Part shown: positions 1 to 64,000 of the stretch, piece after piece | Layout: each line of letters begins with the position of its first letter | Numbering within the stretch: the first letter of the stretch is position 1 | DNA from: Mesorhizobium sp. WSM4313 | Lineage (GTDB): Bacteria; Pseudomonadota; Alphaproteobacteria; Rhizobiales; Rhizobiaceae | NCBI RefSeq assembly: GCF_002294725.1 | Contig: NZ_NSFT01000007.1 | Span: 124,001 to 188,000 of the forward strand | Direction of reading: 5' to 3' | Length of the DNA: 64,000 nucleotides | The notes under the pieces: model-generated | Told to the model about the DNA's origin: nothing | The model's database searches: none | Seen by the model: only the letters and a program-made list of their open reading frames with translations | Translations under genes and position numbers: made by a program

Positions 1-15
1 TTGAGGAGCACAGCG

Positions 16-810
16 ATGAACGGTTTGGCCGGTCGCAATTCACAAACGCGCGCCATCGTCACGGGCGGCGCGCAGGGCATCGGCTTCGCGGTTGCGGAAG
101 CCTTGGCCGATGAGGGCTGCCGCGCGCTGGCCTTGATCGGGCGCTCGCAGGAAAAGGGCGACAGGGCGGTCGCGGCGCTGAAGAAGAACGGCGTCGATGC
201 CATCTTCATCAGCGCCGATGTTGCCAAGGTCGCCGACTGCAAGCGCGCCGTCGAGACCGCGATCGAGCATTTCGGAACGCTGAACGCGCTGGTCAACGCC
301 GCCGCCACTTCCGCGCGAGGGTCGCTGGTGGAGACATCGGAAGAACTCTTCGACCAAATCTTCGACACCAATGTGCGCGGCCCCTTCTTCCTGATGCAGG
401 GCCTTGTCGCGCATCTCCTGGAGCGCAAGGCTCCGGGCTCGATCGTCAACGTGCTGTCGATGTCGGCGCATGCCGGCCAGTCCTTCCTGACGCCCTATTC
501 GACCAGCAAGGGCGCGCTGATGACGCTGACCAAGAACGTCGCGAGCGCTTATCGGCGGAACCGCATCCGCTGCAATGCGGTGCTGCCGGGATGGATGGAC
601 ACCGAGGGCGAGGCGATCGTGCAGAAGAAATGGCACGGAGCGTCGGATGACTGGTTGGAGAAGGCCGAGGCCGCGCAGCCCATGGGCCAGTTGGTCAAGC
701 CCGCGCAGCTTGCCCGGCTGATCACCTATATGCTGAGCCCGCAGGCGGGCGTCATGACCGGCTCGCTGGTCGACTATGATCAGAATATTGCCGGGGTGGT
801 GGGAGAGTAA
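16..810 (+). CDS. SDR-family NAD(P)-dependent oxidoreductase
   Basis: A 264-residue classical short-chain dehydrogenase/reductase. The cofactor-binding TGGAQGIG lies at residues 16-23 and the catalytic YSTSK at about 161-165, with the serine region (NVLSMSA) about 15 residues before it. The ATG at 16 is chosen because GAGGAG at 3-8 gives a well-spaced ribosome binding site; the same frame is open back to the window edge. The family usually oxidises a secondary alcohol of a sugar, polyol or hydroxyacid, but the substrate cannot be read from sequence. It is probably the last gene of an operon that starts left of the window. A perfect hairpin follows 22 bases after the stop. Confidence 0.9.
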   Translation: MNGLAGRNSQTRAIVTGGAQGIGFAVAEALADEGCRALALIGRSQEKGDRAVAALKKNGVDAIFISADVAKVADCKRAVETAIEHFGTLNALVNAAATSARGSLVETSEELFDQIFDTNVRGPFFLMQGLVAHLLERKAPGSIVNVLSMSAHAGQSFLTPYSTSKGALMTLTKNVASAYRRNRIRCNAVLPGWMDTEGEAIVQKKWHGASDDWLEKAEAAQPMGQLVKPAQLARLITYMLSPQAGVMTGSLVDYDQNIAGVVGE

Positions 811-832
811 GAGCCGGCGCTGCGGCCAGCCC

Positions 833-884
833 TTTCTCCCCGTCACTATACGGGGAGAAATGCCCGGCAGGGCAATGAGGGGCA
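833..884. repeat. Palindromic intergenic repeat, possible terminator
   Basis: TTTCTCCCCGT (833-843) pairs perfectly with ACGGGGAGAAA (850-860) around a 6-base loop, and a second short G/C-rich dyad follows (tgcccggcagggca). It resembles the small palindromic repeats common between rhizobial genes. Its position just after the SDR gene would let it end or stabilise that transcript, although there is no long T run. Confidence 0.55.
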
Positions 885-968
885 GAGCCAGCATTGACAA
901 TTGGCATTTCCCAGCCCCGCCGTCGCTGTTTCAGGCGATCACCTTCAGAGGGCAGCCTCAACAGGCGC

Positions 969-997
969 GTGACAAGCGCTTCGGCATCGACTATATG
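969..997 (+). promoter_or_regulatory. Candidate promoter of the aromatic leader and DAHP synthase
   Basis: GTGACA (969-974) and TATATG (992-997) are separated by exactly 17 bases. Initiation 7 bases after the -10 box would fall on the A of the ATG at 1004, giving a leaderless leader-peptide mRNA. Support comes from the absence of any Shine-Dalgarno sequence before either in-frame ATG (995 or 1004). Prediction only. Confidence 0.5.
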
Positions 998-1003
998 AAC
1001 CGC

Positions 1004-1078
1004 ATGATCCACCTGACCGCCTCGTTTTGGTACTTTTATTTCAGCTCGCTGGCGGCGGGAGGATTGCGCTCGATCTGA
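1004..1078 (+). CDS. Aromatic leader peptide (attenuator peptide) upstream of DAHP synthase
   Basis: A 24-codon open frame with six consecutive aromatic codons, Phe-Trp-Tyr-Phe-Tyr-Phe, at residues 8-13 (1025-1042), followed by a stop at 1076-1078. An in-frame ATG also exists at 995, but it would lie inside the predicted -10 box and has no ribosome binding site. The peptide would make ribosomes pause when charged Phe, Tyr or Trp tRNA is scarce, which fits control of the first shared step of aromatic amino acid synthesis. Rhizobial trp leader transcripts are known to start at the leader ATG, so a leaderless peptide here has a precedent. Too short for routine gene callers. Confidence 0.8.
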   Translation: MIHLTASFWYFYFSSLAAGGLRSI

Positions 1079-1128
1079 AAACTCCAGATCAAAAAATCCG
1101 ACAAGCCGCCAGACCTGGCGGCTTTTTT
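1049..1128 (+). terminator. Attenuator: antiterminator/terminator switch before DAHP synthase
   Basis: The terminator stem is GCCGCC (1105-1110) with GGCGGC (1117-1122), extended by A-T pairs on both sides and followed by six T (1123-1128). The octamer CTGGCGGC of the terminator's 3' arm (1115-1122) occurs identically at 1049-1056, just after the aromatic codons, so that upstream segment can capture 1105-1112 and form the antiterminator. A ribosome stalled on FWYFYF leaves 1049-1056 free; one that reaches the stop at 1076 covers it. CCGCC at 1017-1021 could pair with 1051-1055 as the pause hairpin. A further 6-bp hairpin, GATCTG/CAGATC, lies at 1072-1090. Confidence 0.8.
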
Positions 1129-1168
1129 GTTTCAGCCGGCAGGTCTCCTAAACCAGGAGCAGAAAGCC

Positions 1169-2260
1169 GTGTTGACCACCACAGACGACCTTCGGGTCAC
1201 CGAAATCAGAGCCTTGAGCACGCCGGACGAGGTGATGCGCGAGATACCGCGCTCGCTCACCGCGACGCGCACCGTCGCCGCCTCGCGCAACGCCATCCAT
1301 TCGATCCTCTCGGGGGCCGACGATCGACTGCTTGTCATCGTCGGCCCATGTTCCATCCACGATCCGGTCGCGGCCGTTGACTATGCCAGCCGTCTGGCGG
1401 CGCTGCGCGAGGCCCTGGCCGACCGGCTCGAGATCGTCATGCGCGTCTATTTTGAAAAGCCGCGCACCACGGTCGGCTGGAAGGGCCTGATCAACGATCC
1501 CGACCTCGACGGCAGCTTCAACATCGAAAAGGGGCTGCGCATGGCGCGCAACGTTCTGTCGGCCGTCAACAATCTCGGCCTGCCGGCGGCGACCGAGTTC
1601 CTCGACATGACCATCCCGCAATACATCGCCGACCTCGTCGCCTGGGGCGCCATCGGCGCCCGCACCGCCGAAAGCCAGATCCATCGCGAGCTGGCCTCGG
1701 GCCTGTCCTGCCCGGTCGGCTTCAAGAACGGCACCGACGGCAATCTCAGGATCGCCGGCGAGGCGGTGAAGTCCGCCGCCCAGCCGCATCATTTCATGGC
1801 GGTGACCAAGGGCGGCCGCAGCGCCATCGCAGCGACCACCGGCAACGAGGATTGCCATGTCATCCTGCGTGGCGGCATCGCGCCGAACTATGATGCCGCA
1901 AGCGTCGAGGCCTCCGCGGCCGAGCTCGTCCGCATCGGCGTCGCGCCGCGGCTGATGATCGACGTCAGCCATGCCAACAGCGCCAAGAAGCCGGAGAACC
2001 AGCCGAAGGTCGCGCATGACGTTGCGGGCCAGGTTGCCGCGGGCGACGAGCGCATCATCGGCGTCATGATCGAGAGCAATCTCGTCGCCGGCCGGCAGGA
2101 CGTCGTGCCCGGCAAGCCGCTGGTCTACGGCCAGAGCATCACCGACGGCTGCATCGACTGGGCGACCACGGAAACGGTGCTGCACGGCCTCGCCGGCGCC
2201 GTCGAATGGCGCCGGTCCGTGAAGCGCGAAATGCTCGCCAGCCGTCAGGGTGCGGCTTGA
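1169..2260 (+). CDS. aroG: 3-deoxy-7-phosphoheptulonate (DAHP) synthase, class I AroF/G/H type
   Basis: A 363-residue class I DAHP synthase, which joins phosphoenolpyruvate and erythrose 4-phosphate in the first step of the shikimate pathway in the cytoplasm. Family hallmarks include VGPCSIHDP near residues 58-66, FEKPRTTVGWKG (PEP and metal site) and FKNGTDG near 185. The GTG at 1169 is chosen because AGGAG at 1155-1159 sits 9 bases upstream; a TTG at 1172 is the only near rival, and starts further upstream would lie in the attenuator. The symbol aroG is by type only: aroF, aroG and aroH cannot be separated here. Expression is probably set by the upstream aromatic leader. Feedback specificity is not readable. 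Confidence 0.93.
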   Translation: MLTTTDDLRVTEIRALSTPDEVMREIPRSLTATRTVAASRNAIHSILSGADDRLLVIVGPCSIHDPVAAVDYASRLAALREALADRLEIVMRVYFEKPRTTVGWKGLINDPDLDGSFNIEKGLRMARNVLSAVNNLGLPAATEFLDMTIPQYIADLVAWGAIGARTAESQIHRELASGLSCPVGFKNGTDGNLRIAGEAVKSAAQPHHFMAVTKGGRSAIAATTGNEDCHVILRGGIAPNYDAASVEASAAELVRIGVAPRLMIDVSHANSAKKPENQPKVAHDVAGQVAAGDERIIGVMIESNLVAGRQDVVPGKPLVYGQSITDGCIDWATTETVLHGLAGAVEWRRSVKREMLASRQGAA

Positions 2261-2270
2261 GCGAAATGGA

Positions 2271-2294
2271 GAGGGCGGCGATCACGCCGCCCTC
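2271..2294. terminator. Hairpin between convergent aroG and the LysE-type gene
   Basis: GAGGGCGGCG (2271-2280) and CGCCGCCCTC (2285-2294) form a perfect 10-bp stem with the loop atca. It lies between convergent genes and includes the stop codon of the LysE-type gene. Both flanks have only short A/T runs, so it is a terminator candidate, not a canonical one. Confidence 0.5.
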
Positions 2295-2917
2295 AAACCT
2301 TCCCACGCCGTGAATATCGAGACCGCGAACAGCAGCAGCCCTGCCATGCGCCCGGCGAGAACGGTAGCGTGGGGATTGGCCACAAGCATCTGCCTGCTGC
2401 GCCCCGCCGTGACGGCGAGCCCGCCATAGATCGCGGCTTGCGTGGCGACCGTCAGCAATCCCATGATCGTCGCCTGCATCCAGATCGGACCGTAAGCCGG
2501 CTTCAGGAATTGCGGATAGACGGCAAGGATGAAGAGATAGGCCTTCGGATTGATCAGGCAGGTGACCAGGCCCTGGCGAAACGCCTTCCAAGCCGAGCGG
2601 CTCCCGGTTGGTCCGTTGTCGCCGACGATGATCGAGCTGCGCATCAGCGAAATGCCGATATAGGCCATGTAGGCGGCGCCGGCGATCAGCAGCGGCGTGA
2701 ACAGGATCGGCACGAAATGCATGAGCAGGCCGACGCCGATCGCCCCGTTCAGCGTGTGCACGGCGCCTCCGAGCATAATGCCGGCGGTGGCGGCCAGGCC
2801 CCTGTTGCTGCCGCCGGTCAGCGCATTGGCCAGCACGAACAGCATGTCCATGCCCGGAACGGCGATGATGCCGAACAGAAGCACGAAGAACAGCCAGAGA
2901 TTTTCGCCATAGCTCAT
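2282..2917 (-). CDS. LysE/RhtB-family amino acid exporter
   Basis: A 211-residue inner-membrane protein of the LysE/RhtB superfamily, normally 200-215 residues with about six helices, exporting amino acids or related small metabolites. The family motif appears as PGMDM at residues 21-25 (usual form PGP), followed by a glycine-rich stretch (TGGSNRGLAATAGIMLGG). The ATG at 2917 gives the normal length. An open frame continues upstream to 3025 but would run through a perfect operator-like palindrome and encode a non-membrane extension. It is divergent from a WYL regulator 125 bp away, the common exporter/regulator arrangement. Substrate unknown. Confidence 0.85.
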   Translation of the reverse strand: MSYGENLWLFFVLLFGIIAVPGMDMLFVLANALTGGSNRGLAATAGIMLGGAVHTLNGAIGVGLLMHFVPILFTPLLIAGAAYMAYIGISLMRSSIIVGDNGPTGSRSAWKAFRQGLVTCLINPKAYLFILAVYPQFLKPAYGPIWMQATIMGLLTVATQAAIYGGLAVTAGRSRQMLVANPHATVLAGRMAGLLLFAVSIFTAWEGLRAA

Positions 2918-3022
2918 GTCAGTTGCCTGTCGCATCATCCGCCTGCACGCAAAGGAATCTGTTGATTTCAAGCGGGTAGGCGGCCTTATAGGGCATTCCA
3001 ACTGACGGAGGTGTGTCAGTTG
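2918..3022. promoter_or_regulatory. Predicted operator region of the WYL regulator
   Basis: CAACTGAC (2999-3006) and GTCAGTTG (3015-3022) form a perfect 8-bp inverted repeat with an 8-base spacer. A third copy of the half-site, GTCAGTTG, lies at 2918-2925 directly before the exporter start codon. The three half-sites between the divergent genes suggest cooperative binding by the adjacent regulator. Confidence 0.55.
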
Positions 3023-3042
3023 CATTTCAGCCGGGTGAGAAA

Positions 3043-3747
3043 ATGCGCAAGGCCTCGCGCCTGTTCGAGATCATCCAGATTCTGCGGCTGGCCAGGAAGC
3101 CGGTGACGGCGGCGACGATCGCCGAGCGGCTGGAAGTGACCGTACGCTCGGTCTATCGCGACATCGCGGCCCTGCAGGCGATGCGCGTGCCGATCGAGGG
3201 AGGGCGCGGCATCGGCTACATCTTGCGACCAGGCTTCGACCTGCCGCCGCTGATGTTTTCCATCGAGGAGATGGAAGCGATCGTCCTGTCGCTGGCGCTG
3301 CTGGAGCGCACGGGCGACGACGAACTCAAGCAGGCTGCGAAACGCGTCGGCGCCAAGATCGCCGGCGCCGTGCCGCAGCCTTTGCGGCAGACGCTCGACG
3401 CCAACGCCCTCCATGCCTGGGGCTTTGCAGCACCCTCCGCGTCGGCCGTCGACCTCGCTTTGGTCCGCCGCGCCATCCGCGACGAGGAGAAACTCAGCCT
3501 CTCTTATCGCGACGAGGCGGGACGTCCGACCGGCCGCATCATCCGCCCGGTCGCCCTGATCTATTATGCCGAAACGGCCAACATCGTGGCCTGGTGCGAG
3601 TTGCGCCAGGCCATCCGCAATTTCCGCAGCGACCGCATCGAGGATTGCCGGTTGACCGGCCAATGGTTCAAGGGCGAAGGCGACCGACTGCGGCAGGTGT
3701 GGGTCGACGGCTGGGAGATCAATGCCTCGGTGGCCGCCGGCAACTGA
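3043..3747 (+). CDS. YafY-type transcriptional regulator (HTH plus WYL domain)
   Basis: A 234-residue regulator. An HTH_11-type winged helix (MRKASRLFEIIQILRLAR, then the recognition part EVTVRSVYRDIAAL) fills residues 1-60, and a WYL ligand-sensing domain lies at about 125-225, including the FRSDRIEDC stretch typical of its end. The ATG at 3043 with GTGAG just upstream matches family starts; a GTG at 3013 lies in the spacer of the operator palindrome and is rejected. It is divergent from the LysE-type exporter and probably controls it and itself. WYL domains often respond to small metabolites or nucleic acid; the ligand is unknown. Confidence 0.85.
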   Translation: MRKASRLFEIIQILRLARKPVTAATIAERLEVTVRSVYRDIAALQAMRVPIEGGRGIGYILRPGFDLPPLMFSIEEMEAIVLSLALLERTGDDELKQAAKRVGAKIAGAVPQPLRQTLDANALHAWGFAAPSASAVDLALVRRAIRDEEKLSLSYRDEAGRPTGRIIRPVALIYYAETANIVAWCELRQAIRNFRSDRIEDCRLTGQWFKGEGDRLRQVWVDGWEINASVAAGN

Positions 3748-3767
3748 CGCGTTGCCGGCCTTGTATC

Positions 3768-4568
3768 TCAGGGAACGATGCCGCGGCAGGCCCAGGCGAC
3801 ATTGGCGAAGGATCGCGAGCCATCCGGCCGGCCGGCTTGATAGGCATCGCGGACGGCGGCCTCGACACGCTCCCGCTCGGCTGCATCCAATGTGGTCATA
3901 TATTTGCCGAGCGGGCCTTCGCCAGCGCCGATCGGCGTCCAGAAGTCGTCGAAATCCGCGTAGTCCATGCGGATCATCAGCTCGGCCTCGGTGACATCGA
4001 CGAGACCCTGCTCGACAAAGGTCCGCTTCATCTCACCCGGCTGCATCATCGGCTGGAAGCAATAGCGGCTGCGCAGCTGACGCCCGCTTTCGCTGAGCGC
4101 CGCGACAGTGTCGATCATCATGCGCATGCCGGTCATGCCGCCGTAATGGTCCCAGACTACGGCCGCGACCACGCCGCCCGGCCGCGTCACGCGGCGCATC
4201 TCGGCCACCGCCTTGCCGGCCTCCGGCACGAAGTGCAGCACCAGCAGCGCCAGCGCGCGGTCGAACGCATTGTCGGCGAACGGCAAGGCGGTGGCATCCG
4301 CCTGCTGGATGGTGACGCGCGGATCGGTGTTCCTCTCCTTCGCCGCCGCGACGAAGACCGGCGAGAAGTCGATGGCCTGGATCTCGGTGAGATCGCCTGA
4401 CTTCGCCAGCTCGAAGGTCAGGCTGCCGGTGCCGCAACCCACGTCGAGGACTTTTTCGCCGCCGGCCAGACCGGCGAAATCGATGAACTTGGGCGCGAGT
4501 CTGCGGCTCCAGCGCCCCATCAGTTGCTCATAGCCCGACGCCGCGTGAACGGTAAAACTTGATGTCAT
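3768..4568 (-). CDS. Class I SAM-dependent methyltransferase
   Basis: A 266-residue Methyltransf_11/25-type enzyme. Motif I VLDVGCGTG is at residues 40-48, followed by the acidic turn (IDFSPVFV) and motif IV with LALLVLHFVPE. The family transfers methyl groups to small molecules, quinones, lipids or macromolecules, and the substrate is not predictable. The ATG at 4568 has GGGAGG nearby upstream. It is convergent with the WYL regulator gene and monocistronic as far as can be seen. Confidence 0.85.
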   Translation of the reverse strand: MTSSFTVHAASGYEQLMGRWSRRLAPKFIDFAGLAGGEKVLDVGCGTGSLTFELAKSGDLTEIQAIDFSPVFVAAAKERNTDPRVTIQQADATALPFADNAFDRALALLVLHFVPEAGKAVAEMRRVTRPGGVVAAVVWDHYGGMTGMRMMIDTVAALSESGRQLRSRYCFQPMMQPGEMKRTFVEQGLVDVTEAELMIRMDYADFDDFWTPIGAGEGPLGKYMTTLDAAERERVEAAVRDAYQAGRPDGSRSFANVAWACRGIVP

Positions 4569-4745
4569 CCCGCCCTCCCTTCGTTGAAGTCAACCTAGAC
4601 TTCCACGGAAGCCATGCCAAGCAGCCAAAGCAGCGGATCGTTCAGTGACCGCACACAAGCGGGGGGCCTGGCGGCCCGGCACGTTGCCGGGACTGTGCGC
4701 AGAAGCTAATATGGCGCCCAACCCTCGCGGATATTGGGGGACGGG

Positions 4746-6149
4746 GTGAGCAAGATCCTGATTTGCGGTGGAGGCGTAATCGGGTTGTGCACCGCGGCCA
4801 TGCTTGGCCGCGATGGTCATGACGTGACGGTCCTCGAGGCTGATCCGGCGGATCGGCCTTCGAGTTCCATTCAAGGATGGGACTGGGAGCGCCCCGGTGT
4901 TGCGCAATTCAGGCAGCCTCATAACCTCAGCTCGCGTTTCCGGATGGTCGCCGACCAGGAGCTGCCGGGGCTGACGGATAAATTGCTGCGCGCCGGCTGC
5001 GTCTGGATGGATTTCTTCGACCTTCGATCGTTGCCCCCGACAATAACGGACAGGGCGCCCCGCCCGGGCGACGAAGCCATGCGCTTCGTCACCGGCAGGC
5101 GGCCGGTGATCGAGTGGGCCGTAGCCGAGATGGCGCAAGCTGCGCCCAATGTGACGGTCCGGCGGGGGATCAAGGTTCGCGAGCTGATCACGGGCGCCTC
5201 AGCCATTCCCGGCGTGCCGCATATTGCGGGCGTTCGCACCACGTCCGGCGAAGAGATTCGCGCCGACCTGGTGATCGATGCGATGGGGCGGCGAAGCCCT
5301 GCCTGCGAATGGATCGTTGCCGCCGGAGGCCGCAGTCCGAACGAGGAAGCCGAGGACAGCAATTTCGTCTATTTCACTCGCTATTTCACGGGCAAGCAGC
5401 GGCCGCGCCGAAAGGGCCGCCTGCTCACTCCGATGGGGCTGTTCTCGATTCTCACGCTGGATGGCGACAACGACACCTGGTCGGTCACTCTGTTCACCTC
5501 CGCGAGAAACAAGGCCATGCGCGCTTTGCGCGACACCGCCACGTTCCACCGTGTCGCTACGGCATGTCCGATGCAGGCCCATTGGCTGGACGGCGAGCCG
5601 ATCACGCATGTCCTGCTGATGGCGGGCGTTCTCGACCGCTACCGGCGGTTTGTCGTCGACGGCCAGCCTGTCGTCACCGGGTTTGCGGCTGTGGCCGATG
5701 CCTGGGCCTGCACCAATCCGTCCGCCGGGCGGGGGTTGAGCGTCGGCCTTCTGCACGCGCAGGTGCTCAGGAATATCGCTCGCCGGCACATCGGCGACCC
5801 TGCTGAATTCTCGCGGGAATACGATGCCGAGACCGAGCGCCAGGTCGGCCCGTTCTATCGCAACCAGATCGCCGCCGACCGTGCCCGGATCGCGGAGATG
5901 AACGCCTTGGCCGACGGCCTTCCTGTTCCGCCGCCGAGTCCGGTCATGGCCCGGCTTTTCGCTGCCGCAAGCGAGGATGCCGACGTGTTTCGCGGCGTGA
6001 TCGAGATCGCCATGTGCGTTTCGCTGCCGCAGGATGTCGTCGCCAGACCGCATGTCGCGGCAAAACTGGCCGAACTGGACGGTCGCCCTTTGCCGCCGAA
6101 TCCCAACATCATCGATCGCGACCGTATGGCATCGCTACTTGCCGGCTGA
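4746..6149 (+). CDS. FAD-dependent oxidoreductase (aromatic-monooxygenase-like)
   Basis: A 467-residue flavoprotein. The N-terminal Rossmann motif GGGVIG lies at residues 8-13, followed by the acidic end of strand 2 (VLEADP). DLVIDAMGRRSP in the middle resembles the second FAD/NAD contact of group A flavin monooxygenases, and VTGFAAVADAWACTNPSAGRGLSVG near residue 320 is the GD-like FAD ribityl motif. The GTG at 4746 follows a G-rich ribosome binding sequence; an in-frame TTG at 4734 is less likely. It probably hydroxylates or dehydrogenates a small organic compound. Neighbours give no pathway, and no reductase gene sits beside it. Confidence 0.75.
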   Translation: MSKILICGGGVIGLCTAAMLGRDGHDVTVLEADPADRPSSSIQGWDWERPGVAQFRQPHNLSSRFRMVADQELPGLTDKLLRAGCVWMDFFDLRSLPPTITDRAPRPGDEAMRFVTGRRPVIEWAVAEMAQAAPNVTVRRGIKVRELITGASAIPGVPHIAGVRTTSGEEIRADLVIDAMGRRSPACEWIVAAGGRSPNEEAEDSNFVYFTRYFTGKQRPRRKGRLLTPMGLFSILTLDGDNDTWSVTLFTSARNKAMRALRDTATFHRVATACPMQAHWLDGEPITHVLLMAGVLDRYRRFVVDGQPVVTGFAAVADAWACTNPSAGRGLSVGLLHAQVLRNIARRHIGDPAEFSREYDAETERQVGPFYRNQIAADRARIAEMNALADGLPVPPPSPVMARLFAAASEDADVFRGVIEIAMCVSLPQDVVARPHVAAKLAELDGRPLPPNPNIIDRDRMASLLAG

Positions 6150-6219
6150 TCTTTTCGCAATCCAGAGTCGACAGGCGGGGTTAAAAGCTTATCGGGGACG
6201 TCGACGACGAAGACTTCGC

Positions 6220-7296
6220 TCACGCAGGCGTCGTTTTGCCGGTCGAGAGAGCGTCGAACACTTCGCCCGTTTCGGCCACGAGCGTTCGCACCAGTTGTCC
6301 GGCCGGAAGCTCCCTGTTCAGCGCCGCCGCCTGCCCATAGAGATGGAAGGCGAAATCCTTGTCGCCGCCGAGCGGAGCGCTGAGCGCGACCATTTGCGGG
6401 AAGTCCGGAACGGGCACCCTGCTCTCCTCCATTTCCAGGGCGTAGCGGGTGCGTCTCGCGCGCGCCGCGCGGCCGGTGAAGGCATCGGTGACCATCGTGT
6501 CCATGTCGGTCGCCGTGCGGATCAGGGCGCGGCGCGGTGCGTCCGTGCCGGCTTCGTCGCAGGACAGGAAGCCGGTGCCGATCTGCACGCCGCTGGCGCC
6601 AAGCGCGAAAGCGGCCGCTATGCCGCGGCCGTCGGCGATGCCTCCCGCGGCAATGACCGGGAGTTCGACGGCATCGACGACCTGGGGAACCAGTGCCATC
6701 GTTCCAACGCCGTCGCCAGGACCATTGGGAGCATGCGAACCGCGGTGACCTCCCGCCTCCCAGCCCTGGGCTATGACCGCGTCGGCTCCACCGTCGGCGA
6801 GCTTGCGCGCCTCGGCGACATTCGTCGCGGTGCCGATGATTGCGATCCCGGCCTGCTTCAGCCTGCCGATGGCAGCCGCATCCGGAATGCCGAAATGAAA
6901 GCTCACGACCGGCGGCTGGATCTCGAGCAGCAGTTCAAGCTTTTCTTCGTCGAAACCTGGTCCGATCGGCGGAAGCCTCCGCGAGGGTTCGCCGAGCGAC
7001 AGCTCCTCATAGTAGGGCCGCAACCTGTCAATGACCTGGGTCAGCACGGCGTCGCGGGTGTCGGGCCTGGGAAAAACAAAGAAGTTGAGGTTGAAGGGAC
7101 GCACGGTCAAGGCGCGCATCTGGCGCGCAACGTTGCGCAGGCCATCCGGCAGCATCGATGCGCATCCGAGCGACCCCAGCCCACCGGCATTGCTCACCGC
7201 GGCGGCGAGTTCCGGCGTCGCCGAGCCCGCCATTGGCGCCTGGATGATCGGATGCTCGATCTTGAAAAGATCGCATAAGCGCCGGTTCGGCCACAT
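6220..7296 (-). CDS. Nitronate monooxygenase (2-nitropropane dioxygenase family)
   Basis: A 358-residue FMN-dependent TIM-barrel protein of the NMO/NPD family, which oxidises alkyl nitronates such as propionate 3-nitronate. Diagnostic features are HPIIQAPMAGSAT near residues 15-27, AQGWEAGGHRG near 178-188 (catalytic histidine region), the AAGGIADGRGIAAAFALGASGVQ phosphate loop, and IGTGFL. The ATG at 7296 has AGGA 9 bases upstream; an upstream in-frame start at 7329 would add a short unsupported extension. The family also includes enoyl-ACP reductase FabK-like enzymes, but the histidine motif favours NMO. Confidence 0.85.
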   Translation of the reverse strand: MWPNRRLCDLFKIEHPIIQAPMAGSATPELAAAVSNAGGLGSLGCASMLPDGLRNVARQMRALTVRPFNLNFFVFPRPDTRDAVLTQVIDRLRPYYEELSLGEPSRRLPPIGPGFDEEKLELLLEIQPPVVSFHFGIPDAAAIGRLKQAGIAIIGTATNVAEARKLADGGADAVIAQGWEAGGHRGSHAPNGPGDGVGTMALVPQVVDAVELPVIAAGGIADGRGIAAAFALGASGVQIGTGFLSCDEAGTDAPRRALIRTATDMDTMVTDAFTGRAARARRTRYALEMEESRVPVPDFPQMVALSAPLGGDKDFAFHLYGQAAALNRELPAGQLVRTLVAETGEVFDALSTGKTTPA

Positions 7297-7356
7297 GAGC
7301 GTTTTTCCTGTTGGAAGGAACACGCACACCCATCATAAGCCGGTCTCGGGGCCGGG

Positions 7357-7545
7357 TCATCGGAATTGTTCGGGTACGCTCCCCACGCTCTCCCGTTCCA
7401 CCAGCGGGCACTCCAGCTTGGTGATCGGATAGCGGCCGCGGCCGGGCGTGGGAGGCGTTTCGAGCTGCTCGATCGCCCATTGGCCCATCGCCAGATGCGG
7501 CAAGGTCGTCAGCGGCGGGAAGTGATGGCGGGCGATCTCCTCGTC
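7357..7545 (-). pseudogene. 3' remnant of a LacI-family regulator gene (partial duplicate)
   Basis: Translating the minus strand gives a C-terminal LacI-family fragment, starting near DEEIARHHFPPL and running through LAMGQWAIEQLETP to a stop at 7357. It nearly duplicates the last 55 or so codons of the intact LacI gene at 8498-9604. Bases 7383-7449 match 8515-8581 exactly; beyond that there are about seven substitutions and two in-frame deletions (6 and 3 bases) over about 165 bases. There is no HTH, no start codon and no ribosome binding site, so it is a relic. It lies 20 bases from the end of the GNAT toxin gene. Confidence 0.85.
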
Positions 7546-7565
7546 ATTGCAGTGGCCTGCACAGC

Positions 7566-8102
7566 TCAAGTTTTCGAGAACAGCGCCTGTATCGTCTTGA
7601 TCGGCATCAGCATGACGCGCTCGCCCAGCGGAGACATAGTGAAGCCATGACGCTGGTAGAAACCAACAGCGTCGCCGTCGATGGCGTGTGCCACCACGGC
7701 ACGAACCCCGGCAATGTCCGAAACCGCGAGGCAACGCCGCAGCGCATCGGAAAGCAGGTCGCCCCCGAGGCCCATTCCCTGGAACGCCTGATCGATCGCC
7801 AGACGGCCTATCAGCAGCAAAGGAACCTGTTCAGGCATGCCCCGGCGTAGCTTGGCGCTTGGCAGCGCGACCCGTTCTTCCATCGCCGTGGAGATCGCGT
7901 AGTAACCGACGACACGATTTTTCGTGCCCGCGTCGCAGACGACATAGGTTCGGGCAGACAATCCCTCGCCGGCGAGGGCACGGTTTCGCAGCCAGTCATC
8001 AAGGGTGGGATGCCTGCCGTTGCGAAATTCTGCGACATCATGACTGATGGTCAGCCGTTCCGGAGCGCGGACTCGCGGGCCATGCGATTGCCCAGCGGGC
8101 AT
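7566..8102 (-). CDS. GNAT-family acetyltransferase toxin (TacT-like)
   Basis: A 178-residue GNAT acetyltransferase. The acetyl-CoA loop QGMGLG is at residues 108-113 after the strand LLIGRLAID, and a candidate catalytic tyrosine is in GFYQRHGF (Y149). Proteins of this size and shape directly following a DUF1778 gene are type II toxins (TacT, AtaT, KacT) that acetylate aminoacyl-tRNA and stop translation. The start ATG overlaps the antitoxin stop by one base (TGATG), so the two are translationally coupled. Target tRNA unknown. A general GNAT role is possible but less likely given the partner. Confidence 0.88.
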   Translation of the reverse strand: MPAGQSHGPRVRAPERLTISHDVAEFRNGRHPTLDDWLRNRALAGEGLSARTYVVCDAGTKNRVVGYYAISTAMEERVALPSAKLRRGMPEQVPLLLIGRLAIDQAFQGMGLGGDLLSDALRRCLAVSDIAGVRAVVAHAIDGDAVGFYQRHGFTMSPLGERVMLMPIKTIQALFSKT

Positions 8103-8407
8103 CAGCGCTCCCAGGCTGGCTTGCGCGTCATGCGGGCGCGAAGCTCTTGCGACGGTTTGTTCGGAGCATCAAGCAGGTCAAGAAATTTCTCATGCGCGTC
8201 GGCATCGAGAAAGAAGGCACGCTGGTCCAGAATGGTCTCCTCGGCCTGCTTGCGCGCACTGTCCAGCATGAACTCCGACAGTTTTTGCCCGCGCAAGCTC
8301 GCGGCGCGGTTGAGAATGGCCTTCGTCTCGGCCGAAGCGCGGATCTGAATCACATCATCCTTGCGAACTGCGTTGCGATTGCTGCCAGCATGACTGGACT
8401 GCGCCAT
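8102..8407 (-). CDS. DUF1778 ribbon-helix-helix antitoxin (TacA-like)
   Basis: A 101-residue protein with an N-terminal ribbon-helix-helix fold (strand DDVIQIRAS at about 17-25, then helices through LNRAASLRG and LSEFMLDSARKQ) and a C-terminal tail that in this family wraps the GNAT toxin. It binds its own promoter as a repressor and neutralises the downstream acetyltransferase. An AGGAGG site lies 7 bases before the ATG at 8407. It is first in the two-gene operon, with a promoter containing an inverted repeat at 8425-8470. Confidence 0.9.
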   Translation of the reverse strand: MAQSSHAGSNRNAVRKDDVIQIRASAETKAILNRAASLRGQKLSEFMLDSARKQAEETILDQRAFFLDADAHEKFLDLLDAPNKPSQELRARMTRKPAWER

Positions 8408-8424
8408 CGAAATCCTCCTCTGTC

Positions 8425-8470
8425 AGGGTCAGATATCTAGCGATTGTCAGTACAATGTCAATACGTTCCA
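8425..8470 (-). promoter_or_regulatory. Promoter and operator of the toxin-antitoxin operon
   Basis: Read on the minus strand, TTGACA and TAGATA are spaced 16 bases apart just upstream of the antitoxin gene. Between them lies ATTGTACTGACAAT, whose ends ATTGT/ACAAT form an inverted repeat. An RHH antitoxin bound there would block RNA polymerase, as expected for autoregulation. Confidence 0.55.
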
Positions 8471-8497
8471 AGCCTTGAAGTGGCGATCTGGGACATC

Positions 8498-9604
8498 CTA
8501 TCCCTTCACGCCTGCCACGCTCTCCCGTTCCACCAGCGGGCACTCCAGCTTGGTGATCGGATAGCGGCCGCGGCCGGGCGTCGGCGGCGTCTCCAGTTGC
8601 TCGATCGCCCATTGGCCCATCGCCAGATGCGGCAGGATGGAGGTCGTCAGCGGCGGGAACAGATGGCGGGCGATCTCCTCATCGTCATAGCCGACCACGG
8701 AGATGTCCTGCGGGATGTGCAGGCCCGCTTCCTTCAGCGCCTCGTAGCAGCCGATCGCGGTGCGGTCGTTCTGGCAGAAGATGGCGGTCGGTCGCTCCTT
8801 GAGCCCGAGCAGCTTGACCGTCGCGGCATAGCCGGCGCTGGCCGACCAGTCGCCCTCCACCACCAGTTCCGGGTCGAACGGGATGTCGGCGGTGGCTAGA
8901 GCGCGGCGATAGCCCTTGAGCCGATCCTGCGCGGCCTGCATCCACGGCTCGCCGGTGATGGTGGCGATGCGGCGATGGCCATGGCCGATCAGGTGTCTCG
9001 TCGCGCTCTGGCCGCCGGCGATCTCGGAGGGAACCACGGCCGGGAAAGCATAATCGGCGGTGTAGCAGTTGAGCAGGATGACCGGCATCTCGAGGCTGTA
9101 GAGGAAGTCCGGCGCGGCGATCTCGCGGGTGAAGATGGTCATATAGATCAACGCCGTGATGCCGCGCCCCGTTAGCGCCTGGATGGCGCGCGGCTCCATC
9201 ACCGCGTCGCCCATGGTCTGCGCCACCAGAAGCACGTTGCCGGCGTTCCACGAGGCCTGCCGCGCGCCCTCGATGGCGACCACCGCCTCGGGGCTGGTGG
9301 CGAGCTGGTCGACCGCGAAGCCGATGACGCCATCCAGGCCTTCGAAGGGCGTCACCGGCGGCCGCAGCGCGGAAAAGACCGGCGGCGAATAGCCCAGCGC
9401 TCTGGCCGCCTCGATCACCCGGTCGCGTGTCTGTTGCGACAGCCTGATGCCCGGCGAATTGTTGAGCACGAACGAGACCGTCGCCTGCGAGCAGCCGGCG
9501 GCGCGCGCGATGTCGGTCATGGTGACACGTCCTTTGGGCTTGGCGGCCGGCTTGCGGCGCCTGGAAGCCCCGGGAGGATCGCGCAGTTCCGTCGGTTCAC
9601 TCAT
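8498..9604 (-). CDS. LacI-family transcriptional regulator
   Basis: A 368-residue LacI/GalR regulator. A basic N-terminal stretch (about 28 residues) precedes the HTH TMTDIARAAGCSQATVSFVLNNSP (about 28-51) and hinge, and a periplasmic-binding-like sugar-sensing core follows (GVIGFAVDQ onwards; FCQNDRTAIGCYEAL and VVGYDDEEIA are typical). It is divergent from the CUT2 sugar transporter operon that begins at 10216 and is its likely repressor. Its 3' end is duplicated at 7357-7545, on the far side of the toxin-antitoxin pair. Confidence 0.92.
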   Translation of the reverse strand: MSEPTELRDPPGASRRRKPAAKPKGRVTMTDIARAAGCSQATVSFVLNNSPGIRLSQQTRDRVIEAARALGYSPPVFSALRPPVTPFEGLDGVIGFAVDQLATSPEAVVAIEGARQASWNAGNVLLVAQTMGDAVMEPRAIQALTGRGITALIYMTIFTREIAAPDFLYSLEMPVILLNCYTADYAFPAVVPSEIAGGQSATRHLIGHGHRRIATITGEPWMQAAQDRLKGYRRALATADIPFDPELVVEGDWSASAGYAATVKLLGLKERPTAIFCQNDRTAIGCYEALKEAGLHIPQDISVVGYDDEEIARHLFPPLTTSILPHLAMGQWAIEQLETPPTPGRGRYPITKLECPLVERESVAGVKG

Positions 9605-9688
9605 GGTCGGTTCCCAAACCCGGCCGGCTCCAAAGCAAAGGCCGATTGCAACGGCAAGATGGTCGGCACGCTCATCTGAAACACACTA

Positions 9689-9708
9689 TTGATAATAAGT
9701 ATTATCAA
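9689..9708. promoter_or_regulatory. Perfect AT-rich palindrome upstream of lacI-type gene
   Basis: TTGATAATA and TATTATCAA form a 9-bp perfect inverted repeat with a 2-base centre, 85 bp upstream of the LacI start. The AT-rich centre is unlike a LacI-family site (normally a central CG), so another regulator may bind here. Confidence 0.45.
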
Positions 9709-9801
9709 GCGCGACATGCAAATCGCCGGCCGCGCCGCGTCGCGACGAAATCAGTCCGATAAGGTCAGCAGCGCTGACAATTCCTACGGGTTTCCGTGTG
9801 A

Positions 9802-9927
9802 TAGAACGCTTTTGCGCACGTGCTCTCCTCACTCTCGGCGCATCTTTCGACCAGCGTCTCCTCCGCTTCGAAAGCACGCGCCTCAGCCCAAAACTAATAC
9901 TCTTTACTAATAGCTGTAAGCGTTCTA
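9802..9927. promoter_or_regulatory. Paired LacI-type operator candidates
   Basis: TAGAACGCTT (9802-9811) and its exact reverse complement AAGCGTTCTA (9918-9927) lie 106 bases apart. Both carry the central CG of LacI-family sites, and the second extends to TGTAAGCGTTCTA, close to the common TGNAANCGNT form. Two sites in the 611-bp divergent region suggest DNA looping by the adjacent regulator. The rest of 9605-10215 shows no gene, only a purine-rich stretch and the ribosome binding site at its right end. Confidence 0.5.
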
Positions 9928-10215
9928 CTGTCAACTCGTCGTAACCGTCCGGGCTTCCGCTCGGTGCCGGCAAAGTGCGAAGGATGCTCGCTCGAAAGCC
10001 GGCGGGATCGCCGGTTTGGGCGCGTGTCCATCCTCACGAAAATGTCAGACAAATCGGACTATTTACGAATGCCACATGAGTGTCTAGTGTCTCGACCGCG
10101 GCCGGATCGGAACCGTTCTTAAGTCGGCGGACCTTTGCGCCACACCCTTGAGGAGGAGGGTTATCCGCGCCGCAGCCGAGACATCAGCGAAGAGTTCTAC
10201 AAGGGAGGTTGAACT

Positions 10216-11178
10216 ATGAAATCCATGATACGCAACGCATCAGTCGCCGCGGCGGCCTTGGCATTAGGCCTGTCGGTAAGCGCCAGCGTGCGCGCCGACG
10301 ACAAGCCGACGCTGGCCTTCGTCGTCAACGGTGCGTCAGACTTCTGGAAGGCGGCGGAAGCCGGCGTGAAGAAGGCGCAGGGCGAACTGCCCGACTACAA
10401 TCTCGAGCTCAAATATCCGGAACAGTCGTCGGTCGCCATCCAGCAGCGGCTGATGGATGATCTGGTGACGGCAGGCGTCAAGGGCATCATGGTCTCGGCC
10501 GTCGATCCCAAGACCTCGACCGACGGATTGAACAAGATCGCGTCGGAAACCGCGCTGTTCACCACCGACTCGGATGCGCCGCAGACCAAGCGCGTCGCTT
10601 ATATCGGCTCGTCCAACGTCGATGCCGGCAAACAGGCGGCCGAAATCGCCAAGAAGGCGATGCCCAACGGCGGCAAGTGCCTGGGCTTCGTCGGCCTGCT
10701 CGGCGCCGACAATGCCAAGGAGCGCATCCAGGGCATGAAGGACGGGCTCGCCGGCAGCAAGATCGAGCTGGTCGACGTGCGCGGCGACGACATCGACCAG
10801 GCCCGTGCCAAGAAGAATGTCGAGGACGCGCTGGTCGCCAGCCCCGATATCACCTGCATGGTCGGCTTCTATTCCTACAACACGCCGCGCATCTATGAAG
10901 CGCTGCGCGACGCCGGCAAGCTCGGCCAGATCACCGTCGTCGGCTTCGATGACGATCCGATCACGCTGGGCGGCGTCAAGGAAGGCACCGTCGCCGCGAC
11001 CGTGGTGCAGCAGCCGTTCGAATGGGCCTATCAGGGCATGAAGCTGATGGCTTCCTACCTCAAGGGCGACAAGTCGGGCATCCCGGCCAACAACCTGATC
11101 ATCATCCCGACCAAGATCATCGGCAAGGATGATGTGGACGCCTACGCCGCCAACCTCAAGGCGATGCAGGGCAAGTAA
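10216..11178 (+). CDS. Sugar ABC transporter, periplasmic binding protein (CUT2, RbsB-like)
   Basis: A 320-residue Peripla_BP_4 protein. A Sec signal peptide ends near residue 27 (SASVRA before DDKPTLAF), and the mature part begins with the strand TLAFVVNGASDFWKAAEAGVKKA typical of ribose/inositol-type binding proteins, ending with VVGFDDDPITLGGVKEGTVAATVVQQP. AGGGAGG precedes the ATG. It delivers a monosaccharide or polyol to the downstream ATPase and permease. The sugar cannot be named from sequence; a polyol is possible given the iol genes about 10 kb away. Confidence 0.9.
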   Translation: MKSMIRNASVAAAALALGLSVSASVRADDKPTLAFVVNGASDFWKAAEAGVKKAQGELPDYNLELKYPEQSSVAIQQRLMDDLVTAGVKGIMVSAVDPKTSTDGLNKIASETALFTTDSDAPQTKRVAYIGSSNVDAGKQAAEIAKKAMPNGGKCLGFVGLLGADNAKERIQGMKDGLAGSKIELVDVRGDDIDQARAKKNVEDALVASPDITCMVGFYSYNTPRIYEALRDAGKLGQITVVGFDDDPITLGGVKEGTVAATVVQQPFEWAYQGMKLMASYLKGDKSGIPANNLIIIPTKIIGKDDVDAYAANLKAMQGK

Positions 11179-11192
11179 GCTCAGCACAGTTG

Positions 11193-11222
11193 CGCCGGCT
11201 CAAGGTTCGCCTTGAGCCGGCG
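11193..11222 (+). terminator. Perfect TTCG-loop hairpin after binding-protein gene
   Basis: CGCCGGCTCAAGG (11193-11205) pairs perfectly with CCTTGAGCCGGCG (11210-11222) around a TTCG tetraloop. It lies between the binding-protein and ATPase genes, where such hairpins protect the upstream mRNA and lower downstream expression, giving excess binding protein. There is no T run, so full termination is unlikely. Confidence 0.65.
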
Positions 11223-11298
11223 TTCGTATTGACGGACCCGCCAAGGCCCGTCAGTCTGTGGCCACCGGCTGTTGCCCCGTTCGGTAAACTATCGCGTG

Positions 11299-12864
11299 AT
11301 GACCTCTACCGATTCCACTCAACCGACCACCGCTCCGTTCCTGAGCCTCGAGGCCGTGCGCAAGACCTATCCGGGCGTTGTGGCGCTGGACAGATTCTCG
11401 ATGGAGGTCCGGCCCGGCGAGGTCATAGGCCTGGTCGGCGAAAACGGCGCCGGCAAATCGACGCTGATGAAGATCCTCGGTGGTGTGACGCGGCCGGACA
11501 GCGGCACCATCACCGTCGATGGCGCGGCGCACGACGCGCTGACCGTCGAGCAGAGCATCGGCTCCGGCATCGCCTTCGTGCACCAGGAACTGAACCTCTT
11601 CGAAAATCTCGACGTCGCCGCCAACATCTTCTTCGGCCGCGAGCCGCTGCGCGCCGGGCCGCTGAGGCTGGTCGACCGCGCGAAACTGCGCGAGATGGTG
11701 GCGCCGCTCCTGAAGCGCGTCGGCGCCAATTTCTCGGCCGACGCGCCGGTGGCGTCGCTGTCGCTCGCGCAGCAGCAGATGGTCGAGATCGCCAAGGCGC
11801 TGTCGATCAAGGCGCGCCTTGTCATCCTCGACGAGCCGACTTCAAGCCTGCCGATGGCAGAAACCGAAAAGCTGCTCGACGTCATCAAGGGCCTGAAGGC
11901 GCAAGGCATCAGCGTCATCTTCATCTCGCACCGGCTGCATGAGATCGAGCGCGTCGCCGACCGCGTCGTGGTGCTGCGCGACGGCACGCTGGCCGGCACC
12001 CTTCCCAAGAGCCACATCAATCACGACGAGATGGTCAGGCTGATGATCGGCCGCATGCTGAAGGAGCGCGAGAAGGCCGGCGAGGCCGCGCGGGCTCCGG
12101 GCAGCGTAGCCCTGTCGGCGGATGCGATCCGCACCAGCACCTATCCGGACCGGCCGGTCAGCATCGAACTGAGGCGCGCGGAGATCCTCGGCCTGGCGGG
12201 CCTGGTCGGCTCCGGCCGCACGGAACTGGCGCGCGTGCTGTTCGGCATCGAAGAGCGGTTGGCCGGCAGCGTCACGCTCGACGGCAAGCCGCTGAATGTG
12301 ACATCAGCGGCCGACGCGGTGGCGAATGGCATCTTCCTCGTGCCGGAGGACCGCAAGCTCACCGGTATATTGCTCGATCTCTCGATCGCGCAGAACATTT
12401 CATTGCCCAACCTGCCGGCCCATGCCAGGCGCTCGCTGGTCTCGGTCGGCGCCGAGCTCTCGACGGCGGAAAAGCAGAAGAAGAACCTCGGCATCAAGGC
12501 GCCGTCGGTCTTGACCCGCACCGGCACGCTGTCGGGCGGCAATCAGCAGAAGGTGGTCCTGGCCAAATGGCTGGCGATGAACCCCAAGGTGATGATCCTG
12601 GACGAGCCGACGCGCGGCATCGACATCGGCGCCAAGGCGGAGATCTACGGGCTGATGCGGGCGCTGGCCGATGCCGGCGTCGCCGTGCTGATGATCTCCA
12701 GCGACATGGAAGAAGTGATCGGCGTGTCGGACCGCATCGCGGTCATGCATGAGGGGCAGATCTCCGGCATCCTCGACAAGGACGATTTCAGCCAGGAGAA
12801 CGTGCTTTTGCTGGCGGTCGGCAAGAAGCCGAAACTGCTGCAGGCGGCGGGAGGAGCGCAATGA
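11299..12864 (+). CDS. Sugar ABC transporter, double ATPase (CUT2, RbsA/MglA-like)
   Basis: A 521-residue protein with two ATP-binding cassettes. The first has Walker A GENGAGKST at 47-55, Walker B in LVILDEPTSSLP and a degenerate signature (SLAQQQM). The second has a degenerate Walker A (GLVGSGRTEL), a strong signature (LSGGNQQK) and DEPTRGIDIGAK, the standard CUT2 pattern. The ATG at 11299 is chosen because the domain starts shortly after it; the ribosome binding site is weak, suggesting modest expression compared with the binding protein. It overlaps the permease start by 4 bases. Confidence 0.92.
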   Translation: MTSTDSTQPTTAPFLSLEAVRKTYPGVVALDRFSMEVRPGEVIGLVGENGAGKSTLMKILGGVTRPDSGTITVDGAAHDALTVEQSIGSGIAFVHQELNLFENLDVAANIFFGREPLRAGPLRLVDRAKLREMVAPLLKRVGANFSADAPVASLSLAQQQMVEIAKALSIKARLVILDEPTSSLPMAETEKLLDVIKGLKAQGISVIFISHRLHEIERVADRVVVLRDGTLAGTLPKSHINHDEMVRLMIGRMLKEREKAGEAARAPGSVALSADAIRTSTYPDRPVSIELRRAEILGLAGLVGSGRTELARVLFGIEERLAGSVTLDGKPLNVTSAADAVANGIFLVPEDRKLTGILLDLSIAQNISLPNLPAHARRSLVSVGAELSTAEKQKKNLGIKAPSVLTRTGTLSGGNQQKVVLAKWLAMNPKVMILDEPTRGIDIGAKAEIYGLMRALADAGVAVLMISSDMEEVIGVSDRIAVMHEGQISGILDKDDFSQENVLLLAVGKKPKLLQAAGGAQ

Positions 12865-13856
12865 GCAAGAAAGATCTCGGCCTGCTGATCCTGATCCTGG
12901 TGGTCGGCGCGGTGGTGACGGCCATCAATCCGCGCTTCCTGTCGGCGATCAATCTCGCCAACACTTCCAACCTGGTCGCTCTGTTCGGCATCCTGTCGAT
13001 CGGCCAGGCCTTCGTCATCATCACCGGCGGCATCGAATTGTCGGTCGGCTCGGTGATCGCCCTGCTCGGCACGCTGTTCATCGATTTCATCGCTGTGCGC
13101 GAGGTGAGCTGGCCGCTGGCGTTCGTGCTGATCCTCGCGCTCGGCGCCATCATCGGCTTCGTGCATGGCTGGCTGATCACGCGGCTGAAACTGCAGCCCT
13201 TCGTGGTGACGCTGTGCGGCCTGCTTATCTATCGCGGCGTGGCGCGCTTCTATACCGCCGACGGCACGGCCGGCTTCGCCTTCGGGCAGAACTTCCCGAC
13301 GCTCGAGTTCCTGACCGCGGGCCGCTCCTACGGCCTGCCGAACAGCTTCATCGCGCTGATCGTCATCGCCATCGTTATGTGGGTGGTGCTGCACCGCTCG
13401 GTCTTCGGCCGCTATCTCTATGCGATCGGCAAGAACGAGGAAGCGGCGAAATATTCCGGCATCCGCACGGGCCGGGTGATCATCGCCGCCTATGTCATCT
13501 GCGGCGTGCTGACGGCGCTGTCGGCGATCTATTTCGCCATGTACACGCGCTCGATCTCGCCCGCGAGCCACGGCCAGTTCTATGAGCTTTATGCCATCGC
13601 CGCGGCGGTGCTGGGCGGCTTCTCGCTGCGCGGCGGCGAAGGGTCGCTGGTCGGTGCTGTCCTCGGCACCGTGCTGCTGCAGGAGTTGCAGAACCTCGTC
13701 AACCTGCTCGGCATTCCTTCCTCGCTCAACTTCGCGGTGATGGGCGGCGTGATCCTGATCGGCGTGCTGGTCGACCAGCAATGGGGCGTCTTCCGCGCCC
13801 GGCGCCGGATGCTGGAGGCGTCTCGCAGGGGCGTCGCCGGCGCGCCGGCGGAGTAG
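12861..13856 (+). CDS. Sugar ABC transporter, permease (CUT2, RbsC-like)
   Basis: A 331-residue hydrophobic protein of the BPD_transp_2 family. The signature NTSNLVALFGILSIGQAFVIITGGIELSVGSV lies in the N-terminal third and AIAAAVLGGFSLRGGEGSLVGAVLG near residue 250. It forms the homodimeric channel of the CUT2 importer. The ATG overlaps the ATPase stop (ATGA), so the two are translationally coupled. It is the last gene of the LacI-linked operon. Confidence 0.92.
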   Translation: MSKKDLGLLILILVVGAVVTAINPRFLSAINLANTSNLVALFGILSIGQAFVIITGGIELSVGSVIALLGTLFIDFIAVREVSWPLAFVLILALGAIIGFVHGWLITRLKLQPFVVTLCGLLIYRGVARFYTADGTAGFAFGQNFPTLEFLTAGRSYGLPNSFIALIVIAIVMWVVLHRSVFGRYLYAIGKNEEAAKYSGIRTGRVIIAAYVICGVLTALSAIYFAMYTRSISPASHGQFYELYAIAAAVLGGFSLRGGEGSLVGAVLGTVLLQELQNLVNLLGIPSSLNFAVMGGVILIGVLVDQQWGVFRARRRMLEASRRGVAGAPAE

Positions 13857-14048
13857 TCTCGCTCTTTCGTTCACACCGGACCGGGTTCCGATTGGATCGA
13901 TGCTCGCGTTGAAGCCGTGGGCAGGTCCCGATTCGCGAACGAATTGCAACAACGCGTGAACCGGAAAACAGCCCTTGTCGCGGAATCGGGGCTGGGCTAA
14001 GCAAATGGTATCTGAGGGTTCCAAGAACAAAATATGGGAGAAATTACC

Positions 14049-14891
14049 GTGACATCATCACGTTGGATCGCGCTCGCCGCGCTGGCGTTGACCTGCTCGA
14101 CCCCGGCTATGGCCAAGGACTGGAAGACCGTGACGGTCGCGATGGAGGGCTCCTACGCCCCGTGGAACCAGACCGATGCCAGCGGCAAGATCGTCGGCTT
14201 CGAGGTGGACATCCTGAACGACGTCTGCGCCCGCGCGAAGCTCGAATGCAACATCGTCGCGCAGGATTGGGATGGCGTCATTCCCGGCCTCACGGCAGGC
14301 AAGTTCGACATCGTCATGGACGGCATGTCGATCACCGAAGAGCGCATGAAGACCATCGACTTCTCGATCCCCTATGCCTCTTCGCCGGTGGCTTTCCTGG
14401 CCGACAAGAACGGTCCGCTGGCGCAGATGTCCAACACCGGCAAGATGATCGATCTGTCGAAGGACGACGCCGAATCCAAGGCGGCGCTCGACACGCTGCG
14501 CAAGGAGCTCACCGGAAAGAATGTCGGCCTGCAGGTTTCGACGACGGAGGCGACATTCGCCGACAAATATCTCAAGGACGTCGCCAACGTCCATGAATAC
14601 AAGACCACCGACGAGCACGACCTCGACCTGATGGCGGGCCGCATCGACGTCGCCTTCGCCGATACCACCTATTTCCTCGGCACGCTGGCCAAGCCCGATG
14701 CGAAAGACCTGGAATTCGTCGGCCCGCAATTCAAGGGTGGCCCGATCCTCGGGCCGGGCATCGGCGCCGCTTTCCGCAAGAGCGACAAGGACCTGCAGGA
14801 CATCTACAACAAGGCGCTCAAGGCCGCGCTCGACGACGGCTCGGTGTCGAAATATTCCATGCAATGGTTCAAGATCGACATTACCAAGTAA
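14049..14891 (+). CDS. Polar amino acid (Lys/Arg/ornithine or opine type) ABC transporter, binding protein
   Basis: A 280-residue SBP_bac_3 protein. The GTG at 14049 is preferred because GGGAG (14036-14040) sits 8 bases upstream, while the ATG at 14034 has no ribosome binding site. A signal peptide (TSSRWIALAALALTCSTPAMA) is cleaved before KDWKTV. EGSYAPWNQTDASGKIVGFEVDI and AQDWDGVIPGLTAGKFDIVMDGMSI are the usual HisJ/ArgT/OccT/NocT landmarks. The substrate is probably a basic amino acid or derivative, by family resemblance. It is followed by a terminator-like hairpin, then two permeases and an ATPase. Confidence 0.88.
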   Translation: MTSSRWIALAALALTCSTPAMAKDWKTVTVAMEGSYAPWNQTDASGKIVGFEVDILNDVCARAKLECNIVAQDWDGVIPGLTAGKFDIVMDGMSITEERMKTIDFSIPYASSPVAFLADKNGPLAQMSNTGKMIDLSKDDAESKAALDTLRKELTGKNVGLQVSTTEATFADKYLKDVANVHEYKTTDEHDLDLMAGRIDVAFADTTYFLGTLAKPDAKDLEFVGPQFKGGPILGPGIGAAFRKSDKDLQDIYNKALKAALDDGSVSKYSMQWFKIDITK

Positions 14892-14897
14892 TGTCGC

Positions 14898-14927
14898 AAC
14901 GGGAGCAGCCAAGGCTGCTCCCGTTTT
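14898..14927 (+). terminator. Rho-independent terminator-like hairpin after the binding-protein gene
   Basis: AACGGGAGCAGCC (14898-14910) pairs with GGCTGCTCCCGTT (14913-14925) and runs into TTTT. It sits between the binding-protein and permease genes, so most transcripts may stop here and only some read through. Confidence 0.7.
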
Positions 14928-14977
14928 GCATTGAGCATATACGTCGATGCCTATCTCGGCGCCCGCAGGAGCCGTAA

Positions 14978-15724
14978 GTGGAGTTTCTCAACGATCTCAA
15001 GGACCAGGTGTCGACGGCCTATGAGCTGCTGGCCGCCGGCTGGGGCGTGCAACTGCTCTGGGGCATCGGCTGGACGCTCGCCGTTACCGTCGTCTCGATG
15101 CTGATCGGCGCGGTGCTGGGTTCCTTGGTCGCTGCGGCCAAGCTTTCGCATCGCAGCGGATTGAGGTTCATCGGCGAGAGTTACACCACCGTCTTCCGCG
15201 GCGAACCGGAACTCCTGATCATCTACCTGTTCTACTATGGCGGCACGCAGGTCCTGACCGGTGTGGCGCGCTCGACCGGATCGATCGGCTCGGCGGACAT
15301 CTTGAACATGCCGAGTTTCCTCGGCGGCGTTCTCGCGGTCGGCATCATTTCCGGCGCCTATCAGGCCGAGGTTTTTCGCGGCTCGTTCCTGGCGATCCAT
15401 CGCGGCGAGCTGGAAGCGGCGCGTGCCTACGGCATGTCGGCCTGGCTGCGGTTTCGCCTTGTGATCATGCCGCAGGTCCTGCGTCTCGCGGTGCCGGGGC
15501 TGGGCAATGTCTGGCAATTGACGATCAAGGATTCGGCGCTGATCTCGGTCACCGGCGTCGCCGAGCTGATGCTGACGGCCAACAAGGCGGCGCGCTCGAC
15601 GCATCATTCGCTGCTTTTCTACACGCTCGCCGGCATCCTCTATCTGGTGATGACCTCGATCTCGACGCCGATCTTCGACAAAGCCGAGCGCTACACCTCC
15701 CGAAGCTTCACACGGCCGAAATAA
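14978..15724 (+). CDS. Polar amino acid ABC transporter, permease 1 (HisQ/OccQ-like)
   Basis: A 248-residue HEQRo/HisMQ-type inner-membrane permease. The family loop appears as GELEAARAYGMSAWLRFRLVIMPQVLRLAVPGLGN near residues 145-180. TTVFRGEPELLIIYLFYYGG is the conserved PTPLLVQ-like segment. The start GTG at 14978 has AGGAG 7 bases upstream. It pairs with the next gene to form the heterodimeric channel. Confidence 0.9.
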   Translation: MEFLNDLKDQVSTAYELLAAGWGVQLLWGIGWTLAVTVVSMLIGAVLGSLVAAAKLSHRSGLRFIGESYTTVFRGEPELLIIYLFYYGGTQVLTGVARSTGSIGSADILNMPSFLGGVLAVGIISGAYQAEVFRGSFLAIHRGELEAARAYGMSAWLRFRLVIMPQVLRLAVPGLGNVWQLTIKDSALISVTGVAELMLTANKAARSTHHSLLFYTLAGILYLVMTSISTPIFDKAERYTSRSFTRPK

Positions 15725-15727
15725 GAG

Positions 15728-16465
15728 GTGGCGGTGGATTTCGACTTCTACCTTTCGACCATATGGAGCGTGCTGAAGGCGCTGCCGCTGACGCTCGAGA
15801 TCTGGTTCTTCGGCATCGCCTTCGGGCTCATCATCGCCACTGGCCTGACCTGGCTGCGGGCTTCCGGCTACAAATCGGGCGAGTATTTCACCCGCGTCTA
15901 TGTCTTCGTCTTCCGCGGCTCGCCGCTGCTGGTGCAGCTCTATCTGGTCTATTTCGGGCTCTCCCAGTTCGACTTCGTGCGCCACAGCCCGATCCTGTGG
16001 CCGATCCTGCGCGATCCGATGTATTGCACGATCGTCGCCATGGCCTTGAATACTGCGGCCTATGAGAGCGAGATTTTCCGCGGCGCGCTGCGCGCGGTGC
16101 CTGTCGGCCAGATCGAGGCGGCCAAGGCGTTCGGCATGTCGGCCTTCACCCGCTTCCGCCTCGTCACGCTGCCGATCGCGCTGCGGCTTGCGTTGCCGGC
16201 CTATTCGACCGAAATCATCCTCATGACCAAGGCGACCGCGCTGGCGTCCGTGGTCACCATTATGGAGATGATGGGAACGGCGCAGAAGATCCAGCATGAC
16301 ACGTTCCGGCCGATTGAGGTGCTGACCTGCGCCGGCGTGATCTACCTGCTTCTCAACCTGTCGATCGCCCGGCTGTTTGCCTGGGTCGAATACCGGCTGT
16401 CGCCGCATCTGCGTCCCCCGCCCGAGCAGAGCCAGCAAGTCAAACCCGTACCGGAGGTGTTGTGA
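15728..16465 (+). CDS. Polar amino acid ABC transporter, permease 2 (HisM/OccM-like)
   Basis: A 245-residue permease of the HisM type. YVFVFRGSPLLVQLYLVYFGL and GQIEAAKAFGMSAFTRFRLVTLPIALRLALPAYS are the typical segments. Two GTG starts are possible, 15728 and 15734; the second is better spaced from AGAGG and would shorten the protein by two residues. It begins 3 bases after the first permease and its stop overlaps the ATPase start by one base. Confidence 0.9.
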   Translation: MAVDFDFYLSTIWSVLKALPLTLEIWFFGIAFGLIIATGLTWLRASGYKSGEYFTRVYVFVFRGSPLLVQLYLVYFGLSQFDFVRHSPILWPILRDPMYCTIVAMALNTAAYESEIFRGALRAVPVGQIEAAKAFGMSAFTRFRLVTLPIALRLALPAYSTEIILMTKATALASVVTIMEMMGTAQKIQHDTFRPIEVLTCAGVIYLLLNLSIARLFAWVEYRLSPHLRPPPEQSQQVKPVPEVL

Positions 16466-17280
16466 TGTCGGCAAATGTCGCCGCTGCCGCGAAAGCCGCG
16501 CCGTCCTCCGATGAGACGCCAGCCATCAGCGTAAAGGATCTGCGCAAGTGCTTCGGCGATCATGAGGTGCTCAAGGGCATTTCGCTCGAGGCCCACAAGG
16601 GCGACGTCATCTCGATTCTCGGCTCCTCCGGGTCCGGCAAGAGCACGATGCTGCGCTGCATCAACCTCCTGGAGACCCCGGATTCCGGCGAAGTGCGGGT
16701 CGACGGCGAGCTCATAAAGATGAAGCGGAGTCGCGACGGCCACCAGATGCCCGCCGACATCCGCCAGGTGGAGCGGATCCGCGCCAACCTCGCCATGGTT
16801 TTCCAGAGCTTCAATCTCTGGTCCCACATGACCGTGCTGGAAAACCTCGTCGCCGCGCCGACGCATGTGCTGAAGCGGCCGCGCGCCGAGTGCCTGGAGC
16901 AGGCCGAGGCATTGCTGAAGCGCGTCGGCATATGGGAGCGCCGCAACTACTATCCGCCCCACATGTCCGGCGGCCAGCAGCAGCGCGCGGCAATCGCCCG
17001 CGCGCTGGCGATGAATCCGAAGGTGATGCTGTTCGACGAGCCGACATCGGCGCTCGATCCGGAACTGGTCGGCGAGGTGCTGCGCGTCATGCGCTCGCTC
17101 GCCGAAGAAGGACGCACCATGCTGGTCGTCACCCATGAGATGGGTTTTGCCCGCGACGTGTCGAGCAAGGTGATGTTCCTGCACAAGGGGGAGGTGGACT
17201 CGGCCGGCGAACCGAAGGAGATGTTCGCCAGGCCGCCGACGCCGCAGTTCAAGCAGTTCATCGCCAACTTCAATAAGTGA
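16465..17280 (+). CDS. Polar amino acid ABC transporter, ATPase (HisP/OccP-like)
   Basis: A 271-residue single-cassette ATPase. Walker A GSSGSGKST is at residues 53-61, then the Q-loop MVFQSFNLW, the signature MSGGQQQR and Walker B VMLFDEPTSALDPE, with the switch His in VVTHEMGFA. An N-terminal Ala-rich extension of about 20 residues precedes the cassette. The ATG at 16465 overlaps the permease stop (TGATG) and has GGAGG 7 bases upstream; a GTG one codon earlier is less likely. It energises the preceding permease pair. Confidence 0.92.
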   Translation: MSANVAAAAKAAPSSDETPAISVKDLRKCFGDHEVLKGISLEAHKGDVISILGSSGSGKSTMLRCINLLETPDSGEVRVDGELIKMKRSRDGHQMPADIRQVERIRANLAMVFQSFNLWSHMTVLENLVAAPTHVLKRPRAECLEQAEALLKRVGIWERRNYYPPHMSGGQQQRAAIARALAMNPKVMLFDEPTSALDPELVGEVLRVMRSLAEEGRTMLVVTHEMGFARDVSSKVMFLHKGEVDSAGEPKEMFARPPTPQFKQFIANFNK

Positions 17281-17285
17281 GGCGC

Positions 17286-17475
17286 GGCGCCACCTTCTCC
17301 CCTTGTGGGAGAAGGTGGCCGCGAAGCGGCCGGATGAGGGGTGCTGGAAGAAACGAGGCGCTGAAGAATAGGATGCGCACAGCGCTCATTTCGTCATCGC
17401 AGCGATCCTTCCAACACCCCTCATCCGTCTCGGCGCTGCGCGCCGATCCACCTTCTCCCACAAGGGGAGAAGGAG
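17286..17475. repeat. Inverted pair of dispersed intergenic repeats
   Basis: The left copy (about 17286-17345) begins with the dyad CCACCTTCTCCC / GGGAGAAGGTGG and ends near gatgaggggtg. A related copy in reverse orientation covers about 17411-17473 (cacccctcatccg to acaaggggagaagg). About 65 unique bases lie between. This is the RIME-like palindromic element type of rhizobia. It separates the transporter operon from the convergent phnN and could act as a bidirectional terminator. Confidence 0.7.
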
Positions 17476-17481
17476 AAGGTC

Positions 17482-18111
17482 TTAGATCATGTCCGACAGA
17501 TCCGAGAACGCCATCGCCTTGCGCAGCACCTCGGCGAAGCGTTCGCCGGCGATTTCCTTGTCGCCGCTGTTGTCGATCGAGGTCACGTCCGGTCCCGTCA
17601 GCTTTACGCTGGTGCTGCGCGCCAGGCGGGCAAGCACCTCGCCGCGCGATTCACGGCCGCGCGCCGCCAGCCGCTCGGCGAGGATCTCCGGCGTGGCGGT
17701 GATCTCGACCACGGCCAGATTGGCGTAGCGTTCGCGCAGCGCCGGGATGACCGCTCGGGAGACATTCGCCACGGCCACGTGGCCATTCGCCACGGCCCAG
17801 TCGACATCGGCAGGCAGGCCATAGCGCAGGCCGTGCGCGTCCCAGCACAGCGAGAAGGCGCCGTCCGCCTCCGCCTCGGCAAAGGCGGCATCCGCCAGCG
17901 TATCGTGGTCCTCGCTTGCCGTGTCGCTCGGCCGGGTGATGACGCGGCGCACGAATTCCAACCGCGTCTCGCCGGCAAAGCGCGCCTTGGCGTAGCCGAT
18001 CACCGTGTCCTTGCCGGCGCCGCTCGGCCCCACCACCGCGACGAAGACGCCGTTGCGGATCGGCAGGCTGTCGGCCAGCTCGCGCTCGATGAGAGCTGAG
18101 ACCATCATCAT
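17482..18111 (-). CDS. phnN: Ribose 1,5-bisphosphate phosphokinase PhnN
   Basis: A guanylate-kinase-like P-loop kinase of 209 residues; Walker A GPSGAGKDT is at 28-36. PhnN phosphorylates ribose 1,5-bisphosphate to PRPP, the salvage step at the end of C-P lyase phosphonate breakdown. The start at 18111 overlaps the phnM stop by 4 bases (ATGATGATG run; the exact Met is uncertain by two codons), so it is coupled to phnM. The operon order is DUF1045, phnM, phnN. The core C-P lyase genes phnGHIJKL are not in the window. Confidence 0.88.
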   Translation of the reverse strand: MMMVSALIERELADSLPIRNGVFVAVVGPSGAGKDTVIGYAKARFAGETRLEFVRRVITRPSDTASEDHDTLADAAFAEAEADGAFSLCWDAHGLRYGLPADVDWAVANGHVAVANVSRAVIPALRERYANLAVVEITATPEILAERLAARGRESRGEVLARLARSTSVKLTGPDVTSIDNSGDKEIAGERFAEVLRKAMAFSDLSDMI

Positions 18112-19247
18112 GCTACCCGGCTGCCCTGGCGCCACACGGTGCGCACGACCGGCACATGGTCGTCCACGCGCACCCGCACCAGGTCGGCACGGCGGCCGGG
18201 CTCGATGATGCCGCGGTCGGCGAGGCCGATCGCTTCGGCCGGGTTCTTCGAGACCATCGCGACCGCCTGCGGCAGCGAGATGCCCTCGACGACGTCGCCG
18301 AGGAAGAAGGCCGACTGGATCAGGCTGAAAGGGATGTAGTCGGACGACAGGATGTCGAGCAAGCCGTCGGCGGCGAGCGTGCGCGCCGAGACATTGCCGG
18401 AATGCGAGGCGCCGCGCATGACGTTTGGCGCGCCCATCAGCACGCCGAGGCCTGCGGCTTTCGAGGCCTTTGCCGCCTCTTGCGTCGTCGGGAACTCGGC
18501 GACGCGCACGCCCTGCTCGATCGCTTCGTCGACATGGCCGGCGGTCGCGTCGTCATGGCTCGCCAGCACGATGCCGCGCTCCTGGCAGGCGGCTGAGATG
18601 AAGACCCGGTTCGGACCGGAATTGCGGGCCGATTCGGCCATCCGCTTCTCGCAGAATTTCTGGAAGTCGCGGTCCGTCAGCTTCAGTTTGCGCTGGTAGT
18701 AGTAGGCATAGGTCTCGAGGTTGACGAACTGGCGCTGTCCGGGCGCGTGATCCATCAGCGAGGCGAGCTTAACCCGCTCGTCGGTCTCGAAATTGGCGAA
18801 AGCCTCGAGGCAGTCCGGCGCCGAGACCTCGCAGCGCAGGTGGATGAAATGGTCGGCCCTGAGCCGATCCTGGCGCACGCTGTCCTCGATCGCGTCGGCC
18901 AGCTTGCGAACATCGTCGGATTTCAGGTCGGCATCCTCGTCCATGCCGACGCGCAAGGCGTCGAGCACCGTCGTGATACCGGCGGTGGCGACCTGGGCGT
19001 CATGGGCAAGCACGGCGGCGATCGGGTTCCAGCGCACTTTCGGACGCGGCGCGTAATGGCCCTCGAGGTGATCGGTGTGCAGCTCGACAAGGCCCGGGAT
19101 GATGTAGTCGCCGCCCATATCCTCGCCGATGCGGACAGCACCCGGCTCGACGGCGGCAATCAGGCCGTCGCGCAACAAAAGCGAGCCTTCGACGATTTCG
19201 TCGGGCAGCACGATGCGGGCATTGGTGAGAACGGTTTCGGCGGTCAT
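18108..19247 (-). CDS. phnM: Alpha-D-ribose 1-methylphosphonate 5-triphosphate diphosphatase PhnM
   Basis: A 379-residue amidohydrolase-superfamily metalloenzyme. The metal site HTDHLEGH starts at about residue 57, and FISAACQERGIVLASHDDATAGHVDEA carries the later metal ligands; GAPNVMRGASHSGNVSA is a PhnM hallmark. It removes pyrophosphate from ribose 1-methylphosphonate 5-triphosphate before the C-P lyase step. The ATG at 19247 is preferred over 19271, which would fall against the upstream gene's stop. It lies 20 bases after the DUF1045 gene and overlaps phnN. Confidence 0.92.
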   Translation of the reverse strand: MTAETVLTNARIVLPDEIVEGSLLLRDGLIAAVEPGAVRIGEDMGGDYIIPGLVELHTDHLEGHYAPRPKVRWNPIAAVLAHDAQVATAGITTVLDALRVGMDEDADLKSDDVRKLADAIEDSVRQDRLRADHFIHLRCEVSAPDCLEAFANFETDERVKLASLMDHAPGQRQFVNLETYAYYYQRKLKLTDRDFQKFCEKRMAESARNSGPNRVFISAACQERGIVLASHDDATAGHVDEAIEQGVRVAEFPTTQEAAKASKAAGLGVLMGAPNVMRGASHSGNVSARTLAADGLLDILSSDYIPFSLIQSAFFLGDVVEGISLPQAVAMVSKNPAEAIGLADRGIIEPGRRADLVRVRVDDHVPVVRTVWRQGSRVA

Positions 19248-19267
19248 CGAGGGCGGTCCTATATCAA

Positions 19268-19975
19268 TCAAGCTGTTTTGCGGGCGGGGCTACGGCCAAG
19301 CGTATGATGGGAAAGCACCATGAACGGGGCGCCGGGCTCGCTTTCGACGAACAATGTCAGCGCATCCACCGGCACCGGCTGCCGCAGCACATCGGCGAAC
19401 AGGCCGTCGATCGCTGCACGAAGACGTGGGCTTTCCTGTGGCCCGACCCGCCCCGACAGCGTCATGTGGAAGCGGAACGTGTCGAAGACGTAAGGATAAC
19501 CCCATTGGCAGAGGTTGCGGAACTCGTCCGGCTTCAGCGCATCGGGACTGCGGCGCTCGATCTCGGCCTCCGTCAGCGGCGCGCGGAACGGATCGAAGGC
19601 GCGCACCACCTCGCCGGCGAAATCGTTGAGTGGCGCAAACTGCGCTTCCGGCACCAGCGCGAAAAAGCCGTCGATCTGGCCGACGACGAGACGCGGGATG
19701 ATCACAGGCGGCGTCGCCTCGGCGAAAGCGTCGAGCGCGGCGCGCAGCGAAGCTTCCGTCTCGTTCGGCGCCAGCCGGAACGGCGCCTTCAACGTCGCAT
19801 GGAATCCGTAGCGCCGGGCAGAGGCAGTATGGAAAGCGACTTCCGCGGCCGACAGATCGCCCACAGCCTCGACCGGCCGCGTCGCCGCGCCAAACGGGTC
19901 GCGGCCCAGCCAGTTGGCGGCAATGCGCGCCAGCTTCTCGTCCTGCCCCGGGGTGTAGTAGATCGCGTAGCGCAT
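19268..19975 (-). CDS. DUF1045 phosphonate-operon protein (2H phosphoesterase-like)
   Basis: A 235-residue protein of the DUF1045 family, found next to phnM and phnN in many alphaproteobacteria. Two H-x-T-L motifs are present, HATL at residues 59-62 and HMTL in FRFHMTLSGR near 168, which define the 2H cyclic phosphodiesterase fold. A role in handling the cyclic ribose phosphate made by C-P lyase is a reasonable inference but not shown by sequence. It is first in the phn sub-operon, with its promoter probably between 19976 and 20220. Confidence 0.8.
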   Translation of the reverse strand: MRYAIYYTPGQDEKLARIAANWLGRDPFGAATRPVEAVGDLSAAEVAFHTASARRYGFHATLKAPFRLAPNETEASLRAALDAFAEATPPVIIPRLVVGQIDGFFALVPEAQFAPLNDFAGEVVRAFDPFRAPLTEAEIERRSPDALKPDEFRNLCQWGYPYVFDTFRFHMTLSGRVGPQESPRLRAAIDGLFADVLRQPVPVDALTLFVESEPGAPFMVLSHHTLGRSPARKTA

Positions 19976-20220
19976 GGGCGTTCCTCGTCAAGCGCGCTGC
20001 GCGCCCCAAAGGAATATGCGACGCGCTTCAAGTCATTGTCTTGGCAAGTCGTGGCCCAAACGCCGGAGCGCTTGCGGCGACATGCACCGGAACCGCTGCC
20101 ATAGGTGATTTCCATGACGGATTGACGAAGCTTTCGTGGGTTTTCGAAGGCAAGTCCAGCACGGAGCTCGTTAGCCGACGATTTTTCCGGGCTGGACCAA
20201 CGGCTTTGCCGGCGTGCCGA

Positions 20221-21033
20221 TCAGGCCTTCATCAGCCATTCATGCTCGGCCGCGTTGTGGAATTTCCACGTCCGCTTCGGTCCGGCCATGACATTGAGGT
20301 AATAAAGATCGTAGCCGTGGCAGGCGGCGCAAGGGTGATAGCCCTTGGGCACCAGCACGACATCGCCGTCCTCGATCGCCATCGCCTCGTCCAGTTCGCG
20401 CACGCCGTTGCGGTCGGCATCGGTGTAGACGCGTTGGAAGGCAAAGCCCTGCGGCGGGTTGAGGCGGTGATAATAGGTCTCCTCGAGATAGGATTCGGCC
20501 GGTAGGTTGTCCTGGTCGTGCTTGTGCGGCGGATAGCTCGACGTGTGGCCGCCGGGCGTGATCACCTCGACCACCAGCAGCGAATCCGCCGGCTTGCCCT
20601 CGGGCAGGATGTTGGTGACGTAGCGCGTGTTGGTGCCCTTGCCGCGCACCTCTTGGCCGAGATCGTCAGGTCCGATGACGCGCACCGGCAGACGGCCACC
20701 GAGGCCGGGCGCCGAGCAGACGGCGAGTTCCAGCTCGGTATCGGCGGTCACCGACCAGTCGGCGCCTTGCGGCACATAGACCGACCACGGCTTGCCTTCG
20801 AAGGGCGACATGCGCTCGCCGAGCAGGCCGAGATCCTTGCCGCCGGCCGATGCCTTGCCCTTGCCGGTGACGAACACCAGGCAGACCTCGCGCTCGCCGG
20901 TTTTGCCGGACACCGTCTCGCCCGGACGAAGCCGATGCAGGTCGAAACCGACATAGGTCCAGCCGGCGCTTTGCGGCGTGACATGAGCGACATGGCCGTG
21001 GCCCTTGTCGGCCTTGACGAGCAGTTTCGACAT
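20221..21033 (-). CDS. iolB: 5-deoxy-glucuronate isomerase IolB
   Basis: A 270-residue double-cupin enzyme that converts 5-deoxy-D-glucuronate to 5-dehydro-2-deoxy-D-gluconate (DKG) in myo-inositol breakdown. The metal site is visible as HKH at 170-172 (PPHKHDQDNLPAESYLEETYYHR) with another His in PKGYHPCAACHGYDLYYLNVMAG. AGGAG lies just upstream of the ATG at 21033. It is separated from iolE by about 680 bp that include a small membrane-protein gene and repeats, so it likely has its own promoter. Confidence 0.93.
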   Translation of the reverse strand: MSKLLVKADKGHGHVAHVTPQSAGWTYVGFDLHRLRPGETVSGKTGEREVCLVFVTGKGKASAGGKDLGLLGERMSPFEGKPWSVYVPQGADWSVTADTELELAVCSAPGLGGRLPVRVIGPDDLGQEVRGKGTNTRYVTNILPEGKPADSLLVVEVITPGGHTSSYPPHKHDQDNLPAESYLEETYYHRLNPPQGFAFQRVYTDADRNGVRELDEAMAIEDGDVVLVPKGYHPCAACHGYDLYYLNVMAGPKRTWKFHNAAEHEWLMKA

Positions 21034-21130
21034 TTTTTGGCTCTCCTAATTCCTGGGCGCCCCATTGGCGCAGCTAAGAATCCGATGGACTATCGCGAAA
21101 ACCTTGGAGATTGGCCGGTTCCCTCGCAAC

Positions 21131-21350
21131 GTCGTCATTCTAGGGCGGAGCAAGGAGCGAAGCGACGCGCGCAGACCCTAGAATCCATGCCGTTACACCT
21201 GCCGTAGAATGCAGCGGTGCAGAAAGAGGCTGTCTGGGCCGGCGTTTCGGCGCCATTGTCTGCACCGTCGCGACACGTCAAAGTCATGGCATGGATCCTA
21301 GGGTCTGCGCTACGTCGCTGCGCTCCTTGCTCCGCCCTAGGATGACGAAG
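21131..21350. repeat. Inverted pair of dispersed intergenic repeats
   Basis: A unit of about 60 bases (21131-21196, with tagggcggagcaaggagcg) recurs in reverse orientation at 21288-21350 (cgctccttgctccgcccta). The copies are near-identical inverted repeats with about 90 bases between them. Within 21034-21437 this repeat pair is the main content; a promoter for iolB should lie near 21040-21130, but no clear boxes or GGAA-N6-TTCC site were found. Confidence 0.75.
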
Positions 21351-21437
21351 CGAGGGGCGTTTCGGCTAATCGCCAACGCATGCGATCCGCCATGCACGCA
21401 GTATCCGATCCGTAGACGCTTCTGAGCCATGGATTAG

Positions 21438-21650
21438 TCACTCCTTCGGTCCGGGTTCGGCCTTGTTCTCCTCAATCGGCTTATAGAGATAGAAAAACTG
21501 CCACACGGCATAGCCGGCGAAGCCCAGCGCGATGACGCCCCAGAACGGCGTGCCGGACGCGAATTCGATCACCGACCAGACCAGGCAGACCGCGACGACC
21601 GCGATACGGCGCCACAGCGGCCGGAAGAAGGGATGCTCATAGTCTTTCAT
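21438..21650 (-). CDS. Small membrane protein, DUF3329-like
   Basis: A protein of about 70 residues starting MKDYEHPFFRPLWRR with two predicted membrane helices (IAVVAVCLVWSVIEFASG and FWGVIALGFAGYAVWQFFYLY) and a charged C-terminus. The ATG at 21650 is preferred; a start at 21674 adds eight residues. Small rhizobial proteins of this shape are usually filed under DUF3329, which I assign by resemblance. No function is known. It lies between iolB and iolE on the same strand but is not obviously part of the pathway. Confidence 0.65.
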   Translation of the reverse strand: MKDYEHPFFRPLWRRIAVVAVCLVWSVIEFASGTPFWGVIALGFAGYAVWQFFYLYKPIEENKAEPGPKE

Positions 21651-21714
21651 CGCGCCAATCCAGGATTTGCCCAAAGCACAACGGATAAACCGGGCGCCCC
21701 GACTAATCCACTGC

Positions 21715-22629
21715 TCAGGCCGGAAAACCCTGCGTCTCGACCGTATAGCCGGCGGCCGTCATCACCCGCATAAGTTCCTTGTGGCCGACCTGGGCCATCT
21801 TGAGCGGCGGGTTCTTCTTCGGATCCTGCTCGGCCTCGACCACGAACCAGCCTTCATAGCCATGATCGGCGAAACGCTGGACAATCGCCCCGAAGTCGAG
21901 TGAGCCGTCGCCCGGCACGGTGAAGGCGCCGAGCGCCACGGCGTCGAGGAAGGACTGTTTCGCGCGGTCGAGCCTGTCGATCACGCCCATGCGAACATCC
22001 TTCACATGGACGTGGTTGATGCGCTTGTGGTGATTGTCAATGGCGCGCAGCACGTCGCCGCCGGCAAAGGCGAGATGGCCGGCATCGAGCAGCAGCGGAA
22101 TGCCTTCGCCGGAGTTGCGCATGAAGGCGTCGAGCTCCGGCTCGGTCTCGACCACCGCCGCCATGTGGTGATGGTAGGAGAGCGGCATGCCTTGCTCAGC
22201 GCACCACTCGCCGAACTCGGTGACGCGCCGGCCGTAAGCCTTCATCTCGTCGGCGGAAAGTTTCGGCTTGGTGGCCAGAGGCTTGGAGCGGTCGCCCTGG
22301 ATGGACCGGCCGACCTCGCCATAGACGATGCAGGGCGCATCGACCGCCTTGAACAGGTCGATCATCGGCTGGATGCGGTCCTTGTTCCGGGAGATGTCCT
22401 CGTTGACAAGCGTGCCTGAGAACCAGCCGCCGCAAAGCGTGACGTCGGCCTCCTTCAGGATCGGCAGCATCACCTTCGGATCATTGGGGAAGCGGCGGCC
22501 CATCTCCATACCGGTGAAGCCGGCCGAGCGCGACTGGCGCAAACATTCCTCCAGCGACACGTCATCGCTCAATTCCACGAGATCGTCATTCCACCATGCG
22601 ATGGGGGACATGCCCAGTTTGGCTTTCAA
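21715..22629 (-). CDS. iolE: Myo-inosose-2 dehydratase IolE
   Basis: A 304-residue TIM-barrel (xylose-isomerase-like) enzyme that dehydrates scyllo-inosose to trihydroxycyclohexane-1,2-dione. Diagnostic stretches are KAKLGMSPIAWWNDDLVELSD at the N-terminus, PLSYHHHMAAVVETE in the middle and GSLDFGAIVQRFADHGYEGW near the end. The start is a TTG at 22629 with GGAG 8 bases upstream; the frame stays open upstream but without family similarity. It follows iolD with a 35-base gap in the iolC-iolD-iolE operon. Confidence 0.9.
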   Translation of the reverse strand: MKAKLGMSPIAWWNDDLVELSDDVSLEECLRQSRSAGFTGMEMGRRFPNDPKVMLPILKEADVTLCGGWFSGTLVNEDISRNKDRIQPMIDLFKAVDAPCIVYGEVGRSIQGDRSKPLATKPKLSADEMKAYGRRVTEFGEWCAEQGMPLSYHHHMAAVVETEPELDAFMRNSGEGIPLLLDAGHLAFAGGDVLRAIDNHHKRINHVHVKDVRMGVIDRLDRAKQSFLDAVALGAFTVPGDGSLDFGAIVQRFADHGYEGWFVVEAEQDPKKNPPLKMAQVGHKELMRVMTAAGYTVETQGFPA

Positions 22630-22664
22630 GTCGTCACTCCAATGTCGGTTCGTTGCGAGCCGGT

Positions 22665-24509
22665 TCAGCCCTGACGGCTGCCCACGGCTTCCTCGTATTT
22701 CTTGCGCGCGGCATTGACTTCGCGTCGCGACGAGACTTCCGGCACGGCGACATCCCACCAATGGCCGCCGGCCTCGGTCGAGACCAGCGGGTCGGTGTCG
22801 ATGACCAGCACCGTCGTCCTGTCGTTCTTCTTCGCCTTGGCCAGTCCCGTCTCCAGCTCGGCGATCGACGCTACCTTCTCGGCCGCGGCACCTAAGCTTG
22901 CCGCATGCGCGGCGAAGTCGACGTCAGGCATCACCTCGTGGCGCGCGTCCTTCAGGAGATTGTTGAAGTTGGCGCCGCCGGTCGCCATCTGCAGCCGGTT
23001 GATGCAGCCATAGCCGCGATTGTCGAGCAAAACGATGGTGAGCTTCAGGCCAAGCATCACCGAAGTGGCGATCTCGGAATTGAGCATCAGATAGGAGCCG
23101 TCGCCGACCATGACGACCACCTCCTGGTCGGGCTTCGCCATCTTGACGCCGAGCCCGCCGGCGATCTCGTAGCCCATGGTCGAGAAGCCGTATTCGGCAT
23201 GGTAGGAGCCCGGCGCGCCGGCCTGCCAGAGCTTGTGCAATTCGCCGGGCAGACCGCCCGCGGCATGCAGCAGCGTGACGCCCGAGCCCATGGCGCGCTG
23301 CACGGCGCCGATCACTTGCGCATCGGACGGATAGGCGGCGTTGGTCGATGCAGTCACCTTGGCGGCGGCGGCCTGCCACTCCGTCTTGCCCTTCAATGCA
23401 TTGTCGGTCCACGCGGCCGGCGCCTTCCAGCCCTTCAGCGCGGCGGACAGCTCGGCAAGCCCTTCGGCCGCGTCGGCGACCAGCGGCAGCGCCCAATGCT
23501 TGCCGGCGTCGAAGACCTGGGTATTGAAGCCAATAATGGTGCGGCCGGCATTCTTGAACAGCGCCCAGGAGCCGGTGGTGAAATCCTGCAGCCTGGTGCC
23601 GACCGCTAGCACGACATCGGCCTCTTCCGCCAGCCGGTTGGCGGCCGACGTGCCGGTGACGCCGACCGCCGCCATGTTGAGCGGATGGTCGTCGGGCAAC
23701 GAGGATTTGCCGCCCTGGGTCTCACAGACCGGAATTCCGGCGCCCTGCACCAGCTTGGCGAGCTCGTCCGAAGCCTGCGAATACAGCACCCCGCCGCCCG
23801 CGATCACCAGCGGCTTCTTGGCGCCCTTCAGCGCCGCGACGGCTGCCGCCAGCTCGTTGCGGTCCGGGCGCAGCCGGCGCGGTGTCCAGACGCGCTCGGC
23901 GAACAGGCTTTCGGGATAATCATAGGCTTCGGCCTGCACGTCCTGGCAGAGCGAAAGCGTCACCGGGCCGCATTCGGCCGGATCGGTCAGCACCTGCATG
24001 GCGCGGTTCAGCGCCGGGATGATCTGCTCCGGCCGCGTGATGCGGTCGAAATAGCGCGATACGGGACGGAAGCAGTCATTGACGCTCGCCGTGCCGTCGG
24101 AGAAATCCTCGGCCTGCTGCAGCACCGGGTCGGGCAGGCGGTTGGCGAAGACATCGCCGGGCAAAAACAGGACGGGCAACCGGTTCACATGCGCGAGCGC
24201 GGCCGCCGTCACCATGTTCAGCGCGCCGGGGCCGATCGAAGAGGTCGCCGCCATGAAGCGGCGGCGGAAGTTCGCCTTGCCGTAGGCAATCGCGGCATGC
24301 GCCATCGCCTGCTCGTTATGGGCGCGGAAAGTCGGCAGCTCGTCGCGGACCTGGTAGAGCGCCTCGCCAATGCCCGCGACATTGCCATGGCCGAAGATGG
24401 CCCAGACGCCGCCGAAGATCGGCACCTTCTTCCCGTCGATCTCGGTCATTTGCCGGCTGAGGAAGCGGGTCAGCGCCTGCGCCATCGTCAGGCGGATTGT
24501 CTTGCTCAT
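22665..24509 (-). CDS. iolD: 3D-(3,5/4)-trihydroxycyclohexane-1,2-dione hydrolase IolD
   Basis: A 614-residue thiamine-diphosphate enzyme with the three-domain acetolactate-synthase-like layout. It hydrolyses the ring dione to 5-deoxy-glucuronate. The ThDP/Mg motif is GDGSYLMLNSEIATS, ending at LLDNRGYGC near residue 510, and IFGHGNVAGIGEAL is the conserved N-terminal region with the catalytic glutamate shortly after. The ATG at 24509 has GGAGGAG upstream. It follows iolC closely (33 bases between the iolC stop and this start). Confidence 0.94.
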   Translation of the reverse strand: MSKTIRLTMAQALTRFLSRQMTEIDGKKVPIFGGVWAIFGHGNVAGIGEALYQVRDELPTFRAHNEQAMAHAAIAYGKANFRRRFMAATSSIGPGALNMVTAAALAHVNRLPVLFLPGDVFANRLPDPVLQQAEDFSDGTASVNDCFRPVSRYFDRITRPEQIIPALNRAMQVLTDPAECGPVTLSLCQDVQAEAYDYPESLFAERVWTPRRLRPDRNELAAAVAALKGAKKPLVIAGGGVLYSQASDELAKLVQGAGIPVCETQGGKSSLPDDHPLNMAAVGVTGTSAANRLAEEADVVLAVGTRLQDFTTGSWALFKNAGRTIIGFNTQVFDAGKHWALPLVADAAEGLAELSAALKGWKAPAAWTDNALKGKTEWQAAAAKVTASTNAAYPSDAQVIGAVQRAMGSGVTLLHAAGGLPGELHKLWQAGAPGSYHAEYGFSTMGYEIAGGLGVKMAKPDQEVVVMVGDGSYLMLNSEIATSVMLGLKLTIVLLDNRGYGCINRLQMATGGANFNNLLKDARHEVMPDVDFAAHAASLGAAAEKVASIAELETGLAKAKKNDRTTVLVIDTDPLVSTEAGGHWWDVAVPEVSSRREVNAARKKYEEAVGSRQG

Positions 24510-24541
24510 GGTGTCTCCTCCGCAGTCCTTCAGCGGTCTTG

Positions 24542-26476
24542 TTATGCGGCCTTGCGGCCGCGCGCGGCAAGCCATGCCTCGGTCAACTGCTCGAAGCGCG
24601 CGGCCATGTCGGCGATCGCCTCGTCATCCGACATCCTGCCGGCCAGCCATCGTTCGGCGGCGTTGACGAAGATGGTGCGGCCGACGGCAAATCCCTTGAC
24701 GATCGGCGCATTGGCGGTGGCGGCAAACGCCGCGACCAGCTCGTCCTGTGGCGCTTCCAGCCCGAGCAGCACGACGCCGCGGCACCAAGGATCGTTCTTG
24801 ACGATGACCTGTTCGATCTTGGCCCAGGCGCCTGCGGAAGCCTGCGGTTCGAGCTTCCACCAGTCGGGCTTGATGCCCAGCGCATAGAGTTCTTCGAGCG
24901 CGCGCGGAATGGTGGTGTCGTCGAGCTTGCCGTGCTTGCCGGCGATGATCTCGACCAGCAGTTCGCGGCCGACCTTCCGCGCAGCCTCGAACAGCGCGCG
25001 CAGCTTCTGCTGCTGCTCAACTTTGAGCGCCTCCGGGTCGTCCGGGTGATAGAAGCACAGGCATTTGATGCAATGGTCGACAGGCCATTCGGTGAGCCGC
25101 GAGCCGATATCCTGCGAAAACTCGAAACGCAGCGGCCGCGATCCCGGAAGCTCAACCGGGCGGCCGAGCCAGGCGAAGGGATGGCGGGCGAATTCGAACA
25201 TGGCGTCGCGGCCATATTTTTCGTCGATCAGCATGCCGTAGCCATCGCGGCCGGCGGCGACCTTCGCCGCCGCCTTGACCGTCAGCACCTTGAAGTTGGG
25301 GATGCGCGAAACGTCGGCCCCGACCTTGGCGGCAACGTCTTCAAGCTGGACGCGATGGTCGCAGGCTAAAGCCATCAGCGAGGGGATGTCGCGTCGCCGC
25401 GTCGTTGCCCAGTGGACGTGGTTGATCGCCTCGTCCTTGCGCAGCGCAAGGTGCTTGCTGCCGTGCTTCAAAAAGAACTGCAGCTCCTCGAAGGTCGGAT
25501 ATTCCGGCGCGCAGAGCAGGCGCGACACCGCGAAGGCGCCGCAGGCATTGGCCCAGGTCGCGGCGGTGGCAAAGCTCTCGCCGCCGAGCCAGCCGCGCAG
25601 GAAGCCCGACATGAAGGCGTCGCCAGCGCCGAGCACATTGTAGATCTCGATCGGGAAACCCTTACCGACGATGCCGTCCTCGAGATCGTCGCTGATCGGT
25701 CCGTCATAGACGATGCAGCCTTTGGCGCCGCGCTTGAGCACGATGGTGGCCGGCGACAGCGCGCGGATCGTCTTCAGCGCGCTCAGGCAATCGTCGGCGC
25801 CGGAAGCGATCATGATCTCTTCCTCGGTGCCGACGATGAGATCGCAATCCGGCAGCACGGTCTTGAGCTGCGCCGAGACGCGGTCCGACTTCACGTAGCG
25901 CTCGAAACCCTCGGCATGCCCGGCAAGGCCCCAAAGGTTCGGGCGATAGTCTATGTCGAAGACAACCTTGCCACCACGGGCCTTCATCAGGCGGATGGCC
26001 TTGCGCTGGGCGGCATCGGAATTGGGCCGCGAGAAATGCGTGCCGGTGACGACCACCGAGCGCGCCGAGGCGATGAACGCCTCGTCGATATCCTCCTCGG
26101 CGAGCGCCATGTCGGCGCAGTCGGAACGGTAAAAGATCATCGGCGAGACGCCTTCGCTCTCGACCGAAAGCAGCACCAGCGCCGTCAGCCTCTCCTTGTC
26201 GGTCTTCAGCCCGTCGACTGAGACGCCCTCGCGCCGAAGCTGCTCACGGATGAAGCGGCCCATCTGCTCGTCGCCGACGCGGGTGAGCAGCGCCGAGCGC
26301 AGGCCGAGCCTTGCCGTGCCGACGGAAATATTGGCCGGGCAGCCGCCGACGGATTTGGCGAAAGAGGTGATGTCCTCCAGCCGCGAGCCGATCTGTTGGC
26401 CATAGAGATCGACCGAGGCGCGGCCGATGGTGATGACGTCGAGCGGCGGGTATTTCCCTTCCACGGCTTCGCCCAT
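24542..26476 (-). CDS. iolC: 5-dehydro-2-deoxygluconokinase IolC fused to a DUF2090 aldolase-like domain
   Basis: A 644-residue two-domain protein. Residues about 10-325 are a PfkB/ribokinase-type kinase (GRASVDLYG start; catalytic GAGDAFMSGFLRG near 300) that phosphorylates DKG. Residues about 345-640 are a DUF2090 aldolase-like domain (WATTRRRDIPSLMALACDHR onwards), likely cleaving the phosphorylated product to malonate semialdehyde and dihydroxyacetone phosphate. This fusion is usual in proteobacteria and explains the absence of iolJ here. The ATG at 26476 has GGGAGG upstream. It is first in the operon, below two IolR-type sites. Confidence 0.93.
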   Translation of the reverse strand: MGEAVEGKYPPLDVITIGRASVDLYGQQIGSRLEDITSFAKSVGGCPANISVGTARLGLRSALLTRVGDEQMGRFIREQLRREGVSVDGLKTDKERLTALVLLSVESEGVSPMIFYRSDCADMALAEEDIDEAFIASARSVVVTGTHFSRPNSDAAQRKAIRLMKARGGKVVFDIDYRPNLWGLAGHAEGFERYVKSDRVSAQLKTVLPDCDLIVGTEEEIMIASGADDCLSALKTIRALSPATIVLKRGAKGCIVYDGPISDDLEDGIVGKGFPIEIYNVLGAGDAFMSGFLRGWLGGESFATAATWANACGAFAVSRLLCAPEYPTFEELQFFLKHGSKHLALRKDEAINHVHWATTRRRDIPSLMALACDHRVQLEDVAAKVGADVSRIPNFKVLTVKAAAKVAAGRDGYGMLIDEKYGRDAMFEFARHPFAWLGRPVELPGSRPLRFEFSQDIGSRLTEWPVDHCIKCLCFYHPDDPEALKVEQQQKLRALFEAARKVGRELLVEIIAGKHGKLDDTTIPRALEELYALGIKPDWWKLEPQASAGAWAKIEQVIVKNDPWCRGVVLLGLEAPQDELVAAFAATANAPIVKGFAVGRTIFVNAAERWLAGRMSDDEAIADMAARFEQLTEAWLAARGRKAA

Positions 26477-26559
26477 TCGAACCTCCCATCGGCCTTGTTG
26501 TGCAGAGCAGCGTTTGTTTTGGACAGCACGCGCTGTCGACGGCGCGGCGTCGTCAATAT

Positions 26560-26603
26560 GAAATATTAATTCCAATCTACAGTCAATATGGAATGAGCAT
26601 TCC
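26560..26603. promoter_or_regulatory. IolR operator sites and iolC promoter region
   Basis: GGAA-TGAGCA-TTCC at 26590-26603 is a perfect match to the GGAA-N6-TTCC motif known for IolR of Sinorhizobium meliloti. A near match, GAAA-TATTAA-TTCC, lies at 26560-26573. The sites are 30 bp apart and each is preceded by gtcaatatg, so they form a direct repeat. On the minus strand a TTGACT -35-like box lies between them, so IolR binding would block iolC transcription. Confidence 0.7.
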
Positions 26604-26631
26604 CGAGCCGAAAAGCGCTCATCTGGGAGGC

Positions 26632-27498
26632 TCAGCCCTTGCGTCGGCGCCCGGCTTCGCGGCGCTTCTCGCCGACGGCGACGGTCAGCGCCATGGCCAG
26701 CGCCATCGTCGCCGATATCGAGCGGAAGCCGCCGAAATCGGCCTCGGCGACCTCGAACCAGACCTTGGCGAATTGCGCCAGCGGCGAGAAGGACGAGTCG
26801 GTGATCGCCACGATCGGCACGCCCTGCTCGGCGATCGAGCGCGTCTCCTCGATGGTCGCCGGCGCGTAAGGCGAGAAGCTGATGGCGATGACGGCGTCGC
26901 GCGGCGTGGCGAAGCCGATCATCTCGGCGTTCAGCCCCGCCGCCGATTCCACCAGCTGGTTGCGGATCTTGAGCTTGCCCAGCGCATAGGCGATGTAGGA
27001 CGCCACCGGATAGGAGCGGCGCTTGGCCAGCACATAGATCGTCTCGGCTTTCGCCAGGAGCGCCACCGCCTCCTCGAAATGCGCATCGTTGAGCGAGCGC
27101 GAGATGTCGCCCAGCGAGGTGCTGGCGGCGGCTACGAAGCCGTCGAAGATCGCCCGATGCCCGCGGCCTTCCTCGGCCTTGGCGCGCAGCGCCGCCAGCC
27201 GCTCGTCATAAGAGGAGTTGCGCTCGCGCAGCCGCTCGCGGAAAACCTGCTGCAGGCTGGTGAAGCCGTCGAAGCCGAGCTGCTGGGCAAAACGGATCAG
27301 CGTCGAGGGCTGCACGCCGGCCGAGGCGGCGATGCTCGCCGCCGTGCCGAAGGCGATGTCGTCGGGATTGTCGAGCGCATAGGCGGCGATCTGCGCGATG
27401 CGCTTGGGCAGGCTCGCACGCCTGTCCAGGATCGTCGCGCGCAGCGTTTCGAAATCGCGAGGCACCCGTTCGTCCATCGTCGCTCCGCCCACGCTCAT
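26632..27498 (-). CDS. iolR: Inositol catabolism repressor IolR (RpiR family)
   Basis: A 288-residue RpiR-type regulator: an N-terminal HTH_6 (AAYALDNPDDIAFGTAASIAASAGVQPSTLIRFAQQLGF, about 38-76) and a C-terminal SIS sugar-phosphate-sensing domain (YVLAKRRSYPVASYIAYAL, AISFSPYAPATIE, VPIVAITDSSFSPLA). In rhizobia this RpiR protein represses iol genes and responds to a pathway intermediate. The start at 27498 is used; an internal ATG at 27477 is possible. It is immediately upstream of iolC on the same strand and divergent from the Gfo/Idh/MocA gene. Confidence 0.85.
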   Translation of the reverse strand: MSVGGATMDERVPRDFETLRATILDRRASLPKRIAQIAAYALDNPDDIAFGTAASIAASAGVQPSTLIRFAQQLGFDGFTSLQQVFRERLRERNSSYDERLAALRAKAEEGRGHRAIFDGFVAAASTSLGDISRSLNDAHFEEAVALLAKAETIYVLAKRRSYPVASYIAYALGKLKIRNQLVESAAGLNAEMIGFATPRDAVIAISFSPYAPATIEETRSIAEQGVPIVAITDSSFSPLAQFAKVWFEVAEADFGGFRSISATMALAMALTVAVGEKRREAGRRRKG

Positions 27499-27634
27499 AA
27501 GGTTTTTCCCTCTCCTGCCTCATCATAGCGAGTTCGCGCAAGAACACCATAAAAAATGATTTAGATATTCCATTCTTTATCAAAATAGACTAATTCATCC
27601 ACGCATACTTTCCTTTATCCTGGAGACAATCGAC

Positions 27635-28744
27635 ATGGTCGGAGTGGGCCTCATCGGCACTGGCTTCATGGGCAAGTGCCACGCCATCGCCTGGAACGCG
27701 GTGGGCACCGTCTTTCCCGATGTCGACAAGCCGAAACTGGTGCATCTAGGCGAGGTGAATGACGAGCTTGCCAAACGCAAAGCTGCCGAGTTCGGCTTCG
27801 CAAAAGGGTCCGGCGACTGGCGCGCCGTGGTCGAGGATCCGGATGTCGAGATCGTCTCGCTGACCACGCCAAACCAGTTCCACCCGGAAATGGCGATCGC
27901 CGTCCTCGAAGCCGGCAAGCATCTGTGGTGCGAGAAGCCGATGGCGCCGAGTTTCGCCGAGGCCGAGGCGATGGCGAAGGCCGCGAGGACATCCGGCAAG
28001 GTCGCCGTGCTCGGCTACAACTACATCCAGAACCCCGCCATCCGCCATATCGGCGCGCTGCTCGAGGAAAAGATCATCGGCGACGTCAACCTCGTGCGCA
28101 TCGAGATGGACGAGGATTTCATGGCCGACCCCGAAGCGCTGTTCTTCTGGAAGCACGAGGCCTCTTCCGGCTACGGCGCGCTCGACGATTTCGCCGTGCA
28201 TCCGCTGTCGCTGATCAGGGCGCTGTTCGGCCGCGTTTCGCGCGTCATGTGCGACATGGTCAAACCCTATGCCGACCGCAAGACCGCTTCCGGCGCCCGC
28301 CGCGCGGTCGAGACCTATGACATCGCCAGCGTCTTGATGCATCTCGAGAACGGCGTTGCCGGCTCGCTGCTGGTCAACCGCTCGGCCTGGGGCCGCAAGG
28401 GCCGCATCGCCATTCAGATCTTCGGCTCGAAGGGCTCGATCCTCTACGACCAGGAGCGGATGAACGAGTTCCAGCTCTACCTCACCGCCGACCGGCCGAC
28501 CGAGCAGGGCTACCGCACTATCCTGGTGGCGCCGCACCACAAGCCCTACGATTCCTTCCTGCCGGCGCCTGGCCACGGCCTCGGCTTCAACGACCTCAAG
28601 ATGATCGAATGCCGCGAGCTCCTGATGCGAATCGCCGGCAAGCCGGCCCGCATCATCGACTTCGACGAGGGGCTGGAGATCGAGCGCACCGTGCATGCCA
28701 TGGCGCGCTCCTTCCAGGAGCAGCGCTGGGTCGATGTGAGGTGA
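27635..28744 (+). CDS. Gfo/Idh/MocA-family dehydrogenase (inositol/sugar type)
   Basis: A 369-residue NAD(P)-dependent oxidoreductase. The N-terminal Rossmann motif is GLIGTGFMGKCHA, EKPMAP near residue 100 is the conserved E-K-P, and LDDFAVHPLSLIRALFG carries the catalytic D/H region. The adjacent IolR and a half IolR motif (TTCC near 27570) suggest that it oxidises an inositol stereoisomer or derivative. It is longer than IolG/IdhA (about 330 residues), so it is probably not the main myo-inositol 2-dehydrogenase. GGAGA precedes the ATG. Confidence 0.85.
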   Translation: MVGVGLIGTGFMGKCHAIAWNAVGTVFPDVDKPKLVHLGEVNDELAKRKAAEFGFAKGSGDWRAVVEDPDVEIVSLTTPNQFHPEMAIAVLEAGKHLWCEKPMAPSFAEAEAMAKAARTSGKVAVLGYNYIQNPAIRHIGALLEEKIIGDVNLVRIEMDEDFMADPEALFFWKHEASSGYGALDDFAVHPLSLIRALFGRVSRVMCDMVKPYADRKTASGARRAVETYDIASVLMHLENGVAGSLLVNRSAWGRKGRIAIQIFGSKGSILYDQERMNEFQLYLTADRPTEQGYRTILVAPHHKPYDSFLPAPGHGLGFNDLKMIECRELLMRIAGKPARIIDFDEGLEIERTVHAMARSFQEQRWVDVR

Positions 28745-28813
28745 TCGAGCCGAGCGCTGGGGCCAGTATGGCGGCCGACGGCGGCCGGCCAATGCAAAAT
28801 CGGATCCGAGCAT

Positions 28814-29752
28814 TCAGGCCAGGTTGATAGCGACGTTGCGCAGCAGCGCCACGGACTTGCGCATGCCTTCCATCGGCGACAGCATCATGTCCTCGTGCTC
28901 GATCGACAGCACGTCGTCATAGCCGGCCTGCTTCAGCGCGGTGCAGAACTGCCGCCACCAGGTTTCACCGTGGCCGTAACCGAGCGTGATGTAATTCCAG
29001 GCCCTTTCGGCATAATGATTTGGCGGGCGCGCATCGAGCGTGCCGTCGATGGCCGCCGGTATCGGTTCGATGCGTGTGTCCTTGGCGTGGACATAGTAGA
29101 TGGCCGAGCCAAGCTTGCGCACGGCGGCAATGGGATCGGCCCCCATCCATATCGGATGGCTCGGATCGTAGTTCGCGCCGACGGTCTCGCCAACGGCATC
29201 GCGCAGCCGGAACAGCGTCTGGACATTGTACACGGCCTGATGTCCATGCAGCTCCAGACAAAGCTTCCTGATGCCCAGCTTGTTCGCAAATTCGACGAGA
29301 TCGCGCCAATACGGGATGATGCAATCGTCCCACTGGTAGCGCTGGATGTCGGCGCATTCGGGCGGCCAGTCGGTGATGATCCAGTTGGGGTTGGCATCGC
29401 CGGGTCCGCCCGGCAGCCCGGACATCATCACCACCCGGTCGATGCCCATCAGGCTCGCTAGCCGGATCGTGTCCTCGGTCACTTGGCGATGCTGCTTGCC
29501 CTGCGGTCCCGGATGCAGCGGGTTGCCGGAGCAGTTAAGCGCCGCGATCGTCAGCCCGTGGTCGCGAACGTTGGCGACGAATTCGGTTCGGGTCGTCTTG
29601 CTGTCCAGCATGGCGGCCAGATCGATGTGCGGCGCCGACGACCAGTTGCCGCAGGCGAACTCCAGTGTCTCCAGTCCGAGATCGGCCGAGGCGCGCAGCA
29701 TCTCGTCGAAGGACAGGTTGCCGAGGCTGTCGGTGATCATGCCAATCTTCAT
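28814..29752 (-). CDS. Sugar phosphate isomerase/epimerase-like TIM-barrel protein
   Basis: A 312-residue AP-endonuclease-2-type barrel. The start MKIGMITDSLGNLSFDEMLRASADLGLETLEF, GANYDPSHPIWMGADP (metal-binding region) and YVHAKDTRI are family marks. Members isomerise or epimerise keto-sugars and inosose-like compounds. It is last in the minus-strand operon that starts at 35908, 33 bases after the IolG/MocA-like gene. Exact reaction unknown. Confidence 0.85.
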   Translation of the reverse strand: MKIGMITDSLGNLSFDEMLRASADLGLETLEFACGNWSSAPHIDLAAMLDSKTTRTEFVANVRDHGLTIAALNCSGNPLHPGPQGKQHRQVTEDTIRLASLMGIDRVVMMSGLPGGPGDANPNWIITDWPPECADIQRYQWDDCIIPYWRDLVEFANKLGIRKLCLELHGHQAVYNVQTLFRLRDAVGETVGANYDPSHPIWMGADPIAAVRKLGSAIYYVHAKDTRIEPIPAAIDGTLDARPPNHYAERAWNYITLGYGHGETWWRQFCTALKQAGYDDVLSIEHEDMMLSPMEGMRKSVALLRNVAINLA

Positions 29753-29785
29753 TTCGGAAACTCCCGCTTATTTCGGACCATCCGC

Positions 29786-30778
29786 TCACAGCTCTACGGG
29801 TTCGAACCTGCCGGACCGGGCCGACGCTAGCGCTGCCTCGCAGAGGATCATGGCCTTGCGCCCATCGCTGGCCGTGACCGCCGGACTCCTGCCCGTCTCG
29901 ACGCAGGTGATGAAGTGATCGATCTCGGCGGCGTAGGATTCCGCATAGCGTTCGACGAAGAAGTAGTAGGGCTTGTCGCGCGATATACCTTTGCCGCCGT
30001 ACATTTCCACAGAGGTCGGCAGCCGGTTGCCGGCCTGCAGCATGCCGTCGGCGCCGTGCACCTCGATGCGCTGGTCGTAGCCGTAGGCGGCCCTGACGCT
30101 GTTGTTGATGTGACATTGCCGGCCGGACGCCGTTCGCAGGATGAACATCGCGGTGTCGTAGTCGCCGAGCTTCCTGTATTGCGGCGCAACAAGGGAGGAG
30201 CCGGTCGCGAAGAGCTCCACAGGCTCTTCGCCAAGCATGTTCCGCGCCATATCGAAATCGTGGATGGTCATCTCGCGAAAGACGCCGCCGCCTCCGGCCA
30301 GCGCTTCCTCGGTCTCCGGTTCGGGATCGCGGCTGGTGATGATGACCTGCTCGACGGCGCCGATTTCGCCGCCGTCGAGGCGCTCCTTCAGCGCCCGGAA
30401 GCTCGGATCGAAGCGGCGGTTGAAGCCGATCTGGAAAGGCACGCCGGCTTTCGCGACCAGGGCCAGGCACTCGTCGGTGCGCTTGAGGTCAAGATCGATC
30501 GGCTTCTCGCAGAAGATCGCCTTGCCATGCGCGGCGGCCGCCATGGCAAGCTCCGCGTGCGTGCGCGTGGCCGAAGCGATGAACACCATTTTCACTGCCG
30601 GATCGTTCATAACGGTCTCGGTGTCCACGATCTCGGCGCCGGTTACGGCGGCGACCTTCTCGGCCGCCTCGCGATTGGGATCGACGACGTAGCGCAGCCG
30701 CACCTTCGGGTGGCGCGCGAGATTGCTCGCATGCACGCGGCCGATCAGCCCCACCCCGAACAGACAAACATCCATCAT
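29786..30778 (-). CDS. Inositol 2-dehydrogenase-like Gfo/Idh/MocA protein (IolG/MocA type)
   Basis: A 330-residue enzyme, the usual IolG length. Features are the Rossmann start LFGVGLIGRVHASNLARHP, EKPIDLDL near residue 95 and FQIGFNRRFDPSFRALKERLDGGEIG, strongly IolG-like, then FREMTIHDFDMARNMLGEEP with the catalytic D/H. It oxidises myo-inositol or a related cyclitol to an inosose using NAD. The ATG at 30778 (or the adjacent one at 30775) is chosen; an open frame to 30841 lacks similarity. It follows a permease gene at a 63-base gap. Confidence 0.85.
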   Translation of the reverse strand: MMDVCLFGVGLIGRVHASNLARHPKVRLRYVVDPNREAAEKVAAVTGAEIVDTETVMNDPAVKMVFIASATRTHAELAMAAAAHGKAIFCEKPIDLDLKRTDECLALVAKAGVPFQIGFNRRFDPSFRALKERLDGGEIGAVEQVIITSRDPEPETEEALAGGGGVFREMTIHDFDMARNMLGEEPVELFATGSSLVAPQYRKLGDYDTAMFILRTASGRQCHINNSVRAAYGYDQRIEVHGADGMLQAGNRLPTSVEMYGGKGISRDKPYYFFVERYAESYAAEIDHFITCVETGRSPAVTASDGRKAMILCEAALASARSGRFEPVEL

Positions 30779-30841
30779 GCGTTCGACTTTCTCATCAGGC
30801 CGCTCCAGCGCTGCCCGCCGGTTCGTGTATCCGAGCGGCAA

Positions 30842-31660
30842 TCATTTCACCGCGCCCATGGTCAGCCCGCGCACCAGATGCCGCTGCACCAGGAGAGCGA
30901 AGAAGACGATCGGCAACGCGCCGATGACGCCGGCGGCCGCCATCGAGGCCCAGTCGGTATCGATGCGCCCGATGAGTGTGGCGGTGCCGCGCGGCATGGT
31001 CATCGCCCGCGGCGTCGCGGTCAGCGCCAGCGCGAAAAGGAATTCGTTGAAGGTGACCAGCACGGCGAAGATCGCGGTGGCCGCGAGCCCCGGTGCCGCC
31101 AATGGCAGCGTGATGCGGCGGAAGGCGCCGAAGCGTGAATCGCCGTCCACCATGGCCGCCTCCTCGAGGTCGACCGGGATCTCGCGGAAGAAGCTCTCCA
31201 TCATCCAGACGCAGAAGGTGACGTTGAAGGCGGTGTAGGTGGCGATCAGGCCGAGCCAGCTGTCGAGCAGCCCGAGGCTCAGCATTAAGAGATAGACGGG
31301 TATCAGGATCACCACCGGCGGGATGATGCGCAGTGTCAGGAGGAAGAGACCGATCTTGCGCTCCGCGGCGAATGGCAGGCGGAACCTCGCGATCGCGTAG
31401 GCGCCCATCGCGCCGAAGACCAGCGCTATCGCGACCGAGAAGAAGGTGACCACCACCGAGTTCGTCAGGTAGGAGCCGAACTGCTTTTCGGTGAACAGCC
31501 TGACGTAATTGTCGAGCGTCGGCACATGCGGATAGAGAGTGCCTTCCTGCGTGATCTCGCGGTTGGACTTGAGCGAGGTGGACACCAGCCAGTAGATCGG
31601 CAGCAGCACCACTGCCAGCACGAAAATGGTGGTGAGGATGCGCGCCAGGCGGGTGCTCAT
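30842..31660 (-). CDS. Sugar ABC transporter, permease 2 (CUT1, MalG-like)
   Basis: A 272-residue inner-membrane permease. The conserved EAA loop appears as PVDLEEAAMVDGDSRFGAFRRITLPLAAPGL near residue 180. The ATG at 31660 overlaps the stop of the preceding permease (ATGA). The frame is open much further upstream, but that stretch is out of frame with the real permease 1 and not coding. It works with the preceding permease, the Tat-type binding protein and the MsmK-like ATPase. Confidence 0.9.
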   Translation of the reverse strand: MSTRLARILTTIFVLAVVLLPIYWLVSTSLKSNREITQEGTLYPHVPTLDNYVRLFTEKQFGSYLTNSVVVTFFSVAIALVFGAMGAYAIARFRLPFAAERKIGLFLLTLRIIPPVVILIPVYLLMLSLGLLDSWLGLIATYTAFNVTFCVWMMESFFREIPVDLEEAAMVDGDSRFGAFRRITLPLAAPGLAATAIFAVLVTFNEFLFALALTATPRAMTMPRGTATLIGRIDTDWASMAAAGVIGALPIVFFALLVQRHLVRGLTMGAVK

Positions 31661-32562
31661 GACGCGTCGATCCTGCGCAGGAGCCTGATGGCGCTGAAGG
31701 CGAGCGCGAGCACGACGAGGCCGATCGTCACGAACAGCGCCGCCGCGTATCCGGTCTGCTGGAATTTGAAGGCGGTGTCGTAGCCATAGATCGAGATCAG
31801 CCTCGTCGCTTCGCCCGGCCCGCCACGGGTCAGCACGAAAACCTGGTCGAAGGTGCCGAAGGCATCGATGGTGCGGAGCACGATGGCGACCGCCAGCACC
31901 GGCCGCATCATCGGGAAGGTGAGATCGGCGAAGACGCGCCAGGACCCGGCGCCGTCGACGCGCGCCGCCTCGAACGGCTCGTGCGGCAGCGACTGCAGGC
32001 CGGCGAGCAGGATCAGGAACATCAGCGGCGTCCACTCCCAGACGTCGAGCACGACAAGGCCGATGAAGGCATTGAGCGGGTTTCCGAGGATCTGGACCCC
32101 GCCGCCGCCCATGGCCTCCGAGAGCGCCGTCAGCATGCCGGCGTCGCTGGCGTAGATCAGCCTGAACAGGATGGCGACGACGACCGGCGTGATCACCATG
32201 GGAATGATCAGCACCGTCCTGAGCAGCCGAATGCCGCGGAATTCGTGCAGGCAGAACAAGGCAAGCGCGAAGCCCAGCACTGCCTCGATCGAAACCGACA
32301 GCGCCACGAACTTGACCGTGACCCACAGCGAATTCAGGAACTGTGCGTCGCTCCAAAGCTGCACATAGTTCCGGAAGCCGACATGGGAGACCGGCGAGCC
32401 GTAGCGGTAAGCCCTGGTGCTGGCGCGCAGCCCGTCCCAGAGCGGATAGACAAGCACGCCGAGCACGATCGTTAGGCCCGGCGCCAGCATGAGATAGGGG
32501 AGGGCGAGGTCGAGCCCCGCCCCCTGCAGGCGATATTTGCGTGCCTGCATGCCGGTTTGCAT
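31657..32562 (-). CDS. Sugar ABC transporter, permease 1 (CUT1, MalF-like)
   Basis: A 301-residue permease. The EAA loop reads LPHEPFEAARVDGAGSWRVFADLTFPMMRPVL near residue 205, and the protein ends with a helix and LLRRIDAS. The ATG at 32562 overlaps the binding-protein stop by one base (TGATG); a second ATG at 32550 is possible. It is part of the seven-gene inositol-type operon 35908-28814. Confidence 0.9.
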   Translation of the reverse strand: MQTGMQARKYRLQGAGLDLALPYLMLAPGLTIVLGVLVYPLWDGLRASTRAYRYGSPVSHVGFRNYVQLWSDAQFLNSLWVTVKFVALSVSIEAVLGFALALFCLHEFRGIRLLRTVLIIPMVITPVVVAILFRLIYASDAGMLTALSEAMGGGGVQILGNPLNAFIGLVVLDVWEWTPLMFLILLAGLQSLPHEPFEAARVDGAGSWRVFADLTFPMMRPVLAVAIVLRTIDAFGTFDQVFVLTRGGPGEATRLISIYGYDTAFKFQQTGYAAALFVTIGLVVLALAFSAIRLLRRIDAS

Positions 32563-33875
32563 CAGTAGTACCCGGCCGTGGTCAGATAGTCCTTGACCTG
32601 CTTGGCCGCCGTGTCCAAGGCCGCACCGCCGCCGGAGCCGGCCTGCAAAGCCTTGTTGAGTTCGATGCCGAGCAGTTCCTCGACCTTCGCCCAGTCGGGG
32701 GTGCGCGGCCGCGGCAGCGCGCCGGCGTCGAGCTGCTGCAGGGCGACCGGTATCAGACGGTTGCCGGGCTTGGCGATGCCGAAGGCGTTGCGCTTGACCG
32801 GGATCGAGCCCGCTTCCGAGAGCTTGGCCTGTGTTTCGGCGCTGACATACCACTTCAGGAATTCGATCGAGTTCGCCTTGTTGGGCGCCGATTTCGGCAC
32901 GCCGGCGATGAAGATGCCCATCTGGGCGATCGCCTTTTCCTGCTTCGGCACAACGCCGAAATCGAGCTTGCCGGCCACCTTGGTCTGGGCGGGGTCGTCC
33001 GCCTTCAATGCGTTGCCCGAATATTGGATGATCGCCCCTGCCTCCCCGCCGAGGATCGCCGCGCCCTCTTGGTCGGAGTCGAACTCGACCACGCCGCTCG
33101 GCGCGTTCTGCTTCATCGTGCCGACGAAGAAATCGGCCGAGGCCTTGCCTTCGGCCGAATTGAAGATCGGGTTCCACTTGTCGTCGAAGAAGGAGCCGCC
33201 GAACGACAGGAAGACCGGATACCAGCTGGTGACGATCGGGTTGCCGGAAACGCCGCGGAAGACGACCGGGTATTTGATCTTGCCGGCCGCGACGCCTTCC
33301 TTGCCCTTGGCGATCACCTCGTCCCAGGTCTTGGGCGCACCGCCGGTGAAGACGTCGTTGCGATAGGTCAGCGTCTGCAGGTCACCGACGAAGGGCACGC
33401 AGATCAACGTCGGCTTGGCGTTCTCGAAGCCCTTGACGCGCGGCCCCTTCTGCGGCGGCCAATAGCCCATGTCGATCATCGCGCCGATCCAGTCCTTGTC
33501 CGACCCATCGATGCCTCCGGCGCCAAGATCCTCGAGCACGTTGGCGGCGCCGAACTGCGGCACCCATGGGTCGTCGAGCAGGTAAAGGTCATACTGGCCG
33601 GCGCCGCTCTGGGCGTCGGCGAACCACTTCTCGAGCGTCACCCCGTATTCGTCCTCGAGGAACTGGATGTCGAAGCCCTGCTCCTTGGCCAGCGGGATGA
33701 TCTTTTCCTTGAACGGCGTCAGGCCGCCATCGGCGAAGGCACCGATGATCACCTTCTTTCCGGCTGCGCGGGCAGGCATCGGCAGGCCAAGCGTGGTGAG
33801 GGCGGTGGTCGCCAAAGCCAGGCCAAGCCCACCCTTGATGACGGAGCGGCGAGTAAGTCTGCTGGAATGCATCAT
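32562..33875 (-). CDS. Sugar ABC transporter, binding protein (CUT1) with Tat signal
   Basis: A 437-residue SBP_bac_1-type protein. The N-terminus LTRRSVIKGG (twin Arg at 9-10) followed by a hydrophobic stretch and AxA (PARAA) indicates Tat export, suggesting that the protein folds, perhaps with a cofactor, before export. The body has the usual GLPFVGDLQTLTYRNDVF-like strand (here CVPFVGDLQ). Neighbouring IolE-, IolG- and isomerase-like genes point to an inositol-like ligand. The ATG at 33875 overlaps the ATPase stop by 4 bases. GGGAG lies upstream. Confidence 0.88.
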   Translation of the reverse strand: MMHSSRLTRRSVIKGGLGLALATTALTTLGLPMPARAAGKKVIIGAFADGGLTPFKEKIIPLAKEQGFDIQFLEDEYGVTLEKWFADAQSGAGQYDLYLLDDPWVPQFGAANVLEDLGAGGIDGSDKDWIGAMIDMGYWPPQKGPRVKGFENAKPTLICVPFVGDLQTLTYRNDVFTGGAPKTWDEVIAKGKEGVAAGKIKYPVVFRGVSGNPIVTSWYPVFLSFGGSFFDDKWNPIFNSAEGKASADFFVGTMKQNAPSGVVEFDSDQEGAAILGGEAGAIIQYSGNALKADDPAQTKVAGKLDFGVVPKQEKAIAQMGIFIAGVPKSAPNKANSIEFLKWYVSAETQAKLSEAGSIPVKRNAFGIAKPGNRLIPVALQQLDAGALPRPRTPDWAKVEELLGIELNKALQAGSGGGAALDTAAKQVKDYLTTAGYY

Positions 33876-34969
33876 GTCACTCTCCCATTGTTGTTGACCC
33901 TGTGGACGGCTGTCAGGCCGTCCGAATTGAAGAAACAGGCGTTCGCCGGGTCGAAGGCGACGCCGATGCTTTCACCCACCACACCCCTGAAATCGCGTCC
34001 GGCACGCACCTGGACGTTGCCGGCTTCGAGGCGGACATTGACCAGCGTCTCGTTGCCCATCGGTTCGACGACGTAGATTTCGCCGGGCAGGGCATCGGGC
34101 GTGGCGACGCCGGCAGCGCTGCAGTCCTCCGGCCGGAGGCCGATTTCGGCGACGGAGGCGGCGCGGCAGGCAGCAAGCCGCGCGGCGTCCAGTGGGACGA
34201 CCTTGCCGGCCACGATGACGCCTTGCTCGCAAAGCGCTGCCGGCAGAATGTTCATCGGCGGGTTGCCGACGAAGGTGGCGACGAAGCGGTTTGCCGGGCG
34301 GTCGTATATCTCGATGGGCGGCGCCATCTGCTGCAGCTCGCCGCCATGCATGACGGCGACGAAGTCGGCCATCGTCAGGGCTTCGACCTGGTCGTGGGTG
34401 ACATAGATGGTGGTGGCGCTGAGGCGCTGGCAGAGCCGCTTGATCTCGCCGCGCATGGTGAGCCGCAGTCTTGCGTCGAGATTGGACAGCGGCTCGTCCA
34501 TCAGGAAGGCCGCCGGGTCGCGCACGATGGCGCGGGCCAGCGCGACGCGCTGGCGTTGTCCGCCCGAGAGCTGGCGCGGACGGCGGTCGAGCAGATGGCC
34601 GATCTCGAGCACGGCGGCGACCTCGCCGATCTTGGCCTTTCGCCCGGCTTCGGGCGTGCCGCGTATCCACAGCGGATAGCCGATATTTTCGGCGACCGTC
34701 ATCTGCGGATAAAGCGCGTAGCTCTGGAAGACCATGGCGATGTCGCGGTCGCGCGGCTGCAGCCGGGTGACGTCGCGTTCGCCGATAAAGACCTTGCCGG
34801 CGGTCGGCATGTCGAGCCCAGCCAGGATGCGCAGCGCCGTCGTCTTGCCGCAGCCCGACGGGCCGAGCAGGGCGAGGAATTTGTGGTCCGGCACCGCAAG
34901 GTCAAGCGATCGCAGCACGTTGAGCGCGCCGAAGCTCTTGACCACCTTCTGGTACAGAACCGAGCTCAT
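33872..34969 (-). CDS. Sugar ABC transporter, ATPase (CUT1, UgpC/MsmK-like)
   Basis: A 365-residue ATPase with a C-terminal TOBE/regulatory domain. Walker [10 protein letters not shown] is at 36-44, the signature is LSGGQRQR, Walker B is [12 protein letters not shown] and the switch is [23 protein letters not shown] near residue 285 is the TOBE landmark. GGGGAGGG precedes the ATG at 34969. It serves the downstream permeases; a 27-base gap separates it from the upstream IolE-like gene. Confidence 0.92.
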
Positions 34970-34996
34970 TTCCCTCCCCGGCGCCCCATGTTTTCT

Positions 34997-35908
34997 TCAG
35001 GCCTTGCGCTCGTGGACGTAGAAGCCCGCGCCCTCGGCCAGCTTCTTCAGATTCCGATACCCCATCGTCGCGTAGGTCAAGGGATACGCCTTGGCCGGGT
35101 CCTGCTCGGCCTCGACCACCAGCCAGCCGGAATAGCCCTGGTCGGCGAGTATCTTTAAGAGCGTCGGATAGTCGATCGCGCCGTCGCCCGGCACGGTGAA
35201 GATGCCTTCCATCACCGCGCCCATGAAGCTCATGTCGGCCTCGCGCGCTTTCTTTAAGATGGCCGGGCGCACATCCTTGCAATGGACATGCACGACGCGC
35301 TCGACATGCCGGCGCAGCAATTGCTCCGGGTCGCCGCCCGAAAAGGCGCAGTGTCCGGTATCGTAGAGCAGGCCGACCGCCTCGCCGGTGCTGTGCATCA
35401 GCCTGTCGATCTCCGCGTCGGTCTCGACGATCGTGCCCATGTGATGGTGGAAGGCCATGCCGACGCCGAAATCGGAAAACCGCTCGGCGAGCCGGGTGAT
35501 CTTGGCGCCATAGGCCTTCCATTCCCCGTCCATCAGCTTCGGCCGCTGCGAGATCGGGTCGTGGATCGCGCCATGCCGGCCGCGCGAGGTGTCGGCATAG
35601 ACGACGCGCCTGGCGCCGAGGTCGCGAAGCAGCGTCAGATGCGGCCGGATCGCCTCGAACTCCTCGTCCACCTCCTTCTCGCAGATGCGCCCGTCATACC
35701 AGCCGGAGACCAGCGCCAGCCCGTAATGGTCGAGGATGGGCCTCAGCGCACGGCTCTCGCGCGGGAACTTGCCGCCAAGCTCGGTGCCGGCATAGCCGGC
35801 CTCCGCGGTTTCGCTGAGGCAGGTCTCGAGCGGCGTGTCGCCGCCCAGTTCCGGCACGTCGTCATTGGTCCAGGTGATCGGGTTGATGCCAAGTCGAACT
35901 GTCGTCAT
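34997..35908 (-). CDS. IolE/MocC-like inosose dehydratase paralogue
   Basis: A 303-residue TIM-barrel protein clearly related to IolE at 21715-22629: it starts RLGINPITWTNDDVPELGGDTP, has GVGMAFHHHMGTIVETDAEID, LYDTGHCAFSGGDPEQLL and VPGDGAIDYPTLLKILADQGYSGWLVVEAEQDP. The same family includes MocC of rhizopine catabolism. It is the first gene of an operon with a full CUT1 transporter, an IolG/MocA-like dehydrogenase and an isomerase, and divergent from a MocR-type regulator. It likely acts on an inosose or aminoinosose; whether the substrate is myo-, chiro-, scyllo- or amino-inositol-derived is not readable. Confidence 0.85.
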   Translation of the reverse strand: MTTVRLGINPITWTNDDVPELGGDTPLETCLSETAEAGYAGTELGGKFPRESRALRPILDHYGLALVSGWYDGRICEKEVDEEFEAIRPHLTLLRDLGARRVVYADTSRGRHGAIHDPISQRPKLMDGEWKAYGAKITRLAERFSDFGVGMAFHHHMGTIVETDAEIDRLMHSTGEAVGLLYDTGHCAFSGGDPEQLLRRHVERVVHVHCKDVRPAILKKAREADMSFMGAVMEGIFTVPGDGAIDYPTLLKILADQGYSGWLVVEAEQDPAKAYPLTYATMGYRNLKKLAEGAGFYVHERKA

Positions 35909-35921
35909 TGCTCGCTTTCCG

Positions 35922-35946
35922 CCCCGCAGCCATGATGGCTGCGGGG
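35922..35946. promoter_or_regulatory. Perfect 12-bp inverted repeat 14 bp before the IolE-like start
   Basis: CCCCGCAGCCAT (35922-35933) and ATGGCTGCGGGG (35935-35946) are perfect inverted repeats about a single base. The element lies just upstream of the first gene of the inositol-type operon and would form a strong hairpin in its 5' leader. It could be an operator or an mRNA structure; no T run follows in the minus-strand direction. Confidence 0.5.
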
Positions 35947-36208
35947 TGTCCTGTCTCGGGAGGAGATGCTGCGGTTGCCGGCGGCGGGGCGAAACCCTGC
36001 CGTTCGTTCGGCACGACGCCCTCCCAGCGCCGCGCCTCAGATGTTTTGTCGGCGTCTTACCCCAACGTCATTGAGCGAAGTCTACGCCGCTCTGTCTCCA
36101 TCGCGAGGGCCAGTTTTCTGGTAAATGAAGGAACCAGTTTGTGCGGAGAGGCGGGTGTGGCAGGATGGGTAGATGGGCAACCTCGAAATCATTGATCGTC
36201 GGCGCGAG

Positions 36209-36368
36209 GCCCCCCTCTCTGGCCTGCCGGCCATCTCCCCCTCAGGGGGGGAGATCGGATGTCGCGCCGGCTTTCGCCAATCGCCGACGCCGCAAAGAAA
36301 AGCGAGACGCCTGAACTGCCAATCTCCCCCCTTGAGGGGGAGATGTCCGGCAGGACAGAGAGGGGGGC
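36209..36368. repeat. Inverted pair of dispersed intergenic repeats
   Basis: The left copy (about 36209-36255) carries the dyad ATCTCCCCCTCAGG..GGGGAGAT, and the right copy (about 36322-36368) is its reverse (atctccccccttgaggggga with gtccggcaggacagag). The same unit occurs at 62910-63064. It fills most of the 35909-36427 gap; apart from the 12-bp inverted repeat near 35934, the rest of that gap shows no gene or clear promoter. Confidence 0.75.
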
Positions 36369-36427
36369 GAAGGAACTCGACCTTGCAGCACAAGCGTGTC
36401 GCGGCACGCCATTGCGGGGTGTAAACC

Positions 36428-37900
36428 ATGCGCTCCCACCCCAAACCCCAGGCGTTCCCGCTCGACATGCTGGCCGTGAACCGCTCGAGCCCCGAGCATC
36501 TGTCGCGTCAGCTCTATCACGGCCTCGTCGCCGTCATCCGCAACCGCACGCTGGCGCCAGGCTCGGAGCTTCCCTCCACCCGCGCCCTGGCCGCCGAGCT
36601 CGGCCTTGGCCGCAACACCATCGTCGCCGCATATGACCAGCTCGTCACCGAAGGCTATCTCGCCAATCGCCAGGGCGCTCGTCCGGTCATCGTCGACCTG
36701 CCCGAAGGCCCGCGCGAGACACCGGCCGAGGAGCCGCCTATGCCGCTGCGCCAGCCCTCGCTGCGCGGCCAGCAGCTGCTCAGCCAGCCCTATCATCACG
36801 GCCGGCCGGGGCATGTCGCCTTCCACCCCGGCATGCCGGATGCGCAGAGCTTTCCCTTCGGCGTCTGGGGCCGCCTGGTTGCGCGCCGCGCCAGCCATGG
36901 CGGCGAGACGCTGTTCGGCACCTATGACGTCACCGGCCACCCGGCGCTGAAGGAGGCGATCGCCGGTTATCTTTATTCCGCGCGCGGCGTGCGCTGCCGC
37001 CCCGAGCAGATCGTGATTACCACCGGCGCGCAGGCCGCCTTCGATCTTTTGGCCCGCCTGCTGCTTGATCCCGGCGACACGGTGTGGATGGAGGAGCCAG
37101 GCTATTACGGCGCCAAGGCCGCCTTCACCGTGGCCGGCGCAAGAATCCTGCCGATTGCGGTCGACCAGGAGCGCGGCTGGCGCCTCGATGCTCCAACCTT
37201 CTCGCCCCGTCTCATCTATGTGACGCCGGCCTGCCAGCATCCGCTCGGCATCACCATGCGCATGGAGGAGCGGCTGCGCCTGCTCGACATCGCCGAGACC
37301 ACGAACGCCTGGGTGATCGAGGACGATTTCGACGGCGAATACCGCTTTCAGGGCCGCCCCGTGCCGGCGATCCAGAGCATGGACCGTTCCGGCCGCGTCA
37401 TCTATGTCGGCACCTTCGCCAAGCTGCTGTTCCCGGCGCTGCGCCTCGGCTTCATGGTGCTGCCGCAAGAGCTCGCCGGTCGCATCGTCAACGCACTGTC
37501 CACCACCGGCCAGTTTGCGCCGCTGCTGCTGCAGGCCGCCTTGGCCGACTTCATCACCGAAGGCCATATGAGCCGGCATCTGAAGCGCATGCGCCGCATC
37601 TACGCCCAGCGCCGCCAGCTTTTTCGCGAGATCGTGACCGAGCGCCTGCGCGATGAGATCACGCTGTCCCCCGCCGAAGCCGGCATCCAGGTGGTGGGCT
37701 ATCTCAAGGATGGCATCGACGACATCAAGGTCAGCCAGGCCGCAGCAAAAAGGGTGATCAACGTCTCGCCGCTGTCGAAATATTTCCAGAACACGGCCCC
37801 GACGCAAGGCCTGGTGCTGGGCTATGCGGCGTGTGATGCCGCGCAGACGCGGGACGGGGTGGAGCGGCTGGCGCAGGCGATCCGCGAGATGCTGGGGTGA
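36428..37900 (+). CDS. MocR/PdxR-type regulator (GntR HTH fused to aminotransferase)
   Basis: A 490-residue chimeric regulator. A GntR-type winged helix covers residues about 15-85 (LYHGLVAVIRNRTLAPGSELPSTRALAAELGLGRNTIVAAYDQL). A fold-type I aminotransferase domain follows, with YVTPACQHPLG, EDDFDGEYR and the PLP lysine in GTFAKLLFPALRLGF (K332). Members bind PLP and an amine ligand and control nearby genes; known targets include pyridoxine, GABA, taurine, ectoine and rhizopine genes. It is divergent from the inositol-type operon (start 35908), which makes control of that operon possible. Confidence 0.9.
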   Translation: MRSHPKPQAFPLDMLAVNRSSPEHLSRQLYHGLVAVIRNRTLAPGSELPSTRALAAELGLGRNTIVAAYDQLVTEGYLANRQGARPVIVDLPEGPRETPAEEPPMPLRQPSLRGQQLLSQPYHHGRPGHVAFHPGMPDAQSFPFGVWGRLVARRASHGGETLFGTYDVTGHPALKEAIAGYLYSARGVRCRPEQIVITTGAQAAFDLLARLLLDPGDTVWMEEPGYYGAKAAFTVAGARILPIAVDQERGWRLDAPTFSPRLIYVTPACQHPLGITMRMEERLRLLDIAETTNAWVIEDDFDGEYRFQGRPVPAIQSMDRSGRVIYVGTFAKLLFPALRLGFMVLPQELAGRIVNALSTTGQFAPLLLQAALADFITEGHMSRHLKRMRRIYAQRRQLFREIVTERLRDEITLSPAEAGIQVVGYLKDGIDDIKVSQAAAKRVINVSPLSKYFQNTAPTQGLVLGYAACDAAQTRDGVERLAQAIREMLG

Positions 37901-38035
37901 GGGTTTCGCGGCGCCGGTAAATGGCGCGCCCGACGTCCTGCTTGGCTAGGTCGCACGAGGCGGCAAGCCTGCCGAGGAACAAATGGCCTCTTCGCGGCCG
38001 CTCAACCAAAAAGGTGCATGGAGTACCGCCGCCGC

Positions 38036-38050
38036 ATTGATTGAATCAAT
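38036..38050. promoter_or_regulatory. Operator candidate upstream of the ArsR-type regulator
   Basis: ATTGATT-G-AATCAAT is a perfect 7-bp inverted repeat with a single-base centre, 53 bases before the regulator start. Its half-site TGATT/AATCA recurs in the palindrome before the arabinofuranosidase gene. Confidence 0.5.
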
Positions 38051-38103
38051 TATCCCGATATACAAGCTGATTTCGGGTTCAAATCGCATAGGCTGGAAAT
38101 CCA

Positions 38104-39030
38104 TTGAGTCGCAATTTTCTGGTGATCGAGCCTGAGGAGGGCATGGCCGTCCTCAAGGGCCTTGCCTCTTCGGCGCGCATTTCCATGCTGAGGCTGCTGC
38201 ATGAGAAGGGCCCGATGAATGTCAACGAAATAGCCTCCGTGCTGTCGCTGCCGCAGTCGACGGTCTCGACCAATATCCAGGTGCTTGAGGATGCGGGCCT
38301 GATCCGCACCGAAAACCAGAAGGCGAAGAAAGGCAGCCAGAAGATCTGCTATCCGACCGCCGAGGAAGTGCTCGTGGTCTTCAAGAGCGAGTATCGTGCG
38401 CTCAAGAACGACGCGATCGAAGTATCGATGCCGATTGGGCTTTACACCGGCTTCGAGGTCACCGCGCCCTGCGGTCTCTGTTCGCCGGACGGGATCATCG
38501 GTCTGCTCGATGTTCCCAACACTTTCCTGGATCCGGACCGTATGAAGGCCGGTTTGTTGTGGTTCACGCGCGGCTTCGTCGAATATCAGTTCCCCAACAA
38601 TGCCAAGCTCGCCAATACCGAGATTACCGAGCTCGAGCTGGTGGTGGAACTGTCCTCGGAAGTGCCGGGCACCAGCGCCGACTGGCCCTCCGACATCACG
38701 CTGACGATCAATGGCGTCGACGTCGGCACCTGGACGTCGCCCGGCGATTTCGGCGACAAGCGCGGCGTTTTCACGCCCTCCTGGTGGAAGCTCAAGGGCT
38801 CGCAATATGGCAAGCTGAAGAACTGGCGGGTTTCCGCTGACGGAACCTATGTCGACGGTGTTAGGATTTCCGAGACCAGCCTCGCCGCCCTCGACCTCAA
38901 GGGCCATCATTCGATCCGGGTTCGTATCGGCGTCAAGGATGACGCCGAGCGCCCCGGCGGAATCAATATTTTCGGCAAGGGATTTGGAAATTACGATCAG
39001 GACATTCTGCTGAGGATCAAAACCGGTTGA
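38104..39030 (+). CDS. ArsR-type HTH regulator with C-terminal sensor domain
   Basis: A 308-residue protein. Residues about 12-90 form an ArsR-like winged helix (GLASSARISMLRLLHEKGPMNVNEIASVLSLPQSTVSTNIQVLEDAGLI). The remainder, about 100-305, is rich in beta strands (TEITELELVVELSSEVPG, DITLTINGVDVGTWTSPGDFG, HHSIRVRIGVKDD) and may sense a sugar. The start is a TTG at 38104 with GGA at 7 bases; the ATG at 38143 would trim the family-like N-terminus. It stands directly before abfA on the same strand and is the likely regulator of the arabinoside operon. ArsR proteins with such long C-terminal domains are less common than the 100-residue metal sensors. Confidence 0.8.
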   Translation: MSRNFLVIEPEEGMAVLKGLASSARISMLRLLHEKGPMNVNEIASVLSLPQSTVSTNIQVLEDAGLIRTENQKAKKGSQKICYPTAEEVLVVFKSEYRALKNDAIEVSMPIGLYTGFEVTAPCGLCSPDGIIGLLDVPNTFLDPDRMKAGLLWFTRGFVEYQFPNNAKLANTEITELELVVELSSEVPGTSADWPSDITLTINGVDVGTWTSPGDFGDKRGVFTPSWWKLKGSQYGKLKNWRVSADGTYVDGVRISETSLAALDLKGHHSIRVRIGVKDDAERPGGINIFGKGFGNYDQDILLRIKTG

Positions 39031-39134
39031 TATCGTCAAATCGGGTCTCAAAAATAGTGCGGGAATTTCAAGCATTTGGCAGCATTTGCGGCTGAGGCTG
39101 CCGGTCAATTGTCAGACTTTTGGCGGTTTTTCGC

Positions 39135-39187
39135 TTGACGAACGGATGCAGTTTCCCTTTGATATCTAATAAGGTGATTTAAATCAC
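39135..39187 (+). promoter_or_regulatory. Promoter and palindromic operator before abfA
   Basis: TTGACG (39135-39140) and TTTGAT (39158-39163) are spaced 17 bases. Just after them lies GTGATTTAAATCAC (39174-39187), a perfect 14-bp palindrome where a repressor would block initiation or clearance. Its TGATT/AATCA arms match those of the element before the ArsR-type gene. Confidence 0.55.
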
Positions 39188-39215
39188 TATTTATGATATT
39201 CTCGGAGGGAAATGC

Positions 39216-40727
39216 ATGAAGGCGGCCGTTACGGCGCATCCGCGTTATATCGTCTCGAAGATCGATCCCAGGCTTTATGGATCCTTCATCGAGCATCTTG
39301 GGCGGGCGGTCTACACCGGCATCTATGAGCCCGGTCATGCGACGGCGGATGACAATGGCATGCGTCGCGACGTCATCGATCTCGTCAGGGAGCTCAGAGT
39401 TCCGATCGTCCGCTATCCTGGCGGCAATTTCGTATCCGCTTACAATTGGGAAGATGGCGTCGGTCCCAAGGAAGGGCGCCCGGTGCGCCTTGACCTTGCC
39501 TGGCACACGTCGGAAAGCAATGAAGTCGGCCTGCATGAATTTGCCGACTGGTGCACCTCGGCGAACACCGAGATGATGCTTGCCGTCAATCTCGGCTCGC
39601 GTGGGCTCGATGAAGCCCGCAACCTTCTGGAATACGCCAATCATCCCGGCGGCAGCGAGTGGAGCGACAAGCGCATCGCCAACGGCCGCAAGGAGCCCTT
39701 TGACGTCAAGCTCTGGTGTCTTGGCAACGAGATGGACGGCCCTTGGCAGATCGGCCACAAGACCGCCGACGAGTATGGCCGCCTGGCCCACGAGACCGCC
39801 AAGGCGATGCGTGCCTTCTCCAAGTCGCTCGAGCTCGTGGTCTGCGGCTCGTCAAATGCCAAGATGCCGACATATCCGGAATGGGAAGCGACCGTTCTCG
39901 ATCATACTTACAACGAGGTGGATTACATCTCGCTGCACATGTATTTCGACAATGAAGCCAACGACGCGCCGAACTATCTAGCCATGAGCGAGAAGCTCGA
40001 CGCCTACATCGTCTCGGTCGCCGGCGTCATCGATTATATCAAGGCCAAGAAGCGCTCCAAGAAGCAGGTCTACATCTCGTTCGACGAATGGAACGTCTGG
40101 TACCATTCCAAGGAGCAGGACAAGAAGATCCTTGGCGGCAATGAGGGTTGGCCCTTCGCCCCGCCATTGCTCGAAGACATTTACAATTTCGAGGACGTGC
40201 TGCAGGTCGGCCTGATCCTCAACACCTTCATCCGTCGTTCCGACGTGGTCAAGATCGCGTGCCTGGCGCAACTGGTCAACGTCATCGCGCCGATCATGAC
40301 CGTTCCCAACGGCCCGGCATGGCGTCAGACGATCTTCTATCCTTATCTCTATGCCTCGGTCTACGGCCGCGGCAATGCGCTGGATCTGAAGGTGGAAAGC
40401 CCGACCTACAGCTCCACCGTTGCCGGCGATGTTTCATATGTCGACGTCGCCGGCGTGCATGACACGGAAACCGGACATGTCACCTTCTTTACCATCAACC
40501 GCCATTCGAGCGAGGAAATCGAAACCGCGATCGACATAGCGGGCTTCGGCGCGGCTGAGATCGTCGACCATCAGCTGATGACGCATGCTGATCTGAAAGC
40601 CGTCAATTCGGCTGAGAACCCAAGCAATGTCGGTCCCAGGAAGGGGACCGGCGCGTCGCTGGTGGGCGGCAAATTGAGCCTGCCGCTGCCGCCCTATTCC
40701 TACCAGATGGTCCGCCTGAAGCTCTGA
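39216..40727 (+). CDS. abfA: Alpha-L-arabinofuranosidase, GH51
   Basis: A 503-residue GH51 enzyme that removes terminal alpha-L-arabinofuranose from arabinan, arabinoxylan or arabino-oligosaccharides. It has the (beta/alpha)8 barrel landmarks FRYPGGNF (here VRYPGGNFVSAYNWEDGVG), acid/base Glu in GNEMDGPWQ (E172) and nucleophile Glu in FDEWNVWY (E291), plus the C-terminal beta domain ending LPPYSYQMVRLKL. There is no signal peptide, so it is cytoplasmic and works on imported oligosaccharides, in line with the transporter genes that follow. It heads the operon below a palindromic operator. Confidence 0.95.
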   Translation: MKAAVTAHPRYIVSKIDPRLYGSFIEHLGRAVYTGIYEPGHATADDNGMRRDVIDLVRELRVPIVRYPGGNFVSAYNWEDGVGPKEGRPVRLDLAWHTSESNEVGLHEFADWCTSANTEMMLAVNLGSRGLDEARNLLEYANHPGGSEWSDKRIANGRKEPFDVKLWCLGNEMDGPWQIGHKTADEYGRLAHETAKAMRAFSKSLELVVCGSSNAKMPTYPEWEATVLDHTYNEVDYISLHMYFDNEANDAPNYLAMSEKLDAYIVSVAGVIDYIKAKKRSKKQVYISFDEWNVWYHSKEQDKKILGGNEGWPFAPPLLEDIYNFEDVLQVGLILNTFIRRSDVVKIACLAQLVNVIAPIMTVPNGPAWRQTIFYPYLYASVYGRGNALDLKVESPTYSSTVAGDVSYVDVAGVHDTETGHVTFFTINRHSSEEIETAIDIAGFGAAEIVDHQLMTHADLKAVNSAENPSNVGPRKGTGASLVGGKLSLPLPPYSYQMVRLKL

Positions 40728-40773
40728 CTTCAGGCGCATCGTCGTGCATGGGCTGAGGAGGAGGAGCCTCGAC

Positions 40774-41865
40774 GTGACAGCCGATATCGAGATCAGGAAT
40801 GTGAGCAAACATTTCGGCGCCATGACGGTGCTGGATGATCTGTCTCTCTCCATCAAGGCACGCGAATTCATCGTGTTTCTCGGGCCCTCCGGCTGCGGGA
40901 AATCGACGCTTCTGCGCATGATCGCGGGCCTCGAAACTGTCGATACCGGCGAGATAGCCATCAACAACGAACGTATCGATCATCTGCCGCCGGGCAAGCG
41001 CGGCATTGCCATGGTGTTCCAGTCCTATGCGCTTTATCCGCATATGAGCGTGCGCGACAACATGGCATTCGGGCTTGAGAATATCGGCATGCCGCGCGAC
41101 GTCATCGATGCGCGCATAAAGGAGAGCGCCCGCATCCTCGAAATGGAGCACCTGCTCGAGCGCAAGCCGGGCCAGCTCTCCGGCGGCCAGCGGCAGCGCG
41201 TCGCCATCGGCCGTGCGATCGTCAAGGAGCCGAAGGCCTTCCTGTTCGACGAGCCGCTCTCCAATCTCGATGCGGCATTGCGGACCCGTACCCGCATCGA
41301 ACTTGCCCAACTGCATCAGCGCCTGCAATCGACGATGATCTTCGTCACCCACGACCAGGTCGAGGCGATGACGCTCGCCGACCGTATTGTCGTCATGAAC
41401 AATCGCAAGATCGAGCAGATCGGCTCTCCCATGGAAATCTACGACCGCCCCGCGACCAAATTCGTCGCAGGCTTCGTCGGCGCGCCGGCGATGAATTTTG
41501 TCGAGGCGACGCTCGACAGATCGAGCCGGAATGCCACGGCCAGGTTTGCGGACGGCGTGTCGGTTCAGACCGAGATCGCCTCCGGCCAGACGAGCGATGG
41601 CAAATACACTTTCGGCATCCGTTCGGAAGACGTGGGCATCGTTCCCGTCGGGCAGGGCAATGCAGATGGCGTAGTCGATGTGCTTGAGCGGCTCGGCGAA
41701 CGCACCTTGGTCTACGCCCGGCTTGGCGACGGCCAGCAGATCGTCGGCTCGGATGCCGGCAACAGCCGCGTTGCGGTCGGCGACAAAGTCGGGCTCGCCT
41801 TCGACGGCCGGAAATCGCATCTGTTCGGCGAGACCGGTCGCGCCTGGCACGCGGGGGAGGTCTGA
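40774..41865 (+). CDS. Arabino-oligosaccharide-type ABC transporter, ATPase (CUT1, MsmK/UgpC-like)
   Basis: A 363-residue ATPase with a TOBE domain. Walker [10 protein letters not shown] is in the first 50 residues, signature LSGGQRQR, Walker [13 protein letters not shown], switch [13 protein letters not shown], and GIRSEDVG in the C-terminal domain. The GTG at 40774 is chosen because of the strong GGAGGAGGAG just upstream; the open frame before it lacks similarity. It follows abfA by 46 bases and is probably co-transcribed. Substrate by context: arabinose-containing oligosaccharide. Confidence 0.9.
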
Positions 41866-41866
41866 C

Positions 41867-42802
41867 ATGGATGACCGAAGGGCGACGCCGCGCACCGCGC
41901 TTCCGGCCGCCGGCGCCAGAACCGCAAGCGTCGATATTTACGCGCCGCAATGGCGAAACTTCATTTTCGTCGCGCCATTCCTGTTCTTCTTCACGACGCT
42001 TCTGCTGGTCCCGCTGTTCTGGGGAATGTGGCTGAGCTTCCACAAGGCTGACACGTTCTCGTCCGGAAACTTCGTCGGTTTCGGCAACTATATCAGGCTG
42101 TTTCACGACAAGGTGTTCCTGCAATCGGTCTGGAATACCTTCTACTTCGTGCTTCTGACGGTGCCGACCCTGGCACTGATCGGCCTTTTTCTCGCGCTTT
42201 GCCTCAACCGCCGCACGCGCACTGCCGCGGTGCTGCGGACCCTGTTCTTTTCTTCCTCGGTGCTGTCGGTCACGATCGTCACGCTGATCTGGCGCATCGT
42301 GTTCATTCCGAATGTCGGCCTTCTGTCGACGATCTACGGATGGTTCGGCGCAACCGCCCCGGCTTTCATTTCTGATCCCAGCCTGGCTATGATCGGCATC
42401 GCCATTGCCACCGTCTGGTGGTGCATCGGCCTGCCGATGATGCTCTTTCTCTCCGCCCTCCAGCAGATTCCGCAGGATATCTACGAAGCGGCAGCCCTGG
42501 ACAATGCCAATCGCTGGCAGACGTTACGCTCGATCACGCTGCCGTCGATCAAACGCACCTTCGTCCTGGTGGTCATCGTCCAGATCGTGCTGCAGTTCCA
42601 GCTGTTCGGCCAGGCCTGGCTGATGACACGCGGCGGTCCGAACAACCTGACCAAGCCGATCGTGCTCTACATCTATGACACCGCGTTCCGTCGCTGGGAT
42701 CTCGGCATGGGTGCCGCGGCTTCGGAGGTCCTGTTCGTCCTGATCCTGATGGCGGCCATGGCCCAGTACCTGGTCACGCGCAACAAGGCGGGTCAGGCAT
42801 GA
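41867..42802 (+). CDS. CUT1 sugar ABC transporter, permease 1 (MalF-like)
   Basis: A 311-residue permease. A hydrophilic N-terminus of about 30 residues precedes the first helix (FIFVAPFLFFFTTLLLVPLFWGMWLSF); the EAA loop is PQDIYEAAALDNANRWQTLRSITLPSIKRTF near residue 210. The ATG at 41867 follows the ATPase stop directly, with GGGGGAGG upstream. Its stop overlaps the next permease start by 4 bases. Confidence 0.9.
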   Translation: MDDRRATPRTALPAAGARTASVDIYAPQWRNFIFVAPFLFFFTTLLLVPLFWGMWLSFHKADTFSSGNFVGFGNYIRLFHDKVFLQSVWNTFYFVLLTVPTLALIGLFLALCLNRRTRTAAVLRTLFFSSSVLSVTIVTLIWRIVFIPNVGLLSTIYGWFGATAPAFISDPSLAMIGIAIATVWWCIGLPMMLFLSALQQIPQDIYEAAALDNANRWQTLRSITLPSIKRTFVLVVIVQIVLQFQLFGQAWLMTRGGPNNLTKPIVLYIYDTAFRRWDLGMGAAASEVLFVLILMAAMAQYLVTRNKAGQA

Positions 42803-43647
42803 GGGCTCCAACCATTTCCATCAAGGGACGCGCATTCGGCGACCGCGTCTTGCTGGCTCTGGTCATCCTGCTTTCCCTGGTCATGGTCGCGCCGGTTCTG
42901 TGGGTTATCGGCCTGTCGCTCAAGGAAAATGCCGAGCTGATGGCAAATCCGAATTCGGTGTTTCAGGCGCCCTATACGCTCAAGAACTACATCAACACCA
43001 TCGGCACCTCGTCGGTGTTCGTCTGGGTGCGCAACAGCATCATCGTCTCCGGAGGATTGACGCTCGGAACGCTGATCCTGTCATCGCTTGCCGGCTATGG
43101 CTTTGCACGGCTGAATTTCCCCGGCCGAAACGTCCTGTTCGTGATCGTCCTCTTCGGCCTGGCAGTTCCGGAACAGGCCGTGCTTGTCGCCCGCCATCAG
43201 ATCTTCAGCATGCTGAACTTCCACAACACCTATCACGGGCTCATTCTCCCGGGCCTGTCGGCTTCTTTCGGCGTCTTCCTGATGACCCAGTATTTCAAGG
43301 CCATCCCGAAGGAGCTGGACGAAGCCGCCATGCTGGACAATGCCAGCCGGTTCAGGACGTTCTGGAAGGTTCTTTTGCCGCTCACGGTGCCCGCTCAGGC
43401 AACTCTCGGCATCTTCACCTTCCTCGGCGCGTGGAACGATTACTTGTGGCCGCTGATCTCGGCAACCAAGAAGGATATGTACACGCTGACGGTCGGCATG
43501 GCCTCGACACAGACCAATTTCGCCCAGTCGGAAGGCATCGGCTTCTTGATGGCGCAGGCGGTGTTCGCCGGCGCGCCGATCCTGATCGTCTACCTGTTTT
43601 TCCAGAAATACATCGTCACGGCCGTCTCGGGCGCCGCGGTGCGATGA
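42799..43647 (+). CDS. CUT1 sugar ABC transporter, permease 2 (MalG-like)
   Basis: A 282-residue permease with the EAA loop PKELDEAAMLDNASRFRTFWKVLLPLTVPAQ near residue 175 and a hydrophobic C-terminal helix. It is translationally coupled to permease 1 through ATGA. It forms the heterodimeric channel for the binding protein encoded next. Confidence 0.9.
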   Translation: MRAPTISIKGRAFGDRVLLALVILLSLVMVAPVLWVIGLSLKENAELMANPNSVFQAPYTLKNYINTIGTSSVFVWVRNSIIVSGGLTLGTLILSSLAGYGFARLNFPGRNVLFVIVLFGLAVPEQAVLVARHQIFSMLNFHNTYHGLILPGLSASFGVFLMTQYFKAIPKELDEAAMLDNASRFRTFWKVLLPLTVPAQATLGIFTFLGAWNDYLWPLISATKKDMYTLTVGMASTQTNFAQSEGIGFLMAQAVFAGAPILIVYLFFQKYIVTAVSGAAVR

Positions 43648-43736
43648 CGAGATTGCCTGACGGCGGGCGTCGCAAGCGATTGAAGCATGAAGCCAGTCCA
43701 GCGTGGAGTGGCGCAGACTCAGGAGGAGGAACTGAT

Positions 43737-45056
43737 ATGAAAATGAAGAAAGTCCTGTTTGCAGCGGTCTCGGCGGGCGTGCTGATGCTCGCAAGCCCGA
43801 GCCTTGCAGCGACGGAATTGACGGTGCAGCGGTTTTTCGGTGCCTGCGATGCCGATTTCGGCACCAACACCGATGTCGCCAAGGCAGTAGGCGAATGCGG
43901 CATCATCACCTCGCTGATCAACAAGTTCAACGCCGACAACCCCGACGTTCACGTCAGCGTCAGCACTGTGGAATGGCCGGGCTATGACCAGCTGACCGCA
44001 CAGTTTGCTTCGGGCGAGGCTCCCGACATCGTCACGATTCATGAATCCGCGCTTTCGGATTACCAGTCCAAGGGGCTGTTGATGCCGCTTGACGATCTGT
44101 TGAAGTCCGTCGGCGTCACACCCGATTCCTTCACAGACGCGGCGCGCAACGGCGCCACCAAGGACGGCAAGATCTATGGCCTGCCGATCGACAGCTGGAC
44201 GATGCTCTATCACATCAACATGGATCTCTTCAAACAGGCTGGCCTCGTCAATGCCGACGGCACGCCGATCCTTCCGACGTCGCCCGAGGAACTGCTCGCC
44301 CAGGCCGAACAGTTCAAGCAGAAGACCGGCAAGCCCTACTTCGTTCAGAACTTGGCCAATGAGACCGCGCTCTACACGCGCAATCTCTACACCTATCTCT
44401 TCCAACAGAATTCCGATTTCTTCGCCGATCCAAAGCATGTGAAGCTGAACACGCCGGAAGCCAAGAAGGTCGTCGAAATGTACAAGGCGATCTTCGACAA
44501 GGACTACACCACCAAGGACCTCGACTACGGCGGCGCCATCAACGCCTTCCTTGCCGGTGGAGGTGGCGTGCAGCTCAACGGCACGTGGGTCGTCGGCGAC
44601 AACAACGCCCAGTCCGAAACCAAGGGCACGGCCCTCAACAAGGGCGGCTATGCAGTCTACCCGTATCCGCAGCTATTTGCCGGCGCCCACGCGCAATATG
44701 CCGACGGCCACACCTGGGCAGTCTCGCAGAAGGACCGCACACCCGAACAGACCGCGGCTATCGGCAAGTTCCTGAAGTTCTTCGCCGACCATGACTTCGA
44801 TTGGTCGCGCACAGGCCACCTGCCGGCCTACAAAGCGATCATCGCCTCGGACGCCTTCAAGGCGCTGCCGCATCGCAACACCATCGCCGCGGTCGCCGAT
44901 CTCGGCAGACCGCTGCCGTCCGCGGTACAGCGCCAGTTCGCGATCCAGGACATCGTGGGCGAAGAGATGAGCGCTGCAATCACCGGCCAGAAGGACGTCG
45001 ATGCCGCACTTGCCGACATGGAAAGCCGCGTCAACGAATTGCTCGCCAACATTTGA
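43737..45056 (+). CDS. CUT1 sugar ABC transporter, binding protein
   Basis: A 439-residue SBP_bac_1 protein. The Sec signal MKMKKVLFAAVSAGVLMLASPSLAA is cut near residue 25; the mature part begins TELTVQRFFGACDADFG, with two cysteines (ACDAD, GECG) that may form a disulfide. QFASGEAPDIVTIHESALSDYQSKGLLMPLDDLL is the usual sugar-binding segment. The AGGAGGAGGA site is very strong, as expected for an abundant periplasmic protein. It is last in the abfA operon and followed by a terminator-like hairpin. Confidence 0.92.
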   Translation: MKMKKVLFAAVSAGVLMLASPSLAATELTVQRFFGACDADFGTNTDVAKAVGECGIITSLINKFNADNPDVHVSVSTVEWPGYDQLTAQFASGEAPDIVTIHESALSDYQSKGLLMPLDDLLKSVGVTPDSFTDAARNGATKDGKIYGLPIDSWTMLYHINMDLFKQAGLVNADGTPILPTSPEELLAQAEQFKQKTGKPYFVQNLANETALYTRNLYTYLFQQNSDFFADPKHVKLNTPEAKKVVEMYKAIFDKDYTTKDLDYGGAINAFLAGGGGVQLNGTWVVGDNNAQSETKGTALNKGGYAVYPYPQLFAGAHAQYADGHTWAVSQKDRTPEQTAAIGKFLKFFADHDFDWSRTGHLPAYKAIIASDAFKALPHRNTIAAVADLGRPLPSAVQRQFAIQDIVGEEMSAAITGQKDVDAALADMESRVNELLANI

Positions 45057-45082
45057 CCGCAGGTCTCTCGGAAACGCTCTCG

Positions 45083-45116
45083 ATGCCCGCGGCTGAAGGC
45101 CGTCGCGGGCATTCTT
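45083..45116 (+). terminator. Terminator-like hairpin after the abfA-transporter operon
   Basis: ATGCCCGCG (45083-45091) pairs with CGCGGGCAT (45104-45112), with further pairing inside the 12-base loop, and is followed by TCTT. It lies between the convergent binding-protein and GntR genes. Confidence 0.6.
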
Positions 45117-45158
45117 GGTCAATGAAGCAGCACCGCATCTTCGGACCGTTCGCAAATT

Positions 45159-45851
45159 TCAGGCCACGTCCCGCCGAATTGGCTTGCGATCATCAGCCGC
45201 GAACACCGCGCTCGCCTCGCTGACGATAGAGACATGGTCCCTGGCGGCCTTGCCCGCAGCCACGCTGTCTCCGCGCATGATTGCGGTGACGATCAGGTCG
45301 TGTTCCTGCCAGGATTTGGCCAGCCGTCCGGGCAGCATGAACTGGGCGCGGCGGAAGGGTGCCAACCGGCTGCGGGTCATCACGGTGAGTTCGTGGATAT
45401 GCGCATTGTGGGCGCCACGATAAAGCCGGCTATGGAATTCGGTGTTGAAATACTCATAGTCCTCCTCGGCGCCCAGCTGCACCATCCGCGCCGAAGCCTG
45501 GTGTTCGATCTCGAGCCCGCGACGCTCGCTGCTGGTCATGCGCTCGGCCGAGAAGCTCGCGCAGATCGCTTCCAGCTCGGCCATGCTCTCGAACATCGAG
45601 GCGAGATGTTCCTGCGTCACGACGGCAACGATAGCGCCTCTGTTGGGCCGCCTCTCGACCAGGCCCATGGCGCTGAGCTGGCCGAGCGCCTCCCTGACAG
45701 GGGTGCGTGATACTTCGAAGCGAGCGGCGAGCGAGGTCTCGTCCAGCTTTTCGCCCGGGCGCAGGTAGCCGGTGACGATCCGATCGCCGATCGCCCGGAC
45801 CATCTGATCCACGGTCGTGCCCGACCTGATCAAGCTGCGCTTCCCCGACAA
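45159..45851 (-). CDS. GntR-family regulator with FCD domain
   Basis: A 230-residue FadR-subfamily regulator. The winged helix lies at residues 12-78 (AIGDRIVTGYLRPGEKLDETSLAARFEVSRTPVREALGQLSAMGLVE), and the FCD domain at about 90-215 has the usual E/D and His residues for metal-assisted ligand binding (EFHSRLYRGAHN, HDLIVTAI). It is divergent from the BMP-transporter/biuret operon across 276 bases and is the likely repressor. The ligand may be a ureide or its breakdown product. Confidence 0.9.
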   Translation of the reverse strand: MSGKRSLIRSGTTVDQMVRAIGDRIVTGYLRPGEKLDETSLAARFEVSRTPVREALGQLSAMGLVERRPNRGAIVAVVTQEHLASMFESMAELEAICASFSAERMTSSERRGLEIEHQASARMVQLGAEEDYEYFNTEFHSRLYRGAHNAHIHELTVMTRSRLAPFRRAQFMLPGRLAKSWQEHDLIVTAIMRGDSVAAGKAARDHVSIVSEASAVFAADDRKPIRRDVA

Positions 45852-45966
45852 TTTTCCTCCGTCGCGTCTTCTCGTGGAGTCGGCCGACTCATTGGCCCTC
45901 CGACTCGGATATGCCCTCTATGCCTCTATTTTAATCTGCCTGTCAAACTGGCTACTTTCGAGGCAA

Positions 45967-46073
45967 AAAGTGCATGCAATTGCCTCCGGCATAGGCATAA
46001 GCGTTCGAGCTGGTGGCTGATTTTATTGAATAAATTTCAAGACACAAACTGGCACGGCGGTTGCATGCACTTT
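45967..46073. promoter_or_regulatory. Paired GntR operator candidates upstream of the ureide operon
   Basis: AAAGTGCATGCAA (45967-45979) and its exact reverse complement TTGCATGCACTTT (46061-46073) are 81 bases apart. Each contains the perfect palindrome TGCATGCA, a plausible FCD-GntR site. They flank the AT-rich middle of the divergent intergenic region, where both promoters should lie. Confidence 0.6.
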
Positions 46074-46127
46074 CTTGGACGGCATGTTAACCGACCCGGA
46101 AAAGGGTCCCAAAGGGGAGCATTCACT

Positions 46128-47255
46128 ATGACCGACAGATTCATGCTTAACCGCCGCCAACTGCTCAAGACCTCAGCCGCGGGAGCCGCGCTCGGCCTCG
46201 CCTCGGCATCCTTTCCAATCAGCCGTGCCTTCGCCGCCGCCGCCACTGTCGGCTTCATCTATGTCGGCCCGAAGGACGACTATGGCTACAACCAGGCGCA
46301 TGCCGAGGGGGCGGCCGCGCTGAAGGGCATCGAAGGCATCTCCGTCGTCGAGGAGGAAAACGTTCCCGAGACGGTCGACGTCCAGAAGACGATGGAATCG
46401 ATGATTAACCTCGACGGCGCTTCGCTGATCTTCCCAACCTCCTTCGGCTATTTCGATCCGCACATGCTGGCCATGTGCGCGAAATTCCCCGACGTGCAGT
46501 TTCGCCATTGCGGCGGCATGTGGGACAAGGCCAAGCACCCGATGAATGCCGGCTCCTATTTCGGCTATATCGGCATGGGCCAGTACCTGAACGGCGTCGT
46601 CGCCGGCCACACATCGAAGTCGAAGAAGCTCGGTTTCGTCGCCGCCAAGCCCATTCCGCAGGTGCTGCTCAACATCAACTCCTTCCTGCTCGGCGCGCGC
46701 TCGGTCGATCCGTCGATCACCTGCCAGGTCATCTTCACCGGCGAATGGTCGCTGGCGGTGAAGGAAGCGGAAGCCACCAACGCGCTGGTCGACCAGGGCG
46801 CCGACGTCATCACCTGCCATGTCGACAGCCCGAAAGTGGTGGTCGAGACGGCCGCGGGCCGCGGCGCCTTCGTCTGTGGCTACCACGCCAACCAGAGCCC
46901 GCTGGCGCCGGAAAAATACCTCACCGGCGCCGAGTGGAACTGGGCGAAGGTCTATAAGATGTTCGTCGACGACCTCATCGCCGGCACGCCGCTGCCCAAT
47001 TTCACCCGCGGCGGACTGGCCGACGGCTTCGTCAAGATGAGCCCGCTCGGTCCCGCCGTCGGCGAGCCGGCCCGCAAGCAATTCGACGCCACCCTGGCCG
47101 AAATGATGAAGGGCGGCTTCTCCGTCATCAAGGGCCCGCTGAAGAGCAACAAGGGCGCTGTCGTGGCGACGGAAGGCCAAGCCTTCGTCGAGACCGCCAT
47201 CGAGCTCGAAAGCATGGACTATCTCGTCGAGGGTGTCGTCGGCTCGACCGCCTGA
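46128..47255 (+). CDS. BMP-family ABC transporter, binding protein
   Basis: A 375-residue BMP (PnrA/Med-like) lipoprotein-family substrate-binding protein. The N-terminus LNRRQLLKTSAAGAALGLASASFPISRAFAA is a twin-arginine signal. GFIYVGPKDDYGYNQAHAEG is the typical first strand and ligand loop, and SGYFDPHMLAMCAKFPDVQF-like sequence (here SFGYFDPHML) follows. BMP systems usually import nucleosides, but the gene here heads an operon for biuret/allophanate breakdown, so a ureide ligand is inferred. GGGGAG lies upstream of the ATG at 46128. Confidence 0.88.
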   Translation: MTDRFMLNRRQLLKTSAAGAALGLASASFPISRAFAAAATVGFIYVGPKDDYGYNQAHAEGAAALKGIEGISVVEEENVPETVDVQKTMESMINLDGASLIFPTSFGYFDPHMLAMCAKFPDVQFRHCGGMWDKAKHPMNAGSYFGYIGMGQYLNGVVAGHTSKSKKLGFVAAKPIPQVLLNINSFLLGARSVDPSITCQVIFTGEWSLAVKEAEATNALVDQGADVITCHVDSPKVVVETAAGRGAFVCGYHANQSPLAPEKYLTGAEWNWAKVYKMFVDDLIAGTPLPNFTRGGLADGFVKMSPLGPAVGEPARKQFDATLAEMMKGGFSVIKGPLKSNKGAVVATEGQAFVETAIELESMDYLVEGVVGSTA

Positions 47256-47276
47256 AGCCGAGCGGAGACGGGGACC

Positions 47277-48401
47277 ATGACCAATACGGTCAGCAGTGCG
47301 GAGGCGCCGGCCCTGCTCGGCGCCAAGGGATATCCGGCGGCGCTGGCATGGATCGCGCGGCGGGCGGAAGCTTTCGTCATTCCGCTCGCGGCTCTTGTCG
47401 TCGGCATGGCGCTGTTCAGCCTGTTCATCGCCCTGGTCGGCAAGTCCCCGGTCCTGCTTTACGAGACCATGTGGCGGGGCGGCTTCGGCTCGTGGTTCTC
47501 CATCCAGAATTCGCTGTCGCGGGCCGCGCCGCTGCTGCTGGCGGCGCTGTGCGTGGCACTGCCGGCGCGGCTCGGCCTCGTCGTCATCGGCGGCGAGGGC
47601 GCCATCGTGCTCGGTGGCGTCAGCGCCGCTGCCATAGGCGTGGCGCTGGGCGGCGCGCCTTCCTTCATCGTCATTCTTGCCATGGGCGTGGCGGGCCTGG
47701 CCGCCGGCGGCATCTGGATCGGTGCCGTCGGCGCGCTCCGCCACTACCGGGCCGTTAACGAGACCATTTCCAGCCTGCTGATGGCCTACATCGCCATCGC
47801 CGTGATGAACCAGCTGGTGGAAGGGCCGCTGCGCGACCCGGCCTCGCTCAACAAGCCCTCGACCCAGCCGCTCGCCGACATCTACCGCATCGGCAACATT
47901 CCGGGCATGGAGGTGCATTGGGGGCTTGCCGTCGGCGTCGTCGCCTGCGTGCTCTCCTGGGTGCTGATCGAAAAGACCCGCTGGGGCTTTGCCGCTCGCA
48001 TCGCCGGCGGCAATGTCAGGGCAGCGCAGGTGCAGGGGCTGGCCGTCGGGCCGCTCATCGTCGGCTTTACCGCGCTTGCGGGCGGCTTTGCCGGTCTTGC
48101 CGGCATGCTGGAAGTCGCAGCCGTGCAAGGCAGCGCCAACGGCTCGCTCGCCGCCGGCTATGGCTACACCGGCATCCTCGTCGCCTTCCTCGCCCGCCAC
48201 AACCCACTGGCCATCATCCCTGTCGCCATCCTGCTCGGCGGCATCGACGCATCCGGCGGGCTGATCCAGCGCCGCATGGACCTGCCCGACGCCACCGTGC
48301 TGGTGCTGCAAGGCATGCTGTTCATCGTCATCCTGCTCAGCGAAACCTTGTACGGCCGCTTCAAGGCCTTCAATCCCGATTTGTGGCGGAGGGCCTCGTG
48401 A
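47277..48401 (+). CDS. BMP-type ABC transporter, permease 1
   Basis: A 374-residue BPD_transp_2 permease. ISSLLMAYIAIAVMNQLVEGPLRDP and GFTALAGGFAGLAGMLEVAAVQGSANGSLAAGYGYTGI are the conserved cytoplasmic and membrane motifs of the nucleoside-type permeases. It begins 21 bases after the binding-protein stop; its stop shares one base with the next start (TGATG). Confidence 0.9.
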   Translation: MTNTVSSAEAPALLGAKGYPAALAWIARRAEAFVIPLAALVVGMALFSLFIALVGKSPVLLYETMWRGGFGSWFSIQNSLSRAAPLLLAALCVALPARLGLVVIGGEGAIVLGGVSAAAIGVALGGAPSFIVILAMGVAGLAAGGIWIGAVGALRHYRAVNETISSLLMAYIAIAVMNQLVEGPLRDPASLNKPSTQPLADIYRIGNIPGMEVHWGLAVGVVACVLSWVLIEKTRWGFAARIAGGNVRAAQVQGLAVGPLIVGFTALAGGFAGLAGMLEVAAVQGSANGSLAAGYGYTGILVAFLARHNPLAIIPVAILLGGIDASGGLIQRRMDLPDATVLVLQGMLFIVILLSETLYGRFKAFNPDLWRRAS

Positions 48402-49327
48402 TGGATGCGACCGGGATCGGCCTCTGGGGCGTGCCGCTCGCCATCCTCGGCGGCGCGATCCGCGTGTCGACGCCCTTCATCTTCGTTTCGCTGGGCGAGG
48501 CCATCACCGAGCGCTCCGGCCGCATCAATCTGGGGCTGGAAGGCACGCTCGTCTTCGGCGCCATGACCGCATATGCGGTCGCGGTCATGACCAACTCGCC
48601 ATGGCTCGGCCTGCTGGCCGCCGCGGCCGCCGGCCTTTGCTTCGGCCTGTTCCATGGCTGGATCTGCAAATTCCCGAAAGTCAACGACATCGCCATCGGC
48701 ATCGCGCTGATGCTGTTCGGCTCGGGGCTCGCCTTCTTCTTCGGCAAGCCGTTCATCAAGCCGAAAGCGCCCAATCTTCCGGCCATTCCCTTCGGCGCCT
48801 GGTCCGACATTCCGCAGGTGCAGGCGGCACTCGACGTTAACGTCCTGTTCCTGATCGGTGCGGTGCTTTCGCTGGTCCTGTGGTGGGCGTTCCGCAACAC
48901 CCGCGCCGGCCTCATCGTGCGCGTCGTCGGCGACAGTTCCGATGCCGCGCGCGCCATGGGCCTCAACCCGAACACAGTGCGCCTCATCGCCACCGGCGTC
49001 GGCGGCGCGCTGGCCGGCATCGGCGGCGCCTATCTGTCGCTCTACTATCCCGGCAGCTGGACCGAGCGCATCTCGTCCGGTCAGGGGCTGATGGCCGTGG
49101 CGCTGGTCATCTTCGCGCACTGGAATCCGCTCGGCTGCTTTGCCGCCGCGCTTCTGTTCGGCGGCGCCGGAGCGCTCGGACCCGCGCTGCAGTCGGTCGG
49201 CGTCACGCAGGGCTACTATTTGTTCTACGCCGCCCCCTACATCCTCACCCTCATCATCATGATCGCCACCTCGTCGCCGACACGCTCGCTAGCGGGCGCG
49301 CCGGGCGAATTGTCGATCACCAGATAG
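48401..49327 (+). CDS. BMP-type ABC transporter, permease 2
   Basis: A 308-residue permease with [28 protein letters not shown] near the N-terminus and [45 protein letters not shown], a strong family signature. The ATG at 48401 overlaps the previous stop; a GTG at 48398 is possible. It pairs with permease 1. Confidence 0.9.
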
Positions 49328-49341
49328 CTGGAGTTTTTGCC

Positions 49342-50043
49342 ATGAACGCCAGAGCCGAAATCACCCAGCGCTATATCGACGCCGACCCGTATCCGTGGCC
49401 TTACAATGGCGAGCTTCGCCCCGACAACACGGCGTTGATCGTCATCGACATGCAGACCGATTTCTGCGGGCCGGGCGGCTATGTCGATCATATGGGATAC
49501 GACCTGTCGCTGGTGCGCGCACCGATCGAGCCTATCAAGTCGGTGCTGTCGGCCATGCGCGCGAAAGGCTACACCATCATCCACACCCGCGAGGGCCACC
49601 GCCCCGACCTCGCCGATCTGCCCGCCAACAAGCGTTGGCGCTCGCGCCGCATCAATGCCGGCATCGGCGATCCCGGCCCCTGCGGGCGCATCCTGGTGCG
49701 CGGCGAGCCGGGCTGGGACATCATTCCCGACCTCTACCCGGCCGAGGGCGAGCCGATCATCGACAAGCCCGGCAAGGGCTCGTTCTGCGCCACCGACCTG
49801 GAGCTGATCCTCAACCAGCGCGGCATCGAGAACATCGTGCTCACCGGCATCACCACCGATGTCTGCGTGCACACCACCATGCGCGAGGCCAACGACCGCG
49901 GCTTCGAATGCGTGATGCTGGAGGACTGCTGCGGCGCGACCGACTACGGCAATCATCTTGCCGCGATCAAGATGATCAAGATGCAGGGCGGCGTCTTTGG
50001 CGCGGTGTCGAGCTCGGCGTCCTTCGTCGCCCAGCTGCCGTAA
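49342..50043 (+). CDS. biuH: Biuret amidohydrolase BiuH
   Basis: A 233-residue isochorismatase-like cysteine hydrolase. The catalytic triad falls at exactly D36 (VIDMQTDF), K142 (IIDKPGKG) and C175 ([17 protein letters not shown]), the residue numbers known for Rhizobium leguminosarum BiuH, and the N-terminal [22 protein letters not shown] matches that enzyme type. It hydrolyses biuret to allophanate and ammonia in the cytoplasm. It sits inside the operon between the transporter's permease and ATPase genes, which ties uptake to hydrolysis. Allophanate is then handled by the hydrolase encoded at 52594. Confidence 0.9.
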
Positions 50044-50053
50044 GGAAACCAGG

Positions 50054-51586
50054 ATGAGCGCGATCACCGGCAACAAGGCCGTCGGCGTCGAGACCATCGG
50101 CATGTCCATGCGTTTCGGCGCCTTCACGGCGTTGGGCGACGTCTCGATCAAGGTGCCAGCCGGATCGTTCCACGCGCTGCTTGGCGAAAACGGCGCCGGC
50201 AAGTCGACGCTGGTCAAATGCATGATGGGTTTTTATCACCCGACCGCCGGCGACATCCTCATCGAGGGTCGCGAGGTGGCGATCGCCAGCCCCAGGGACG
50301 CCTCGGCGCTCGGCCTCGGCATGGTCTACCAGCATTTCACGCTTGTCCCCTCGCTCACCGGCGCCGAGAATCTGGTCATTTCGCGTGAGAAGGTTCCCGG
50401 CGTGATCGACTGGCGCAAGGAGCGCGGCGAGCTTGCAAAGTTCATGGATCGAATGCCGTTCAAGCTGCCGCTCGACGTCAAGGTGGCCGAGCTCGCTGCC
50501 GGCGAGAAGCAGAAGCTGGAGATCATCAAGCAGCTTTATCTCGGCCGCTCCTTCCTCGTGCTGGACGAGCCGACCTCCGTGCTCACCCCCGGCGAGGCGC
50601 AGGAAGTGCTTGGCCTGGTGCGCGCCATGACCAGGGCCGGCGCCCTGACGGTGCTGATGATCTCGCACAAATTCCACGAGGTGACGGCATTCGCCGACGA
50701 CGTCAGCGTGCTGCGCAAGGGCAGGCTGACCGGCACTGGCCGCGTCGTCGACCTCGACCGCAAGGCCATGGCGGCGATGATGATCGGCGACCAGCCGATC
50801 GCGGTCCTCGACAGCCGCGCCGAGCCCAGGCCGGACGCCGAGATCGTCCTCGAGGTCAAGGCGCTGAAGGCGCCGGACCGCACCGGGCTGAAGTCGATCC
50901 GGATCGAGGATCTCGGCGTGCGCGCCGGCGAGATTGTCGGCATCGCCGGCATCTCCGGCAACGGCCAGAAGGAATTGCTCGAAGTGCTGGCCGGGCAGCG
51001 CCCCCGCGATGCCGGCGAAATCATGGTGCGCGGCGCCGCCTATGCGGCAACGCGGGCCGAGGCGCGCGCTCTCAACGTGCGGCTCATTCCCGAGGAGCCG
51101 CTGAAGAATGCCTGCGCGCCGAAAATGACGGTGGCCGAAAACATTTCTTTCCGCACCTTCGACATCGACGGCAACGGCAAACCGGTGAGCTGGATCAGTG
51201 CCGGCGCCATCAGGGCATTCAGCGCCAGGCTGGTCGAGCAGTTCAAGGTCAAGACCGCATCGCTTGCCTCGCCGATCGCCTCGCTGTCGGGCGGCAATGT
51301 GCAGCGCGCCGTGCTTGCCCGCGAGCTCACCGGCAAGGTCGACCTTCTGATCGTCTCCAACCCGTGCTTCGGCCTCGACTTCTCGGCCGTGGCCGAAATC
51401 CGCGCCCGCATCATGCAGGCGCGCAATGCCGGTGCCGCCGTGCTTCTGATGTCGGAGGATCTCGACGAACTGCTCGAGCTCTCGGACCGCATCTTCGTCA
51501 TGTCGGACGGTGCGCTGGTCTACGAGACGCCGATTGCGCAGGCCAGTGTCCAGACTATCGGCGAGCACATGGCGGGACATCACTAA
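50054..51586 (+). CDS. BMP-type ABC transporter, double ATPase
   Basis: A 510-residue protein with two cassettes. The first has Walker A GENGAGKST near residues 47-55, signature region ELAAGEKQKLEI and DEPTSVLTP. The second has the usual degenerate Walker A (GISGNGQKE), SLSGGNVQRAVLAREL and LLIVSNPCFGLD in place of DEPTRGLD, as in other BMP systems. The ATG at 50054 is preceded by AAGGA. It begins 10 bases after biuH and shares one base with the next start (TAATG). Confidence 0.9.
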   Translation: MSAITGNKAVGVETIGMSMRFGAFTALGDVSIKVPAGSFHALLGENGAGKSTLVKCMMGFYHPTAGDILIEGREVAIASPRDASALGLGMVYQHFTLVPSLTGAENLVISREKVPGVIDWRKERGELAKFMDRMPFKLPLDVKVAELAAGEKQKLEIIKQLYLGRSFLVLDEPTSVLTPGEAQEVLGLVRAMTRAGALTVLMISHKFHEVTAFADDVSVLRKGRLTGTGRVVDLDRKAMAAMMIGDQPIAVLDSRAEPRPDAEIVLEVKALKAPDRTGLKSIRIEDLGVRAGEIVGIAGISGNGQKELLEVLAGQRPRDAGEIMVRGAAYAATRAEARALNVRLIPEEPLKNACAPKMTVAENISFRTFDIDGNGKPVSWISAGAIRAFSARLVEQFKVKTASLASPIASLSGGNVQRAVLARELTGKVDLLIVSNPCFGLDFSAVAEIRARIMQARNAGAAVLLMSEDLDELLELSDRIFVMSDGALVYETPIAQASVQTIGEHMAGHH

Positions 51587-52254
51587 TGGCGGAAATCGCA
51601 GCGCAGCCATTTCCGTTCGCCTTCAAGCCGCGGACCATGGCGCTGGTCGTCATCGACATGCAACGCGACTTCGCCGAGCCCGGCGGCTTCGGCGCCAGCC
51701 TCGGCAATGACGTCAGCCGGGTGACCGCGATCGTGCCGACGGTGAAGCGGTTGATCGACGGCTTTCGCGCCGCCGGCCTTCCGGTGATCCACACGATGGA
51801 GTGCCACCGGCCCGACCTTTCCGACCTGCCGCCGGCCAAGCGCAATCGCGGCAATCCGTCGGTTCGTATAGGCGATGCCGGGCCGATGGGCCGCGTGCTG
51901 ATCGTCGGCGAGCCGGGCACCGCGATCCTCGACGAGCTTGCGCCGCTGCCCGGCGAGATCGTCATCGAGAAGCCAGGCAAGGGCGCCTTCTATGCGACCT
52001 CCTTCGGCGATGACCTGAAAAGGCTCGGCGCCGAGCAGCTCGTCTTTGCCGGCGTCACCACCGAAGTCTGCGTGCAGACGACGATGCGCGAGGCCAACGA
52101 TCGCGGCTATGAGTGCCTGCTCGCCGAGGACGCCACGGAAAGTTATTTTCCCGAGTTCAAGGCGGCGGCGATCGCCATGATCAGGGCGCAGGGCGCCGTC
52201 GTCGGCTGGACGGCGACGACCGACCAGGTGCTCGAGGGAATTGCCAATGCCTAA
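51586..52254 (+). CDS. Isochorismatase-like cysteine hydrolase, possible triuret or ureide hydrolase
   Basis: A 222-residue paralogue of BiuH. The triad is D24 (VVIDMQRDF), K129 (VIEKPGKG) and C162 ([21 protein letters not shown]). It shares HRPDLSDLPPAKR and the MREAND segment with BiuH but lacks the BiuH N-terminal extension. A second such hydrolase beside BiuH and allophanate hydrolase suggests one more ureide step; triuret to carboxybiuret/biuret is the nearest known reaction. Other ureides or N-carbamoyl compounds are possible. The start overlaps the ATPase stop, and the stop overlaps the next gene by 8 bases, so coupling is tight. Confidence 0.75.
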   Translation: MAEIAAQPFPFAFKPRTMALVVIDMQRDFAEPGGFGASLGNDVSRVTAIVPTVKRLIDGFRAAGLPVIHTMECHRPDLSDLPPAKRNRGNPSVRIGDAGPMGRVLIVGEPGTAILDELAPLPGEIVIEKPGKGAFYATSFGDDLKRLGAEQLVFAGVTTEVCVQTTMREANDRGYECLLAEDATESYFPEFKAAAIAMIRAQGAVVGWTATTDQVLEGIANA

Positions 52255-52597
52255 TCTTGCCTTTGCCGGCCTGCTCGACGGCGGCTGGCGCGACCTGGCG
52301 TTCGAGCCTTTCCGCGACGGCATCGGCGTGCACTGGCTGCTGAAGGGCGGGCCGGTGGAGCCGTCGGTCGCGATCCTGAAATACCGGCCGGGCGCCGGCG
52401 TGCCGCGCCATCGCCATGTCGGGCTGGAGACCATCGTCGTGCTGGAAGGCACCCAGAGCGACGAGAACGGTGACTATCCTGCCGGCAGCGTGATCCTCAA
52501 TCCGGTCGGAACCGAGCATTCGGTGTGGACGAAGGACGGCTGTGTCGTGCTGATCCAATGGGACCTGCCCGTGATCATTCTGGGGGAGACGAAATGA
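52247..52597 (+). CDS. Cupin-domain protein (ChrR-like cupin)
   Basis: A 116-residue single cupin. The motif is ILKYRPGAGVPRHRHVGLETIVVLEGTQSDENGDYPAGSV, with H-x-H and E as metal ligands, followed by NPVGTEHSVWTKDGCVVLIQW. It resembles the cupin half of ChrR-type anti-sigma factors and stand-alone metal-binding cupins that bind or tautomerise small ligands. In this operon it may help the unstable allophanate or carboxylated intermediate, but no activity can be assigned. It overlaps the preceding and following genes. Confidence 0.75.
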   Translation: MPNLAFAGLLDGGWRDLAFEPFRDGIGVHWLLKGGPVEPSVAILKYRPGAGVPRHRHVGLETIVVLEGTQSDENGDYPAGSVILNPVGTEHSVWTKDGCVVLIQWDLPVIILGETK

Positions 52598-54396
52598 GCG
52601 ATGTCCACTTCGACATAGCGAGCCTGCGCGCCGCCTATCGTGGAGGTGTCGGCGTTGGCGATGTGATCGCGGCGATCTATGCCCGCATCGAGGCTGCCGA
52701 CGATCCGGGCATCTTCATCCATCTCGCCTCCAAGGCGGATCTGCTTGCCGCGGCCGAAGCGCTCGGCCCGTTCGACCCGGTGGCAAAACCGCTGTGGGGC
52801 ATTCCCTTCGCCGTCAAGGACAACATCGACGTCGCCGGCATGCCGACGACGGCGGCCTGCGCGCAATACACCTACTGGCCCGACAAGGACGCCACCGTGG
52901 TGGCGCGGCTCAAGGTCGCCGGCGCGCTGGTCGTGGGCAAGACCAATCTCGACCAGTTCGCCACCGGCCTCGTTGGTGTGCGCACGCCCTGGCCGATCCC
53001 GCGCAACGCCATCGACGCGGAGCTGGTGCCGGGCGGCTCCTCGTCCGGGTCGGCGGTGGCGACAGCGCGCGGCATCGTCTCCTTCGCGCTTGGCACCGAC
53101 ACTGCCGGCTCCGGCCGCATCCCGGCCGGCCTCAACAACATCGTCGGGCTGAAGCCGACCGTCGGTGCGTTGTCGACAGGCGGCGTCGTTCCGGCCTGCC
53201 GCACGCTCGACTGCGTGTCGGTGTTCGCGCTGACCGTCGACGACGCTTATGCAGTGTTCTGCGTCGCGGCAGGGCGCGACACGGCCGATCCCTATTCGCG
53301 CGACATCGCCGTCCGGCCGCTCGCCGCGCGCCCGCCTGTGCCGAGCGTCGGCATCCCGGCAAAAGCCGACCGGAAATTCTTCGGCGATGCGGCGATGCAG
53401 GCCGGCTTCGAGGCCTCGCTTGCCATGCTGTCGCGGCTCGGCTGCCGGCTGGTTGAAATCCCGTTCGGCGATTTCTACGCCACCGCCAACCTCCTCTATG
53501 AGGGCGCCTGGGTGGCCGAGCGCTATGCTGCGATCCGCGATTTCATGGAAGCCAACGAAGCCGCCATGCATCCGGTGACGAGCAGAATCATCGGCGGCGC
53601 CAGGAAGTTGTCGGCGGCGGACGCCTTCCGCGGCCTCTATACCTTGCAGGCCTACCGGGCCAAGCTCGCCCCGCTCATCGCCTCGGTCGACCTATTCTGC
53701 GTGCCGACCGCGCCGACGCACTACACCACCGCCGCCGTGCTCGCCGATCCGGTCGAGACCAACAGCCGGCTCGGCACCTACACAAATTTCGTCAACCTGC
53801 TCGACATGTGCGGCATCGCCGTGCCGACCGGCACGCGCGACGACGGCCTGCCGATGAGCGTGACACTGCTTGCGGCCGCCGGACTGGACGGCCTTGTGGC
53901 GTCCATCGCGCGCGATCTCCATGCCGCGAGCGGTCTCACCCTCGGCGCGACCGGCTGGCGCCAGCCGAGCGTGCAGCCTGTCGGCGCGTCGGCCGAAGAC
54001 GGCACGATCGAATTGGTGGTGGTCGGCGCTCACCTCTCGGGAATGCCGCTCAATGGCCAGCTCAAGCAGGCCGGTGCCCGGTTCTGCCGGGCGACGAGGA
54101 CGGCTTCTTCATACAAGCTTTACCAGCTCGCCGGCCAGGCCACGCCCAAGCCCGGACTGGTCCGTGTGGAGAGCGGCGGCACTGCGATCGAGGTAGAGGT
54201 CTGGCGGATGCCTGCCGAGGCCTTCGGCCACTTCGTGGCCGCCATCCCGCCGCCGCTGGGCATTGGCAACATAGAGCTTGACGACGGCAGCAGCGCCAAA
54301 GGCTTCCTGGTGGAATCCGTGGGCTTGCTGGGCGCTTCCGACATCTCGTCATTCGGCGGCTGGCGCCGCTTTCTGTCTGATCGCGTTCCCGTTTGA
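52594..54396 (+). CDS. atzF: Allophanate hydrolase AtzF
   Basis: A 600-residue amidase-signature enzyme with a C-terminal allophanate-hydrolase domain, the AtzF length. The Lys-Ser-Ser triad is K75 (PFAVKDNIDVAG), S149 (GGSSSGS) and S173 (GTDTAGSGRIPAG), with spacing 74 and 24 as in AtzF. It splits allophanate (with its N-carboxyurea product) to ammonia and CO2. The last about 130 residues (LPLNGQLKQAGARF onwards) match the AtzF_C fold. The start overlaps the cupin stop by 4 bases, with GGGGGAG upstream. It completes the ureide operon. Confidence 0.92.
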   Translation: MSDVHFDIASLRAAYRGGVGVGDVIAAIYARIEAADDPGIFIHLASKADLLAAAEALGPFDPVAKPLWGIPFAVKDNIDVAGMPTTAACAQYTYWPDKDATVVARLKVAGALVVGKTNLDQFATGLVGVRTPWPIPRNAIDAELVPGGSSSGSAVATARGIVSFALGTDTAGSGRIPAGLNNIVGLKPTVGALSTGGVVPACRTLDCVSVFALTVDDAYAVFCVAAGRDTADPYSRDIAVRPLAARPPVPSVGIPAKADRKFFGDAAMQAGFEASLAMLSRLGCRLVEIPFGDFYATANLLYEGAWVAERYAAIRDFMEANEAAMHPVTSRIIGGARKLSAADAFRGLYTLQAYRAKLAPLIASVDLFCVPTAPTHYTTAAVLADPVETNSRLGTYTNFVNLLDMCGIAVPTGTRDDGLPMSVTLLAAAGLDGLVASIARDLHAASGLTLGATGWRQPSVQPVGASAEDGTIELVVVGAHLSGMPLNGQLKQAGARFCRATRTASSYKLYQLAGQATPKPGLVRVESGGTAIEVEVWRMPAEAFGHFVAAIPPPLGIGNIELDDGSSAKGFLVESVGLLGASDISSFGGWRRFLSDRVPV

Positions 54397-54481
54397 ATGT
54401 GTCCTCAACGGACTCCGCGAACTGCTTTGCATGGAATCAGTGCCGGGCACGTCCTTCGAACGATGACGAAGAGGGTGCCGC

Positions 54482-55345
54482 TCAACGATTGCTATTATGC
54501 GCTGCTGCCGACAGTCCCGAACCTGACGCGTGCTGATGCCAGACGTCGAGCACCGCGGCAACGATTGCTTCGGGCGCGTCTTCCTGGACGAGGTGCTTGG
54601 CGTTGGCGATAACCGTGAATGACGCGTTTGGAATACGCCTCGCGAGTTCCTCCCCATCCTTCAGCGGGATGAACTCGTCTTCAGCGCCCCACACGATCGT
54701 CACTGGGCAGCGAATCTCGCCATAGCGCCATTCGACCTCTTCGCTGTATTTGTCGTCCATTTGAGCGATCTGGCGCCAGAACGCCTTCTGCCCCTCTTCC
54801 TCAAGCCAGGGATCGAGATAGAGCCGCATCTCCTCCTCAGCCAAAGTGCGCTTGACCGCCGCGCTGATGTACGCGCGCAGCATGGCCTCATGGATATAGG
54901 CGGGCAGTCTGGCGAACACCTCTCCATGCGCTTTCGCCGCTTGCACCAGCGCTGAACCCTGCGGGCTGATCGCGACCGGGTCGATCAATATGAGGCTGCG
55001 GTAGTCGACACCGTCAAGCAAATGCGCACGCAGCGCCACCGAGCCACCGAAGTCATGCGCCACGATATCGGGCTGCTCGGCACCCCAATGGTTTACGAGT
55101 GCCGCGAACAGGCTGTTCTGAGTGCCGTGCAGGACGTCGCCCTCGGGCTTGGTCGAGCGTCCATAGCCGAGCATGTCGTAGTAGAAGACCCGTCGATGCC
55201 GCGCGAGCCATGGCACGATCCGCCGCCATTCGAGCGAAGAGAATGGCGAGCCATGCATGACGACCGCGGGCGGCCCTTCGCCAATGACGCCCCAGGCGAT
55301 CTCATCACCGTTGAAGTCGAACCGCTCGGGCAACTGCCAATCCAT
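54482..55345 (-). CDS. Alpha/beta hydrolase, haloalkane-dehalogenase-like
   Basis: A 287-residue alpha/beta hydrolase. HGSPFSSLEW near residue 31 is the oxyanion-hole segment, the nucleophile is Asp98 in AHDFGGSVA (so dehalogenase or epoxide-hydrolase type, not serine esterase), the acid lies near WGAEDEFIP and the His is in ANAKHLVQEDAPE. Substrate unknown; haloalkane dehalogenase, fluoroacetate dehalogenase and epoxide hydrolase are all possible. It is convergent with atzF. Confidence 0.85.
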   Translation of the reverse strand: MDWQLPERFDFNGDEIAWGVIGEGPPAVVMHGSPFSSLEWRRIVPWLARHRRVFYYDMLGYGRSTKPEGDVLHGTQNSLFAALVNHWGAEQPDIVAHDFGGSVALRAHLLDGVDYRSLILIDPVAISPQGSALVQAAKAHGEVFARLPAYIHEAMLRAYISAAVKRTLAEEEMRLYLDPWLEEEGQKAFWRQIAQMDDKYSEEVEWRYGEIRCPVTIVWGAEDEFIPLKDGEELARRIPNASFTVIANAKHLVQEDAPEAIVAAVLDVWHQHASGSGLSAAAHNSNR

Positions 55346-55575
55346 GGCTTTTCTCCTGATCAGATTTCCACTGGGATCGAAATCACTCGTGCTAGCCAGG
55401 TAGAATCCGGATTACGGCCGTGAACAACGAATGCACGCAGCGCATTCCCCAGCCCGTGCCCGACTGGCACCTTAAGACAGCATCTGCAGCATCCGGCGGC
55501 CATGCATGGCAAATGACCGATGCCATTCACAGGCCGGTGAAATGATCCCGGGACCAGTGATCCAAGCCCCGACTG

Positions 55576-55764
55576 TCAGACGCTCGACGCCGATCTGTCC
55601 GAAATCAGATGGCGCAAGAACCATTGAGCTGCGAGATCCGCGACTTCGTCCAGGGCGCCGGGAGGCAGCGCCAATACGATGACGTCGTCGCGCCCGACAA
55701 AGCGAACGAGTTCCCTGGCCAGTCGCCGTCCGGCCTCGCGGCGATCTGTAAAGATGGCAGCCAT
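55576..55764 (-). pseudogene. N-terminal fragment of a phosphoribosyltransferase-like gene
   Basis: The minus strand encodes about 62 residues beginning MAAIFTDRREAGRRLARELVR, which match the start of small phosphoribosyltransferase-like proteins, and DDVIVLALPPG is a variant of the usual ALPRGG. The frame ends after LRHLISD with no PRPP-binding loop, so it looks like a truncated remnant. No ribosome binding site is evident. Weak but specific similarity. Confidence 0.5.
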
Positions 55765-56008
55765 GACCTTCGATCCGCGTGCATCTGTTTTCCCGGTGGA
55801 TATTCTTTCAGCCTGCGGCCACTCTCGTGGGATGGGCTGCGGCACCGGTATCATTTTGGAACTCGCTGGCTGTCTCGACGTTCCAAGAATAGTTTCGATC
55901 GCGAGGGAGGCGCGTTGGCGCGGATCGAGCAGACCGCGATCCTGTGATCTCGCAATGCGCAGCAGGAGGCGGGTGTGGCGCCTCAGCAATCAGAGAGAGG
56001 AACATCCC

Positions 56009-56437
56009 ATGCAAGTTCAGGAGATCATGTGCCGTCGGACCGAACTGGTCGGCCCGAACACGACGATCAGGGATGCCGCCCGGAAAATGCGGGCCGACAA
56101 TCTCGGCGCCCTTCCGGTCGGCGAGAATGACAGGCTGGTCGGCATGGTGACAGACCGCGACATTGTGATGCGCGGCGTCGCCGAGGAGCGCTCAGCCGGC
56201 AACACGACCGTTCGCGAGGTCATGTCAGAGCATGTCCATTGGTGCTTCGATGACGCCGACATCACCGATGCGGCGAAGATCATGGCCAAGCATCAGGTGC
56301 GTCGTCTTCCGGTGATCAACCGCGACAAGCGTCTCGTCGGCGTCATTGCTCTGGCTGACCTCGGGCGGACCGATGAGGAAGCCGCCAAGATCGCCCTCGA
56401 AGGCATTTCCGAGGCGACGGACGATCCTCGTCGCTAG
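56009..56437 (+). CDS. CBS-domain pair protein
   Basis: A 142-residue protein of two CBS domains (residues about 5-60 with RLVGMVTDRDIVMRG, and 70-125 with VRRLPVINRDKRLVGVIALADL). CBS pairs bind adenosine nucleotides or other ligands and regulate partners; stand-alone ones are often stress-linked in rhizobia. The ATG at 56009 has AGAGAGG upstream. No partner is adjacent. Confidence 0.88.
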   Translation: MQVQEIMCRRTELVGPNTTIRDAARKMRADNLGALPVGENDRLVGMVTDRDIVMRGVAEERSAGNTTVREVMSEHVHWCFDDADITDAAKIMAKHQVRRLPVINRDKRLVGVIALADLGRTDEEAAKIALEGISEATDDPRR

Positions 56438-56542
56438 AGCAATTCCAGGAAAAGTGCGTAGCGGTTTTCCGTCCGCAATTGCGTAAAAACAAAACTTAGA
56501 GCGGTTGGCGATTCCGTGAAACGCTGAACCGCTCTAAACGCT
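56436..56542. repeat. Dispersed repeat (agagcaattccagg type) with dyad
   Basis: AGAGCAATTCCAGGAAAAG at 56436 starts a unit that resembles a common dispersed element of rhizobial intergenic DNA (assigned from memory of the family, not from a search). It continues to the dyad AGAGCGGTT (56498-56506) / AACCGCTCT (56527-56535). It begins at the CBS gene stop and may act as its terminator. The remaining bases up to 56787 show no gene apart from the ribosome binding site of the next one. Confidence 0.65.
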
Positions 56543-56787
56543 CGCCTGAGCGGTTGCTGCCATGCGTTCTCCTCCGTCGGGGCTGAACGTCCCCTGCTCA
56601 GGCAGCCTTCAGTTGGCCACTATCGCGCTTTGACGTCTATGCGGCGTGTCTTGTCCTTTGCAGCGGGATTCTTCGGAAGCTCGACAGCCGACAAGAATGC
56701 GCGTCGGGACATGCCATGGCGGAACAACGGGCCGGCACGCCTGTTTGGTCAATCCACCTAGTCGGATTTGAACGGAAGGAGATTTCG

Positions 56788-57225
56788 ATGAACGCCACCG
56801 GACTCGACGTATTCGACAAGACACTGCAGACCACAAACATCTGGCTCGACGAGATCATGGACGAGATTGGACCGGATCGGCAGGTCGCCTGGCACGTTCT
56901 CGGAGCGGTGCTGCACGCCCTGCGCGACCGTATCCAGCCGGATCTTGCAGCCCACCTCGGCTCGCAATTGCCGATTCTGGTTCGTGGCGCCTTCTATGAC
57001 CGATATCAGCCCTCCAAAGCTCCCGAGAAGGTGCGGTCGCTCGACGAGTTTCTGGCCAAGATCAAGGCGGAGCTTGAGCTCATCCGTCCGCTCGATTCCG
57101 AGGATGCATTCAGGGCCGTGTCCAAGGTGCTTGCCCATCATGTCGAAGAAGGACAGATGCACAAGGTCTGGGACTCCCTGCCAGGAGAGATCAGACGGGT
57201 CGCCGAAGCTCAGCAAGCGGCGTGA
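56788..57225 (+). CDS. DUF2267 protein
   Basis: A 145-residue acidic, helical protein of the DUF2267 family (MDEIGPDRQVAWHVLGAVLHALRDRIQPDLAAHLGSQLPILVRGAFYDRYQP is the signature region). No function is established; the family often sits with CBS, UspA and other stress genes. The ATG at 56788 has AAGGAG 8 bases upstream, and an open frame upstream to 56716 is not similar to the family. Confidence 0.85.
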   Translation: MNATGLDVFDKTLQTTNIWLDEIMDEIGPDRQVAWHVLGAVLHALRDRIQPDLAAHLGSQLPILVRGAFYDRYQPSKAPEKVRSLDEFLAKIKAELELIRPLDSEDAFRAVSKVLAHHVEEGQMHKVWDSLPGEIRRVAEAQQAA

Positions 57226-57273
57226 ACGGCGCCGGCGCGGGTTTCTCGGTCGCAATCTCCTGGGGAAATAGCA

Positions 57274-57744
57274 ATGCCACTCACCCTTATCAGCCCGGCG
57301 TTCCCGGCAGGCGGAAAAATTCCCGAAAAGTACGCGCGCGACGGCCAGAACGTCTCGCCGCCGCTGAAGTGGTCCGGTGTTCCTGACGGGACCAAGAGCC
57401 TTGTTCTAGTCGTGCAGGATCCCGATGCGCCAAGCGGGACGTTCGGGCACTGGGCGGTCTTCAATATCCCGCCGGATGCCGGCGGACTTGCCGAAGCCGA
57501 AGATGGCAAGCCCGGTCCGTCGGCACTCAGGCAAGGCACCAACGATTTCGGCAATGCCAATTACGATGGTCCGCAGCCGCCTGCCGGGCATGGCGTCCAC
57601 CATTACCACTTTCGGCTGGCCGCGCTCGATGTACCGAGCCTCGGCGTACCGGGACAGGCGGGCGTGCATCAGGTCTGGAAGCAAGCCCAGAAACACGCAT
57701 TGCAGGAGACGGAGTTGGTCGGAACCTACGAACGGCCAGCATGA
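57274..57744 (+). CDS. YbhB/YbcL-type phosphatidylethanolamine-binding-like protein
   Basis: A 156-residue PEBP-family protein. FPAGGKIPEKYARDGQNVSPPLKWSGVPDGTKSLVLVVQDPDAP contains the conserved DPDAP and GHWAVFNIP motifs, and HHYHFRLAALD the ligand-pocket HYHF. Bacterial YbhB proteins have no clear role; they bind small anions. It begins 49 bases after the DUF2267 gene and may be co-transcribed. Confidence 0.9.
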   Translation: MPLTLISPAFPAGGKIPEKYARDGQNVSPPLKWSGVPDGTKSLVLVVQDPDAPSGTFGHWAVFNIPPDAGGLAEAEDGKPGPSALRQGTNDFGNANYDGPQPPAGHGVHHYHFRLAALDVPSLGVPGQAGVHQVWKQAQKHALQETELVGTYERPA

Positions 57745-57783
57745 GGTCGGCGGCATTGGTCGCCGCCTTCACAGCTGCCGCTT

Positions 57784-59259
57784 TCACAATGCAATCTGGG
57801 CAAGCGGTTTTCGGGCGGGGCCGTGGATGACCGAGCCGTCGGCGGCAAAGATCGAGCCGTGGCAGGGACAATCCCAGGTGCGGTCGGCATTATTCCAGGA
57901 TACGGTGCAGCCTTTGTGGGTGCAGGTCGCCGAAACCGCCTGGAGTGCTCCTTCGGTGTCTCTCCACGCCGCAATCTTTTCGTCTCCCCTGACGATCACG
58001 CCACCCATGCCAGGCGCAATATCGTGCGTGCTCGAGACGATCGATTGACTGCGGCCATTCTTGTGGAAGTCCTCGGGATAGGGCCGCGCCGGGTCGTAGA
58101 GTTTTTGCCATCGGCTTGGGCGGCCGCAGATCAGGTCGGCGATCATGGTGCCCGCGACCGTTCCGTTGGTGATGCCCCAGGCGTTGAAACCCATGGCAAT
58201 GTGGAAGCCGGCCGCCTTGGTGGGATCGGGTTCGCCGGCGTATGGGATCCTGTCGGCCGTGTCATAGTCCTCATTGCACCAGCGCCACGCAACGTCACCG
58301 ATGGGAAGGTTCTTTCTCGCCCATTTTTCCAGTTCGATGAACCGCTTCGCCACGTCGCCATCCCAGCCGGTGTTGAATTTGGGGCCGAGCGCGACCAGCA
58401 GTGGACCTTCGGCGTCACGGCCCGTGCGGATGGAATGCGTCGGATCGTCGATGCCGATGAACATGCCGTCGACAGGGCGGGGATCATCGATCCGAAAGGC
58501 CATGGCGGTGTGGCAGCGCGGTTGCGTCCGGTTCGCCATGCCGACGGGACTCTTCACCGTCATGTTGGTGGCGACAACGACGTCCCCGGCATCAACGGCG
58601 CCGCCATCGGTGACGACGCGCCAGCGGCTTGCCTCGTCGATCGAGGTGGCGCGGCTGTTTTCGAAGATACGACCACCATGGGCTGTCACCGCTGCCGCCA
58701 AACCAATCAGATACATCGTTGGATTGAACTGCGCCTGGTCGGGGAACCGCAATGCTGCGGTCGTTTCGAAAGGCAGCGGCGCGCGATCGAGGAGATCGGC
58801 CTCCAGCCCGACCTGGCGCGCGGCCTCCGCCTCGGCCACGACCTCCGCGCGCCGGCTTTCACTGCACGTGTAGGTATAGGTGTCCTTGCTCTCGAGATCG
58901 CAGGCGATCGCGTAGTTGTTGATCCAATCGCGGATTTGTTGGGCGCCAGCGGAATTCGCGTCGGCGTAGTCCTGGGCCAACTCCAGGCCGATAGTGTCGA
59001 TGAGATGACGATAGATCAGGGCATGCTGCGTGGTGATCTTGGCCGTCGAGCGGCCGGTGACCTGGCCGCCTGTCCGCAGGCCTTCGAGGACGACCACCGA
59101 TCGGCCCGCCTCGCAAAGGCGAAGCGCCGTCGTCAGGCCGACAATTCCAGCCCCCACGACAACGGCGTCCGCACGGAGCGAACCTTCGAGCCGGGGAAAG
59201 TTGGTGGCGGTGGCTGCCGCAACCCAACAGCTTCCCGGTTTTCCCAAGAGAATGGCCAT
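57784..59259 (-). CDS. FAD-dependent oxidoreductase with C-terminal Rieske domain
   Basis: A 491-residue protein. Residues about 30-390 form a DAO-type FAD domain (ADAVVVGAGIVGLTTALRLCEAGRSVVVLE; AMGFNAWGITNG near 370). Residues about 415-490 form a Rieske [2Fe-2S] domain with CTHKGC and CPCHGS. Such fusions are found in many bacteria next to stress or osmolyte genes; the substrate is unknown. The ATG at 59259 is chosen; the frame is open far upstream without similarity. Its start overlaps the end of the next upstream gene by 127 bases. Confidence 0.87.
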   Translation of the reverse strand: MAILLGKPGSCWVAAATATNFPRLEGSLRADAVVVGAGIVGLTTALRLCEAGRSVVVLEGLRTGGQVTGRSTAKITTQHALIYRHLIDTIGLELAQDYADANSAGAQQIRDWINNYAIACDLESKDTYTYTCSESRRAEVVAEAEAARQVGLEADLLDRAPLPFETTAALRFPDQAQFNPTMYLIGLAAAVTAHGGRIFENSRATSIDEASRWRVVTDGGAVDAGDVVVATNMTVKSPVGMANRTQPRCHTAMAFRIDDPRPVDGMFIGIDDPTHSIRTGRDAEGPLLVALGPKFNTGWDGDVAKRFIELEKWARKNLPIGDVAWRWCNEDYDTADRIPYAGEPDPTKAAGFHIAMGFNAWGITNGTVAGTMIADLICGRPSRWQKLYDPARPYPEDFHKNGRSQSIVSSTHDIAPGMGGVIVRGDEKIAAWRDTEGALQAVSATCTHKGCTVSWNNADRTWDCPCHGSIFAADGSVIHGPARKPLAQIAL

Positions 59260-60248
59260 TTCAACCGTGTCCCTTGTCTCGATGCGCTTCCATCGACAAC
59301 CGGGCCGGCGGAGGAACGTTCCCGGGGTTCGTCGCTTTCGGTCGATCGCCCGCCACCCCTGGCCAGAAAAGCGCCGGGAAGGTGCGAGGTGCAGGCCATC
59401 ACCCAAGTGATCGCCTCGCGGTCGTATTCGTCGCCTGAGCGCCAGTCCTCGAAGAAGGCGTTCAGCCTGTCGACACGCCCCGGCCAGATACCGGCGGCCT
59501 GCAGGCCGAGTGAAACGCCGTAATTGGTGAAGGCGAACTTGGTATCGCCCAGCCATGGGGCGCGGCTGAAATAGCCGGGCGGGTCGACCCACATCGTTTC
59601 CAGAGTTCGCAGCGAACGCCTCGTCTGCGCCTCTGCCCACGGCTCGTCGGGAAAGAAATGGGCGAGCCACAGCATCATGCCCAGGCCGAGGTCCTGCTCG
59701 ATGTCGAGGGTGCGCCAATCCCGCTCCATCAGGTCGCGCATTTGCGCGATCTCGACCGCCAGCGCGTCCTCACCGAGCATCCGGTAAGAGACGTAGCCGT
59801 CATAGGCATCCATGCTGCCGAGACCGTAGCCAGGATATGGGCTGCTCAGATCCTCCTGCATCTTCCAGATCACGCCGCGGCCGGGGATCACAAAGGCTGG
59901 GTGAATGTCACGCGCCAGCGCAATGCCCCGCTTGCGGTATTCCGGCTTCAGATCGCCCAGACGCGCCAAGGCGAACAGCCACATCGCCAGATAATGGAAA
60001 TACTGGCCATCGCGATCCGCCGCCTCGCCGATCCTCAATCCGCGCCGGCGGCCGAGCACACGCTCGACATCGGCCACCAGCCGGTCGGCCGCGCCCAGCC
60101 AGCGCTCTTCGCCAGTTTCTGTGTAGAGCGAGACATAGATCACGACGCCGAATGCATCGGTCCAAAGATACCGCAAGCCGTTGGGCCAGATGCCTTCGGC
60201 GCGCAGCCAATCGAGTTTTCGCAGGACATAGTCGACGTCATGCAACAT
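59133..60248 (-). CDS. Uncharacterised alpha-helical (glycosidase-like barrel) protein, possibly extended at its 3' end
   Basis: A 371-residue protein I do not recognise by name. Residues 1-300 show repeated helices with aromatic/acidic pockets (DAFGVVIYVSLYTETGEERWLGAADRL, DGQYFHYLAMWLFALARLGD, SMDAYDGYVSYRMLGEDALAVEIAQMRDLMERDW), which suggest an (alpha/alpha)6-barrel hydrolase or epimerase. The last about 75 residues are low in complexity and basic (RGGGRSTESDEPRERSS) and their coding overlaps the FAD gene by 127 bases. This may mean a lost stop or frameshift near 59370. The start at 60248 has no obvious strong ribosome binding site. Confidence 0.6.
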   Translation of the reverse strand: MLHDVDYVLRKLDWLRAEGIWPNGLRYLWTDAFGVVIYVSLYTETGEERWLGAADRLVADVERVLGRRRGLRIGEAADRDGQYFHYLAMWLFALARLGDLKPEYRKRGIALARDIHPAFVIPGRGVIWKMQEDLSSPYPGYGLGSMDAYDGYVSYRMLGEDALAVEIAQMRDLMERDWRTLDIEQDLGLGMMLWLAHFFPDEPWAEAQTRRSLRTLETMWVDPPGYFSRAPWLGDTKFAFTNYGVSLGLQAAGIWPGRVDRLNAFFEDWRSGDEYDREAITWVMACTSHLPGAFLARGGGRSTESDEPRERSSAGPVVDGSASRQGTRLKWPFSWENREAVGLRQPPPPTFPGSKVRSVRTPLSWGLELSA

Positions 60249-60642
60249 TTAGCCAAAGCCCTAAAACTGGCGGAACTGGCCGGTATTCGGCACCGCGCGA
60301 CTGCGAGCATGCCGAATTTCGAGCTCTCCTCGGTCCGTTGATCTGGCCAGATATCGCGAAACGATCTGATCGGCGGCGGGTTCCTTGGCCGCTTTGCCCG
60401 GCGCGACCGGATATCCTCGTCCTGATCACGAGTTTCGGGTCCAGGCACTCATAGCGGGATGTGCGAGGTTGCCAGGCGTTTCGGGCGTTTCGCTCGGGGA
60501 GGCAAAGTTGCGACGCCGCCAAATCCGAATTGAGGCTGGCGAAGCCGCAGCCGAGCGCGGTTCTCAGCGCTTACGCCGCTCAACCCCGAACGACTTCAGC
60601 TAAGCAAGCCTAGTGCTAACTACCTGTTATGCAATGAGAAAT
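60249..60642. other. Gene-free stretch between the helical-protein gene and tRNA-Arg
   Basis: No convincing gene, tRNA, repeat or terminator was seen here; open frames on either strand lack ribosome binding sites and similarity. It lies 3' of the tRNA and upstream of the helical-protein gene, so a promoter for that gene is expected near 60250-60350, but none is clear. Confidence 0.5.
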
Positions 60643-60719
<77 letters not shown>

Positions 60720-60967
60720 TTCCCGGGAAAACGAACCGGCCGGTGAGCCGGCCAGCCACGGCTTCATAGCGGAAGCGGGGCTAGGCATCAACGGCCAATT
60801 GGCGATTGTGCGGCGGCCTGAGACGGGTTGATTGTTTCACCGATAGCTATCGGACATGGCGCTCCCTCGACATCGCGGCTTCGCCGAGCCCACCGTTTCG
60901 GAGCAAGCCGCGGGTCTCGCCGCCCTTCGGACCTGCCGTTTTGTCGAGGGACCCAAGCTTCTGGGTC

Positions 60968-61909
60968 TCACCCCTCCGCCTCCACCTTCGCCACCCTCCT
61001 TCTCACCGCCCTTGTCGCCCGCTTCTGCTTCTTAGCCCCCGCCAGCTCGTGCATCGCATCCAGCTGCATCTGCTGCATTTCGGCCAGCCGCTGCCATTGG
61101 CGCGAGATCAAATAGTCGAGCTTTTCGTGCAGGTGGCGCACCTCGAGCTCGGCTTTCAGGTTCACCCGGTAGTCGTTGAAGGAGCGCAGCCGGTCTTTGG
61201 CTTCCTGCCGCTTCTGGCTCATCATGATCACCGGCGCCTGGATGGCGGCGATGCAGGAGAGCAGAAGGTTGAGCAGGATGAACGGATAGGGATCGAAGGC
61301 GTGCGCCAGGCCGGCGATCAGGTTGACGCCGATCCAGACCAGAAGCACGGTGCCGAACGAGATCAGGAACCACCAGCTGCCGCCGAACTCGGCCATCGTG
61401 TCGGAGACGCGGTCGGCGAAGGAGCGGTGCTCCTCGAACTCCTCTTCCGAGTTCTCCGAGATCGTGTCTTGTCTCGCGATCGATTCAACCACCTGGCGGT
61501 CGAGCTCGGAGAATTCGCCGTGCTCCTGCTGCAGCAACTCCTCCATGTAGCGCATGCGGTAGCGGCCGAGCTCCTCGCGGCTGATGCGGGCGCCGCGCGG
61601 CAGGTCGGGATGGTCGGAGCGGATGCGGTCGGCGAGGCTGGGCCTGAGGTCGTCGATGCGCACCAGGTCGCGCTTGCGGAATTTCCGGCCGCTGATCGCC
61701 GAGGGTTTTTTCTTCGGCTTGATCCTGGCGGCGCCCGGAACATGCGGTTCGGCGTGCGGCTCGGAATCCGGCACTTCCGGCGCTTCGAGGATCTCGTCGG
61801 CTCCGTGCTGGGCATCCTCCAACACGGTTTCCGCCTCGAGATATTCGCCGGCGACGTCGTTCTCGTTGTCCGCCTGCTTCTGCGCGGATGCCTTCGGGTC
61901 GCCTGCCAT
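60968..61909 (-). CDS. DUF1003 membrane protein
   Basis: A 313-residue protein. The acidic N-terminal about 140 residues include DLPRGARISREELGRYRMRYMEELLQQEHGEFSELDRQVVES. The DUF1003 membrane core (SWWFLISFGTVLLVWIGVNLIAG and FDPYPFILLNLLLSCIAAIQAPVIMMSQKRQEAKDR, about 185-240) and a C-terminal helical basic tail follow. Function unknown, though often stress-related. The ATG at 61909 is chosen; the upstream open frame runs into repeats. Confidence 0.85.
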   Translation of the reverse strand: MAGDPKASAQKQADNENDVAGEYLEAETVLEDAQHGADEILEAPEVPDSEPHAEPHVPGAARIKPKKKPSAISGRKFRKRDLVRIDDLRPSLADRIRSDHPDLPRGARISREELGRYRMRYMEELLQQEHGEFSELDRQVVESIARQDTISENSEEEFEEHRSFADRVSDTMAEFGGSWWFLISFGTVLLVWIGVNLIAGLAHAFDPYPFILLNLLLSCIAAIQAPVIMMSQKRQEAKDRLRSFNDYRVNLKAELEVRHLHEKLDYLISRQWQRLAEMQQMQLDAMHELAGAKKQKRATRAVRRRVAKVEAEG

Positions 61910-62068
61910 GCTCGGTGCTCCTGTTCGAGGCTTTGCGATACGATACGCCAAGCCGGCGGCATATCCATGGTCAGTGTGAAAAGTGTGTGACGGAACAAGT
62001 TCTTGTGATTGGGCGGGCGTTGCTTTCTCCGCCGACCTTCGCGCTGCAATCGCACCTGGCGGCGCAGC

Positions 62069-62232
62069 CCCCTCTCCGTCTCGGCGCTTCGCGCCGATCC
62101 ACCTCTCCCCCGCTTTGCGGGGGCGAGGAAACGCCAATCGCCATTGCCGCGCCGTTCGCAATCCTGGGTTCCTCGCCCCCGCCGGAGGCGGGGGAGAGGT
62201 GGCTCGGCGAAGCCGAGACGGAGAGGGGGAGC
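62069..62232. repeat. Inverted pair of dispersed intergenic repeats
   Basis: The left copy (about 62069-62130, ccctctccgtctcggcgctt with a dyad near acctctccccc) and the right copy (about 62170-62232, ggggagaggtggctcggcga to gacggagaggg) are inverted, with about 40 bases between. They lie in the roughly 500-bp gap between the DUF1003 gene and uspA; the rest of that gap shows no gene. Confidence 0.7.
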
Positions 62233-62409
62233 GCCGTCGGCAATTTCTCACCACCCTGGAGCAATCGTCTCCGCCGCCTGGCCTTGATCCAGATCAAGCT
62301 GGCCCCTGTGGCGGGCCTGATAGGCTGACTATATCGAGATCAGGCCTGAGCGTTCAGGCTCCCGCCACCTGAGCCGCGCGCAGCGGCCCGCAAATGAGGG
62401 ACCGCTACC

Positions 62410-62859
62410 ATGTACAAGAAAATCCTGATCGCCACCGACGGTTCGGAACTGGCCCAGAAGGGCGTCGCCCACGGGCTGGAGCTGGCCGTGGGCCTTGGCG
62501 CCGCCGTGGCTTTCGTCACCGTCTCCGAGCCGTTCCCGACGCTGGCCTGGGGCGGCGCCATGGCCGGCTATGTCGCCGCCGACGAGCTCACCAATTACGA
62601 GGAAAGCGCGCGCAAATATGCAAGCGAGGTGCTCGACAAATGCAAGACCGAAGCCGATGCCAAGGGTGTCGCCTCCAAGGGCGTCCACGTCGAGAACAAG
62701 GCGCCGGCCGAGGCGATCCTCGAGGTTGCGGGCGCCGAGGGCAGCGACCTCATCGTCATGGCCTCGCACGGCCGCCGCGGCCTCGGCCGCCTGGTGCTTG
62801 GCAGCCAGACGGCGGAGGTGGTGTCGCTGACGCAGATCCCGGTGCTGGTGGTCCGGTAG
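62410..62859 (+). CDS. Universal stress protein (UspA family)
   Basis: A 149-residue Usp-domain protein. KKILIATDGSELAQKGVAHGLELA is the first strand and helix, and SDLIVMASHGRRGLGRLVLGSQTAEVVSLTQIPVLVVR carries the ATP-binding G-x2-G-x9-G-S/T motif, so an ATP-binding class is likely. A weak G-rich site lies just before the ATG. Monocistronic, convergent with the carboxypeptidase gene. Confidence 0.9.
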   Translation: MYKKILIATDGSELAQKGVAHGLELAVGLGAAVAFVTVSEPFPTLAWGGAMAGYVAADELTNYEESARKYASEVLDKCKTEADAKGVASKGVHVENKAPAEAILEVAGAEGSDLIVMASHGRRGLGRLVLGSQTAEVVSLTQIPVLVVR

Positions 62860-62909
62860 GCTCCGCCCTGCGGAGCGGCGTGAGAACGAGATAGGCAGCG
62901 ATCCTTCGC

Positions 62910-63064
62910 GCCCCCCTCTGTCCTGCCGGACATCTCCCCCACGAGGGGGGAGATTGGCGGTTTCGGCGCAGGCTCACTCCTGCAACGTTGGTGATTAGCG
63001 AAACCGGCGGCGCTGGCTGATCTCCCCCCAAGAGGGGGAGATGTCCGGCAGGACAGAGGGGGGC
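62910..63064. repeat. Inverted pair of dispersed intergenic repeats
   Basis: The same unit as at 36209-36368: the left copy about 62910-62954 (tgtcctgccggacatctccc) and the right copy about 63020-63064 (gagatgtccggcaggacaga) in reverse. It fills the gap between uspA and the convergent carboxypeptidase gene. Confidence 0.78.
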
Positions 63065-63108
63065 GCTGTCCCGCCGGCGTCTCAGACTTTCTCGTCCGCC
63101 CCGCCGCT

Positions 63109-64000
63109 CTACTGCGTCGGCAGCAGCGGCGAACTGGGCGACGCCAAATCCGGCGAAGGCAGATCGGACGCCGCTTGCCCTGGCGGCGGCGAGGCAGGCG
63201 CGGCCGGCGGCGGCAACCCCGGCAATGCCTGATCCGACGGCGGCAGTCCGGGCGGCTGCAGGCCAGGCGGCGGCGAAGCCGGCTGTTGCCCGGAATACAT
63301 CAGCCTGGGCTGGCCGGCATCGGCTGTCGTCGGCCCCAGGCTTCGCTGGATTAGCGCCTCGACATGGTTGTTGCGCTGGCGCGCGCTGTCGGCGCCCATC
63401 ACCACCACGATCAGATGCCTGCCGTCGGCATTGTAGGAGGTGACGATGTTGTAGCCGGAGGCACGAATGTATCCGGTCTTGATGCCATCGACGCCGCGCA
63501 CGCGGCCCAGCATGTCGTTGTGGCCGCGCACCAGCCGGCCGCGGAACATGAAGTCGCTTTCGGAGAAATAGTGGAAATGCTGCGGAAAGCGCTTTTCCAG
63601 CGCCATGCCCAGCACCGCCATGTCGCGCGCCGTGGTCACCTGGCCGTCGTCGGGCAGGCCGCATGCATTGCGGAAGTTGGTGGCGGTCATGCCGAGCTGG
63701 CGCGCCTTGGCAGTCATCATGGCGGCGAACTGGTCCTCTGAGCCGCCGCCCAGATACTCGCCCACCGCCACCGCCACATCGTTCGCCGACTTCACCACCA
63801 TGGCGCGGATGGCGGAATCGACGTCGATCGTCTCGCCGTGCCGGAAGCGCAGCTTCGTCGGCGGCTGCGAGGCGGCGTGGTCGGAAACCGGAATCTGCGT
63901 CTGCTTGGTGACGCGGCCGGACTCGAGCGCCTCGAACAGCATGTAGAGCGTCATCATTTTGGTCAGCGAGGCGGGATAGCGCTGCGACCTCGAGTTCACC
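63109..64000 (-). CDS. D-alanyl-D-alanine carboxypeptidase (penicillin-binding protein 5/6 type), 5' end missing
   Basis: The 3' 296 codons of a serine-type D-Ala-D-Ala carboxypeptidase; its start lies beyond the right window edge. The motifs are SLTK (SxxK, the catalytic Ser), SAN (SxN, in VVKSANDVAVAVGEYL) and KTG (GIKTGYIRASGYN). It trims peptidoglycan pentapeptides in the periplasm. After the catalytic domain comes a long Pro/Gly-rich tail (PPPGLQPPGLPPSDQALPGLPPPAAPA) instead of the usual helical membrane anchor, ending at 63109. The tail may be a flexible linker or cell-wall-interacting region. Confidence 0.88.
   Translation of the reverse strand, partial: VNSRSQRYPASLTKMMTLYMLFEALESGRVTKQTQIPVSDHAASQPPTKLRFRHGETIDVDSAIRAMVVKSANDVAVAVGEYLGGGSEDQFAAMMTAKARQLGMTATNFRNACGLPDDGQVTTARDMAVLGMALEKRFPQHFHYFSESDFMFRGRLVRGHNDMLGRVRGVDGIKTGYIRASGYNIVTSYNADGRHLIVVVMGADSARQRNNHVEALIQRSLGPTTADAGQPRLMYSGQQPASPPPGLQPPGLPPSDQALPGLPPPAAPASPPPGQAASDLPSPDLASPSSPLLPTQ

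Follow-up and report, generated by a model that had tools for sequence, protein, structure and literature searches.

A rhizobial operon in which a BMP-family transporter is interleaved with hydrolases of small ureides raises the question of what is taken up, how it is degraded, and what part is played by the cupin encoded among the enzymes. The operon spans positions 46128-54396 of the window (the whole 64,000-nucleotide stretch analysed here) as a contiguous set of eight plus-strand genes, all with open reading frames and in the order given by the earlier note. It is likely to constitute a self-contained system for scavenging nitrogen from the oligo-ureas triuret and biuret. The BMP-type ABC transporter would import triuret and/or biuret, TrtA would convert triuret into carboxybiuret and ammonia, the cupin may accelerate the decarboxylation of carboxybiuret to biuret, BiuH would hydrolyse biuret to allophanate and ammonia, and AtzF would release ammonia and CO2 from allophanate. 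The three hydrolytic steps are assigned by homology to characterised enzymes; import, the cupin step and control are deduced from sequence and gene context.

Layout of the operon and identity of its hydrolases

The BMP-family substrate-binding protein gene (46128-47255) is followed, after a gap of 21 bases, by that of ABC permease 1 (47277-48401), which overlaps permease 2 (48398-49327) by four bases; both match Pfam BPD_transp_2. Gaps of 14 and 10 bases separate biuH (49342-50043) from permease 2 and from a double ABC ATPase with two ABC_tran stretches (50054-51586), the latter sharing one base with trtA (51586-52254; TAATG, with the ATG at 51586). The cupin gene (52247-52597, ATG at 52247) overlaps trtA by eight bases, or by 14 if an alternative TTG at 52241 is used, and is itself overlapped by four bases by atzF (52594-54396, ATG at 52594). 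The earlier note had described genes joined by overlaps of one to eight bases or short gaps, a translationally tied-in cupin and intact catalytic residues, all of which the coordinates and alignments bear out. An identical gene order occurs on plasmid pB1-1-8 of Mesorhizobium sp. B1-1-8 and, since the cupin gene also lies directly 3' of trtA in 79/79 rhizobial loci with the full core, the arrangement is not attributable to chance. By family, none of the eight genes encodes a ring-opening or purine-degrading enzyme, and an Rfam search of 40000-60000 returned nothing reaching gathering cut-offs.

BiuH, an Isochorismatase family member, scores 422.8 bits with the equivalog model NF050097 (cut-off 370), matches PDB 6azo (E 3e-141), shares 84.5% identity with its strain 3841 counterpart and, numbered from 49342, carries D36, K142 and C175 as well as K145 and Q215. 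AtzF reaches 792 bits with TIGR02713 (cut-off 511) and possesses the Amidase and AH_C domains, with the Lys-Ser-Ser triad K75, S149 and S173 in K-74-S-24-S spacing.

The other Isochorismatase family hydrolase, which the earlier note had linked to triuret or another ureide, can be specified further as very probably the triuret hydrolase TrtA, an enzyme type defined by turnover of triuret and next to none of biuret. Its best solved match is PDB 6xix (E 5e-84, aligned without gaps; 59.5% identity), it falls with 6xix, apart from BiuH, into a starred clade of 19 rows (100/95) in a tree of 73, and it matches 14 of the 15 published TrtA active-site positions, the Asp-Lys-Cys triad being D24, K129 and C162 (from 51586). 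The agreement of these three lines underlies the assignment. The reference for searches and alignments was read from 51583, one non-initiator codon before the ATG, which is harmless. Across the positions separating TrtA from BiuH (F35, N41, A134, E160, Y187 and I205) and Q202, six of seven are TrtA-like, V205 being the BiuH residue. This deviation, the identity of 59.5% to the characterised enzyme, and the occurrence of TrtA-like proteins with identical site residues in quite different gene settings, such that these residues do not fix the substrate, would allow another ureide, for instance formylurea or an N-carbamoyl compound, to be the main substrate. Formylurea is indeed the best side substrate of TrtA, but at 0.3% of the triuret activity (PMC7948467), and against the near-complete site match and the clade membership such a substrate is considered very unlikely. 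The earlier note had counted the second hydrolase among its new or less described points, but TrtA was described in 2020 (PMC7948467).

The cupin beside trtA

The 116-118 residue product of the gene at 52247-52597 belongs to Pfam Cupin_7 and, by Pfam and equivalog profiles, not to the DUF3225/HpxZ family. Its predicted metal site has the pattern of metal-dependent cupins, two His and a Glu in motif 1 and a His in motif 2; the ligands H57, H59, E63 and H93 (counted from 52241) are invariant in 36/36 sequences and present also in 18 operon cupins. The fold model has a pLDDT of 89.7. AtzD and TrtA yield a common product, carboxybiuret, with a half-life of about 20 min (PMC7948467), and AtzH is the probable decarboxylase of a neighbouring intermediate (PMC6219798). 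Published TrtB would belong to the DUF3225 family (NTF2 fold).

Genes in relatives' loci were mapped by tblastn. Loci with an incomplete core were left out (1/80, 4/10, 30/40 and 16/54), the first being a 7,987-base contig among the 80 rhizobial loci kept; G019, G207 and G322 were counted once. In one survey the region was left out for 6 of 41 genomes with a match (the window, three of its genus, G146 and G186), and in another for G588 on a short contig. Among 54 other full operons, 16 hold the cupin, 25 HpxZ/AtzE, none both and 13 neither (Fisher p 3e-6), the alphaproteobacterial subset giving 16/6/0/6 (p 0.0025), although these tests overstate independence because cupin presence follows lineage (16/28 alphaproteobacterial against 0/26 beta- and gammaproteobacterial operons). 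In 385 alphaproteobacterial genomes all 12 cupin matches with E <= 1e-25, the window among them, lie directly after trtA. H143 and H146, considered as cupins away from trtA, were ruled out as such because both follow trtA in operons of this kind, as does the G1001 cupin. A Herbaspirillum-like genome has an AtzH-like (HpxZ/AtzH-like) gene where the cupin would stand. At one further locus (L125) the cupin gene is flanked by biuH and atzF, a divergent AtzD-like gene lies alongside, and the 18.7-kb stretch contains neither trtA nor a BMP transporter. A residue marker proposed to separate HpxZ without AtzE (GRQMQ) from HpxZ with it (GRQSQ) failed, the former (n=11) comprising five GRQMQ, five GRQSQ and one with neither, and the latter showing GRQMQ in 1/20.

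The position of the cupin gene next to trtA in rhizobia, its absence from those of the 54 other full operons that hold AtzH/HpxZ-like or AtzE genes, and the AtzH-like occupant of the Herbaspirillum-like slot together somewhat favour the cupin, whose role the earlier note had left open, being a carboxybiuret decarboxylase non-homologous to the AtzH/HpxZ-like proteins. A regulatory or metal-sensing role is also possible, given that regulatory cupins of the ChrR type (PDB 3o14, 2z2s and 2q1z) match it best both in sequence and in fold and share its aligned metal-ligand pattern. Carboxybiuret would then decarboxylate unaided, and the 13/54 full operons with cupin, HpxZ and AtzE all absent from the stretch indicate that this step may need no enzyme or may depend on a gene in another part of the genome. 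Yet, unlike the ChrR-type proteins, the cupin is a free protein with space for the cupin domain alone, it is encoded inside a catabolic operon overlapping both trtA and atzF, its slot elsewhere holds an AtzH-like protein, and at L125 it accompanies AtzD-like, BiuH and AtzF genes without trtA; a small non-enzymatic protein is hence regarded as unlikely, if not negligibly so.

The transporter and its predicted ligand

The binding protein (Pfam Bmp) is by sequence closer to AtzT (PDB 6pi5, E 5e-59) than to other BMP-family proteins of known structure, and AtzT binds guanine and 2-hydroxyatrazine (PMC6834077). Its TAT_signal score of 21.8 bits falls slightly below the cut-off of 22.7, and a structure model with a mean pLDDT of 49.3 was discarded. 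The pocket (Y54, S105, F106, Q152, Q178, N182, W207, H231 and D233) keeps the aromatic sandwich Y54/W207 and S105 of AtzT, but the purine-binder contacts Glu165 and Asn218/Asn220 are replaced by Q178, H231 and D233. As the adenine-bound Brucella protein (3s99) also has the H231/D233 pair, only the Gln tells against purine binding; it stands at the AtzT E165 position in 49 of 54 operons, with another residue in four (S or T, in full operons) and one unreadable. Five BMP paralogues were found in the genome itself, the weakest being left out.

The kinship with AtzT, the His/Asp pair of the Brucella protein and the AtzD-like genes in 22/133 full operon loci would fit a transporter importing mainly purines or s-triazine-derived rings, from which triuret and biuret would arise inside the cell. 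The eight genes of the window hold no family for opening such rings or degrading purines, however, the base-reading Glu has become Gln in 49/53 readable operons, and the pocket is retained in two of three BiuH-only operons, L167 being the exception, so that import of rings appears rather improbable and a predicted ureide binder is preferred. The earlier note had held that a transporter accompanied in relatives by a different enzyme set would speak against its reading. Relatives do add AtzD, formamidase, AtzE or HpxZ, but BMP transporter and BiuH occur together in 133 operons with TrtA and three without.

Control and relation to known systems

Sigma-54 promoters are defined by GG and GC elements in the spacing TGGCAC-N5-TTGC. 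Scored against this consensus, CTGGCACGGCGGTTGCA (46049-46065, plus strand) agrees at 13/13 positions, elements and spacing included, and ends 62 bases 5' of the BMP start codon. It is the only match in the window, with none in 100 shuffles; in 10/54 operons no good match was found in the 400 bases searched. A sigma-70 scan gave no sites against 1.1 expected, and terminator-like sites numbered four against 4.7 expected. A divergent GntR/FCD gene (45159-45851, minus strand; Pfam GntR and FCD), likewise the operon's divergent neighbour in rhizobial relatives, encodes its probable repressor. The motif TTGCATRCACTTT is matched only twice in the whole 6.33-Mb genome, both times upstream of the operon, as putative operators at 45967-45979 (minus strand, TTGCATGCACTTT) and at 46061-46073 (plus strand), the second overlapping the -12 element. 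The perfect promoter match and these sole operator copies suggest that sigma-54-driven transcription would respond to nitrogen starvation, with local repression by the GntR/FCD protein from both operators. Such control fits the earlier note's proposal of dedicated nitrogen scavenging, which together with the TrtA identity it sharpens.

The core of the operon is not new, since the pathway and the transporter linkage are already in print, and although the earlier note's functional reading is supported, most of the points it gave as new are already known. The TrtA-BiuH-AtzF pathway, with the same three hydrolases as the window, was reported in 2020 for Herbaspirillum sp. BH-1 and R. leguminosarum (now johnstonii) 3841 (PMC7948467). 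Plasmid pRL10 of strain 3841 shares the trtA-cupin junction and BMP transporter but includes formamidase and AtzD, and atzF was not found in its 24.7-kb stretch; a comparison of its AtzD with the Herbaspirillum-like genome G556, with G322 and with G123 gave no match, an empty answer that proves nothing. The Herbaspirillum-like genome differs in its HpxZ/AtzH-like gene and in having atzF first. In nitrifiers, trtA, biuH and atzF were placed beside a BMP-type 'nucleoside' transporter in 2025, the clusters joining biuH/trtA/trtB/atzF to bmpA-nupABC; these resemble the window in transporter family and enzymes but name trtB, the comammox clusters are without trtB but contain allFGHK, and the word 'cupin' does not occur in the text (PMC12625717). 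The atzDGEHF and atzRSTUVW genes of Pseudomonas sp. ADP (PMC6219798, PMC6834077) offer the AtzF step, the nearest solved relative AtzT, and sigma-54 and nitrogen-starvation control, but use AtzD ring opening of cyanuric acid and the AtzEG/AtzH route, with no TrtA or BiuH and with Glu165 in AtzT.

Within the open-licence literature, the cupin role, the Glu-to-Gln exchange and the arrangement of sigma-54 promoter and operators were not found; the cupin as candidate decarboxylase, the altered BMP pocket and the putative two-operator control are what this sequence analysis adds. With the chances about even, a metal-dependent cupin decarboxylase independent of the NTF2-fold AtzH/TrtB may replace the latter in the triuret and cyanuric acid pathways of Alphaproteobacteria, together with a BMP lineage whose purine pocket became a linear-ureide pocket through the nearly fixed Glu-to-Gln exchange.

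Urea fertiliser contains triuret and biuret as impurities, and a link between triuret and the oxidation of urate has been reported (PMC7948467); bacteria in soil and in nodules would thus probably encounter both compounds. The operon provides a complete predicted route from import to ammonia in a rhizobium, with a clear gene list. In genomes with trtA but without trtB, the intervening step has been left to an unidentified enzyme or a spontaneous reaction (PMC12625717). Should the cupin prove to be the decarboxylase, it would supply a candidate enzyme type for this step, extend the cupin fold to a further reaction, and correct records in which the cupin is named 'allophanate hydrolase'; the Glu-to-Gln signature, in turn, would permit 'nucleoside' BMP transporters to be re-annotated as probable ureide transporters.

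The operon and its enzymes

The eight genes of the plus-strand operon (46128-54396) lie where the earlier note had placed them, every frame being open; four of their junctions are overlaps (4, 1, 8 and 4 bases) and three are short gaps (21, 14 and 10 bases). Pfam and NCBIfam returned Bmp, BPD_transp_2 (twice), ABC_tran, an isochorismatase-family hydrolase (twice), Cupin_7, and Amidase with AH_C. A GntR/FCD gene (45159-45851) diverges from the operon. The alpha/beta hydrolase gene downstream (54482-55345, minus strand) is absent after the operon in both annotated relatives compared and was not counted in it.

The biuret hydrolase, BiuH, scores above its NCBIfam equivalog cut-off, matches the R. 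leguminosarum structure 6azo in a PDB sequence search and retains D36, K142, K145, C175 and Q215 on alignment. The allophanate hydrolase, AtzF, exceeds both of its NCBIfam cut-offs, with the K75-S149-S173 triad in place. The second hydrolase, for which triuret or another ureide had been proposed, scores 240.5 against the BiuH equivalog, under the cut-off of 370. Its top solved relatives are 6xix and 6xj4, structures of the triuret hydrolase TrtA of Herbaspirillum sp. BH-1, to which it is 59.5% identical, as against 45.2% to the BiuH of the window. It matches 14 of 15 TrtA positions drawn from the portion of PMC7948467 consulted, position 205 being V, the BiuH residue, and in a 73-row tree it falls inside a starred clade of 19 rows with 6xix, separate from the BiuH clade. 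The active-site fingerprint of this clade recurs in its sister group, TrtA-like proteins from other gene settings, and by itself is therefore no proof of substrate. The TrtA of the window is 97% identical to Mesorhizobium records in a sequence search, which points to a host within or close to Mesorhizobium.

Surveyed loci

All surveys were queried with the TrtA of the window, so that distant TrtA proteins are under-represented. The rhizobial set comprised the best 80 of 570 trtA loci by similarity to the query. The plasmid set held 10 loci, with R. leguminosarum 3841 and Mesorhizobium sp. B1-1-8 chosen for interest or closeness and eight spread over the ranking, and the phylum set held 40, covering 35 of the 41 match-bearing genomes among 398. 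The order and class set held 54 loci, from 34 of 399 genomes in the order of surveyed genome G322, which we take to be betaproteobacterial, and 25 of 385 in the class. Loci without a full core (BMP, two permeases, ATPase, BiuH and TrtA inside the stretch) were left out (1/80, 4/10, 30/40 and 16/54, respectively), and 133 remained.

A nitrilase-type formamidase accompanies 52 of these 133 (for example L009, 7668-8684) and is absent from the window. The formamidase gene of Rhizobium sp. T136 (L313, 4004-5016) has no listed product and matches as two pieces in different frames, and may therefore be broken. The wastewater plasmid NZ_CP056841.1 of Citrobacter freundii carries the operon with the formamidase and without the cupin; TrtA matches on Klebsiella and Enterobacter plasmids also adjoin an ABC ATPase gene in the record listing. 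Of 281 plasmid records matching TrtA, 77 are from Escherichia, the context being read for CP070395.1 alone; on this conjugative E. coli plasmid (8980-16190), a TrtA-like hydrolase with the TrtA active-site fingerprint neighbours genes for fdrA, DUF1116, DUF2877, carbamate kinase and cytosine permease. Further TrtA-like genes that share these active-site residues were found at loci L137, L138, L144-L147, L150 and L151, whose stretches of about 16 kb gave no match to the BMP transporter, BiuH or AtzF.

The cupin and the carboxybiuret step

The product of TrtA, as stated in the part of PMC7948467 consulted, is carboxybiuret, which has a half-life of about 20 min and can be processed by a decarboxylase gene, trtB. 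The cupin gene stands immediately 3' of trtA in all 79 rhizobial operons. The other 54 full operons hold the cupin in 16 cases, HpxZ/AtzH-like and/or AtzE genes in 25, both in none and neither in 13 (Fisher p 3e-6); the corresponding counts are 16, 6, 0 and 6 for the Alphaproteobacteria among them (p 0.0025) and 0, 19, 0 and 7 for the beta and gamma classes, the classes having been assigned manually on the basis of kinship columns and the taxonomy of the records, and both p values being inflated in strength by shared ancestry. Among 385 alphaproteobacterial genomes, the 12 cupin matches with E <= 1e-25 (window included) each lie directly 3' of trtA; the thirteenth (G1102, E 2e-23) does not, and weaker matches mostly cover the cupin core only. 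At locus L125, the order is biuH-cupin-atzF, an AtzD-like gene 52% identical to the AtzD of strain 3841 diverges from it, and neither trtA nor a BMP transporter was found within the 18.7-kb stretch; since AtzD and TrtA both yield carboxybiuret, this arrangement links the cupin to that compound.

The cupin itself, at 116-118 residues, stands alone as a protein, and its cupin metal motif is complete: H57, H59, E63 and H93 are unchanged in 36 of 36 operon cupins and in the 18 operon cupins of a wider alignment. Its structure model is confident (pLDDT 89.7), and the best-ranked folds in a fold search include ChrR cupins, DMSP lyases, dioxygenases and further cupins, both enzymes and uncharacterised proteins; such matches leave the reaction unsettled, and gene context tells more. 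On that context, we lean towards predicting a carboxybiuret decarboxylase unrelated to AtzH and TrtB, against which stand the 13 operons with neither alternative and the regulatory look of the closest cupins. Several records label the cupin an "allophanate hydrolase" (for example L125, 9690-10055, and CP001077.1, 81354-81695), a label that apparently spread from the adjoining gene.

HpxZ-like genes adjoining trtA at L123, L131 and L132 reach the HpxZ equivalog cut-off, and AtzH is presumably of the same family. According to the part of PMC6219798 consulted, AtzH belongs to DUF3225 and its probable activity is the decarboxylation of 1,3-dicarboxyurea. The TrtA of surveyed genome G556 is 91% identical to 6xix, which places G556 close to Herbaspirillum; its gene order is AtzF-BMP-permeases-BiuH-ATPase-TrtA-HpxZ-GntR, with the HpxZ beside trtA as the sole HpxZ match in the genome. 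Since trtB was reportedly described from a Herbaspirillum strain, TrtB is probably the AtzH-like protein found after trtA in G556. Elsewhere (L141, L153, L251, L257, L264 and L275), TrtA is paired with AtzE-like and AtzH-like genes, which suggests that carboxybiuret is there deaminated directly, not decarboxylated.

Transport, regulation and published operons

The top solved relative of the binding protein in a PDB sequence search is AtzT (E 5e-59), followed by Brucella 3s99, both purine-bound according to the part of PMC6834077 consulted. At AtzT pocket positions 45, 97, 98, 139, 165, 169, 194, 218 and 220, the window protein reads Y S F Q Q N W H D and AtzT reads Y S F T E N W N N. The residues at 218 and 220, His and Asp, also occur in 3s99 and are therefore not special. 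Position 165 is Glu in AtzT, 3s99 and three of four own-genome paralogues compared (two of the four, L172 and L173, aligning over part of their length only), and Gln in 49 of 54 operons, with S in L240 and L243, T in L246 and L247, and L253 unreadable. Among 15 representatives below 85% identity, invariance extends to 112 of 337 mature columns and so is not strong by itself; the change of residue type at 165 is the point. The BMP protein is predicted to bind ureides.

The sigma-54 promoter consensus, used for a motif scan, is matched at 13 of 13 positions at 46049-46065; the window has no second full match, and 100 shuffles gave none. Rhizobial operons score 13 in 73 of 79 and 12 in the other 6; the 54 other operons score at least 12 in 33, 11 in 11, and 10 or lower or none in 10. 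In these 54 the sites lie at very variable distances from the first gene, so that some of the matches may be due to chance. As background, 1 of 304 window tiles scores at least 12 (the promoter site itself) and 3 score 11. The 6.33-Mb genome holds exactly two copies of the motif TTGCATRCACTTT; both lie in the stretch that separates the GntR gene from the operon, and one overlaps the -12 element. The related 9-mers TTGCATGCA and TTGCATACA occur in 57 and 39 of 85 rhizobial intergenic stretches, respectively. The GntR protein would be expected to bind the TTGCATRCACTTT copies. In its sigma-54 control, here predicted from the promoter match, the operon resembles atzDGEHF of Pseudomonas sp. ADP, which according to the consulted part of PMC6834077 depends on sigma-54 and is switched on by nitrogen starvation.

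Herbaspirillum BH-1 and R. leguminosarum 3841 are stated to have operons with TrtA, BiuH and AtzF (PMC7948467), and in nitrifiers trtA, biuH and atzF occur together with bmpA-nupABC, trtB being found in AOB and missing from comammox (PMC12625717); the pathway and its transporter linkage are therefore already known. The abstract of PMC12625717 names "atzH" beside trtA and biuH, a name met nowhere else in the main text, which could be either a slip or intended. The operon is real and well conserved and belongs to a known kind that scavenges triuret and biuret. To this the analysis adds a putative variant of the carboxybiuret step with a cupin, of which no report was found in the open-licence literature, and sequence-level predictions for the transporter and regulation.
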